A DNA stretch of 40,300 nucleotides from Clostridioides difficile CD160 (GTDB taxonomy: Bacteria; Bacillota; Clostridia; Peptostreptococcales; Peptostreptococcaceae): contig NZ_AVHW01000009.1 in NCBI RefSeq assembly GCF_000449425.2, forward strand, positions 1 through 40,300. The letters are read 5' to 3'. Below are positions 1-40,300 of the stretch, piece after piece. How positions within the stretch are numbered: position 1 is the stretch's first letter; each line of letters starts with the position of its first letter. The notes beneath the pieces were generated by a model. The model did no database searches, was not told the origin of the DNA, and saw only the letters and a list, made by a program, of their open reading frames with translations. The translations under genes and the position numbers were made by a program.

Positions 1-165
1 TCATATAATTTCAAAATATAAAATAAAAATTAGAGATGTAAAATAAAAAATATGTATATATCAATAAAAAAATAAAAATAACAATAAAACTTTTAGATAT
101 TGTATTTTTTATTTAAAAAGTCATTCCTATATTATAAATATTAAATATAAAATTTAAGGATAAAA

Positions 166-197
166 AATAAACATTCCTAATTCTAGGAATGTTTATT
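166..197 (-). terminator. Rho-independent terminator of the PARP gene
   Basis: A perfect 14-bp inverted repeat (166-179 pairing with 184-197, 4-nt loop) begins 6 nt beyond the stop codon of the PARP gene. Read on the minus strand it is followed by a run of T. The 165 bases to its left are AT-rich and hold nothing I can identify. Confidence 0.85.
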
Positions 198-203
198 AAA
201 GAT

Positions 204-1556
204 TTAGTAATCTATTTTTTCTATCTCTACAATGTATCGTAATCTAATTTGATTAGTATTATAAACAATGAACTCTGTATTCTTTAAATAAGTACCTCTT
301 ACAGCTTTAACACTATTATATCCTATAGGAGGTTTTATAAATTGTGTTGGTTTATCTACTTCATACACATTACCTAATGCAACTTCAGCTATAAATAAAA
401 AAGCACTTTTATGTTTATTTGGTCTATTTTGCCATGTGCCAAAACTATATAAAGCTGATTTAGTACATTTACTAGCTGTATAAATTCCATTTCCAAACAT
501 TTGCCCACTTCTAACAACACCACTATCTACATGTTGTGGCAATTTAAGATAACTTGATAATATACCAACTAAGTTAGCATTTCTTGAACCATGAAAAAGA
601 TTAACTACATTTCCTACAGAAGAATTAAATTGAGGAGCATTTTTTTGTTTTATACGAAATGCACTTATAATTTTCAATTTAAAACTATGATTTGCTGCAT
701 GACTATTTTTAATCTTGGATTTAATATAGGACATTTCGTCAGAATTTTCTTTTACAGCTCTTATTAAACAATCCAACTTTTTATATTTCATATCTATATC
801 GGAAATGCTCATTACTGGTAATAATCTTAAGGCATCTTCATATAAATCTAATATATCCATTTCTTTTTTAATTCTATTTCTAGAGTTCAAAATCCAAGTA
901 TTTTCATCTCTTACATTAGATGATATTTTTCTTGGTATATACTTAAAATAGTATATACTTAATTCTCTCACCATTTTAATATTATTGTTTTCTAGTGCAT
1001 CCATTGTTTTCCTTAATATGTCTCTTCCTTTATTTATTCCTTGTACTCCTAAGTTACCTAATGGTTTTTTTATATCTGATTTTAAACTACCTGAAATTGA
1101 CAAGCTTACTGCTTGATTTGCTTCTTCATATATTTTACTTACAAAGTCTATTACTGCTGGAGATAAATCTGACTGTTTTGTATTAGTTGAATAGTTTATA
1201 TTCCCTAAAGAGTTTTTGTTGACTTTTGTTTTTGCAACTGTACTACCTACTGTAGTATTGGCCATATCTAATTGCACATATCCTTTTTGAATTTTTGAAG
1301 ATATTTTCTCTTCAAAAACATTTTTTGAATCTTGTAGATTCCTACAAGTTGTAGCTCTCTGTATACCTTTGCTGCCTATTCTACCATAATTAATAAAACA
1401 TCTGTACTCATCTGTATTATTCCTATGTATTTCAGCAATATAATATTTGTGCTTGTTTTCATTAGGCTCAAAAAAGTTTAATGTTACTTGTTCTAACACA
1501 TCATAGTTTTTTTTGTAAAAAGAATCTCCATTTATTGGATTAAAGTTTACTTGCAT
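204..1556 (-). CDS. Poly(ADP-ribose) polymerase (PARP): WGR, regulatory and catalytic domains
   Basis: This 450-aa protein should transfer ADP-ribose from NAD+ to protein or nucleic acid and release nicotinamide. Residues ~15-95 form a WGR-type DNA-binding domain (YGRIGSKG at 57-64). Residues ~130-270 match the helical PARP regulatory domain (PLGNLGVQGINKGRDIL at 165-181). Residues ~310-448 are the ART fold with the full H-Y-E triad: H322 in HGSR, Y359 in GNGIYTAS and E428 in LKNTEFIVY. The layout is that of eukaryotic PARP2/PARP3. I start it at ATG 1556, 9 nt after GAGGGAG; an in-frame TTG at 1580 lies upstream of that site. No signal peptide is present, so it acts in the cytoplasm or is an exported effector without a classical leader. 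Bacterial PARPs are uncommon; from memory one from a Clostridioides difficile isolate has been characterised. No macrodomain or PARG is visible nearby. Confidence 0.93.
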   Translation of the reverse strand: MQVNFNPINGDSFYKKNYDVLEQVTLNFFEPNENKHKYYIAEIHRNNTDEYRCFINYGRIGSKGIQRATTCRNLQDSKNVFEEKISSKIQKGYVQLDMANTTVGSTVAKTKVNKNSLGNINYSTNTKQSDLSPAVIDFVSKIYEEANQAVSLSISGSLKSDIKKPLGNLGVQGINKGRDILRKTMDALENNNIKMVRELSIYYFKYIPRKISSNVRDENTWILNSRNRIKKEMDILDLYEDALRLLPVMSISDIDMKYKKLDCLIRAVKENSDEMSYIKSKIKNSHAANHSFKLKIISAFRIKQKNAPQFNSSVGNVVNLFHGSRNANLVGILSSYLKLPQHVDSGVVRSGQMFGNGIYTASKCTKSALYSFGTWQNRPNKHKSAFLFIAEVALGNVYEVDKPTQFIKPPIGYNSVKAVRGTYLKNTEFIVYNTNQIRLRYIVEIEKIDY

Positions 1557-1882
1557 TTTAAAACACTCCCTCGATGTCAAAAATTTTAATTTTTTAGCTT
1601 AAATATTTCACCCTAATTTAATACAAAATTTTTAATAGAAATATTTTTTAAAAAAATTTAGTTTTTGTTAATCAAATTTTGTTTTATAATGCAGAATAAA
1701 TTTAATTTAATGTAAATTATGTTTTTTTTATGATGTTTGTAAAGTCAAAGCAACATATAATGTGAATATAGCCAAGAAATAACTTTATAAGCTTTTCAAA
1801 CAGGTCATAATGGTTTTTATAAGGGGATTATTTTCTAATGGCCTTAAAATGCCATTTATAGCATCAATATAAATAGTATAAT
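1557..1882. other. Intergenic region between the two ADP-ribosyltransferase-like genes
   Basis: These 326 bp are AT-rich and hold no ORF with a ribosome binding site. The only structure I see is a short inverted repeat, AATGGC/GCCATT with an 8-nt loop, near 1838-1857. It has no T run, so I do not call it a terminator. The region probably contains the promoter of the PARP gene, but I cannot pick one with confidence in such AT-rich DNA. Confidence 0.4.
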
Positions 1883-2671
1883 TCAATTTAATATAATTTT
1901 ATCAATAAGTCTTGCATTTTTTGTTATAACTTCTTTTTCCTTCCTTATATTTGTATAAGCTATGATATCTTTAATTTTAATTTTATACTTTGCAATTATT
2001 CCCCCATTTTTATCCCAACGAGTTGCAAAGAATTTTGCTTGGTCATATGATAATGTATAACTAAAACCATTTATATTTTTAGCTTTGCTTCCACGATAAG
2101 CTGTTATCTCATAATTTTCATCTATTTCATCTTGCAGTTTATAATAAATTTCTTTAGTAAATTCATCTTTTCTCTGGAGAAATAAATCTTCTAAAATATT
2201 AACTAACTGATAATAACAATTTGAATCTTCAATACTACAATAGACGTATAAGCCACACTCAAATAAAGATTTTATAGAAAAACAATTTTCGGATTCTAAA
2301 AAATTATCTATCATTAATTTATATTGTTGAAATAAATCTCTTTTGTTATTTAGAAATAATGCATGTGTAGCATCATCTTCTAACAATGATTCTTTGAAAG
2401 ATTCTTTTTTAGATAAATAAAGTTCTATTACTAAATTACATATCTCATTTTTCTTAGTATATATGATATTATCTATAGATGTAACTTCTTTATGTCCAAG
2501 CTTAAACATTATATAGCTAAAATCAATACTAAAGTAAATTTGTGTATCATAAACAGATATGTATGATAAAAATAAAAAAGTTTTATCAATAATTATATCT
2601 GCTGAAAAATCATCATTTATATAAAATTTATAAATTATAGTATCTTCTTTCTCTAAGAAAAATTCATTCAC
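1883..2671 (-). CDS. Putative R-S-ExE ADP-ribosyltransferase-like protein
   Basis: The protein has 262 aa from a GTG at 2671, which sits 7 nt after GGGAGG; an in-frame ATG at 2701 lies upstream of that site. The first ~180 residues are not recognised. The C-terminal ~80 residues follow the pattern of arginine-type ADP-ribosyltransferases: an arginine strand (AYRGS, R193), then GFSYTLS (S204), an aromatic AKFFATRW segment, and finally RKEKEVI with E245-x-E247. These are the expected R, S and ExE elements in the right order and spacing. Known members of the fold cleave NAD+ and modify a protein; the substrate here is unknown. There is no signal peptide. It lies between the PARP and ligase-like genes, behind a terminator, so it is probably its own transcription unit. 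The catalytic assignment rests on motifs alone. Confidence 0.6.
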   Translation of the reverse strand: MNEFFLEKEDTIIYKFYINDDFSADIIIDKTFLFLSYISVYDTQIYFSIDFSYIMFKLGHKEVTSIDNIIYTKKNEICNLVIELYLSKKESFKESLLEDDATHALFLNNKRDLFQQYKLMIDNFLESENCFSIKSLFECGLYVYCSIEDSNCYYQLVNILEDLFLQRKDEFTKEIYYKLQDEIDENYEITAYRGSKAKNINGFSYTLSYDQAKFFATRWDKNGGIIAKYKIKIKDIIAYTNIRKEKEVITKNARLIDKIILN

Positions 2672-2748
2672 TATATAACCTCCCAAATTTAAATATATCA
2701 TTATTAAAGCACATGCTATTACTTTAAAAAAGCCTTTACTTTACAAAA

Positions 2749-2793
2749 AAAAGATGATTTAATTTGATATATTTTCAGTTTAAATCATCTTTT
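2749..2793 (-). terminator. Rho-independent terminator after the ligase-like gene
   Basis: A perfect 14-bp inverted repeat (2749-2762 with 2780-2793, 17-nt loop) starts 4 nt past the stop codon of the ligase-like gene. On the minus strand it runs into eight consecutive T residues. It separates that gene from the ADP-ribosyltransferase-like gene downstream. Confidence 0.85.
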
Positions 2794-2797
2794 AATA

Positions 2798-3886
2798 TTA
2801 ATAAGTTGTACAAAATAATAATTGGCCATCCTTTGTTATAGGAATTATAATACTATTATCTATATATAAAAAACTAATAAAATCTTCTTTGTGTATATCG
2901 AGCATAAGAATATTGATAGGAGAATACAAGTTTATATACCTTACTAAGTCTTCATCAATTATCAAAGGTTGTATTTCTGCTATAGGAACAATTCCTTTTT
3001 TACTATAGCACCAAAACACATCCTTTATAATAGCAACATAGGATTTTACTTTCCAATAATCCATTTTAAGTAAGAAATTTAGAGCTGCACTTCCTTTTAT
3101 ATCATTAGATTTAATGAAAACACCATCGCTCTGATAATTATAGTAAGAAGCTTTCTTTTCAAATATGCTTAGTACATCTTTAAGACTCTCAATAAAAGTA
3201 TCTCTGTTTGTTTTCAGAGCTATAAAACATGGTATTTCAAAGCCATTACAAGTACAAAAAGCCTCTGTTTCATAAAAGGTATTAATCTCTGCTATATTGT
3301 CTACAACAAAGTTTAGGTAGTTGAGTATATTATTTCTTAATACATAAATGATTGCATCTGCAGGATTATCTATATTTTTATTTTTGTCTTTAATTTTTTT
3401 GAGTTTAGCATTAGAGATAGTTACATAACCATTTATAGTAAGTATATTTTGTGTATTTTTTATATTGTTTGGAATAATATCGCTCAAATAAGCCATCAAA
3501 GCGTGATATATATTTTTAAACTTTGTATTACAATCTACAAATAATCCTTTTTTATATATTAAACTAATATAAAATCCTTTCACCTTTAAACTATATATTA
3601 TTTCAATATCATATATAGGTAATAATCTTGAAACATTATTTATACATTTATCTGCTAGACTAGTTACAAAACTTAACTGTGTACTATTATTTCTTTTAGC
3701 ATAAAAACTTGAATTTAATATATTAAAGTAAGTTTTATACATATCATAATAATCATCATTTATTAGCTTAATATTTTCTTCATAGTAGCTATGTATATAT
3801 TTTTTTAGTTTCGACTCTAATGAGTCTAATAATAATTTATCTGTCAAATCAATAAAATTTAAATTAAAATAATCAATTAAATGCAT
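2798..3886 (-). CDS. Divergent, shortened NAD+-dependent DNA ligase-like protein
   Basis: The 362-aa protein follows the first half of bacterial LigA almost from end to end. Residues 31-50 align without gaps to the NMN-binding domain Ia (Y34, D44, Y47 and D48 in the places of E. coli LigA Y22, D32, Y35 and D36). NSTQLSFV (67-74) matches the SPTQRVG segment. SLKVKGFYISLIYKKG (99-114) matches KxDG, with the nucleophile-position lysine K101 kept but the Asp replaced by Lys. NIDNPADAIIYVLRN (171-185) matches NPRNAAAGSLRQ. SDGVFIKSND (253-262) matches DGVVIK. KKGIVPIAEIQPL (297-309) and the IIIPI near the end match the OB-fold GRTGxxTPVA and VIPxI. The TRGDG arginine and GE glutamate of LigA appear lost. 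The Zn finger, HhH and BRCT domains of the ~670-aa family are absent. It may be an NAD+ or nucleotide-binding relative rather than a working ligase. The ribosome binding site before the ATG is weak. Confidence 0.72.
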   Translation of the reverse strand: MHLIDYFNLNFIDLTDKLLLDSLESKLKKYIHSYYEENIKLINDDYYDMYKTYFNILNSSFYAKRNNSTQLSFVTSLADKCINNVSRLLPIYDIEIIYSLKVKGFYISLIYKKGLFVDCNTKFKNIYHALMAYLSDIIPNNIKNTQNILTINGYVTISNAKLKKIKDKNKNIDNPADAIIYVLRNNILNYLNFVVDNIAEINTFYETEAFCTCNGFEIPCFIALKTNRDTFIESLKDVLSIFEKKASYYNYQSDGVFIKSNDIKGSAALNFLLKMDYWKVKSYVAIIKDVFWCYSKKGIVPIAEIQPLIIDEDLVRYINLYSPINILMLDIHKEDFISFLYIDNSIIIPITKDGQLLFCTTY

Positions 3887-4019
3887 TAATTAAAATATTT
3901 AAGTCAAAATCTATAAATATCTATAAATATAGTTTTGATTAAAGGATTAGAAAAGTAATCTATTTTAAGATACCTATATTTTGGCTATTCTCCTTTCAGT
4001 ATTATTTAGTTATATAATT

Positions 4020-4433
4020 TTATTTATAACTGTTAATATAATATATAATAGTATTACAATAGAAACATTTTATGTAAGATATACTATATCCATCTAAAGT
4101 TAAATATTCAGGATTAAATATGCCTATACCTGAGTTGTTGCAACAATGCCTCCAATGTTTAGGTTTATCAGATAATCTTTCTATATTTTTTACATTAAGT
4201 ACTTTTTTAAAATGATTTTCAATATTAACATATCTAGTATTTCTATCTAAAAAGTTTTTAGCAATTCTAATTGCACGATTAATTGGCTGCATAGACTCTA
4301 TCATTTGTGTATGACCAGGTATAATAATTTTATATAAATTTTTTTCTTTATTAAGAAGTAAATCTACATATTCTCCATTACTTTTATTTAAAAATCTTAT
4401 ATTTCCACTTGCATTAATATACTTTTCTGTCAC
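4020..4433 (-). CDS. Orphan protein with possible C-terminal zinc knuckle
   Basis: I do not recognise this 137-aa protein. A GTG at 4433 lies about 5 nt after GGGGGGTGA and is preferred to the in-frame GTG at 4442, which abuts the site. The C-terminal 50 residues hold HWRHCC, then CFYC about 30 residues later; such His/Cys pairs could bind zinc. There is no signal peptide or membrane segment. It starts 21 nt after the 235-aa gene and precedes the ligase-like gene by 133 bp, so the three may be co-transcribed. Confidence 0.75.
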   Translation of the reverse strand: MTEKYINASGNIRFLNKSNGEYVDLLLNKEKNLYKIIIPGHTQMIESMQPINRAIRIAKNFLDRNTRYVNIENHFKKVLNVKNIERLSDKPKHWRHCCNNSGIGIFNPEYLTLDGYSISYIKCFYCNTIIYYINSYK

Positions 4434-4454
4434 TTCTATCACCCCCCTTTGTAT

Positions 4455-5162
4455 TTAATAAATGGTTATTGTAACAAAAGCACCAGTTTTAGAGGAAGCT
4501 ATTTGCAATGCTTGATAGATTTCTTTAGTTTTATTTTGATTTAATGTTTCAGTATTAAGATTAATTATATTCTCTTTATTATTTTCAATTATTTTTATAC
4601 CAAGTGTCTTTTTGTAAATTTTATTTTTTTTAATGAATCTAGTTAATATGTATTTCAAATCTAGCTTATATGCTGGATATTCTGACTCATTTAGCCTTAT
4701 TATATTTTTATCATTTGTACAAAAAGCTCCTAATATCAAAATATAATAATTATTTCTTCTTTTTAAATACTTAGATTTAAGTGTCAGCACAGAGTCTAAA
4801 AACTTATCAAATTTTATTTTTTCTTCTTCTTGAATAAGGTTGATTTTATCTATAAACTGTTTATCTATAGTTTCAGGAATAAGATAATTTACAGCATTTT
4901 TAAAATAATTTCTATTACATAATACAATTATTCCATTGCTAACATTGTATAATGTAATATCATTTGTTCCAGGACCAATAGCATTAACAACATCATTATA
5001 TTTCTCCTCATCTTTAATCAAATATCCCCAATTACCACCTATGCAAAAAGATTTTGCACAAATACCTATCGCTAATTGTTCTTTTTCAGGTAAATTTAAT
5101 AGTTTTTCTTCAGAAAACTGATTATTATAACTTTCTTTATCTTTGTATGTTAAATTGTTCAT
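4455..5162 (-). CDS. Hypothetical protein of the NAD+-linked accessory module
   Basis: This 235-aa protein is not recognised. It starts at ATG 5162, 7 nt after GAGAGGTG. It is soluble and mixed alpha/beta in character. The N-terminal half contains CIGGNWGYLI and NAIGPGTNDITLYNV, which look like a small alpha/beta domain, and the middle is charged and probably helical (about residues 105-140). It lies directly upstream of the His/Cys protein and is probably co-transcribed with it. Nothing in it points to a function. Confidence 0.75.
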   Translation of the reverse strand: MNNLTYKDKESYNNQFSEEKLLNLPEKEQLAIGICAKSFCIGGNWGYLIKDEEKYNDVVNAIGPGTNDITLYNVSNGIIVLCNRNYFKNAVNYLIPETIDKQFIDKINLIQEEEKIKFDKFLDSVLTLKSKYLKRRNNYYILILGAFCTNDKNIIRLNESEYPAYKLDLKYILTRFIKKNKIYKKTLGIKIIENNKENIINLNTETLNQNKTKEIYQALQIASSKTGAFVTITIY

Positions 5163-5344
5163 TAATATACACCTCTCATTTGTTTATAAGTTTTGCTTTG
5201 TAAAATCGTTTACTATCATCTAAATTCAAATAAAATCTCCATTTTTATTCATATTATCTCCTTTCATTAAAATAAGCTTATAAAATATATATTTTTATTT
5301 TGATAAATTGATTTTTTATATTATTCTAGATTATAAGTTGTATT

Positions 5345-6118
5345 TTATTTAGAATTAAAAATATCTGGGACTAAAATTTTTTGAGTTTTCATTTTATAAT
5401 TTTTATTTACATTGAAGAAAAATAAAAAATTTACATTTAAATCTTTTTGAAATTGTTTATATAATAGATGTAAACAATTTAGTACATTTTCAGAAATACC
5501 ATCACAATTTATTAAAAAAATACCTAAATGTTTTCCATGAATTATTAAAATATCTAGGAGCTTTAGCAACATATAGACATCATCTTCTTCAATATCATTT
5601 ATAGATTTTATAGGAGTATTTGTAATGGAGTTTATTATTTGTAAATGTCCATTTTGGAAACTATATATATAATTAAATTCTGACTTTAGTAAAGCAGCTA
5701 TAGCATTTGCAAGATTTTCTTTAAAAAGCTTCTTATTATTTAAAGATTTATTTTTTATTATGTTTATACTGCCATTATCAAGTAAGACTCCTTTAGCATA
5801 GAAGTTTTCTTCTCTTAATTCTTTTTTACTTAATATATAGATAGATGTTTTTAATTTAGAATAAGATAAATTCCACTTAACATTACATCTGTTTTTTTCA
5901 ATACTTCCAAAAGTTCCACAATCAATATTGATTCCACTTATATTGCCATATAAACAGTTTGACAAGCCTTTGAAGGTTGCTTCTAGTGCATTCATGTATA
6001 GATGCGTATTTTCTTGTGTATTACTTTTAAAAACAATTTCTATAGGCTTTTTATCTTTTGAATCAATATTAAATGATTTATTTTTTATATCATTTGCATA
6101 TTCAAATGTAAGTATCAT
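5345..6118 (-). CDS. Hypothetical protein of the NAD+-linked accessory module
   Basis: I do not recognise this 257-aa protein. ATG 6118 follows a weak GATGGTGA site; an in-frame TTG at 6136 is less likely. The C-terminal third has two hydrophobic strands, ILIIHGKHLGIFLINCDG and NVNFLFFFNVNK, around a helix. That arrangement would suit the distal half of a P-loop-like fold, but no Walker A loop is present, so this is only a hint. It is preceded by a terminator hairpin and begins a new transcription unit. Confidence 0.7.
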   Translation of the reverse strand: MILTFEYANDIKNKSFNIDSKDKKPIEIVFKSNTQENTHLYMNALEATFKGLSNCLYGNISGINIDCGTFGSIEKNRCNVKWNLSYSKLKTSIYILSKKELREENFYAKGVLLDNGSINIIKNKSLNNKKLFKENLANAIAALLKSEFNYIYSFQNGHLQIINSITNTPIKSINDIEEDDVYMLLKLLDILIIHGKHLGIFLINCDGISENVLNCLHLLYKQFQKDLNVNFLFFFNVNKNYKMKTQKILVPDIFNSK

Positions 6119-6591
6119 TTTATCACCATCTTTCAAGTTAATATTTTTTGTATAGTAATATACTAAAAATATAATTTAAAATTTAATAAAAAAAAATGAT
6201 AACTATTTTATCTAGTTATCATTTTTTTATTTTTTATATTTATTAATGATATAAAATTATCTTTTAATTTCTATTTTGTAATAAAAAACATGTAAAAGTA
6301 TAGAAATAATAAATCTATTTTTATAATCTATGCTCTAGAAACACATCATAAGAACGATTAAAATCACATTTAGAAGCCATAAATATTGTGAGTTTATATT
6401 TATCTATTAAATAATTGTTTTTCGATTTTTAAAAGTGATTAGAAAATAAAATGTATCATAAGTAATCTTATTGTATTTTGTGAAAATTTCGATAGTAATG
6501 ATTACATAGTCTCAAATAATATTTTTATCTATTTAAATTAATATGGGGCTTATTTTCTAAACTTATAAACTATAGAATATGCATTCATAAC
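6119..6591. other. Intergenic region carrying a terminator
   Basis: These 473 bp contain the hairpin at 6191-6228. Outside it I find no ORF with a convincing ribosome binding site, no tRNA and no clear repeat. A 19-codon reading frame at 6321-6380 was considered and rejected. The stretch from 6330 to 6510 is slightly less AT-rich than its surroundings and could hold a promoter or a small RNA, but nothing specific supports either. Confidence 0.4.
6191..6228 (-). terminator. Hairpin terminator upstream of the 257-aa gene
   Basis: A perfect 15-bp stem (6191-6205 with 6213-6227, 7-nt loop) has an A run on one side and a T run on the other, so it could work in both directions. It would end transcription coming from the 125-aa gene. 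Confidence 0.75.
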
Positions 6592-6969
6592 TTAAATATT
6601 AGACTGAAATACATACCCCTTTTGCACTCTTTTAAATATATCAATTATGAATATATACAAACTATCTTTTATTTCTTCTATGTAATCTATATTAGAATTG
6701 TTTTTTATAGACTCAAATATGGCAGATATTTCATTTAAAAAAGATATTTTAGGGTTTGATTCTTGATTATTATTTGTTATCTTCAACCAATATGATAAGG
6801 ATTCAGCAAATAATTTTAGATGTTCTTCTCTATCTTCACCTATTTTCTGATATTCGGGGTCTTTACTATGTATCTTTTTATTTGCAAAAACTGAATAGCT
6901 ACGAATTATTTCTTTAATTAAATTCTTTAAATCTTGCTCCATTTCTAGATTAAGTTCCAACTTTCCCAT
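6592..6969 (-). CDS. Small helical hypothetical protein
   Basis: This 125-aa protein starts at ATG 6969, 8 nt after GGAGGAG. It appears almost entirely helical and charged (EMEQDLKNLIKEIIRSYSVF near the N-terminus). It has no signal peptide and no transmembrane segment. I recognise no family. It is the first gene after the secretion locus terminator, with a long inverted repeat in its upstream region. Confidence 0.75.
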   Translation of the reverse strand: MGKLELNLEMEQDLKNLIKEIIRSYSVFANKKIHSKDPEYQKIGEDREEHLKLFAESLSYWLKITNNNQESNPKISFLNEISAIFESIKNNSNIDYIEEIKDSLYIFIIDIFKRVQKGYVFQSNI

Positions 6970-7067
6970 AATTAAATCTCCTCCTTGATTTTTTAGTACA
7001 ATTCTTAAATATATTTAATTGTTACTTGCAAAAATATTATTACATCTAAATCTAAAAAATTTTTATA

Positions 7068-7126
7068 GCGCTAAATAATATAAAATTCAAATAATATCTA
7101 AATTTAAATTTTATATTATTTAGCAC
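7068..7126. repeat. 20-bp inverted repeat with 19-nt spacer
   Basis: The arms 7068-7087 and 7107-7126 match at 19 of 20 positions. No T run follows on either strand, so this is not a classical terminator. It lies about 100 bp upstream of the 125-aa gene, where it could be an operator, a structured leader or the remnant of a small mobile element. Confidence 0.6.
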
Positions 7127-7257
7127 TATCTATGTTATGTTATATTTTATCATTTTTTATATTTTATCATCTTTTACATTATTTATACAATAATTTAATT
7201 AACAACTTAGTTAGAAAATAGTACTATAATAATAGTTTTTTTAGTAGTTATTTACAT

Positions 7258-7295
7258 AAAAAATATCAGGCATATAGCTATACCTGATATTTTTA
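7258..7295 (-). terminator. Terminator at the end of the secretion locus
   Basis: A 14-bp stem with one mismatch (7261-7274 with 7279-7292, loop TAGC) starts 5 nt after the stop codon of the 567-aa lipoprotein gene. It is followed on the minus strand by a T run. It marks the 3' end of the T4SS transcription unit. Confidence 0.85.
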
Positions 7296-7296
7296 T

Positions 7297-9000
7297 CTAT
7301 TTTTTATCTATACAGAGAGCATTTTTCTTTGAAAAGTCAGCTTTTTCAGTTTTTACATTTAAAGTCCTAGTATAATCAACTACTTTCCATTCAGAATCAC
7401 TTAATGCTACATCTACAGTAGCTTCTGTATCATAATTTCCTTCTTTAGTTTCAAAAATTTCACGTAATGTAATAGATGCGAAACCATTAGTTTTTGTATT
7501 CCATGAAACTATGTAAGAAGTTTTCTTATCTGCATGAAGAGCAGTAACTGTATGTGCTATTTTTTGTAAAGTACTCTGTGATATTCCCATATCTACAATA
7601 CTTGTAAATTCCTTACTGCTAACATCTCCTTTTAACACAGCTTTACTAAATTTTTTCAAAGTATTTTTTATGGCAAGTTCATTTTCTTTTGTAAAAGAAG
7701 AACTAGAGTAGTTTATTATATCAGATACTCCTGTGACATTCTCTATAACTGAAAGTGGTTCTCCTACCATTTTTATATTAATTGGGTATATACTTTTTAT
7801 TTTTAAAGTATCATCATTTGCTAAAGCTAAGTTAAATATAAGAGTCTCTTGATACGTTGGGAAAGACATATTAGTACCTTTTGGTCTTGTCTTACTAACT
7901 CTGTCTACCTTTACAACAAGAGTATCTCCTCTTTTTTCTAAAATATCATATGTATATCCATTATAAGATGTATAAGTATAGTTAGATAAGTCATCATAAT
8001 ACTTATCCATTCCACCATAATCCTCAAAAAGTTTGAATAATCCAACATGATTTGTTTCTTCTACAGCTTTATTATGACTTAAAATAAGTTTGTCTACAAA
8101 GGGCTTTAATACTTCTATCCCAGTATTATTTTTAGACGAATATTGAGATAATAAAGCTTCATAGCTGCTTAATTCATAATCTTTTAGATATAGAGCTTTT
8201 ACTGTCATATCTGTTTCCTCACCAAGATTGTGATTATAATTAAACACATATCTTATTGTTAGTGCTCCTCCAACATTTAAGTTTGTATCTGCTAGTAATC
8301 CACTGTAAGTTAAACGGCCTATTCCTTTTGTATCACTTTCTAATTTTCTAGTTCTTTCTAATAATGATATTCCTTGTTGTTCAGCTCGAATTTTTTCTGG
8401 TTCTCCCCACTTAACAATAAAGTCCTGTAATTTCTGATTAGCAGTATCACTACCTGCACTTTGTAGCTCAAGTACATTTTGATAGTCTTCTACTCTTTGC
8501 TTTTTCTTAGCTTCTTCACTTGCACTTCCATTTGCTATAGCGCTTGGAGGAACAACACTTTTTAGCGATTCCGTTGTTCTATATTTTACATCAACAAAAT
8601 ATAATCTTGTTGCAGGGTCATAACCAACTTCACTTATTTTAAATTGTTCCCATTCAAAAGGTGTTTTTGCAAATTCTGTTAATAAGTAGTTACCATAGCT
8701 AAAGTTCAGGACATCATTATCTTCTCCTTTTAAATATTTATCAACTTTTTCCAAACAAATTCTTATTGCAGTCATATCTTTTTCATTAATTTTTAATAAA
8801 TTAGATTTATCAACAGTTATTCTATCACTAATAAGGTTATAAATAATATTGTCTTTTTCATCTGCAGTTGTCTGTGCCAATCTTCTTCCTGCAACTTCTT
8901 CTAATGTTAAAGAATTCGTTTTTTCAACGTTAGATTTACAACCTGTGACTGTTGACCCTAATAATGTTATTAAAAATAAACTTAGAAATTTTTTATTCAA
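7297..9000 (-). CDS. Large lipoprotein, possible multi-domain VirB8/TcpC-like subunit
   Basis: This 567-aa protein starts at TTG 9000 after AAAGGATGG. It has a lipoprotein signal peptide with lipobox VTGC, giving lipid-linked Cys21 on the outer face of the membrane. The rest is soluble and beta-rich. It appears to hold repeated ~110-130-aa domains, with strand patterns such as YDILEKRGDTLVVKV and DVALSDSEWKVVDYTR. These look like NTF2-like folds of the VirB8/TcpC kind, but that is inference from pattern only. It is the last gene of the secretion locus, following the coupling ATPase and a 150-aa orphan, and ends in a strong terminator. A role as an outer scaffold of the conjugation channel is plausible. 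Confidence 0.75.
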   Translation of the reverse strand: MNKKFLSLFLITLLGSTVTGCKSNVEKTNSLTLEEVAGRRLAQTTADEKDNIIYNLISDRITVDKSNLLKINEKDMTAIRICLEKVDKYLKGEDNDVLNFSYGNYLLTEFAKTPFEWEQFKISEVGYDPATRLYFVDVKYRTTESLKSVVPPSAIANGSASEEAKKKQRVEDYQNVLELQSAGSDTANQKLQDFIVKWGEPEKIRAEQQGISLLERTRKLESDTKGIGRLTYSGLLADTNLNVGGALTIRYVFNYNHNLGEETDMTVKALYLKDYELSSYEALLSQYSSKNNTGIEVLKPFVDKLILSHNKAVEETNHVGLFKLFEDYGGMDKYYDDLSNYTYTSYNGYTYDILEKRGDTLVVKVDRVSKTRPKGTNMSFPTYQETLIFNLALANDDTLKIKSIYPINIKMVGEPLSVIENVTGVSDIINYSSSSFTKENELAIKNTLKKFSKAVLKGDVSSKEFTSIVDMGISQSTLQKIAHTVTALHADKKTSYIVSWNTKTNGFASITLREIFETKEGNYDTEATVDVALSDSEWKVVDYTRTLNVKTEKADFSKKNALCIDKK

Positions 9001-9021
9001 ACTTATGCACCATCCTTTACA

Positions 9022-9474
9022 TCAAATAATTAATTTGCCATGCTTTTTAAATATCTTACATTTTTTTAAATTATCCTGTATTTCGTCTGAAGAAAAATAC
9101 TCTAACACATCTTTTTCTAAGCGCTTACCAGGGTTTTGTTTTAAAAATTCTCTTATACTCATTCCTTTTTTATAAATTATATTTTTTTTATTAAATAAAA
9201 AATTGTCATCAGATTCTGATTTTATATTATTTGTTTCTTTTAAGACATCTTTTCCTTTTTTAATACTAACTTTTTTAATTTCTAGTAGATATCCATTTTG
9301 AATATTAATATTTTGTGAAGCTAAATTATGACCATCTTGAATATAAACTTGAGGTATACCTAAGTTAATACCAGATTCTATAGCTATATTTTTGATACTT
9401 TTTCTACGATATTTTTCTTCAATAAAAAATATTTCTTTTTTTAGTTCTGAGTCTATATTAGAAATACATATCAT
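9022..9474 (-). CDS. Hypothetical cytoplasmic protein of the secretion locus
   Basis: This 150-aa protein starts at ATG 9474 after AAGGAG. It is lysine-rich and has no membrane segment. The last ~50 residues (SIREFLKQNPGKRLEKDVLEYF onward, about 101-150) could form a small helix-turn-helix-like or docking domain; I do not recognise it. It sits between the coupling ATPase (18-nt gap) and the lipoprotein, so it is probably part of the machine. Confidence 0.75.
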   Translation of the reverse strand: MICISNIDSELKKEIFFIEEKYRRKSIKNIAIESGINLGIPQVYIQDGHNLASQNINIQNGYLLEIKKVSIKKGKDVLKETNNIKSESDDNFLFNKKNIIYKKGMSIREFLKQNPGKRLEKDVLEYFSSDEIQDNLKKCKIFKKHGKLII

Positions 9475-9492
9475 ATTACAAACTCCTTTTAA

Positions 9493-11541
9493 TTAAATTT
9501 CTTTCCAAATACTGAATTCATCATCATCAAATATTTCTTTTTTTTCTTTAGATGACTTTATTTCATTACTTGATTCAATTAATGAATTGTTTTTATTACT
9601 ATTAGGTTCTTGTTTTAGCCAAAATTTATTGAGAAATTGAAAAAATTCAGCTAATTCTTCATTAGATGGAGTTAAAAGTATTCCATGCACAAATTTTGTC
9701 TTTTCATTAAAGAATTTAACAGCTAATTCACCTTTATTTTTTAATCTTTCTCTAAACTTCCTATCTCCAGTAGTTCTTTCAATATGTTCAGGGCTTCCCA
9801 TAACAGAAATTCTACATGGAATATTGTCTGTTACTGTTTTTGAGATTATTTCATTTTTTATAATATGAGGCATCATAATTATTCTTATTCCAGTCGCAGG
9901 TAATCTTGTAACTAGTTCACTTAATAATCCTTGAAATTCTGATTTAGTATCTTTATCCATAGTTTCTGCCAATGTTATAACTTCATCTATAACCACATAA
10001 AGTAGAGGCATATGTATATCTGGATTCTTTTTTTTATAATCCCATATATTAACATATCCTGCACTTCCAATTAGTTCTTGCCTTTTTGAACCTTCTACTT
10101 TAACAACATATCTTAGCTCTTTTAAAATATCTTCAGGGGAACTTACAAATCTTTTAACATGTGGTATTTTAAAAGAGTTATAGTCTGATAACTTATCTTT
10201 TGGGTCACATATATGAAATTCTGCTTCAGATGGAGGAAGAAAAAAGGCAATTTGTGATAAAATACTAAGTGCTAAAGATGTTTTTCCAGTTCGAGGAGTA
10301 CCTGATATAAGAAGAGAGTCCATATGTTTTAAATCCTTACATACAACTTCCCCTTCCATATCAATACCAAATATAACTGGAAGGTAGTTTTCACTATCAA
10401 GCACATAATTTTCAGCTAATTTATATGTATCTCTTAAGGATACCTTTGTAAAAGCACCCTTCATTATTTTTATTTTTATAATATCTCCAACTGTTACACC
10501 TAGACCATATATATTTTCATCCAAGACTCCTTTATCATTGTCAAAAGCATATATATTTACAATTTCTTTAACTAGAGAATCTTCATTTTTTAACCAACGT
10601 GGTCTTTTTATAGATAAAGATATATAGAATAATTTTTCTTCCAATTCGACTAAGTACATTTTTTCTATCTCTTGATTTCTTCCACCGATTATTTTTGCTG
10701 AGTTTTCTATTATTACATCCCAAGCTAAAAATTCATCATCATCTTCATCAAATTTTTTTACATCATTAAAATTAGGATTTATATATGGCAAACAATTACT
10801 TATGCTATCATAAAGAAATTTTCTAGGTATCATTCCATTTAGCATATTTGTTCTAAGGTTTTCTAATATAAAAGCCATATTATTTTGAATATTTTCATTA
10901 TCAGTTAAAATATCAGAATATGCATCCTCCTCCTCATCAAAGAAATAATCCTCATCGTCTTCATCCTCCTCTTCGAGAGTATAAGAAGAATCCGCTTCTG
11001 ATATTTCTTCGTTTATAGTACTCTTATCCTCAGTAGTATTTTTAATATTTAAGTAAGAAATATAAAATAAAGGGACTCCTATCCCAGCTGAAAATAATCC
11101 ACTAAGTATCAGGTCCAGTCCCTTCGTTTTTCCGAATATTAGACCTATAGCCCCTATTGCAGCAGTAATTATACTTGTTATAACTATAGTGCGACCAGTT
11201 TTTACTATAGTTAATAGTTTTAAATCATTAAATGAAGTTACAAAGTCTTTTAAGAAATCAAAGAAACTTTTAAAAAATATTACAAATGTATCAAATATTT
11301 TTTCTTCACTGGAGGCAGGGGATGTCTGTTGTTGCAAACTAGACATCCAATCATCTGAAATGTTATTACTCATATTATGTTCAGAAAAATCCAAGCCTTC
11401 ATCCCAATTCAAGTCTCCTAAACTACTTTCATCTGAGTCAAAATCATCTAATCTAGGTTCTTTATCTGCTGCATAAAGGTTGTTTCGTTCTATTTTCCTA
11501 TCATCTATAGCACTTTTAGATACTTTGCTTTGCATACTCAT
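9493..11541 (-). CDS. FtsK/TcpA-like DNA-transfer coupling ATPase
   Basis: This 682-aa protein should pump DNA into the secretion channel, as VirD4 and TcpA do. Start: ATG 11541 lies 7 nt after AAAGGGG; an in-frame GTG at 11550 overlaps that site. The N-terminus is acidic and disordered, two membrane helices follow at ~114-165, then a second acidic stretch (~180-205) and the FtsK/SpoIIIE motor. Its Walker A is SGTPRTGKTSLA (~412-424). CDPKDKLSDY and KIPHVKRFVSSPED follow in the FtsK order. Walker B is LLYVVIDEVITLAE (~511-524) and the sensor-like segment is TGIRIIMMPH. All catalytic residues are present. Its placement beside the VirB4-like ATPase supports a conjugation role rather than chromosome segregation. 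Confidence 0.9.
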   Translation of the reverse strand: MSMQSKVSKSAIDDRKIERNNLYAADKEPRLDDFDSDESSLGDLNWDEGLDFSEHNMSNNISDDWMSSLQQQTSPASSEEKIFDTFVIFFKSFFDFLKDFVTSFNDLKLLTIVKTGRTIVITSIITAAIGAIGLIFGKTKGLDLILSGLFSAGIGVPLFYISYLNIKNTTEDKSTINEEISEADSSYTLEEEDEDDEDYFFDEEEDAYSDILTDNENIQNNMAFILENLRTNMLNGMIPRKFLYDSISNCLPYINPNFNDVKKFDEDDDEFLAWDVIIENSAKIIGGRNQEIEKMYLVELEEKLFYISLSIKRPRWLKNEDSLVKEIVNIYAFDNDKGVLDENIYGLGVTVGDIIKIKIMKGAFTKVSLRDTYKLAENYVLDSENYLPVIFGIDMEGEVVCKDLKHMDSLLISGTPRTGKTSLALSILSQIAFFLPPSEAEFHICDPKDKLSDYNSFKIPHVKRFVSSPEDILKELRYVVKVEGSKRQELIGSAGYVNIWDYKKKNPDIHMPLLYVVIDEVITLAETMDKDTKSEFQGLLSELVTRLPATGIRIIMMPHIIKNEIISKTVTDNIPCRISVMGSPEHIERTTGDRKFRERLKNKGELAVKFFNEKTKFVHGILLTPSNEELAEFFQFLNKFWLKQEPNSNKNNSLIESSNEIKSSKEKKEIFDDDEFSIWKEI

Positions 11542-11546
11542 TAGAA

Positions 11547-11693
11547 TCACCCCTTTGCGATAAAAACATAGATAAATAAGAATATTGCAAATAAACTAAA
11601 CACTATATAAAAACTTGTTTTTGATTTTTCATTCATGGAGCTATTTAATATATAACTAAATAGAAATATTAACAAAATTATAATAAATATCAT
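11547..11693 (-). CDS. 48-aa two-helix membrane protein
   Basis: A short gene lies between the VirB4-like and coupling ATPases. ATG 11693 follows a near-perfect TTAGGAGG by 5 nt. The product has two hydrophobic helices (about residues 2-16 and 27-45) joined by a polar NSSMNEKSKTS turn, ending with AKG. Its stop codon overlaps the ribosome binding site of the coupling ATPase, a sign of translational coupling. Size and layout are like small VirB3/PrgI or TcpD/E-type subunits, but the sequence is too short to assign. Confidence 0.8.
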   Translation of the reverse strand: MIFIIILLIFLFSYILNSSMNEKSKTSFYIVFSLFAIFLFIYVFIAKG

Positions 11694-11702
11694 GATAGCC
11701 TC

Positions 11703-13760
11703 CTAATTTTTTAAATTAACACCTGTTTTAAATATTTTTGAAGAAGCTACATCATTTGGAAGTTCCATTCTTGTTAAACCGATTTTATCTGAATCTAAAG
11801 AAAATAAGAAAGCATTTTGTAAGTGAGAACTTATTTTTGATGAACTATTTTTATTATGTTGATTTTTATTTTTAATTCTTTTTGCAGATGATAATTCATA
11901 TAAAGTAGGTTTAAATTGTGGGACCTGCAATCTTGTAACAAGTTCATCAATTACTTTTGTATCTTTAATCGCTCCAACAAAGAAAGATGTTGTATTACTA
12001 AATATTCCAAATTTATCATCATCCAATAGTTTTTGAACATCATTTGTTACAATTATATTTACATCTCCAATTTTTCTTCCACCAGTTACAGCAACTCCAA
12101 GTGTCTTGTCTGAGTCAGGGAATTTACCCCAACGTTGAAATTCTTCCCAAAGTTTAACATTAAAACAACCTTGTGCCTTGCTATATATTGAGCGAAGATG
12201 ACTTAATATAGAAGCCTCTATTTGCATCAAGGTTAATTGAGTTTCGTCAACAGCATGTTGAGATTTACCTTCCATACCAAAAGAACATATAATCAAATCT
12301 GCAGACATAAGAGAATCTATATTAACTTTTTCTTTAAATGTATGTGACATTGTTCCATTTTTCTCAAAATATCTACTAGTCAATGCAATTGCTTTTTTAA
12401 CTGCATTTTTATACTCAGTATTTGTTCTGTAAATGTGTGTTTCATTATAGGAACTTAAACTTTTTAATTTGTCATAGACATCAAAAATAGATAAACCTTT
12501 TGAGTTAACCCAAGTACTCTCTTCATCTGTAATTCCAGCCTCAGAATATACTAATCCTATTGCATCTTCTAGTACAACACTTAACCAAGTATCTTTATCA
12601 AACTCTTTGCCTAATAAAGCTCTAAGTTTTGCACGTGTGAAATCTAAAGAAAGTGCCTTAGCTTTTTCATCTATCTCTCTTATACCTGTTTTTGGAGCTA
12701 TTTCCATTGATTCGAAGTACTTGCCAGTACCATCACCCATATTTAAAATTTCTACCTTACTGTTATGACTTAAAAAATTAGCCATAGGAATATATTCAGT
12801 TCCTTCTATATCCATTATAGTTATTTTGAATCCAGCAGCTATTAATTGAAGTAGTATACTCTTTACAAACAGGGATTTTCCCCATCCTGTTTCTGATGTG
12901 ACTAGCCAATTTTCAGCACTAACAGACTCTTGCTTCACCTTTTTAAACACTGGAAATCTAGAGTTTATATCAATTCCAAAGCATATTCCCTCTTCACCTA
13001 AAGTTCCTTGTTCATAGGTAGAATATCTTGATACAATTTCATCTGTAATTATCTGAGCAGGAATATAATCTTTTACTGATTTTAAGTACAAATGGCTGAA
13101 TGGGCTGAAATATTTTAAAAAATCAGGTATTTCATATAAAATTCTTTTTGTTTTTATTCCAAGATTTTTTGTACATTGCTCCATTTTCTTTATATTATAA
13201 TCAAATAAAGAGCCACGAGGTCCTGATATAATCATTAGTATTGAACTTTTCATTATACCTCGACCTCTTTGTTTATCTGCTATTGAGAGATAATTTAATG
13301 ATTCCTCAATATATTTTTGCTTGTTTATAGAATCTATATTTTTATGAAGATTATAAGCATCTACATCAGTTTGTTTTTTTTCCTCACTTACTTCCTTTAA
13401 TGTGTTAAGTCTAGACTGCATAGCAGGAGAATCCCAATCTATAAAATGGTTTTCTAAATAATTTATAAAGGTGATTTTTATTCCATAGCTACATTCATTT
13501 CGTATAATATTTTTAAAACGTATTCTAAGCTCTCTAGGCATTTCGTTTATTAGATAATAATATGAGATATTTTCCTTACTATAGGTACATGAAAAATCAA
13601 TTCCTATAGTATCTGAAGTAGTATACAATTTCTTTGTATAGTTACTTTTATTTTTAGTCAAATTGCTATAATGTAAGTCATCATACAAGCTTAATGTATT
13701 TAAAAGGTTTTGATATTTTTTATCTAAAAAAGATAAAATTTTATTTGAAAGATTACTCAT
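11703..13760 (-). CDS. VirB4-like type IV secretion ATPase
   Basis: This 685-aa protein is the main ATPase of the channel. Start: ATG 13760 lies 9 nt after GAGGTG; an in-frame ATG at 13790 would overlap the upstream gene by 17 nt. The first ~280 residues resemble the less conserved VirB4 N-domain. Walker A is TSETGWGKSLFVKS (~286-300). FKITIMDIEGTEYIPMANFL follows, typical of HerA/VirB4 proteins (strand then IEGTEY). The Walker B position reads NVKLWEEFQRWGK (~535), where the usual DE is replaced by EE. VTGGRKIGDVNIIVTNDVQKLL and the FFVGAIKD segment match the C-terminal VirB4 pattern. There is no transmembrane segment; it probably docks at the inner face of the membrane through neighbouring small membrane proteins. 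Confidence 0.88.
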   Translation of the reverse strand: MSNLSNKILSFLDKKYQNLLNTLSLYDDLHYSNLTKNKSNYTKKLYTTSDTIGIDFSCTYSKENISYYYLINEMPRELRIRFKNIIRNECSYGIKITFINYLENHFIDWDSPAMQSRLNTLKEVSEEKKQTDVDAYNLHKNIDSINKQKYIEESLNYLSIADKQRGRGIMKSSILMIISGPRGSLFDYNIKKMEQCTKNLGIKTKRILYEIPDFLKYFSPFSHLYLKSVKDYIPAQIITDEIVSRYSTYEQGTLGEEGICFGIDINSRFPVFKKVKQESVSAENWLVTSETGWGKSLFVKSILLQLIAAGFKITIMDIEGTEYIPMANFLSHNSKVEILNMGDGTGKYFESMEIAPKTGIREIDEKAKALSLDFTRAKLRALLGKEFDKDTWLSVVLEDAIGLVYSEAGITDEESTWVNSKGLSIFDVYDKLKSLSSYNETHIYRTNTEYKNAVKKAIALTSRYFEKNGTMSHTFKEKVNIDSLMSADLIICSFGMEGKSQHAVDETQLTLMQIEASILSHLRSIYSKAQGCFNVKLWEEFQRWGKFPDSDKTLGVAVTGGRKIGDVNIIVTNDVQKLLDDDKFGIFSNTTSFFVGAIKDTKVIDELVTRLQVPQFKPTLYELSSAKRIKNKNQHNKNSSSKISSHLQNAFLFSLDSDKIGLTRMELPNDVASSKIFKTGVNLKN

Positions 13761-13773
13761 TTTTATATTCACC

Positions 13774-14955
13774 TCAACATTGGAGTTCATTTAAAAGGAC
13801 TTCGTCTAATTTTGTAAACCCTTTTGAACAATGCTGAAAATAAGCATTTCTTCTTTCATATTCATCGAATTTAAAGTATTTCATAATGAAAGGTATTTCT
13901 ATGTTAGCTGTTTTTTTAATTGCTACAATCGTTCTTGAAATATCTAAATTAAATTTTTCAATGTCAGAACTTCCAGAAATTGCAGAATACTCTTCTACAG
14001 TATTACCTTCTATTATCTTTTCACCAAACATACAATCAATTACAATGTGAACATCAACTTCCTCTTGAAAAAATTTTTCTAATATCGCTTTTCTTGGGTC
14101 AAAAACAGTATATATATGTTTTGAAAGCTTCATTAAATTTATAGTGTCAGCAGATAGTGAAGGAATATGGCTATATCTTTTACTGTATACATTTAACTTT
14201 GGGAGAAATAATAAAATTTTAGAAGTATGATTTTTATGTATTTTTAAATATTGTTGATATGCACATAAAAAAGATATTATATAATTACATCCATAATTTT
14301 TCACATATAATATTTTGCCACTATGTAACATAGGCACTTTATATGTACTATATATGAATGGTGTATTTGGTTTTGGAGAATTTTCTAACTTATTAATATA
14401 ATCATTTAATTTTTGCAATTCTTCTTTTGATTTCTTTTCATTTTCAGCTGCTTTATTTATTATATCTAAGATAGATTTGTCTATATTTTCATACTGATAA
14501 ACTAAATTCTCGATTCTTGATAAAGATTCTTTCATATTATCTAGTAACAAATCATTTTTTTCTTCATCTGATAGAACCATTGATTTTTTTAACAAGTTAA
14601 TATCTTTATTTGACTCTGATATAGTCATTCCTGTACATTTATAGTTATCAATTATGTAAGAAATAATTTCATCATCTTCTAAATAATCTTCACTTTCGTA
14701 AATATCAGCTTCAAGGCAACTAAATATACACTTATATAGAAATGCCTTTTCATCAGTACTTGGAACAACGTAAATAATTTTTTTGATTTTTTCTTTAAGA
14801 CCCATTAGACAGTTAAGTATTTGATTATCTGTACCTTCTGAACTATGAAATATTAAACACTCTATTGAGTCAAATGAAGCTATATTGCTTATATCTTTAT
14901 AATTAGTTGTGATTTTTGTATTAAAATCTTTTGTGGTTATTAGAATTGGTTTCAT
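13774..14955 (-). CDS. Possible degenerate MinD/TadZ-like protein
   Basis: This 393-aa protein starts at ATG 14955 after AAAGGAAA. Residues 1-110 alternate strands and helices like a receiver domain. Residues ~130-190 are a charged coiled coil. The C-terminal ~200 residues have KILYVKNYGCNYIISFLCAY where a P-loop could sit and VDVHIVIDCMFGE where Walker B would be, but no glycine-lysine loop. This parallels the next gene upstream (receiver-like N-terminus, linker, P-loop-like C-terminus), so the two may be paralogues. No direct homologue comes to mind. It ends just before the VirB4-like start. Confidence 0.55.
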   Translation of the reverse strand: MKPILITTKDFNTKITTNYKDISNIASFDSIECLIFHSSEGTDNQILNCLMGLKEKIKKIIYVVPSTDEKAFLYKCIFSCLEADIYESEDYLEDDEIISYIIDNYKCTGMTISESNKDINLLKKSMVLSDEEKNDLLLDNMKESLSRIENLVYQYENIDKSILDIINKAAENEKKSKEELQKLNDYINKLENSPKPNTPFIYSTYKVPMLHSGKILYVKNYGCNYIISFLCAYQQYLKIHKNHTSKILLFLPKLNVYSKRYSHIPSLSADTINLMKLSKHIYTVFDPRKAILEKFFQEEVDVHIVIDCMFGEKIIEGNTVEEYSAISGSSDIEKFNLDISRTIVAIKKTANIEIPFIMKYFKFDEYERRNAYFQHCSKGFTKLDEVLLNELQC

Positions 14956-14982
14956 AAAAATTTTCCTTTCTTGTTATAAATG

Positions 14983-16875
14983 TTATAGAGTTTCTATTAA
15001 TGGATTTATGCTATCTGCTATATTTATAAATTCTAGTGATGACCAGTCATAGGATGTTGAAATGCTTAAATTATCTTCATCATATGCTACACTTTCATCA
15101 GCTAAACAAAATATTTCCCTTAAATAATTCATATGTCTTGAGAATTCAGAGTTAGTTCCATTTGATATAATATACTTCCCTCTATATATAGAGGAGGCAA
15201 CTGGTGATGAATTTAGAGAGCTTAAGGATATTAAAGTATTTATTCTTCCACTATCATTATTGTCACAACAAATTAATACTTCTGATTGAAATAATATTTC
15301 CTTAAGATTTTTAATATAAGATATAGGACAATCAATTATTAATGTTTTATAATATTTTTGTATGGTTAAAATTGATTGAACTCTAGATATATCTTCTTCA
15401 GTTACATCAACATCATATGCTGATAGTAAACTATCAAATCCAAACTTTGTCTTATATGTTAATTTAGTTAAATTTATAGATTTTTTAAGATTTTTTACAC
15501 CTTGCTGTACAACTGGGTCACTACATAATAAATCATATAAACCTAAATGCGATAACAGCCCTTTATTTTTTATGTCAAAATCTACATATAGTACCTGGCT
15601 AGTTTCACTAAAATACTTTGCTAATTTCAAAGCAGTTGTTGTTATATGGCTTCTCCTATCACCTGTAACAACAATAATTCTTATCCCATCATTAGAAATA
15701 TTTCTCCCTTTAACAGTAATTATTTTTTCTATAATTTCTTTTTTTTCTATGACTTTAGGTTTCTTAGCCTCCTCAAACTTTTCTACCATAGAACTTATAT
15801 CTCCTAAGTCATCTGATAAGGTGTCTACCTCTTCCAGATTATTTTCGATATTATTTATATTGGAGTTATTAATACTTTTATTATCAATCGCTACATCGAT
15901 AATGTTACCAGCATTTCTTGCATTGATAGCAAATTCATTTAATTCTTCTAATTCTTTATCTACATTGTCAATTTGTATATTTTCTTTGAACTCATAGTGC
16001 ATATTATCAAATTCAGTTTCCACTTCACAAGCTTCTTCTACACTAGATTCACTTTTTAAATCATCTGATTTAATGATTAAATCTTCAACTAAATTATTTT
16101 TAGATATTGTTTGTTCAATCGATTCAATTTGAATATCATCTTCGTTAGAAACACTTGGTAATGGAATGTTTTCTTGCTCAAATTCATTTTTATTAAGTAC
16201 ATCTGAGTTTTTTTCCACTATAGCTACATTATTTTCAGTAGGTATTTTTTCTAAATCAGTTATTTGGCCGATGGGGCTTAAAGTGGTGTTAACTTTAGAT
16301 ATATTTTTTTTGTTTTTAGAATTTCTTCCAAATAGACCAAATAATTTTTTCTTAGGATATTCATTGTTATTTTTCATTTCTACTGTGTGAGAGTCTGGAG
16401 AACTTACATCTTCTTCTAAAATATCTTTACCTGAAGAAAAACTCTCAAGAGTATTCTCATATTTTTTACTAAGTACATTTATATTTAATGTAGCGATATT
16501 AATAATGTCATTATAGTTAATAGCTTCTTTTATGTGTATGTGAAGCATTGTTGGTGAAAATAATCTATTAGTAATATGATCTAAAATGGAAGTGTTCTTT
16601 ATAAGACTAATCACTTTAGATGAAGGATGATATTTACATAAGTAATTATTAAATGTATTGAGTAAAGAATCTAATTCTTCTTCTTTTATTTCATTGAAAG
16701 TATCTTGTAAAACTATGAATCTATCTATTTCAGCAGCATTTTTTTTTCGTAAATTATAATCTGTTACAAAGTCATTTATGTTTGAATATACAGTTATGCT
16801 AGTACCATCTTGAGTTTTTTCGAGTACATTTTTTATTTTATTAGCAGTTTTTTTACCTAATATAACAATTTTCAA
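14983..16875 (-). CDS. TadZ/CpaE-like MinD-family protein with degenerate P-loop
   Basis: This 630-aa protein starts at TTG 16875 after AGAAGGGTGAG. Residues 1-145 are a receiver-like alpha/beta domain lacking clear phosphorylation residues. Residues ~150-385 are a long acidic, low-complexity linker. The C-terminal ~235 residues are MinD/ParA-like: IIVVTGDRRSHITTTALKLA (~397-416) occupies the Walker A position, VLYVDFDIKNKGLLSHLG is the switch region, and YKTLIIDCPISY is Walker B. The deviant Walker lysines are missing (D and I align where both K residues belong), so ATP hydrolysis is doubtful. TadZ/CpaE proteins place pilus or secretion machines at a cell position; a positioning role here is inference. 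Confidence 0.7.
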   Translation of the reverse strand: MKIVILGKKTANKIKNVLEKTQDGTSITVYSNINDFVTDYNLRKKNAAEIDRFIVLQDTFNEIKEEELDSLLNTFNNYLCKYHPSSKVISLIKNTSILDHITNRLFSPTMLHIHIKEAINYNDIINIATLNINVLSKKYENTLESFSSGKDILEEDVSSPDSHTVEMKNNNEYPKKKLFGLFGRNSKNKKNISKVNTTLSPIGQITDLEKIPTENNVAIVEKNSDVLNKNEFEQENIPLPSVSNEDDIQIESIEQTISKNNLVEDLIIKSDDLKSESSVEEACEVETEFDNMHYEFKENIQIDNVDKELEELNEFAINARNAGNIIDVAIDNKSINNSNINNIENNLEEVDTLSDDLGDISSMVEKFEEAKKPKVIEKKEIIEKIITVKGRNISNDGIRIIVVTGDRRSHITTTALKLAKYFSETSQVLYVDFDIKNKGLLSHLGLYDLLCSDPVVQQGVKNLKKSINLTKLTYKTKFGFDSLLSAYDVDVTEEDISRVQSILTIQKYYKTLIIDCPISYIKNLKEILFQSEVLICCDNNDSGRINTLISLSSLNSSPVASSIYRGKYIISNGTNSEFSRHMNYLREIFCLADESVAYDEDNLSISTSYDWSSLEFINIADSINPLIETL

Positions 16876-16902
16876 ATTTTCTCACCCTTCTTAAATATTT
16901 AT

Positions 16903-18123
16903 TTATATATCATCATCTTCATCATCTTCAATGATAATATCATCATCATCATTTTCTACAATAATGTTATCATCATCTCTTTTTAATATATCAGTATCTA
17001 ATTTAACATGAGCATCTTTCTCTGTTTCATCATCATCATCAAACAAAATAATTTTTTCATTATTTTCCTTAAGATTAATTGGCTTTCTGAGAAGTTTATT
17101 GATAAATAATTTTAATTTTTTATTTCTTTTGAATTTCTTAGTTTTTTTCTTTAACAATTTTTGTGCTTTATATTCTTCCATAGATGTTCTTTTAAGCTCT
17201 TTGAGTTCTTCAGAAGTTTGACTTATTCTTGTTCTAATACCATTATTTTCTGTCCATATTACAGTTATAAAATTAGTTTCTATAACTGATTTAAATATTT
17301 CATTAATTGTGTTGGTAGCAGAAAATTCATCAATGTTAAATGTTTTCTTTGCTAAATCTGAAATTCCATTTTTATCTAATATGGTATATTCCTCATAATT
17401 CGCAAGAAGCATTTTATCTAGAATTACTTTCAAATCATCAAAAAACAAATCAGCTCTTCCTTTAAAATAAAAACAATATGCATCATAACAGGCATAGTAA
17501 TTCTTCATTTCGTATTGCATATTATCAAAAATTATTGTTAATAATTCTTTTAAATCTTGGTTTTCAATTTTATCTAATTTAGAAAAATGATTATTCATTC
17601 TATCATCTTTTCCAACTGAATCCATATAGTCTATATGACTAAAAAATATATTTCTTCTTGATAATTCTCTATAACTTTCTCCAAGAGCCTCATGATGTTC
17701 AAACATACCATCTTCGCCTTTACTTACAATTTCGGAGTTTTTGAATAGAACAAATATTCCTCTTAAATTGTTAGCGAATTGTGCTACATATGGATAAGTA
17801 TCACTTATATCACAAATATTCCAAAACACAGTATGTTTAAATAAATATTGATTATCTAATAATTCTTTTCTTTTTTTTCTAAAATATAATTCTCTCAAAA
17901 CAAGAAATCTAATAATATTTATAAAAACTATAAATGATAATAATGGATATAATATTTTTAACATTAAAGACAGCTTAAATAATGCAATTAGAGAAGTTAT
18001 TCCCCAAAATATTAATATCAAAATGATTATTATAATTTTTCCACTAGAATCACCAAACCCTTTTGATTTAAAATCAAATGTAAGTGGAATTTTAACTACA
18101 TCACTATTTTTTTCAGGTCTCAT
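16903..18123 (-). CDS. Membrane-anchored secretion protein with acidic tail
   Basis: This 406-aa protein starts at ATG 18123, 9 nt after AAGGAG. Two adjacent membrane helices (~29-49 and 51-76) precede a cytoplasmic domain of ~250 residues containing YDAYCFYFKGRADLFFDDLK. A strongly basic patch follows (KKKTKKFKRNKKLK, ~328-341). The tail of ~50 residues is mainly Asp/Glu. The two helices near the N-terminus, before the VirB4-like gene, recall the PrgI/VirB3-type membrane partner of VirB4, and the middle domain could pair with VirB4 itself. I am not sure of the family. Confidence 0.65.
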   Translation of the reverse strand: MRPEKNSDVVKIPLTFDFKSKGFGDSSGKIIIIILILIFWGITSLIALFKLSLMLKILYPLLSFIVFINIIRFLVLRELYFRKKRKELLDNQYLFKHTVFWNICDISDTYPYVAQFANNLRGIFVLFKNSEIVSKGEDGMFEHHEALGESYRELSRRNIFFSHIDYMDSVGKDDRMNNHFSKLDKIENQDLKELLTIIFDNMQYEMKNYYACYDAYCFYFKGRADLFFDDLKVILDKMLLANYEEYTILDKNGISDLAKKTFNIDEFSATNTINEIFKSVIETNFITVIWTENNGIRTRISQTSEELKELKRTSMEEYKAQKLLKKKTKKFKRNKKLKLFINKLLRKPINLKENNEKIILFDDDDETEKDAHVKLDTDILKRDDDNIIVENDDDDIIIEDDEDDDI

Positions 18124-18144
18124 TTTATAGCACTCCTTTTAAAA

Positions 18145-18669
18145 TCAAATAACTTTTATATCATATATGTAGTTATTTGAAACAAATACTAAATATTTGT
18201 GTATATGTTTTTTATCTTCTTTTTTTGAAATGGCTTTAATACAATATATTTCATCTTTAGCACTAGATTCTAGTGTATATTCAGCTTCTTGTATACTTAC
18301 TTCTTCAGCAGCATAGAATTTTGACTCATCATATTGTGTGCCAAATATTTTATACTTCAAATCATCTGTAAAATGAGAATCTTTTTTAGCCTTTATATAA
18401 CTATTTTCATCTTTTATTAACAGAAATGAACGTATATCTTCTATAACCCAAAGCTTTGTAGTTTCTTTTCTATCTAATGTTGTGATTCTTTTGTTATAAA
18501 TAGAATTAATTCTTTTATTTAAAAAGGTTATATTAAGAACACTTAAAAATGATATTATAATAATTATTATTGTAAGTAATCTAATAAAAAAACTTTTCTT
18601 TTTAGGCTTAAGCTTTATACGGGCTACTTCTTTTTTATTAAACTTTGAGAAAATTTTAAAGTTTTTCAA
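18145..18669 (-). CDS. Small TM protein, probable VirB8/TcpC-type subunit
   Basis: This 174-aa protein starts at TTG 18669, 7 nt after GGAGG; an in-frame TTG at 18684 overlaps that site. A basic cytoplasmic N-terminus is followed by one membrane helix (~27-50) and an outer domain of ~120 residues. That domain ends in beta strands (KYLVFVSNNYIYDIKVI). The shape (short inside, one TM, NTF2-sized outside domain) is that of VirB8/TcpC proteins. The closing Asp-Ile-Lys strand is shared with two other small proteins of this locus. Confidence 0.65.
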   Translation of the reverse strand: MKNFKIFSKFNKKEVARIKLKPKKKSFFIRLLTIIIIIISFLSVLNITFLNKRINSIYNKRITTLDRKETTKLWVIEDIRSFLLIKDENSYIKAKKDSHFTDDLKYKIFGTQYDESKFYAAEEVSIQEAEYTLESSAKDEIYCIKAISKKEDKKHIHKYLVFVSNNYIYDIKVI

Positions 18670-18684
18670 ATAAATATCCTCCAA

Positions 18685-19128
18685 TTAATTATTTATATAT
18701 ATATTTCTTTCTATCCCTAATAAACTTCCAACATTCCAATACAATACAATTGTCATTATGTAATCTTCACTACCATTAATAATTAAAATTTCTTTAATGC
18801 CAGCCATACCCAGTGATGTAAAGTATTTATCAAAAGCAACTGAATTTCTTATTTTAAATGCATTTTTTTGTTCTTCTGTCATCCTGTTTAATTTGTATTT
18901 TTCATTTCTAGCGATTCCATCATCTTCATAGATATCCTTTATAATATCTTTTTTTTCTTTTGCATAATGATAAGCTTCTTTATAAGACTTCATAGTATCA
19001 AGAACTAATTTATTATAGTTATCTACTCTACTTTGTGCTACATCTAAAGAAATAGTCTTATTACAACCAGTTAACATCAATAAAAAAAAGAAAATAATTG
19101 TTATTTTTAATTTGTTAAGTTTGTACAA
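18685..19128 (-). CDS. Small lipoprotein of the secretion locus
   Basis: This 147-aa protein starts at TTG 19128, 8 nt after GTGAGG; the longer reading from 19155 overlaps the upstream gene. The signal peptide ends in lipobox LTGC (Cys22). The mature ~125 residues are helical first (YNKLVLDTMKSYKEAYHYAK) then beta-rich (IMTIVLYWNVGSLLGIERNI), which would suit an NTF2-like fold. Exposed outside the membrane, it probably works with the neighbouring VirB8-like protein. Confidence 0.65.
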   Translation of the reverse strand: MYKLNKLKITIIFFFLLMLTGCNKTISLDVAQSRVDNYNKLVLDTMKSYKEAYHYAKEKKDIIKDIYEDDGIARNEKYKLNRMTEEQKNAFKIRNSVAFDKYFTSLGMAGIKEILIINGSEDYIMTIVLYWNVGSLLGIERNIYINN

Positions 19129-19132
19129 ATTA

Positions 19133-19798
19133 TTAAACCTCACTATTCTGACCAAAATATTTTTTTATTGTATTTAGAATATCTCTATAAAAATCGTTTT
19201 TGTTTTCTAGTTCTAATTCTCTATATAACTTAAATATAATATCCTTGCATTTATCATCATATTGAATAAATTCATTTCTATATACATTCAATTCATGAGT
19301 ATTTAGATTACAACATATCTTATAGTCTTCATAAGATATTTTTATCTTTGTTTTATTAATTAAAATCGAACCAAGCTGCTTTGATTCCCAATTAGTTTGT
19401 ATAATTTCTCCATTATATTTTTTTAATCTATATACTCTAGTTTTATTTTCAAATACCTCAAATACTTTTTTCTCTTTGGAATTTAGTGTTGCATTTTCTA
19501 ATATTTCATACATTGAAGGACTAGTCCAATCATGTTTTTTTAAATCTTTTATAGTAACTGATAGATAATCTTCATTTTTAAACTGTTCTATCAATAATGA
19601 AATATTTAAATTACTATAATATATATCATCCTCAAATTCTGGTAATCTTTTTTTACAAGTTATAAAATATCTAAAGTCGCCTTGCACTTTTTTAATATAT
19701 TTATTAAAAATTGCAGGATAAGTATTGCTGTAATTATCATAGAAAAATTTAGCATTATATTTTTGTTTAACTATTTTACCCTCCATACAATTAATCAT
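19133..19798 (-). CDS. Hypothetical soluble protein
   Basis: This 221-aa protein starts at ATG 19798 after GGGGGAGGA. No signal peptide or membrane segment is seen, so it is probably cytoplasmic. It is rich in Lys, Asn and Tyr, with no motif I recognise. It is the first gene after the terminator at 20032-20068, so it probably heads the second transcription unit of the secretion locus, and its stop is 5 nt before the start of the small lipoprotein. Confidence 0.75.
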   Translation of the reverse strand: MINCMEGKIVKQKYNAKFFYDNYSNTYPAIFNKYIKKVQGDFRYFITCKKRLPEFEDDIYYSNLNISLLIEQFKNEDYLSVTIKDLKKHDWTSPSMYEILENATLNSKEKKVFEVFENKTRVYRLKKYNGEIIQTNWESKQLGSILINKTKIKISYEDYKICCNLNTHELNVYRNEFIQYDDKCKDIIFKLYRELELENKNDFYRDILNTIKKYFGQNSEV

Positions 19799-19867
19799 AA
19801 TAAATCCTCCCCCATTTTCTGTTTTGTATAAATTTATATTTCAATTATTATTTCTGAACTAAAAATC

Positions 19868-19900
19868 TTTCCTATATTTTATTTTTAAACATATAGGAAA
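19868..19900. repeat. 10-bp inverted repeat upstream of the 221-aa gene
   Basis: A perfect 10-bp inverted repeat (19868-19877 with 19891-19900, 13-nt loop) lies in the leader of the second unit. On the minus strand it is followed by a short T-rich stretch, so it may be a weak terminator/attenuator or an operator. Nearby, two copies of a ribosome-binding-site-like GGTGATTAA (about 19924-19935 and 19962-19973) have no useful ORF behind them. Confidence 0.45.
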
Positions 19901-20031
19901 TAGTATTTTTATGTTTTCAATATTAATCACCACCAATTAATTGTTTTTTATTTTATGTATTTAATCACCCCTTAAAAATATTGCTATATATATAAATAAA
20001 AAATAGTTTTTTATTTTTTAAAAAAAAATAA

Positions 20032-20068
20032 AAAAAGAGTAGTGGATAAATTATCCAAACTACTCTTT
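20032..20068 (-). terminator. Terminator inside the secretion locus
   Basis: The hairpin pairs AGAGTAG...TGGATAA with TTATCCA...CTACTCT, with a 2-nt bulge, and is flanked by A and T runs. It lies just beyond the stop codon of the 156-aa gene and divides the small-subunit genes from the 221-aa gene onward. Confidence 0.75.
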
Positions 20069-20070
20069 TT

Positions 20071-20541
20071 TTATTTTATAGACTGAATATCAGTAACTTT
20101 ATTTTTTTCTATTGTTACTAACATACATTTATTTATAATTTGATTATTTCTAATTAATTCAACATCTATTTTAAAGAAATATTTTTTTGAATTATTTTTT
20201 ATAAATTCTTTTTCATCATATTTTTCTCCAACAACATTTAGTATTTTTATTTTTTTTACTGATGTTATTTCGCTATCTAAATCTTTTTTAAAATATTCAT
20301 TTTGCAAAGTAGTACTAAAAGTATCATATAGTTTAGCTTTAATATTATTAAATTCATTTTTATTTACTAATTTATATAAATCTACACAATTAACTGCAAT
20401 ATTTTTAGCATTATTGAATTCATTTAATGCAATAGAATCTTTAGACAATACAAATACTTTTTTATTTTCCGTATGAATAGTAATTATAACTGAAAAAAGT
20501 AAAATTAAAATGCTAAATACCACTAAAAATTTTTTCATCAA
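20071..20541 (-). CDS. Small signal-anchored protein of the secretion locus
   Basis: This ~156-aa protein starts at TTG 20541 or the next codon ATG 20538; GGGAGG lies 8 or 11 nt upstream. The N-terminus is a signal anchor (about 4-23). The outer domain of ~125 residues ends in strands (KCMLVTIEKNKVTDIQSIK) like those closing the 237- and 174-aa proteins. An NTF2-like, VirB8-related fold is likely but inferred. It overlaps the end of the upstream gene by about 29 nt, indicating coupling. Confidence 0.65.
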   Translation of the reverse strand: MMKKFLVVFSILILLFSVIITIHTENKKVFVLSKDSIALNEFNNAKNIAVNCVDLYKLVNKNEFNNIKAKLYDTFSTTLQNEYFKKDLDSEITSVKKIKILNVVGEKYDEKEFIKNNSKKYFFKIDVELIRNNQIINKCMLVTIEKNKVTDIQSIK

Positions 20542-21040
20542 TACATTTTCCTCCCAACCATGTTAATTCTACTTGCGATATAATTCCATCAGGAAGCCAA
20601 AATATAAAAGTTTGTGACAATTTACCATTATCACTATCTAAAAAATAGTGTACTTCACTATATTCTCTAAGTAATTCCATTCTACTTTTTTTTATTCTGT
20701 TTTCATCTTCATATTTTGTATCTTCTAAATAATTCTCAATATCTTTTCCTAAGTTAATTAGCTTTAGATTTAATTTATTGGACATACTATTAGAAACACC
20801 ATTTACTTCTTTTAACTTAGTGTCTTCTTTTTGAGTAGCAATTATATTTAAAAGAATATTTTCTATTTTTTTGCTTTTCAATTTTGACATCTCATAGTCT
20901 TTTATAGTTTCACTTGAATTTATTTCGTTTATTTTAATACTTTTATCTTCATAGCTATCACTAGTCTTTAATTTTGAAAACACCATTATAATTGATGTCA
21001 ATATTATCACATGCAGTACAATATTTACATATTTTTTCAA
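20513..21040 (-). CDS. Small signal-anchored protein of the secretion locus
   Basis: This 175-aa protein starts at TTG 21040, 7 nt after GGAGGGG. A membrane anchor (about 5-22) precedes a charged helical stretch and a C-terminal beta region (LSQTFIFWLPDGIISQVELT). It has the size and topology of the neighbouring VirB8-like subunits but no specific motif. It lies 15 nt after the 237-aa gene and overlaps the next one. Confidence 0.65.
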   Translation of the reverse strand: MKKYVNIVLHVIILTSIIMVFSKLKTSDSYEDKSIKINEINSSETIKDYEMSKLKSKKIENILLNIIATQKEDTKLKEVNGVSNSMSNKLNLKLINLGKDIENYLEDTKYEDENRIKKSRMELLREYSEVHYFLDSDNGKLSQTFIFWLPDGIISQVELTWLGGKCIDEKIFSGI

Positions 21041-21055
21041 AATATATCCCCTCCA

Positions 21056-21769
21056 CTATAGATTATCTAATATCTTAATATCAGTTAAATTTTTATTTTT
21101 ATAAAATACCTCAATTATTAATTTATTGTCTATATCTAATTTTGAAACATATATTATTTTTATAGATTTATCTTTTTTATTGTTTTCATATGTTTTTAAT
21201 TTATATTTATAATTAGAACTATCAATAATCCTATCATAAGTTAAAGGTATTTGATTTATTGGAATAACTAACCATTTGTTTTTGTATGCTAAAGTAGCAT
21301 ATGAATCATCCAAAATGTCTATATCATTTATTTTTATAAAATTTTGCCCATTTGCAGTAGTATAAATGTTTTTATCATTATCTATTTGAGGTTCTGATGG
21401 ATAACTTTCTGTTTGTTCTTCCACTATATCATCTATTACAGGTGTTCCTTCTGATTCTTCTATATCAGATTCTTTAAAGACTGTATTATAATATTCAGTT
21501 AAATTTAATTCCTTATTATTTAAATTTTTTAATTTTAGATTATAGTTATTTATCTTATCTAGTACTTTCAAATCAATAGATGGATTATTTACTAATTGAT
21601 TTAAAGTATCTTCACCATTATAAAAATCTTTGATAATATTTCCAATCTCTAAAGAACTATTTAATAAATTATTTTCTGCGTCCTTATGAATATTGTTATA
21701 TAAAGAGATAAATAATACTGATACTGATATAAATACAAGTGCTTTAAGTGTATTAAGATTTTTCTTCAT
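21056..21769 (-). CDS. Signal-anchored protein, probable VirB8-like subunit
   Basis: This 237-aa protein starts at ATG 21769, 5 nt after GGAGGG; the longer frame from 21808 includes that site. The membrane anchor is at ~8-24. A helical stretch and an acidic linker (about 105-130) lead to a C-terminal beta domain of ~95 residues ending KLIIEVFYKNKNLTDIKIL. That ending matches the closing strands of two neighbours. A scaffold role on the outer face of the membrane is likely. Confidence 0.65.
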   Translation of the reverse strand: MKKNLNTLKALVFISVSVLFISLYNNIHKDAENNLLNSSLEIGNIIKDFYNGEDTLNQLVNNPSIDLKVLDKINNYNLKLKNLNNKELNLTEYYNTVFKESDIEESEGTPVIDDIVEEQTESYPSEPQIDNDKNIYTTANGQNFIKINDIDILDDSYATLAYKNKWLVIPINQIPLTYDRIIDSSNYKYKLKTYENNKKDKSIKIIYVSKLDIDNKLIIEVFYKNKNLTDIKILDNL

Positions 21770-21792
21770 TTTTCCCTCCAAATTATAAAAAT

Positions 21793-23850
21793 TTATTTCC
21801 ATACACATAACATTCTATTTGATTTTTTAGCTTTTAATAAAGAAGCTTTTGACTGTAGTTGCATACTGTGGTCAATGTGTGTAGAAGAATACATATTATA
21901 TTTATCGCCTTGTCTGCCAGTAATAGCAACAAAATGCTCAGAGCCTGCTGCATATGGTTTAGTTAAACGTATTATAGCAATTCCCCCTTTATCAACTGCC
22001 TCATTAATATGATTTATCCAATTATTATCCTCATAATATTTACTATTAAGACCTAAGCTATTAAATACATTAGGCATATTACTCATAGATATACCTGCAC
22101 TTACGAGACCATTTTTCATAATCATTATAGCTCCCATCTCAGGTGGATTTACTAATCTACCTGTTAAAGCACTTACTGTATAAGCACAAGAATATATCAT
22201 GCAACCAGAGCGATTATATGTTGCTCCACCTGGATACCATTGAGAGTTACCATAACTTTCACCAAATTTGTTACCTTGTCCAAAAAAGGGAACTCCAAAT
22301 TTAACATCCTGATATTTTCCTGAATAAGCACTCCCCTTTTTTTGAAGAAATGAGGATGAGCCCCAATGTGGTTTTAATGTGTTCATTATATATGATTTAT
22401 TACTTCCACTATAAGATGATAATAAAGCTTCTGTGGTTTTTCCATCAACTATAGCTTGACCCTTACCACTAGTTTCCTTAAAATCGCCCGCATTTATATT
22501 TGGTGCGTTGGAATTATTATTTTCTTGAATTCCCATTTTTTTTGCTAAATTATTTTGCATTCTTGCAGCTTGTAAATATGAATTTAAACCATAATGAAAA
22601 TTAAGAACCTGGTCTGCAACTTTTAGATTCTTACATCCATTCCAAGCATCTTTCATACCTTGTTTATCACTAAATTTATTCCATAAAAATGTCCAAAGAG
22701 GTTCTTTAAGTGCTGTTCCATTTAAAATAAGCTTAGAGCCACCTAAATTTTTTTGAAATTGGCTAGGATTTGATAAGCTTCTGACAGAACCATGTTTACT
22801 TGTCCCAAGTATTGACTTTCGTAAACTGCTTTCATCATATCCACCTTCTATAGTCCATTTATCAAAACTTCTCTCTGCATCATTATCTGAGGTAGCACAA
22901 TACATTGCACATATAAAGTTTGCATAAGCTGGATGGTCTTTTAAATATGCACCATGAAATTGTGCATTAATAAGACAATTCTTTATAAAATTAATCATAT
23001 ATTCTTTATTTTCAATTATTCCCCAACTTTCAACTACTTTAGTAACCTTATCAACGGTTCTATCTGCATAAGTTTTTTGTTTTTCTTTCCAAATAGTGCT
23101 TAATGCTAAAGCACCATATGGGCTATATTGACTTTCAGCACTAAAAGATTTAGTAGGTTTATATTTATTTCTAATAGCTGTTTTACTAGCAGCAGGGATT
23201 CTACCACCCATAGGAGTGAGCGATTCTTTACGAGATAAACCTAGATAACCATACCCAGCAGAATTATATGGAATATCTGAAGGTATCTTTGAAATATCAT
23301 ATTGTTTATTTCCTTTAAAAAATTGCATACCATTTTCAGTACTTAACACTCCTAAGTTAAATAAATGTACAAGACTTTGTTCTGAATCACTATATATAGG
23401 AGTTCCATCATAACCTTTAAGTGCATTATTATAATAAATCCCTAATCTATATATATTTTTTTCATAATCACTTAAATTAGCACTATATTGTGCGAATTCT
23501 TCTTCAGTCCAACTTAGTGTAGTACTAGAATTATTATTTGTAACAGTATTGGATGTATTGGTTTTATTTTCTGTAATATCATCTGTATTGAAAATTGATA
23601 TAAAAGACATAAAACACATAAATATTCCTAATAGTAGTACTACAGAAATTGTAATTATTATTGATGAAAGAAAAATTGTTATAAAGGATAGCTGGTCTAT
23701 TAATATCATAATTAAAGTTAATAATTTCCCCTTTTTTTTCTTCTTATTGCTATATGTATTTAATTTATTTTCAATAGACTGCTTTTCTTGACTTTTTTTA
23801 GTTGATGATTTATGAAAAAAAGCAAATAGTTTATAAAAGAATGTAAACAC
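21793..23850 (-). CDS. Membrane-anchored wall hydrolase with C39-like peptidase domain
   Basis: This 685-aa protein starts at GTG 23850, 6 nt after GGAGGGG. A longer frame from 23898 runs across that site and a terminator, so it is rejected. A basic N-terminus and hydrophobic segment (~42-90) anchor it. Residues ~110-450 form a domain I cannot name, with GYGYLGLSRKE and NFHYGLNSYLQAA; a muramidase-like role is possible. Residues ~515-680 look like a C39-like papain fold: VPFFGQ, then the cysteine in SGCMIYSC (~548) and the histidine in GSEHFVAITGR (~637). It probably opens peptidoglycan for the channel, the VirB1 role, alongside the NlpC/P60 protein. Confidence 0.75.
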   Translation of the reverse strand: MFTFFYKLFAFFHKSSTKKSQEKQSIENKLNTYSNKKKKKGKLLTLIMILIDQLSFITIFLSSIIITISVVLLLGIFMCFMSFISIFNTDDITENKTNTSNTVTNNNSSTTLSWTEEEFAQYSANLSDYEKNIYRLGIYYNNALKGYDGTPIYSDSEQSLVHLFNLGVLSTENGMQFFKGNKQYDISKIPSDIPYNSAGYGYLGLSRKESLTPMGGRIPAASKTAIRNKYKPTKSFSAESQYSPYGALALSTIWKEKQKTYADRTVDKVTKVVESWGIIENKEYMINFIKNCLINAQFHGAYLKDHPAYANFICAMYCATSDNDAERSFDKWTIEGGYDESSLRKSILGTSKHGSVRSLSNPSQFQKNLGGSKLILNGTALKEPLWTFLWNKFSDKQGMKDAWNGCKNLKVADQVLNFHYGLNSYLQAARMQNNLAKKMGIQENNNSNAPNINAGDFKETSGKGQAIVDGKTTEALLSSYSGSNKSYIMNTLKPHWGSSSFLQKKGSAYSGKYQDVKFGVPFFGQGNKFGESYGNSQWYPGGATYNRSGCMIYSCAYTVSALTGRLVNPPEMGAIMIMKNGLVSAGISMSNMPNVFNSLGLNSKYYEDNNWINHINEAVDKGGIAIIRLTKPYAAGSEHFVAITGRQGDKYNMYSSTHIDHSMQLQSKASLLKAKKSNRMLCVWK

Positions 23851-23877
23851 ATTTATCCCCTCCAAGTGAAAAAATAA

Positions 23878-23913
23878 AAAGACTATTACATTTAACAAAA
23901 TATAATAGTCTTT
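23878..23913 (-). terminator. Terminator between the VirB6-like and C39-like genes
   Basis: A perfect 11-bp stem (23878-23888 with 23903-23913, 14-nt loop) is followed on the minus strand by TTTTTATTTTTT. It lies after the VirB6-like stop codon and upstream of the chosen start at 23850, which also argues for that start. It may lower downstream expression rather than stop it. Confidence 0.8.
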
Positions 23914-23957
23914 AACAGTATTATTTTTTTACAAGTTTTAATATCTTCGCTTTTATT

Positions 23958-26900
23958 TTAATTATTTTTGTCTGTGCTATCTTCTTTTCCATTTCCATTA
24001 TTTTCACTTAATTCATTTATTTTTTTAATAAGTTTTTCTTCTCTTTCACTCTTTGAATCTTTAGATGTTTTATCTGAAGAACTTATGCCTATATTACTTT
24101 TTATAATATTTTTATTATCTAAATCTTTTTTCTCACTAGGTATTACATTTGTTGTGTTTATATAAGTATTATTTGTTGTTTGTTTATTTTCAACTACATC
24201 ATTAGCTCCATTTCTAAAACTGCTATTACTTTCACCTAAAAATGATTTTCCTAAATTAGCTGCACTATGCCCTATATTTTTTACCATAGAAGTACCCATA
24301 GATATTACATTTAGTAAAATAGACATACTACTCCTTTTTAGAGATTCACATATATGTTTTAGTAATTTAAAAAGGAAAAACATATATAAACAATCTATGA
24401 ATATTGCTACAATTAATAATATCGTTGGGTCAGTTATACCAGAAGAAGGCATTTTGCTTCCAATGTATGATGTAAATCCTTCTCCCATGAGCATGGCGAT
24501 TGTCCATGAAAATGCAATAGAGCTAGTTGTAAAAATTATAACTGGAAGTAATATCTGGTTAAATGTCTTTTCTAGAATTTTATTTAAAGGTGCGATTGAT
24601 GTAGAGAAGCTTATTACCATCATCAGTAAAAATAATGACATCAATATTAATATTTTTATTGTTGGAATCAAAAATACTCCAAATATATCTTTAACTATTA
24701 TAAAAAATCCTGTAAAAATAGATGTTTTGGCTAATATTCTTTCATATAAATCATTTTCATTTTTTATAGGTTCACCTGTTGCGTTGGCCAACATAAGCCT
24801 TTGGAATGCATCATAGTTAAAGTTTTTAAGTTCAAAATTTTGGGGATATAACTTTGTTCCACTTCCCAAAATCTTGTTATTGGAAAAAGAACTATTAAAA
24901 TTAAATGTTGCCATCATAGCTGCAATATTTATAAGTGTTTCATCACTAAAATCATAATAGTTTATAAGATACATAAAATCTTCGTAAGTATCTTCTAAGA
25001 CTTTCTGAATTCTGTACTCAACATCAGTTAAGCTATTTTCTGAAAGAGAATTTATATTCATATCTGCTTTTGAGAAAACCATTGGTCTTGTTTCTGAATT
25101 ATACGAACTTGGATTTAGTGTATCTTCCACCAAATTACCTCTATTTAAACCAAATCCTCTACCAACATTGTAATCCTTTACTTTTAGTGTATAAAGTTGG
25201 TCAACCCACGGAGTATACATTTTCCATACACTTTCCATTGCTGTTTTTTGTTTTTTAGCTTCTTCAAATTGTTCTGAATAATCTGCTCCAGAGACACCAT
25301 TTTCAAAATTATATTTATTTATTTTTCTTCCATAAATATTTGTCCAGTTATAAACATATTCATTAGATTGTCTTAGATATGGAATTACATAAGTAAACAA
25401 TCCCTCTAAATCTAAGAAATCTCTAATTTGTGTATCTGCTGAAGTTTGTGTATCAAGAGATTTGAATACATTTTTTGTTAATAATGCAGATTTAAAGCCA
25501 CCATCCATGACTTCATAACGACTTCGTAATACATTATAGAAATAATAGTAAGGGCTTTCTGTTAAAAGTAAAAAAGCATTAGAATAATCATCTTGAGAAT
25601 AACTTGTTAATCCTGCTGTTTCCAAATCATAAGTTTCTCTAAAAATAGCACTTGTTATACTACTATTTGCTAATCCCCAATAACGATAATTGTCATTACT
25701 AATTTCTAAAACACTATCTTTTTTATCATCACCTTCATTATCACCAGTATTGTATCCAGTAGGAGTTCCATCATATTTATACACACCTACTTTATCTGAG
25801 TTGTCTTGTTTTGAATCTATTCCACTTCTTATTACTTTAAATCGATATGAAGGTAAATTTGAAATGTAAGAACAATAGTTTCCAATGTCTCCACTAACTT
25901 TATCTTTTTCAGAATCATTACTAACTAAACTGTCATAAGAAGATTTTGCATCTGCTATTATTGCACTATATGGTCTATACAAATAATTTACAAAATCATC
26001 TGTATTTACATATTCCTCTTGATTAAAAACATTACTAAATAAAAATCTAAATATACTCATGTTTTTTTCTAAACCACTTGAAACTATGTCTTCTGAAAAT
26101 ATTTGTTTAAACACATCTTCTTTTTTTGGTGACATCCACTTCAAAGTTACTGTAGCTTCATTTGAAGAACTGTTTATGTTATTATTACCTTGCCCAGCTG
26201 CATTTATCTTTTCGAGTCTAGTGTCCTCTATTGTTGTAGCTTTTGATTTATTTGTTTGAAGCAATTGTTCATTTTGTGTTATTGCCCAATAATTAAATTT
26301 CTTTGAAAATATACTATCACTAGCACTATTTGTTATATCAACCATATTTACAATTAATGATTGAGGAAGCATTAAAACAACAGCTAATAAAAAGAACATT
26401 ATAACAGAGTCTTTTATGGTTCTTATATTAGTTATTACAGATAGAATTAACATAATCAATATAACTAATAAAGAACATAGATATAACATTCCATAATCTT
26501 TGATAACCCAAGACGTAAATGGTAAATCAAGAAGTGAAGGTAAGTTCACATATCCTACTGAAGAGCTATAACTACTTGTTATATCTTTCCCAACAATAAA
26601 AGAATTTCCTAACCAGGAGCCTGTTATTGATTTATGTGTTGATAATATGTATCCATCTATTGAAGATTTTAATAGAGAGTTTCTATATTCATTTGATTCT
26701 GGCTGTAATAATCCATAAATTTTACTTATTATATCTTTTTGCATATCCTCTAAGCTTTTATCTTGTGATTTATTTACACCATTATTATCTATAGTATTTA
26801 AATCTAAAGCTCCTGTAGTTGCTACATCTAGTGGTAATAATAAACCACTTCCACTACTTGTTGGGACTAATTTACCATCTTTTATTTGTATGCCTAAAAT

Positions 26901-28967
26901 ATTAACCATATAACCCCAATATATTCCAGACCAAAAGTTGTTTCCATCTGCTATATTTGTAGCTATCTTTGTTGATGAACCAGTTGCTAAATTTATACTT
27001 GCACCAGCTTTAGTATCATAACTCATCCAGCGTCTCACATCTTTTGATATAGAAACAACTTTATAAGCCAAACTTGTATATAATAATGTTGCGATTTTAT
27101 TTATGTCATTTGTTTTAACACCATCTAGTCCTCCATAATCTTTTCCTTGCATTAGTATTCCTTTGTTTCTCATTATGAATGGTTTGTAAGTATTATCATC
27201 TTTTCCTACTATGCTCTCCACAGTCCACTTTCCATTTGATAAGTATGTCATATCTCTTAAAATAGTATCCATATAAGTCATCCCACATATAGCAGGAACA
27301 CTTCCTTGAAATAGACCTTTATCTACTAAATTCATCTTGTTGCCTGGTAATAACATATGAAACATTAAACCTTTATTTGATAGAGAGGATAATGTATCAT
27401 TTACTTGCTTTTGACTAGCATGGTTAAATGTTCCTGTATTAAAGAAAGAAACTAAGCGATTTAAAGAATCATCTGAAGCTTTTCCAGATATATAGCTTTT
27501 AGCTTTACTTTTCTGAGAATTTTTATCGCTATAAAAATCTTTAAGAAAGTTTAGAAATTTACTATTAATTGTACCTCCTGTGTAAAACTCTTGCTTTCCC
27601 TTCTCTTCTGCAGTAAATAAACCATCTTTTGAAACTAAATTTTGAAGTAAAGCTTCTGTATCCTCACCATTAGATTTAAAATTACCTGCATTTTGATTTC
27701 CTAATAAAGAGTTATTACCCTTAGATGCAGAATCAACAAAGTAATACATGTTATCTGTTATTTCACCTTTACCAGCCACTATAGCATCACCTAAAAAATG
27801 AGTTAACTTGCTACGATTATTTTTATCTTTAGGAAATATTTTTTCGATATCCTTACTTAATGAACTATATTTATCAAAATCTAAAGATAATATTACTTTA
27901 AACTTACCACTTGAATATGAACCATTTATTTCTTTTGCATTTAATATCTTTTTAATATTACTTATAATAGATGCATCATTTAATGAATTTCCACCTTTTA
28001 TAATTCTATCTGTTGACCCTAAAAAATCACTTGGAGATAACATACCATAGATACTAAGCATGTTACGTGCATCATCTCCTTTTAAGCGACTCTTTAAATT
28101 AAAATATGGTAAAAGTTTACTATCGCTACCATTTATTATATTATTGTCATCTACATTTATTAGTGCTCCCATTGCGAATACATTATTTAAAGGTATCTTA
28201 TTAGCACCATTACTAAATGCTGAGGGGTTAAGACAAGCAGGGATTATAAGCATATATTTATCCATACTTACATCTGAATAACTTCCCCAAACATTTCCTA
28301 TACCATCCATAAAAAGTTTTTTACAGGACCTTAACCCTTTTTCTCCTAAAACAACAGAGGGAACAACACCAGTCAGTATTTGCATCATTCCTTTATAGCC
28401 TTTTGTACTAAAATCTATAACTGTTTTACCATTACATGTTATTTTTTGCTCATTGGCCATAGCTGTTAAAAAAGCAATCCCATCTATTTCATTATTGTTA
28501 CATTTCAATATACCCTTTGTACCTCCAAGACCATTATCTTTAGATACAACAGCATCATATAGTTTTGTATTCAACTCTAGAAAAGTAGAACTTTTATCAT
28601 TTCCATCAAAATGTCTTTTACTCAATTTGTCAGCTAAGTCGTTTCTTTTAAAATCACTTACAATAGTTTTTCCAGGAATGAAATAATTTGATAAATAAGC
28701 TCCATATACTAGATATTCTTCTTTTGCAATTCCACCAGTATTTAAACCATTTCGTTCATTTCTAAAGAAAGATATCATACTAGTACCCATAGCTGTAGCA
28801 TTATCACCACTTTCTGTCTGTGTTCCTGCACCATTAGTGTCAGTTGAACCTGTATCTTGTACAGGTTCAGCTAATACTATAGGTGAAAAAACAGAAAATA
28901 ACATAATTGTTATTATAAACATGCTCATATATTTTTTATATGATATTTGATTTCTTTTATTTTTCAC
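23958..28967 (-). CDS. Giant VirB6-like polytopic channel protein
   Basis: This 1669-aa protein probably forms the membrane channel. GTG 28967 abuts the stop of the upstream gene and uses AGGAGG inside it, so the two are translationally coupled. A signal peptide (1-~33, ending VLAEP) leads to a large outer domain to ~815. Two membrane helices (~820-875) and a second outer region (~880-1395) follow. A C-terminal block of about four helices (~1415-1545) and a charged, Asn-rich cytoplasmic tail of ~120 residues complete it. VirB6/TcpH/TraL-type proteins share the polytopic C-terminal block, but most are far shorter; the extra outer domains are unlike any I recognise. No enzymatic motif is seen. 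Confidence 0.75.
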   Translation of the reverse strand: MKNKRNQISYKKYMSMFIITIMLFSVFSPIVLAEPVQDTGSTDTNGAGTQTESGDNATAMGTSMISFFRNERNGLNTGGIAKEEYLVYGAYLSNYFIPGKTIVSDFKRNDLADKLSKRHFDGNDKSSTFLELNTKLYDAVVSKDNGLGGTKGILKCNNNEIDGIAFLTAMANEQKITCNGKTVIDFSTKGYKGMMQILTGVVPSVVLGEKGLRSCKKLFMDGIGNVWGSYSDVSMDKYMLIIPACLNPSAFSNGANKIPLNNVFAMGALINVDDNNIINGSDSKLLPYFNLKSRLKGDDARNMLSIYGMLSPSDFLGSTDRIIKGGNSLNDASIISNIKKILNAKEINGSYSSGKFKVILSLDFDKYSSLSKDIEKIFPKDKNNRSKLTHFLGDAIVAGKGEITDNMYYFVDSASKGNNSLLGNQNAGNFKSNGEDTEALLQNLVSKDGLFTAEEKGKQEFYTGGTINSKFLNFLKDFYSDKNSQKSKAKSYISGKASDDSLNRLVSFFNTGTFNHASQKQVNDTLSSLSNKGLMFHMLLPGNKMNLVDKGLFQGSVPAICGMTYMDTILRDMTYLSNGKWTVESIVGKDDNTYKPFIMRNKGILMQGKDYGGLDGVKTNDINKIATLLYTSLAYKVVSISKDVRRWMSYDTKAGASINLATGSSTKIATNIADGNNFWSGIYWGYMVNILGIQIKDGKLVPTSSGSGLLLPLDVATTGALDLNTIDNNGVNKSQDKSLEDMQKDIISKIYGLLQPESNEYRNSLLKSSIDGYILSTHKSITGSWLGNSFIVGKDITSSYSSSVGYVNLPSLLDLPFTSWVIKDYGMLYLCSLLVILIMLILSVITNIRTIKDSVIMFFLLAVVLMLPQSLIVNMVDITNSASDSIFSKKFNYWAITQNEQLLQTNKSKATTIEDTRLEKINAAGQGNNNINSSSNEATVTLKWMSPKKEDVFKQIFSEDIVSSGLEKNMSIFRFLFSNVFNQEEYVNTDDFVNYLYRPYSAIIADAKSSYDSLVSNDSEKDKVSGDIGNYCSYISNLPSYRFKVIRSGIDSKQDNSDKVGVYKYDGTPTGYNTGDNEGDDKKDSVLEISNDNYRYWGLANSSITSAIFRETYDLETAGLTSYSQDDYSNAFLLLTESPYYYFYNVLRSRYEVMDGGFKSALLTKNVFKSLDTQTSADTQIRDFLDLEGLFTYVIPYLRQSNEYVYNWTNIYGRKINKYNFENGVSGADYSEQFEEAKKQKTAMESVWKMYTPWVDQLYTLKVKDYNVGRGFGLNRGNLVEDTLNPSSYNSETRPMVFSKADMNINSLSENSLTDVEYRIQKVLEDTYEDFMYLINYYDFSDETLINIAAMMATFNFNSSFSNNKILGSGTKLYPQNFELKNFNYDAFQRLMLANATGEPIKNENDLYERILAKTSIFTGFFIIVKDIFGVFLIPTIKILILMSLFLLMMVISFSTSIAPLNKILEKTFNQILLPVIIFTTSSIAFSWTIAMLMGEGFTSYIGSKMPSSGITDPTILLIVAIFIDCLYMFFLFKLLKHICESLKRSSMSILLNVISMGTSMVKNIGHSAANLGKSFLGESNSSFRNGANDVVENKQTTNNTYINTTNVIPSEKKDLDNKNIIKSNIGISSSDKTSKDSKSEREEKLIKKINELSENNGNGKEDSTDKNN

Positions 28968-31900
28968 CTAGAATCCTCCTAACCAAGAATTAATTTTTAT
29001 ATATATAGAAGCAAGAAACTCTATCACTGGTGAACCTAATATGAAAAAAGAACCTGCTAACAATGTTAAAAAAGCTATTTTCAATATATCTGTTAAAGTG
29101 ACATATTTTTTCCCATTTTCAGAAGAAATATATTCATCTTTCATACATTGAGATATAGGATGTAATCTTCCAAAAGTGAGTATACTAACAATTAAGAACT
29201 TAACACCAAAGTTATGTGTATCAATGAAATATCCTAGAACTAAGAAAACTGCATAAGCCATCATTAGAATTCCAAATCCCATTGTTATTAGTCTCATTGC
29301 ATAGATTAAACTATTGTTATTGCTATTTTTAATTTTAAGCTCAGAACTAATTTCATTCATTCTTTCCCAGTCTTTGAATGAGATAGTATTATTTTTCATC
29401 TCAAACTCTCCAGTTATATATTCTGTAGCTTCTTCAGCTGAAGCATTTGCCAATGCACGAGCTGTTGGTGAACGCAACCAACTTAGTAATTGTGTATTGT
29501 CATTTGTTGAATTATTTCTATATATTGAAAATCCACTATAAAGTTGTTCATCATTTTTTGTAATACCTGTATCGCCTGCAGGAATATCACTAGAATCATC
29601 ATTTGTATTTGTCATTGGTTTTTCATTGTAATCAGGAAGCTTAGATTCATCAATGTATTCATCTGACTTAGCTTCTACTCCAGAGCCCATATCAGAAGCT
29701 TTAAAATCTCTTCCTGTTATTTTTTTAAATATATTTTTTACACCTTTTATCCAACCAGCAGTGCCCTCAGTACAATAATTCTTTCCTAATTCTTCTATTG
29801 TAGTTGGATTATGTTTTGCTATGTGATTGTAAGACACATTAAATATTCCTCTATTTATACCTTTTTCCATTGTAGAAAAGGCTCTATTCCCATTTGAAAA
29901 AGGATTATTTTTATGTGTAGCTGTTGGAGAACCTCCACATTCTTGTATCATTATAGCTACCATAAGAGCTGGATTAACTTTATATACATTTGATAGTTGT
30001 ATTATAAGTTTTTCATGTCCTTTAATCTGTTTTCTAGTTTGTGTAGATAATTGAGATTCTGTTATCCCATGTCCCCAATCCTTATTAGCATTTTCAATAT
30101 TAACTGTATTTTTAGATTTTCTAAATACAAAATTTTTAACCTTTGATAATGCTGATTCATCTTTTTCTACACTATCATTTTCATTATCTGCATAAACTTT
30201 AGGGAATATAGAAGGAATTGAACTTCTTGAACCAACTTTAAATATATCTTCTATCTCTTCATTTACATATGCTTTACTCAATTTTTCTTCATTATCTGAA
30301 CTATCCTCAGAATCTCCATCTTGTTTATCATCATTCGCTTCAGAACCATTTTCTTCTTTATTAGAAGTATTATTATCTTCATCTTCTTGATTCTTTTTAT
30401 CTTCACTAGATTCTTCTGCTGATTGGATTTCTTCCTCTGTTGTTTCATTTGGTTTACCTTCTGTTCGTGTATCAAAATCTGTTTGTAAATAAAAACTATC
30501 TGTATTTAAATCAACACCAGTATGGTCCTCTGGAACTATATAATTAGAACCTTCATTAAATGCTATCTCATTTAAGTTTAACTGAGTTTTACCTGCACCA
30601 ATATGGTCAGCTGACAATAATTCTAAATTACTGTTTTTGAATTCCAAATTATCTACATAGTTGTTATCAAATCTTATTTGTCTTCCTGTGAAATATGGTT
30701 TATTATCTTCAGTGTTATATACAACCTCATTAAAAACTGTTGGGACTATTGCTCCTACTACTTTCCCATCTAATTTGTAATTGTAAAAGGCTAAACCATC
30801 ATCATCTATCCCAAAAGTTCTAAAACTAGCTTTATTTTGATAATCATCCTCACCATCTTTTAAGAACACTTGAGCATGGGTTATAAACAACTTAACATCA
30901 TCTTTTAATTCATATCCTAATGTTGGATTTATCTTATATTTATCACTATTATCTTTTTTCTCGAACTTATAAGGAACAATAACTCGCATTAAAGTGGTTA
31001 CTCGATTTAAAGGTTTAACTCTAGCATTTGAAAAAGGAAGCTTGTATGATTCTACTCCATCAGTATCTTTGACAGGGACTCCTTTTATATCCATTGATGT
31101 TTTACCCTCAGCAGATGTCTTATCCATAAAAGATTTAAAGTCCGGATCTAAATCGAATTTTAATTTTCCAGCTTCACTATAGATTAAATCAATTTCTTTT
31201 TCTTTTTCCCTCCACTCATCATCTGTTTTAGGTACATTCTTAGCATCCATTTTACCTAAGAGTGGGTGATAAAAATAATCTAAAGAATATCTAAGTAAAC
31301 CATTGGATTTAAGAGGTCTTATGCCATCTTTTGTATGTTTTACGTCTATAATATCTTTCAGAGGGATTTGTTTATTTGAATAGAATGTAAATAAATTATA
31401 TCCAGTTTTTATTGCACCGCCTGATATAGCTTGTAATACAACCATTTTATAAGCTTGGATTGCTAATATAGTCATATCAATTATTTCTTTGTTTATACTA
31501 TTCCCACTATCATCCACACCTCTAGGAATATACATTCTAAACTGAGTGGAGCCATCACTCATATAAAAGGCAATGGATTCATTATTTGTATATAATTTAT
31601 CTAAATCATAGTCCCATAAATTAACCGTTTTTGCTAAATCACCACTGACTTCACTTTCACCAAATTTATCTTTTTCTAATTGCTCAAATTCAGTAATTAC
31701 AGCATTTTGTTTACCTCTTAGTATTTTTTCAAATAGACCAGGCTTTCTATTCCATTTAGTTTTTAAAACCATGCATCCATCTTCATCAAAATAATAAGAA
31801 CCATCTGGAGGTTCACAATTCTGTGGTTTTACATGCGCTGTACCCCCATCCATTTTTGATGTGTCAGGATAATTTACATCTGGCATTGCATCGGCTATTG

Positions 31901-33032
31901 TTGTATCACCATTGAAATTACTATTGCTTGAAGAACCACCAGTCTCATTATCTAAATTAATAGTATATGATTTACCATCATATTCTTCTTTTAATTTTCT
32001 GACAGTATCTTGATGAGCTGCATTTAATGAGTTTGTCGTATGTGTTCTAGAACCAATAAAATGTATATCAAAATGTCCATCTGCACCATTTCCTTTTACA
32101 GAATCATAATTTATGCCTGGTCCAAATCCATTTGACCTAGCTTTATTAGTATGTACTCTAGCTGGCTCACTTTCTAATCCTGCATGGAAAGCCCCAGCCA
32201 TTGATGCACCAAACATTTTACCTTTACTATAAATTATTACTGGTCTACGTTCCCAGCTATCTAAACTTCCCCAAATACTTCTTAAAATATCTGTATCTTT
32301 TTGTGTCACAGTTTCAGTATCAGAGTGATTTGTACCTCCAGTTCGAATACATTTAAATGTTTTACCAGTTTTAACATCTGCTACAATAAAGCTATTATCT
32401 TTTGTATTTTTTGCATATTCATCCCGAGGTAATATCTTGTTAACTTCTGATGAATTTTCAAACCAATCTAAAAAAGATACTTTGCCTGTTACAGTATTGC
32501 TATTATTAGTACTTTCACCCATAGAGTTGTTTGATGGATTACCTAGACCGTTTATCCTATAAACTCTCACTTTTTCTTTTCCTCGTATCCCATTAGAATT
32601 TAATTTTGATACTTTTACTACATCACCTGTTTGAGGAGCATGAATATATTGATAATTACCTAAATATATCATTACATGACCACTGTTAGATAAAATATCA
32701 CCTGCTCTTGCTTCAGATAAATCTATTTTTGTCATCCAATTAACTCTTCCATTGAAAACTGCTGAAGATGTTACATAATCATCTTTAAATCCTATTGTTT
32801 TTAAGCAGTAGTAAATAAGACCTGAACAGTCAAATGCATTTGGCCCTTTTGCCCCCCATCTATAGGGTTTTCCCTTCTGTGCTAATGCTAGTTGAACAAA
32901 CTTATCAGCTAAGTTATTATCAGCAAAGCTTTTTCTAGGAAAAGACAAAAATAATATACTACTAGAGGAAACTGTTATCAAAAGTATTAATAAATAAGAT
33001 ATACACTTTTGTATAAACTTTTTTAAATTCAC
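28968..33032 (-). CDS. Multi-domain VirB1-like peptidoglycan hydrolase with C-terminal membrane helices
   Basis: This 1354-aa protein starts at GTG 33032 after GGAGGA. A signal peptide (1-~37) precedes an NlpC/P60 endopeptidase domain (~43-162) with Cys69 in NAFDCSG, His119 in SGHVMIYLG and His131 in YIHAP. Residues ~185-345 match a domain known from Firmicutes envelope proteins with TGGTNHSD (231-238) and HFDIHFIGSRTH (320-331). The region 380-850 is unassigned. A strongly acidic linker (~855-920) leads to a glucosaminidase/lysozyme-like domain (~1005-1115) with the likely catalytic Glu in MIQECGG (~1030). Three or so membrane helices lie at ~1247-1344. It should cut stem peptides and glycan to let the channel through the wall; the helices tie it to the complex. 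Confidence 0.88.
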   Translation of the reverse strand: MNLKKFIQKCISYLLILLITVSSSSILFLSFPRKSFADNNLADKFVQLALAQKGKPYRWGAKGPNAFDCSGLIYYCLKTIGFKDDYVTSSAVFNGRVNWMTKIDLSEARAGDILSNSGHVMIYLGNYQYIHAPQTGDVVKVSKLNSNGIRGKEKVRVYRINGLGNPSNNSMGESTNNSNTVTGKVSFLDWFENSSEVNKILPRDEYAKNTKDNSFIVADVKTGKTFKCIRTGGTNHSDTETVTQKDTDILRSIWGSLDSWERRPVIIYSKGKMFGASMAGAFHAGLESEPARVHTNKARSNGFGPGINYDSVKGNGADGHFDIHFIGSRTHTTNSLNAAHQDTVRKLKEEYDGKSYTINLDNETGGSSSNSNFNGDTTIADAMPDVNYPDTSKMDGGTAHVKPQNCEPPDGSYYFDEDGCMVLKTKWNRKPGLFEKILRGKQNAVITEFEQLEKDKFGESEVSGDLAKTVNLWDYDLDKLYTNNESIAFYMSDGSTQFRMYIPRGVDDSGNSINKEIIDMTILAIQAYKMVVLQAISGGAIKTGYNLFTFYSNKQIPLKDIIDVKHTKDGIRPLKSNGLLRYSLDYFYHPLLGKMDAKNVPKTDDEWREKEKEIDLIYSEAGKLKFDLDPDFKSFMDKTSAEGKTSMDIKGVPVKDTDGVESYKLPFSNARVKPLNRVTTLMRVIVPYKFEKKDNSDKYKINPTLGYELKDDVKLFITHAQVFLKDGEDDYQNKASFRTFGIDDDGLAFYNYKLDGKVVGAIVPTVFNEVVYNTEDNKPYFTGRQIRFDNNYVDNLEFKNSNLELLSADHIGAGKTQLNLNEIAFNEGSNYIVPEDHTGVDLNTDSFYLQTDFDTRTEGKPNETTEEEIQSAEESSEDKKNQEDEDNNTSNKEENGSEANDDKQDGDSEDSSDNEEKLSKAYVNEEIEDIFKVGSRSSIPSIFPKVYADNENDSVEKDESALSKVKNFVFRKSKNTVNIENANKDWGHGITESQLSTQTRKQIKGHEKLIIQLSNVYKVNPALMVAIMIQECGGSPTATHKNNPFSNGNRAFSTMEKGINRGIFNVSYNHIAKHNPTTIEELGKNYCTEGTAGWIKGVKNIFKKITGRDFKASDMGSGVEAKSDEYIDESKLPDYNEKPMTNTNDDSSDIPAGDTGITKNDEQLYSGFSIYRNNSTNDNTQLLSWLRSPTARALANASAEEATEYITGEFEMKNNTISFKDWERMNEISSELKIKNSNNNSLIYAMRLITMGFGILMMAYAVFLVLGYFIDTHNFGVKFLIVSILTFGRLHPISQCMKDEYISSENGKKYVTLTDILKIAFLTLLAGSFFILGSPVIEFLASIYIKINSWLGGF

Positions 33033-33049
33033 TAACTATTCCTCCTTGT

Positions 33050-33083
33050 AAAAAGAGAAGGAATTAAAAAACCATCCTTCTCC
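33050..33083 (-). terminator. Weak terminator/attenuator before the NlpC/P60 gene
   Basis: An 8-bp stem GAGAAGGA/TCCTTCTC (33055-33062 with 33075-33082, 12-nt loop) is followed by five T on the minus strand. It lies in the 67-bp gap after the 303-aa gene, so it may reduce transcription into the NlpC/P60 gene. Confidence 0.55.
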
Positions 33084-33099
33084 TTTATATAAAGTTATT

Positions 33100-34011
33100 T
33101 TATAACAATCCACTTGCTAAACTTAAGAACCATGCTACAATGCTGCTTAATTCCCCAGCAACTAAATATACTAAACAGAAAGATACTATTATAACAGAAA
33201 ATACTTTTCGCTTAGCATATAGCCAATGTTGACTTTTGAAATTTCCAGATGATGTTATAGAAGATTCACATTCTTTTAGAGATGAGTAAGCTTCTAAAGA
33301 GACTGCTGAAGGTTTTTGGCCACTGTTTCTTCCATATGGGAAAGAAAGATAAAGTAAATCTATAATTGTTGTAATTACTAGAGTAAATACTACAGTTATT
33401 GCACCCATTCCTAAAAGGACTCTTATAAATTCAGATAAAGGTGACATAACTCTCATTGCAGTGTAAGTATCTGCTTTCGTGCTATCCATAATCATAGGAA
33501 TAAGCATTACACTAGCATTTGTATTTTGTTGTCTTATTAAATCAAAAATATATTGCTGAGTTGCATCTGATACTTGTGAGTTTTTTAACTCGTCAACAAA
33601 TACACTTAAGTTTTGCTTTGAACTTTTTTTATCTGCTTGAGCAAATTCTTTTGAGTTAAACTTTATAGAACCTTCAGTTACTTGAAAAGCTGTTCCATTT
33701 AAAGTAACATCAGGATTACCAGATTGAAGTGGTTGTTGACCACCTTTCTCAGAGCTATTTATTTTCTCAGCAATTTCTCCTAATGCTTTTTGGTCTGATT
33801 GTGGTATTTTTATATCAATTACTCCATCTTCTGAACTAGTAGGTGCAGTGTATGTCCCACCTGCATTGGCTGTTGTCTTTGGTTGTACTCCACCAGTACC
33901 ATTTGTTACATTATCATCTACACCTACTGGGTCTGCAAATGATACATTGTTTAAAGATAAAACAGTAATTAATGTCATTGCAAATATCATAAAACTTTTT
34001 TTAATTTTCAC
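33100..34011 (-). CDS. Secreted-leader, two-TM protein (paralogue A)
   Basis: This 303-aa protein starts at GTG 34011 after AGAGGTGA; the longer frame from 34038 includes that site. A signal peptide (ending VSFADP, ~26) precedes a Gly/Thr/Asn-rich outer stretch. A membrane helix at ~197-225 is followed by IDLLYLSFPYGRNS, then a loop, and a final helix block at ~273-303. The two-helix plus signal layout is reminiscent of VirB2-like or ring-forming T4SS membrane subunits, but length and sequence differ. The 270-aa protein at 35431-36243 shares the MSPL..FIR and DLLYLSFP segments and topology. It is encoded just upstream of the wall hydrolase. Confidence 0.75.
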   Translation of the reverse strand: MKIKKSFMIFAMTLITVLSLNNVSFADPVGVDDNVTNGTGGVQPKTTANAGGTYTAPTSSEDGVIDIKIPQSDQKALGEIAEKINSSEKGGQQPLQSGNPDVTLNGTAFQVTEGSIKFNSKEFAQADKKSSKQNLSVFVDELKNSQVSDATQQYIFDLIRQQNTNASVMLIPMIMDSTKADTYTAMRVMSPLSEFIRVLLGMGAITVVFTLVITTIIDLLYLSFPYGRNSGQKPSAVSLEAYSSLKECESSITSSGNFKSQHWLYAKRKVFSVIIVSFCLVYLVAGELSSIVAWFLSLASGLL

Positions 34012-34166
34012 TACAATCACCTCTTTGATTTTCTGCATAGCGACTATACTTGGAATACAAAGTTATAAAACACCATGCTAATTATCTACCTCCTCTTTGT
34101 TTTAATAAAATCTTTCATCTATAATAAAATCTTTACACTATTAAAAATTATTTACTTTTAGAATTC
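34012..34166. other. Short leader region before paralogue A
   Basis: The region carries a strong GAGGAGG (about 34088-34094 on the minus strand) followed after 12 nt by ATG and only ten codons before a stop. The spacing is too long for a normal start, so I do not call a gene. No terminator follows the YdjM-like gene, so read-through into paralogue A is likely. Confidence 0.35.
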
Positions 34167-34751
34167 TCAACCCATTTTCAAAAGTAAAATTAGCATAATA
34201 ATGATACCTATTGTTAATATCCTGAAAATTAAATTTTCCCAAGTGGAGTCTGTACTAAAAGTTTTAGAATTAGGGACAAATTTAAAAGTATACCCAGGTA
34301 TAATTTGAATACCTGCACGAGTAAATGAATCCAAGAATAAGTGGCTTGATATACCTGAAATGAACCCTATTAACATTAAACGAATTAATATTAATGAAAT
34401 AGATTCACCATAAACTTTAATTCCTAGATTAATTACTGAAGACAATAGAATACATATACTCCCAACAAACATTAAACTATGTGTTTGCCAACTACGATGA
34501 ACAGGTTTTGTTAGATGTATCAAGTAATGACAGAAATAGTTAAATGGAGTTTTTTCTTTTACATTACACCACGGATGGTCTAAATCACTTATTGTACTTC
34601 CAAATGAAGAAGCTGGATACATTATGGTTAATTGTACAAGTGGATTTATTTCATCAACTAATAGACCTTTATGCTTCATGTATGAAAAAACTACTAACAT
34701 AGCTAATGTTCCTCCTGCCTTATGAGTTTTATATAGTATTTTTCTCACCAC
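34167..34751 (-). CDS. YdjM-family membrane-bound metal-dependent hydrolase
   Basis: This 194-aa protein has the conserved marks of the YdjM/LexA-regulated inner-membrane family (DUF457). These are a His near the N-terminus (THKAGG), SDLDHP (~58-63), HRSWQTH (~86-92) and SHLFLDSFTRAGIQ (~135-148). The His/Asp clusters are thought to bind metal. It has about four membrane helices. The natural substrate of this family is uncertain. It sits between the HU-like gene and paralogue A, after a terminator. Confidence 0.85.
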   Translation of the reverse strand: MVRKILYKTHKAGGTLAMLVVFSYMKHKGLLVDEINPLVQLTIMYPASSFGSTISDLDHPWCNVKEKTPFNYFCHYLIHLTKPVHRSWQTHSLMFVGSICILLSSVINLGIKVYGESISLILIRLMLIGFISGISSHLFLDSFTRAGIQIIPGYTFKFVPNSKTFSTDSTWENLIFRILTIGIIIMLILLLKMG

Positions 34752-34773
34752 ACTTTCTTATAAAAATAAAAAA

Positions 34774-34798
34774 AGTAACTGTTTTTATAACAGTTACT
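34774..34798 (-). terminator. Terminator after the HU-like gene
   Basis: A perfect 10-bp stem (34774-34783 with 34789-34798, 5-nt loop) has T-rich DNA on its right and A-rich DNA on its left, so it works on either strand. On the minus strand it would end the transcript of the HU-like gene. Confidence 0.8.
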
Positions 34799-34880
34799 TT
34801 TTTTATTTTTTCTTTTAATAGAATAATAAATTTACAAGAAAAATCCTTGTGGTTTTATTATTTATTTTTTTATTTTATTT

Positions 34881-35123
34881 TCATTTATTTCTTTCACTTA
34901 TTGTTTTTGATAATCTACAACGAATAATTTTTTTATCATCAATTATTTTTTGTTTTATTGAAACAATAGTATCAATTGTAACATCTTCACCTTCATCTAT
35001 AGAATTATGTATACTATTTATATATTCAACTAAAACATTTTCAACAGTTATTTTAGGTATTCCAAGTTTATTTGATATTTCTGAGCTTCTTTCATGTAGA
35101 TTTCTTTTTACTATCTTCTTCAT
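34881..35123 (-). CDS. Short HU-like DNA-binding protein
   Basis: This 80-aa protein starts at ATG 35123 after GAGGTGA. Residues ~13-52 follow the helical half of HU/IHF proteins: SSEISNKLGIPKITVENVLV, then a helix, then DEGEDVTIDTIVSI in place of the usual GExVxLxGFGxF. It is shorter than typical HU (about 90 aa) and the DNA-binding beta arm is not obvious, so binding may be altered. It may shape element DNA or act as a regulator. It starts 13 nt after the 91-aa gene. Confidence 0.65.
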   Translation of the reverse strand: MKKIVKRNLHERSSEISNKLGIPKITVENVLVEYINSIHNSIDEGEDVTIDTIVSIKQKIIDDKKIIRCRLSKTISERNK

Positions 35124-35136
35124 CACAATCACCTCT

Positions 35137-35412
35137 TTATATAAGCAGCTCTTTATTATAAAATATAAATTTAGTTTTATCAATTTGTCTATAATCATAT
35201 AAGTTTGTTAGGTAGTCTAACAACTCTATGAAATCTATGAGTACACTTTCATCTACTTGAATCATTACCTTCTCATTTGATTCTAATGCTTCACATATCT
35301 TTGATTCAGCTTCAAGTTTTAATTTGTTTAACTGTTCATTTTTTGATAAGTCTTCTTTATTACGTTTAATATTTTTCTGTTCTCTTTTAAAATTCAATGA
35401 CTTAAATTCCAT
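35137..35412 (-). CDS. Small hypothetical protein
   Basis: This 91-aa protein starts at ATG 35412 after AGAAGGGA. It is very basic at the N-terminus (first ~30 residues), then acidic and helical, with a likely strand near the C-terminus. No family is recognised. It lies between the 270-aa membrane protein (18-nt gap) and the HU-like gene, so the three are probably co-transcribed. Confidence 0.7.
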   Translation of the reverse strand: MEFKSLNFKREQKNIKRNKEDLSKNEQLNKLKLEAESKICEALESNEKVMIQVDESVLIDFIELLDYLTNLYDYRQIDKTKFIFYNKELLI

Positions 35413-35430
35413 TTATATATTCCCTTCTCT

Positions 35431-36243
35431 CTATCCAGAAATAGAATGTATTAATATTAAGATTAATTTGTGTGATAATATTGCTAATTTTATGCCTAAA
35501 TCAGAGAAAACAGTAGTCATTAATAATAAAACAACACTTACAATTAACAAAACAATACTTACACTTCTTCTTTTTAAATAAGAAATCAATAATATTTTCC
35601 TTTTTGGCATTTGCATTCCATCAAATCCTTGATTTTGTTGTTGACTTCTATCAAAATCACTAACACATGAGACTAATTCATCAGAAACCCAACGCATACT
35701 GGAATTTGTATTTTGAGAACCCATGCCATACATTTCACTTTGATTGCCAAAAGAAGAATTCCCTTTTTTATAAAGAAAGTTTCTAATAGGAGGAAAAGTT
35801 ATGTAAATCAAATCAGAAGCAGTTATTGGTAAATACAATACCATTATTAAAACTGCAAAGATGGATACTGCTTTTCTAATTAAGTTCATGATTGGACTTA
35901 ACATAAAACTTGCAAATGCTGTTTCTTCTGAAGATATTCTCATATTTGAAAGTATATTCTCTGCTGCTCTTATACTATCTTTATCTTGTTTACTAGAGTA
36001 ATCTGGAAGATTGTTAGAAAGCCCTGGTTGTGGACTTTCCATACTATTATTTTCATTTGGATTAATACTATTATTATCTAAATCGCTTCCATTATTATTT
36101 TCAATTACTTCATTATTTTTTATTTCAGCATTATTATTTTCACCTATTCCATTTAAATCACCTATAACATCTGCATTTACATAGAAACTACATCCAATAA
36201 TACATAGAGCCACAGAAATAAAAACAATTATTTTATATCGCAT
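35431..36243 (-). CDS. Secreted-leader, two-TM protein (paralogue B)
   Basis: This 270-aa protein starts at ATG 36243, 8 nt after TAGGAG. A signal peptide (about 1-24) is followed by an Asn-rich outer stretch, a membrane helix block (~118-145) containing MSPL-like LSPIMNLIR and ASDLIYITFPPIR, a loop, and a C-terminal helix block (~221-268). Segment order and topology match the 303-aa protein at 33100-34011, so I take the two as paralogues. A membrane subunit of the channel is likely. Confidence 0.75.
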   Translation of the reverse strand: MRYKIIVFISVALCIIGCSFYVNADVIGDLNGIGENNNAEIKNNEVIENNNGSDLDNNSINPNENNSMESPQPGLSNNLPDYSSKQDKDSIRAAENILSNMRISSEETAFASFMLSPIMNLIRKAVSIFAVLIMVLYLPITASDLIYITFPPIRNFLYKKGNSSFGNQSEMYGMGSQNTNSSMRWVSDELVSCVSDFDRSQQQNQGFDGMQMPKRKILLISYLKRRSVSIVLLIVSVVLLLMTTVFSDLGIKLAILSHKLILILIHSISG

Positions 36244-36287
36244 TTTATCAGCTCCTATCAATTTACTTTTAATCTATATTTATACAC

Positions 36288-36362
36288 ACTTAAATTTTAG
36301 TCGTAAAAATTTAAGTATTGGTGTTTGCCTTTTCTAATTTAAAGGTGACGCTTTAAATTAGA
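36288..36362. repeat. Two adjacent inverted repeats upstream of paralogue B
   Basis: One is a near-perfect 11-bp repeat (36288-36298 with 36306-36316). The other is a perfect 12-bp repeat (36333-36344 with 36351-36362, 6-nt loop). Neither is followed by a T run on the minus strand, so they look more like operators or leader structures than terminators. Confidence 0.5.
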
Positions 36363-36421
36363 TTCTAAGACTGTTTTATAATGTGCCATGTATATTTTAT
36401 CCATATCATTTTAAAATGGCT

Positions 36422-37468
36422 TTATTCTAAATAACTCAAAGATTCTTTATCTACTTTACTCAAATCGACAGGTTCATCTTGATATATATACATATTCAAT
36501 AGTTGTGCAGTTACATATAAGTCAGTTCTAAATACCCAACCATACTTTTTATATTTTCCCTCTTTACATAATGGTTCAAAAGGAACTGATAATGTGTCTA
36601 TATCTTTATAATCCATTTTATGTACTGTATAAGCTAAATTTATAATCTGTTTAATATCTAAGCTAGTTTCTACATTCCCAAGAATAGATTGTACAATGTT
36701 AGGATATTTTAATATACTGATAGTTTTCATTTTTTCAGATATTGAACTTATTATTTCTCTTTGTCTTTTTGTTCGACCTTGCTCACCACCTGAGTTATAT
36801 CTTACTCTTGCATAAGATAAAGCTTGTGTACCATTTAATCTATGCTTTCCAGCTGATTTTATATTATTTGCGGTATTACCTTGTATGTCATTTATATGTT
36901 GATTAAATTCTTTCAGTATCTTTTTATCAATATTTACGTCTACTCCACCAAGTGTATCAATGACTTTTATAAAACTATTAAAATCAAGTAATACATAATC
37001 ATCTATTTTTAATAAATAATTATCTTCTATTGTTTCTTTTAGCAAATCTATACCACCAAAAGCATATGCCCAATTAAGTTTACCTTTTCCATGACCTCTT
37101 ATTTCTACTAATACATCCCTATATAAAGTTGTCAATTTCACTTTATGATGAACTGTATCTATTGTCGCTATTATCATACTGTCAGTTCTAACACCATCTT
37201 TTACACCTCTTTTATCTGTTCCTAACAATAGTATATTTGTTATTCCATCAACCTCTTTAAATTCTTTATTGCGATATTCGGATATTTTTTCATCATTAAA
37301 GTTATAAATTTTATTTGTATTTACATTCCAACCAAATTTTTTATCATTGAAATCTGCATTTACTATCTCTGTTTCAAACCTTGAGGAACTTCCTATTGTT
37401 ACAACTCCAATTGAGCTTATAATTAAAATAGATAATATTATCGCATATACGATTTTCTTTATTTTCAT
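36422..37468 (-). CDS. LCP (LytR-CpsA-Psr) family cell-wall polymer ligase
   Basis: This 348-aa protein starts at ATG 37468 after AAGGGAG. An N-terminal membrane helix (~7-26) anchors it with the enzyme domain outside. LCP marks are all present: LLLGTDKRG (81-88), RTDSMII (94-100), TLYRDVLVEI (114-123), LNWAYAFGG (131-139), LDFNSFIKVIDTLGGVDV and NGTQALSYARVRY with EQGRTKRQREII. LCP enzymes move teichoic acid or polysaccharide from a lipid carrier to the wall. Within a conjugation locus it might link a surface factor or remodel the wall at the channel, which is inference. Confidence 0.92.
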   Translation of the reverse strand: MKIKKIVYAIILSILIISSIGVVTIGSSSRFETEIVNADFNDKKFGWNVNTNKIYNFNDEKISEYRNKEFKEVDGITNILLLGTDKRGVKDGVRTDSMIIATIDTVHHKVKLTTLYRDVLVEIRGHGKGKLNWAYAFGGIDLLKETIEDNYLLKIDDYVLLDFNSFIKVIDTLGGVDVNIDKKILKEFNQHINDIQGNTANNIKSAGKHRLNGTQALSYARVRYNSGGEQGRTKRQREIISSISEKMKTISILKYPNIVQSILGNVETSLDIKQIINLAYTVHKMDYKDIDTLSVPFEPLCKEGKYKKYGWVFRTDLYVTAQLLNMYIYQDEPVDLSKVDKESLSYLE

Positions 37469-37483
37469 AAATTAACTCCCTTA

Positions 37484-37532
37484 TATAACAAAATATAAAT
37501 AAAGCTAGAATGCTAAATTATATTTTGTTATA
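37484..37532. promoter_or_regulatory. 15-bp palindrome abutting the LCP ribosome binding site
   Basis: A perfect 15-bp inverted repeat (37484-37498 with 37518-37532, 19-nt spacer) lies just upstream of the AGGGAG site of the LCP gene. A TATAAT sequence occurs within it on the minus strand. It could be a repressor site or an RNA structure controlling translation. No T run supports a terminator. Confidence 0.55.
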
Positions 37533-37570
37533 ATATCTTTTTCTATAAATTTTATTTTAATTAATTTTTT

Positions 37571-38059
37571 TCAGAGAGATACTAATTTTTCGTTTTTTTC
37601 AAATCCTTTCTCAATATTTTTATTTTTCTTCGAGTTTATTTCATCTATTTTAGTTAAAATTTCTTGTTCAGTATGGTTGATTCCCATATCTTGTAACTCT
37701 TTTATAGATGATTTTGAGCTATACATGGCCATTAAAACTAATTCTTCATCTGTCCATATATTTGTTTTTATACATCTCTCATATATAAATACTAATCTAC
37801 CAACATTGTCTTCTACCTTTTCCTGTTTATAAATAACCCCACTTTCTATTTCTTCTTTTGACATCAGCAAATTATTTGAGATTTCCATTTCTATAGAATT
37901 GCTTTCTGAAATAATTTTATATTCTTTTTCTTTATGTTTGTTCCAATCAGCCTTTGCAACATCATATGTTTTTGAATTTACTCTAATTCTATATCCTACG
38001 ATATTTCCCTTGTAAGTTAAATACTTCATAGCAACCTTGTTTATTTTATTATTTTTCAT
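37571..38059 (-). CDS. Hypothetical protein with possible Myb/SANT-like domain
   Basis: This 162-aa protein starts at ATG 38059, 8 nt after GAGGT; a longer frame from 38116 has no site. The C-terminal part reads IWTDEELVLMAMY, then SIKELQDMGINHTEQEILTK. This follows the W-T-x-E-E...RT..aI..K pattern of Myb/SANT-like helix-turn-helix domains (about residues 99-145). It may be a DNA-binding regulator of the locus. The N-terminal YKGNIVGYRIRV region is not recognised. Confidence 0.6.
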   Translation of the reverse strand: MKNNKINKVAMKYLTYKGNIVGYRIRVNSKTYDVAKADWNKHKEKEYKIISESNSIEMEISNNLLMSKEEIESGVIYKQEKVEDNVGRLVFIYERCIKTNIWTDEELVLMAMYSSKSSIKELQDMGINHTEQEILTKIDEINSKKNKNIEKGFEKNEKLVSL

Positions 38060-38547
38060 ATTAATTACCTCACTTTTTAATATTTTTACAAATTTTACAT
38101 TTGACAATAATATCAAAAAAAGACTAATATAATTTTTTTGAAAAATTTTTTATTTTTGTTACTATTATTATCCATACAACTTTTTATCAAATATCGTTAT
38201 ATTTAAGAAATAAAAATATGTTTTTGTTTGTTTTTGCAAATTTTAAACTTTTTATAATCTTCTATATTTATTCATAATATATTTATATTTACAAAACACT
38301 CCTTTATTTATTAAATTTTCTTAGTAAATAATCTAATAATTACATTTTGATTAGAAAAAATATCCCAAATGGCAGCTTTATGTACATAAGTATACAAAAT
38401 TATTAAATTTTTTTAGATATTTTCAAAATATATTGTTTAAATTTCTTATTTATTAACTAAATAAATTAAAATATCATACTAATAATCACTTACTTTTAAT
38501 TTTTATACTCACATCTTTATCCTGAATAAATGAAATTTAAATTTCTT
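38060..38547. other. Intergenic region, 488 bp
   Basis: This is one of the most AT-rich stretches of the window. I see a 12-nt palindrome TTATGTACATAA near 38380 and, on the minus strand, an AAGGAGTG site near 38300 without an ORF of useful length. No tRNA, repeat array or convincing promoter can be supported. An upstream control region of the 162-aa gene is the likeliest content. Confidence 0.35.
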
Positions 38548-38736
38548 TTACTTATACATTTTTTCCATTTCAATAAGAATTTCATTTAAATTTCTTAAAG
38601 TCTCTCTTAATTTTTTTGACCATAAATCTAAATTATTTTTATTTAAAGTATTTATCATACTATTTACTTCTAATAAATTAATTTGTTCTTTCAAAATAGC
38701 TTCTTTTAAAATTTTTTTTTCTTCTTTATTAATCAA
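38548..38736 (-). CDS. 62-aa helical protein
   Basis: A TTG start at 38736 lies 5 nt after GAGGTGA. The product is two or three charged helices (LWSKKLRETLRNLNEILIEM in the C-terminal half), which might form a small coiled coil. I recognise no family; the Spo0E SQELD motif is absent. It follows the long terminator at 38775-38842. Confidence 0.6.
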   Translation of the reverse strand: MINKEEKKILKEAILKEQINLLEVNSMINTLNKNNLDLWSKKLRETLRNLNEILIEMEKMYK

Positions 38737-38774
38737 TTAATTCACCTCATTATATGTCTATATAAAAAAAACAA

Positions 38775-38842
38775 AAAAAAATAATATGAAATAATAAAAA
38801 GGAACTAAAAAGCTCCTTTTTATTATTTCATATTATTTTTTT
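38775..38842 (-). terminator. Long perfect terminator hairpin overlapping the 288-aa gene end
   Basis: Two perfect 29-bp arms (38775-38803 with 38814-38842) flank a 10-nt loop. Right-arm bases 38823-38842 encode the last codons and stop of the 288-aa gene. On the minus strand a T run lies at the distal end of the stem. The stem is far longer than usual for a terminator. Confidence 0.75.
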
Positions 38843-39689
38843 GTTCTTCTTTTTCTTTAGGTGTATTTTTTACTCCTAATATTTTTTGAATTCCTAAAGC
38901 TACAAGAGCTGCATGGCTAGGTGAAGACTGTTTTTTACTAACTCTTTCAATAGATATAGTTTCTAGATATTTACCATATCTTTCTTTAAATTCATCTTTA
39001 ATTTTCCAAATACCTGTTTCTGGGTCTTCTATATCAATTGTAATAAAGTTTGATTGACTTCCAGAATTGGCTTTTTCTTTAAAATGAGGTGTTGGAAGTT
39101 CCTGCTCATTTCTGAAGTATTTAGTAGCATTAAAGCCTAATTTTATAGCATCTGGTTGTCCTTGATAGCTAACTGCTCCACAATATTCATCACTTGTTAA
39201 AAATATCATTGCCTCCATCATGTTTAAATCAAATTCTTCATTGGCTTTAACATTTTCCCATCTTATATCTTTGTCATAATCAATTCCTGTTAGTGGTGTA
39301 ACACTAATATCTATTCTAGGAATACAAGTATCCTTACGAGATTTAAAAAATGCTCCAACAGTTGTAGGGACTTTATATGAAACTGATTCACTATTTCCTG
39401 TTGAAGATACTACTTTACTTTTCTTTATCTTTGTTTGACTTTCTGCTCCTAAAAAATATAATAATTCTAAATTTCTTGATTCACTACCTAATTTATTTTT
39501 TTCTTCGTCTGTTTTATTTGCATAAACCTCACGACCAAATTCAACTAATTTGTTGGTAGCTTCAGATTTTCTTTTTTTATTTTTATCATTACTATCATCT
39601 TCTAATTCATTTGCTTTTATAATTTCTTCTTTTTCTGTACTTTTTTCTTGAAAACTATTCTTTAATTCTTCTGGTATTTCTAGAGCCAT
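38823..39689 (-). CDS. Hypothetical protein at the head of the locus
   Basis: This 288-aa protein starts at ATG 39689 after AAAGGAGG. The first ~65 residues are charged and low in complexity (KNKKRKSEATNKLV). The middle and C-terminal parts are beta-rich and soluble, with CIPRIDISVTPLTGIDYDKD and NFITIDIEDPETGIWKIKDE. The tail is Lys/Glu/Asn-rich. No signal peptide or membrane helix is seen. I recognise no family; ssDNA-binding or transfer accessory functions are open. It has a good promoter and its own strong terminator, so it may be well expressed alone. Confidence 0.8.
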   Translation of the reverse strand: MALEIPEELKNSFQEKSTEKEEIIKANELEDDSNDKNKKRKSEATNKLVEFGREVYANKTDEEKNKLGSESRNLELLYFLGAESQTKIKKSKVVSSTGNSESVSYKVPTTVGAFFKSRKDTCIPRIDISVTPLTGIDYDKDIRWENVKANEEFDLNMMEAMIFLTSDEYCGAVSYQGQPDAIKLGFNATKYFRNEQELPTPHFKEKANSGSQSNFITIDIEDPETGIWKIKDEFKERYGKYLETISIERVSKKQSSPSHAALVALGIQKILGVKNTPKEKEEQKNNMK

Positions 39690-39761
39690 ATTTTTTCCTC
39701 CTTTTTATTTTCATTTATTTTATTTTATTTTTTATTTTCACAAATTTACTACTTAATTTAT

Positions 39762-39790
39762 ATTTTAAACTCCATATTTTTTTTAGTCAA
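39762..39790 (-). promoter_or_regulatory. Sigma-A-like promoter of the 288-aa gene
   Basis: On the minus strand TTGACT (39785-39790) and TAAAAT (39762-39767) are separated by exactly 17 bp, about 70 bp before the start codon. This is the best promoter match I found in the window. Confidence 0.65.
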
Positions 39791-39805
39791 CTTTTAAAAA
39801 ATAAA

Positions 39806-40300
39806 CTATTCTTCAATTTTTATAACTTCACATATAAAAGGTATTTTTATACCATTTGTATTTGTATATGTGTTATATGTAACATTTAATTTATTTCCTA
39901 TTTCCATTGTATTATATACGTTTTGATTTACATACAAAGATATTTTTTCATTATTAGAATTTAAAAGTTCCATTGCAAATATTATTTGTTTTCCATCTCT
40001 CTCACTCTTATTTAAATCAGCTAACATTATTTTTTTTTTTGATATAATCATTATTTCTGTTTTAGGATTATTAAAATATTTTAAAACATCATTAGAAATT
40101 TCTTTTATAGATGAAGTTTGCACTAAAGATTGATTTATATCTTCATTATTTATATTATCTTCATCATTTTTTTTATTTGTGTTAATATTATTTTTATTTT
40201 CTACATCATTAGAAATTTCTTTTATAGATGAAGTTTGCACTAAAGATTGATTTATATCTTCATTATTTATATTATCTTCATCATTTTTTTTATTTGTGTT
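39806..40300 (-). CDS. Partial gene with 39-aa tandem repeats (5' end outside window)
   Basis: The frame is open to the right edge, so the true start is outside; the GTG at 40240 is an internal valine of the repeat unit. Visible are ~164 residues. The first part is made of identical 39-residue units beginning VQTSSIKEISNDV and rich in Asn/Asp. The last ~90 residues are a beta-rich domain (FAMELLNSNNEKISLYVNQN, then ICEVIKIEE) that could be OB-like. The family is not recognised. Confidence 0.7.
   Translation of the reverse strand, partial: NTNKKNDEDNINNEDINQSLVQTSSIKEISNDVENKNNINTNKKNDEDNINNEDINQSLVQTSSIKEISNDVLKYFNNPKTEIMIISKKKIMLADLNKSERDGKQIIFAMELLNSNNEKISLYVNQNVYNTMEIGNKLNVTYNTYTNTNGIKIPFICEVIKIEE
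40086..40300. repeat. Perfect 117-bp in-frame tandem repeat
   Basis: The unit 40086-40202 is followed by a second copy from 40203, identical over all 98 bases available before the window ends. The 117-bp period equals 39 codons, so the reading frame is kept. The copy number beyond the edge is unknown. Confidence 0.9.

Follow-up and report, generated by a model that had tools for sequence, protein, structure and literature searches.

Bacterial PARPs have, to our knowledge, no settled purpose, and the locus described here raises the question of whether the genes around one of them share in its work. The window, meaning the whole stretch of DNA analysed, is a 40.3-kb contig from the genome of Clostridioides difficile CD160. 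Close to one end it carries a PARP gene, an ART-like gene, a gene for a NAD-ligase-like protein that we call LigL, and four orphans, which a first-pass annotation had grouped into a candidate system centred on NAD+. The features on which the argument depends are the following, the seven frames being taken from the ORF listing.

166..197, minus strand: intrinsic-terminator-like hairpin 3' of the PARP gene, perfect, 14 pairs, with a T tail
204-1580, minus strand: PARP frame (204..1556 from the ATG start at 1556)
1883-2701, minus strand: ART-like frame
2749..2793, minus strand: A+T-rich hairpin with a T run between LigL and the ART-like gene, arms of 19 nt, 89% complementary
2798-3886, minus strand: LigL frame (NAD-ligase-like)
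3743..3787, minus strand: domain Ia motif YY-x8-D-x2-YD of LigL, residues 34-48, a motif reached by 12 of 20000 residue shuffles
4020-4442, minus strand: 140-aa orphan, no convincing family match
4455-5162, minus strand: 235-aa orphan, no convincing family match
5345-6136, minus strand: 263-aa orphan, no family match
6592-6969, minus strand: 125-aa orphan, no convincing family match
9493..11550, minus strand: FtsK/SpoIIIE ATPase (PF01580, 5.1e-11)
11703..13790, minus strand: HerA/VirB4-like ATPase (PF01935, 4.5e-5, above cut-off)

The PARP gene and its setting

The PARP is almost certainly CdPARP, the enzyme already described from this strain, because all 16 residues that we checked against the published numbering are identical in the protein encoded at 204-1556. 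Its product from the ATG at 1556, which is preceded by GAGGGAG, is 450 aa long. It has WGR (1.7e-15), PARP_reg (5.1e-9) and the catalytic domain PF00644 (3.8e-31) in that order, as in published CdPARP, all above the Pfam cut-offs, which is the architecture of a DNA-dependent PARP, and the catalytic triad H-Y-E is present as H322, Y359 and E428. No other frame of the genome was found to match PF00644. CdPARP (T3DQ72, QEW_4625) synthesises PAR from NAD+ in vitro in a DNA-dependent manner, being activated by breaks, and its automodification was seen with activated DNA; the PARG of the strain (QEW_4455) reverses its product (PMC5966428). The words 'plasmid' and 'ligase' each occur zero times in that text, so the setting of CdPARP and its ligase-like neighbour are undescribed there. 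The PARP itself is an enzyme that others have studied before.

An ORF check placed all seven genes where they had been annotated, and the four companions are indeed unassigned (best E-values 0.06 in Pfam, 0.022 in PHROGs and 0.019 in PADLOC, no match in NCBIfam; scans of viral_contigs with the 235-aa and 263-aa orphans were empty). Their shared direction had been offered as a sign of a unit. It is no evidence of one, because 30 of the 31 non-overlapping ORFs of at least 100 aa across the 40.3-kb contig lie on the minus strand anyway. Gaps of 96-455 bp separate the neighbours, except for the 140-aa and 235-aa orphans, which are 12 bp apart. The terminator scan made no call for the 2749..2793 hairpin, and Rfam gave no match in the window. 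The seven genes are not one operon or cassette.

The stretch is an accessory region adjoining the transfer-like genes of what seems to be a large mobile element of Clostridioides. Within the plasmid collection, relatives of the HerA/VirB4-like ATPase were limited to nine Bacillus records of 136-216 kb. Neither a relaxase nor delivery or packaging genes were recognised in the window, and a megablast of positions 1-25000 against the plasmid and phage collections returned zero matches. Seen from the seven-gene stretch, the FtsK/SpoIIIE ATPase is the first recognised member of the transfer-like run. Elsewhere in the genome, contig C8 encodes a second LigA, a 675-aa frame 60% identical to the host's own LigA, and contig C114 encodes a PARG, in keeping with the published report of a PARG in the strain. 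One Bacillus plasmid, of which 195 of 216 kb were compared, carries homologues of the VirB4-like protein of the window (contig C9), of the LigA of C8 and of a ParB-like protein of C114, and we infer that the three separate contigs belong to one element.

The ART-like and ligase-like neighbours

If the seven genes worked together, they should be found together elsewhere. We assembled 96 PARP loci, namely 80 of the 106 PARP stretches in viral contigs, 12 plasmid regions and four phage regions, with inspected flanks of 10-15 kb that were often ended by contig ends. At E <= 1e-3 no LigL-, ART- or orphan-like gene was listed near the PARP at any of them, and around ART-like genes no PARP, LigA or orphan-like gene was found at any of 23 loci (19 viral, four genomic) in flanks of the same limited extent. 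The predicted co-occurrence of LigL or the ART-like gene with PARPs was therefore not borne out. In the data examined the three genes were together nowhere else, the very outcome named beforehand as speaking against a seven-gene NAD+ system, and that system falls with it.

The ART-like frame encodes 272 aa (1883..2701), although translation more likely begins at a GTG at 2671, which has GGGAGG upstream. The protein matches phrog_4776 (1.6e-13), a family whose function is unannotated in PHROGs, and its best Pfam match is at 0.039. ADP-ribosyltransferases of the R-S-E type carry an R, an S and an ExE. R203, S214, E255 and E257, within YRG, S and ExE, are invariant in five aligned members, the window protein included, which supports the R-S-ExE reading and makes the protein a putative R-S-E ADP-ribosyltransferase. 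Three of the four aligned relatives share the motif at a length of 189-193 aa, lacking most of the N-terminal half of the window protein. We know of no enzymatic test of the phrog_4776 or R-S-ExE proteins. Relatives are carried by 19 viral contigs; tblastn found nothing in the plasmids or phages, and the single-protein scan of viral_contigs gave no match. An AlphaFold2 model from the single sequence reached a pLDDT of 33.1.

LigL is a truncated relative of LigA of about half its length, to judge from its alignment. Its 362 aa run from domain Ia through the adenylation domain into a partial OB fold, after which the protein stops; Zn finger, HhH and BRCT are absent from the alignment, and no clear ribosome-binding site lies ahead of the ATG. 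The Pfam match to PF01653 (1.2e-6) is barely above cut-off (28.6 vs 27 bits), those in PHROGs are stronger (phrog_3869, 3.9e-12; phrog_3359, 3.5e-6), and those to the NCBIfam LigA models lie far under the cut-offs. In LigA, KxDG, the motif III Glu and the motif V Lys are essential; of this set LigL keeps the KxDG lysine and glycine but not the Asp, the Glu or the motif V Lys. Numbered as in the LigA of C8, it retains K112 (the catalytic lysine), G115, D279 and K284 and has D114>K, E167>Y, R194>A and a deletion of K308. It shares with LigA the adenylation profile, the catalytic lysine and the motif IV DG and K, whereas the motif I Asp, the motif III Glu, the NPRN Arg and the motif V Lys are gone. 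With these losses LigL is unlikely to ligate and so would probably not count as a third enzyme that consumes NAD+. All five contact positions of domain Ia (Y, Y, D, Y, D) are kept, as in LigA, where we take Y, Y/H, D, Y, D to be the NMN/NAD+ contacts. The LigA-invariant columns retained amount to 3/9 in the Ia region, 9/34 in the adenylation domain and 5/14 in the OB fold, and these figures do not establish selective retention of the whole of Ia.

Stand-alone NLig-Ia domains of phages have been proposed as NAD+ sensors (PMC9503650). LigL resembles them in retaining the Ia contacts although its ligase active site is no longer competent; the phage proteins, as described there, are solo Ia domains, whereas LigL adds a degenerate adenylation domain and a partial OB fold. 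No orthologue of LigL was found in the genomes of the order, the plasmids, the phages, viral_contigs or genome_contigs. In the 393 genomes of the order the frames matched apart from LigL itself were 667 and 670 aa long, the ordinary length of LigA. Among plasmids tblastn matched ten Streptomyces LigA records and nothing else, the phage collection gave no match, the single-protein scan of viral_contigs gave nothing, and genome_contigs gave a single weak, distant match (L018, 20% identity over residues 101-337). The single-sequence AlphaFold2 model has a pLDDT of 32.1.

Of the claim that three NAD+-using families meet here, the PARP and the R-S-ExE motif stand; the ART fold is a putative one and LigL probably drops out as a consumer. 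Given the lack of recurrence and the dead ligase, we rejected a three-enzyme NAD+-consuming cassette.

PARP and LigA on giant plasmids and large phages

Of the 19 PARP plasmid records in the plasmid collection we tested 12, excluding seven further ones from Variovorax, Vibrio and P. polymyxa. LigA is carried by 11 of the 12 (9/9, then 2/3), the plasmid on which it was not found being that of Tsukamurella. None of seven large plasmids outside the PARP list carried it (Fisher p 1.6e-4), a contrast not to be over-read, since these controls were hand-picked by accession, several of the PARP plasmids are related and the records are not independent. A search with a single LigA matched 215 of the 72,556 plasmid records at 1e-20. 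Two of the 11 plasmid LigA genes are not clean and full-length (606 aa in Aneurinibacillus; split in two frames in Leaf58), and PARG was found on three of nine PARP plasmids. On these 11 plasmids a distance of 23-521 kb separates PARP from LigA, which indicates co-carriage and not a gene pair. Similarly, full-length LigA was found in the PARP flank at one of the 96 listed loci, and a rule that LigA adjoins PARP was rejected.

Co-carriage might also have a simpler meaning. The 216-kb plasmid of Bacillus amyloliquefaciens XJ5 has a homologue of the VirB4-like protein, the sole window protein aligned at E <= 1e-3, and an annotated FtsK/SpoIIIE and LigA, with no PARP match. LigA on a plasmid without a PARP match means that both genes may simply mark self-sufficient giant replicons.

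PARPs of the CdPARP type also occur in 14 of 50,697 phage records, from large phages, and in 106 stretches of the viral contigs (found by another search; the single-protein scan of viral_contigs with the PARP gave nothing). Four of the 14 phage records were examined; LigA was not found in three of them, and PARG was found in one. Outside the class, the PARPs that we found reside on giant plasmids and large phages, and a LigA comes with most of the plasmids of this kind that were tested. This points to maintenance of the element's DNA and not to host repair, and makes the purpose of these enzymes a testable question.

What the genes may do for the element

The reading to which we lean, at slightly less than an even chance, is that giant elements carry a DNA-break toolkit of PARP, PARG and a private LigA, with LigL as an NAD+ binder, the ART-like protein separate and the orphans as cargo. 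The PARP would bind nicks or ends of the element's DNA in replication or transfer and put ADP-ribose on itself, on DNA ends or on bound proteins; PARG would remove the mark, and the private LigA would close the nick. LigL, for which the inference is weaker, would no longer ligate and yet might bind NAD+/NMN via Ia, acting as an NAD+ sensor or a nick-binding regulator. The ART-like protein would be an unrelated mono-ADP-ribosyltransferase of phage type that acts on a host protein, and the four orphans would be cargo. Such a toolkit preserves the annotated idea of NAD+-linked DNA handling in a broader form, through the LigA of 11 of 12 plasmids, the LigA and PARG of this genome and the Ia contacts of LigL; as originally written, the idea does not hold. 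Weighing against the toolkit are the distances between PARP and LigA, the LigA of XJ5, the two imperfect plasmid LigA genes, the spread of the genes over separate contigs, the resemblance of the C8 LigA to that of the host, the lack of a recognised relaxase, the Tsukamurella plasmid and three phages without LigA, and the few LigA-invariant columns that LigL retains.

It is quite possible, if on the doubtful side, that the PARP, the ART-like gene and LigL are unrelated cargo, acquired separately and together by accident, with LigL a decaying ligase copy. The 96 listed PARP loci devoid of LigL-, ART- and orphan-like genes fit this well, as do the hairpins and gaps that part all neighbours bar the orphan pair, the lack of a clear ribosome-binding site before LigL, its low share of LigA-invariant positions and the ordinary-sized frames that alone accompany it in the order. 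This reading is harder to reconcile with a LigL frame that is intact and keeps all five Ia contacts and with a PARP that is active in vitro (PMC5966428). Alternatively, on entry of the element into a cell, PARP and ART could act on host proteins or DNA ends in the manner of phage ARTs. The occurrence of PARPs on large phages and giant plasmids, the 19 viral contigs with ART-like relatives and the proposal that phage PARPs act like ARTs (PMC7824862) are consistent with such a take-over, which we nevertheless consider unlikely: nothing in the window was recognised as serving delivery or packaging, and automodification with activated DNA (PMC5966428) is more what one expects of a DNA-end sensor than of a general effector. 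Very improbable, in our judgement, is anti-phage defence, in which PARP and ART would drain NAD+ or act on targets in phage or host, with LigL as NAD+ gauge. DNA-activated PAR synthesis from NAD+ (PMC5966428) and the location beside transfer-like genes would suit it, but large phages carry such PARPs themselves, and the PARG of the genome fits reversible signalling better than suicide. PADLOC returned two weak matches across the seven proteins (the PARP to a WGR model, 0.011; the 140-aa orphan to ZorB, 0.019), so that this suggestion of the first-pass annotation found no support.

Returning to the break toolkit, we regard as improbable a version in which giant elements run an NAD+-budgeted circuit of nick-activated PARP, PARG or macro eraser and private ligase, with the dead, NAD+-reading LigL of this one element timing what the PARP spends. 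If LigL does keep NAD+ contacts without an active site, it would add a new architecture to the NAD+ sensors proposed for phages. Finally, the pairing of macro and PARP genes in viral contigs suggests that a writer is passed on along with its eraser (or reader); on one 168-kb viral contig, a PARP 38% identical to that of the window, a macro-like gene and a full-length LigA share a strand within 6.5 kb.

The seven genes and the rest of the contig

The first-pass annotation had read seven genes at the start of the window as one candidate NAD+-centred system:

204-1556, minus strand: PARP
1883-2701, minus strand: ART-like protein
2798-3886, minus strand: LigL, a truncated homologue (362 aa) of the NAD+-dependent DNA ligase LigA
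4020-6969, minus strand: four orphans of 140, 235, 263 and 125 aa

The shared direction carries no weight as evidence for a unit, as 30 of the 31 open reading frames of at least 100 aa lie on the same strand. A hairpin of 14 pairs with a T tail follows the PARP gene, and a second hairpin, A+T-rich and accompanied by a T run, separates LigL from the ART-like gene. Four terminator-like sites occur in positions 1-9200 versus 0.9 in shuffles, and of the four only that behind PARP falls at the end of a gene; promoter-like sites in the same interval are not above chance (68 vs 80.4). Nor did the grouping recur around 96 PARP loci (80 from viral contigs, 12 from plasmids and 4 from phages), examined over 10-15 kb per side or, at many viral loci, up to a nearer contig end: at E 1e-3 no LigL-, ART- or orphan-like protein was found at any of them, and a full LigA was present at one, the viral contig L075. 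As a control, the PARP profile itself regained 78 of the 80 viral loci. PARP, LigA and orphans were likewise not found beside ART-like genes at 23 loci (19 viral, 4 genomic). LigL, the ART-like protein and the orphans are companions of the PARP in this stretch, and any link to it is conjectural. Anti-phage defence, one of the possible readings listed at first pass, gained no positive evidence.

The ART-like protein belongs to phrog_4776 (PHROGs profile match), a family that 5 of the 391 class genomes carry, this one included. Its assignment stands as far as motifs go, since YRG, one Ser and ExE are kept in five aligned members, the motif set of R-S-E ADP-ribosyltransferases; structure prediction, however, gave no usable fold. 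The four companions left unassigned at first pass still have no convincing family in Pfam (best E 0.06), PHROGs (0.022), PADLOC (0.019, ZorB on the 140-aa orphan) or NCBIfam. An inverted repeat of 28 nt, 93% complementary (7065-7129), lies in non-coding sequence upstream of the gene for the 125-aa orphan.

The window is all of contig C9 (40,300 bp) in an assembly of 4.76 Mb and 114 contigs; the other seven of the eight genomes of the genus in our set measure 3.9-4.3 Mb. Its remainder is a gene run mostly on the minus strand (open reading frames and Pfam scan), with FtsK/SpoIIIE (PF01580), HerA/DUF87 (PF01935), NlpC/P60, LytR_cpsA_psr and large membrane-type proteins, and is transfer-like. No relaxase was recognised among the window proteins scanned. 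In the plasmid collection, relatives of the HerA/VirB4-like ATPase came from nine records of 136-216 kb, Bacillus in every case, and at E 1e-20 the ATPase was found in 1 of 297 genomes of the order, the window's own. The contig end (39806-40300) holds an in-frame direct repeat, two copies of a unit of about 35 residues of the NTNKKNDEDNINNEDINQSLVQTSSIKEISND type.

PARPs of large plasmids and viruses

The PARP of the window has WGR, PARP_reg and PARP_cat domains (Pfam) and agrees with the published C. difficile CD160 enzyme, CdPARP, at all 16 positions taken from the paper, namely H322, Y359, E428 and 13 more; the genome is hence most probably that of CD160 or of another strain encoding this protein. 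CdPARP is reported to automodify given NAD+ and activated DNA, and PARG, an ADP-ribose eraser of the same strain, strips this modification (PMC5966428). Within the class, the PARP occurs in 2 of 391 genomes, the second time as a frame of only 194 aa. Outside the class, PARPs of this kind were found on 19 of 72,556 plasmid records, every one of 302 kb to 1.17 Mb, on 14 of 50,697 phage records (137-595 kb) and on 106 stretches of viral contigs. A few jumbo phages have been described with PARPs and subsets of jumbo phages with NAD+-dependent ligases, in passages that draw no link between the two (PMC7824862).

The flanks of the best 80 of the 106 viral stretches were searched with a macro-domain profile built from three sequences, and 15 of the 80 loci have a macro-like gene. 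At eight loci it ends at most 15 bp from, or overlaps, the mechanically called PARP frame.

Macro-like genes in the flanks of viral PARP loci
Immediately upstream, gap to PARP -15 to +14 bp: L087, L088, L089, L090, L105, L118, L127, L128
Upstream, farther: L133 (203 bp), L097 (824 bp)
Downstream: L103 (507 bp)
2-9 kb away: L075, L076, L079, L086

The ten upstream cases are spread over 7 of 56 PARP clusters (90% identity), and all nine macro proteins in the Pfam scan match PF01661, eight above the cut-off (L087 and L118 were not in the scan). In viral contigs, a macro-like gene and PARP are a recurrent pair. In L075 (168 kb; 9926-16409) PARP, guanylate kinase, a macro-like gene whose product scores slightly below the cut-off and a full-length LigA share one strand within 6.5 kb.

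Other neighbours were also seen. On the Pseudomonas FeN3W megaplasmid (L023, 11956-13960) PARP is directly followed by the RNA 2'-phosphotransferase KptA, an NAD+-using enzyme whose ART fold is mentioned in PMC9503650. In Cellulophaga phage phi17:2 (L028, 11611-14657) PARP is followed by one small gene and an annotated ATP-dependent DNA ligase. FtsK/SpoIIIE and an ATPase adjoin PARP on a Tsukamurella plasmid (L070, 7580-19173), where an ADP-ribosylglycohydrolase gene is annotated some 5 kb away. Three Bacillota plasmids (L016, L020, L021) have annotated PAPS-reductase-family genes at distances of 1.4-9.6 kb from their PARP, and one is present on contig C114 of the window's assembly.

PARP and NAD+-dependent ligase on the same replicon

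Whole records were searched for PF01653 in 12 of the 19 PARP plasmids and 4 of the 14 PARP phages. LigA was found on 11 of the 12 plasmids (9/9 and 2/3 in two batches) and on one of the four phages. Nine of the plasmid frames are 669-729 aa long, that of Aneurinibacillus is 606 aa and that of Leaf58 is split over two frames. Seven large comparison plasmids, chosen by hand and none on the list of 19 PARP records, gave no LigA; in the whole collection 215 of 72,556 plasmid records match, and among the matches listed some megabase records look like chromosomes. PARP and LigA lie 23-521 kb apart on the plasmids and 174 kb apart on phage XacN1, so the two are co-carried, not linked. A tree of 15 LigA sequences (without Leaf58 and silesiensis) places the Bacillota plasmid enzymes together, two Pseudomonas ones separately and the enzyme of contig C8 of the window's assembly with the host's own, which suggests repeated acquisition.

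Of the PARP replicons searched for PARG (PF10021), 3 of 9 plasmids and 1 of 4 phages have it. In the window's genome PARG lies on C114 (58.4 kb) with ParB-HNH, PAPS reductase-DUF3440 and LPD29 genes, and the second LigA on C8 (16.2 kb) with SPFH, 3D and DUF1002 genes and an SSB-like gene under its cut-off. The G+C content is low in all three contigs (C9 26%, C114 25%, C8 24%); the three may belong to one element. The best-supported reading is that giant elements would carry a PARP-centred DNA-break response along with a ligase that uses NAD+ and, in some cases, an eraser of ADP-ribose. Our literature search (listed titles and abstract openings) found no description of PARP-LigA co-carriage or macro-PARP pairs.

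LigL as a possible ligase remnant or NAD+ sensor

The NAD-ligase-like assignment held for family and for part of the N-terminus, but not for several active-site residues. LigL matches PF01653 and phrog_3869, and NCBIfam LigA models far under their cut-offs, and is 17-24% identical to 15 LigA sequences, among them an Aneurinibacillus frame of 598 aa without N-terminus. LigL retains the catalytic Lys, the motif I Gly and, in motif IV, both DG and Lys; motif I Asp is replaced by Lys, motif III Glu by Tyr and the Arg of NPRN by Ala, the motif V Lys is missing, and in the alignment the protein ends past the OB fold. Going by known LigA enzymes, LigL is not expected to ligate.

A further possibility is that a dead ligase gauges NAD+ in an NAD+-budgeted DNA-break circuit of giant elements. 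The N-terminus carries, ungapped, the YY-x8-D-x2-YD pattern of the LigA N-terminal domain Ia, which shuffles of its first 90 residues reached in 12 of 20,000 cases. Its five Ia contacts are identical in the host LigA, the C8 LigA and two further chromosomal LigA; the first differs in some plasmid LigA, and the automatic register of the pattern is absent or wrong in 4 of the 15 LigA rows. Solo Ia domains are reported from 81 phages and have been proposed to sense NAD+ (PMC9503650); LigL may represent a version of this scheme. Yet of the LigA-invariant columns LigL keeps 3 of 9 in the Ia region, compared with 9/34 for the adenylation domain and 5/14 for the OB fold: five contacts are retained while Ia overall is no better preserved than the rest, which slightly lowers the already low odds of such a circuit. 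No obvious ribosome-binding site was seen by eye before the LigL ATG, which counts against good expression; one is present for PARP, ART and most orphans. A search with LigL matched 1 of 71 genomes of the family, the window's own, and 3 of 393 of the order, where the two further matches are open frames 667 and 670 aa long, as is usual for LigA.
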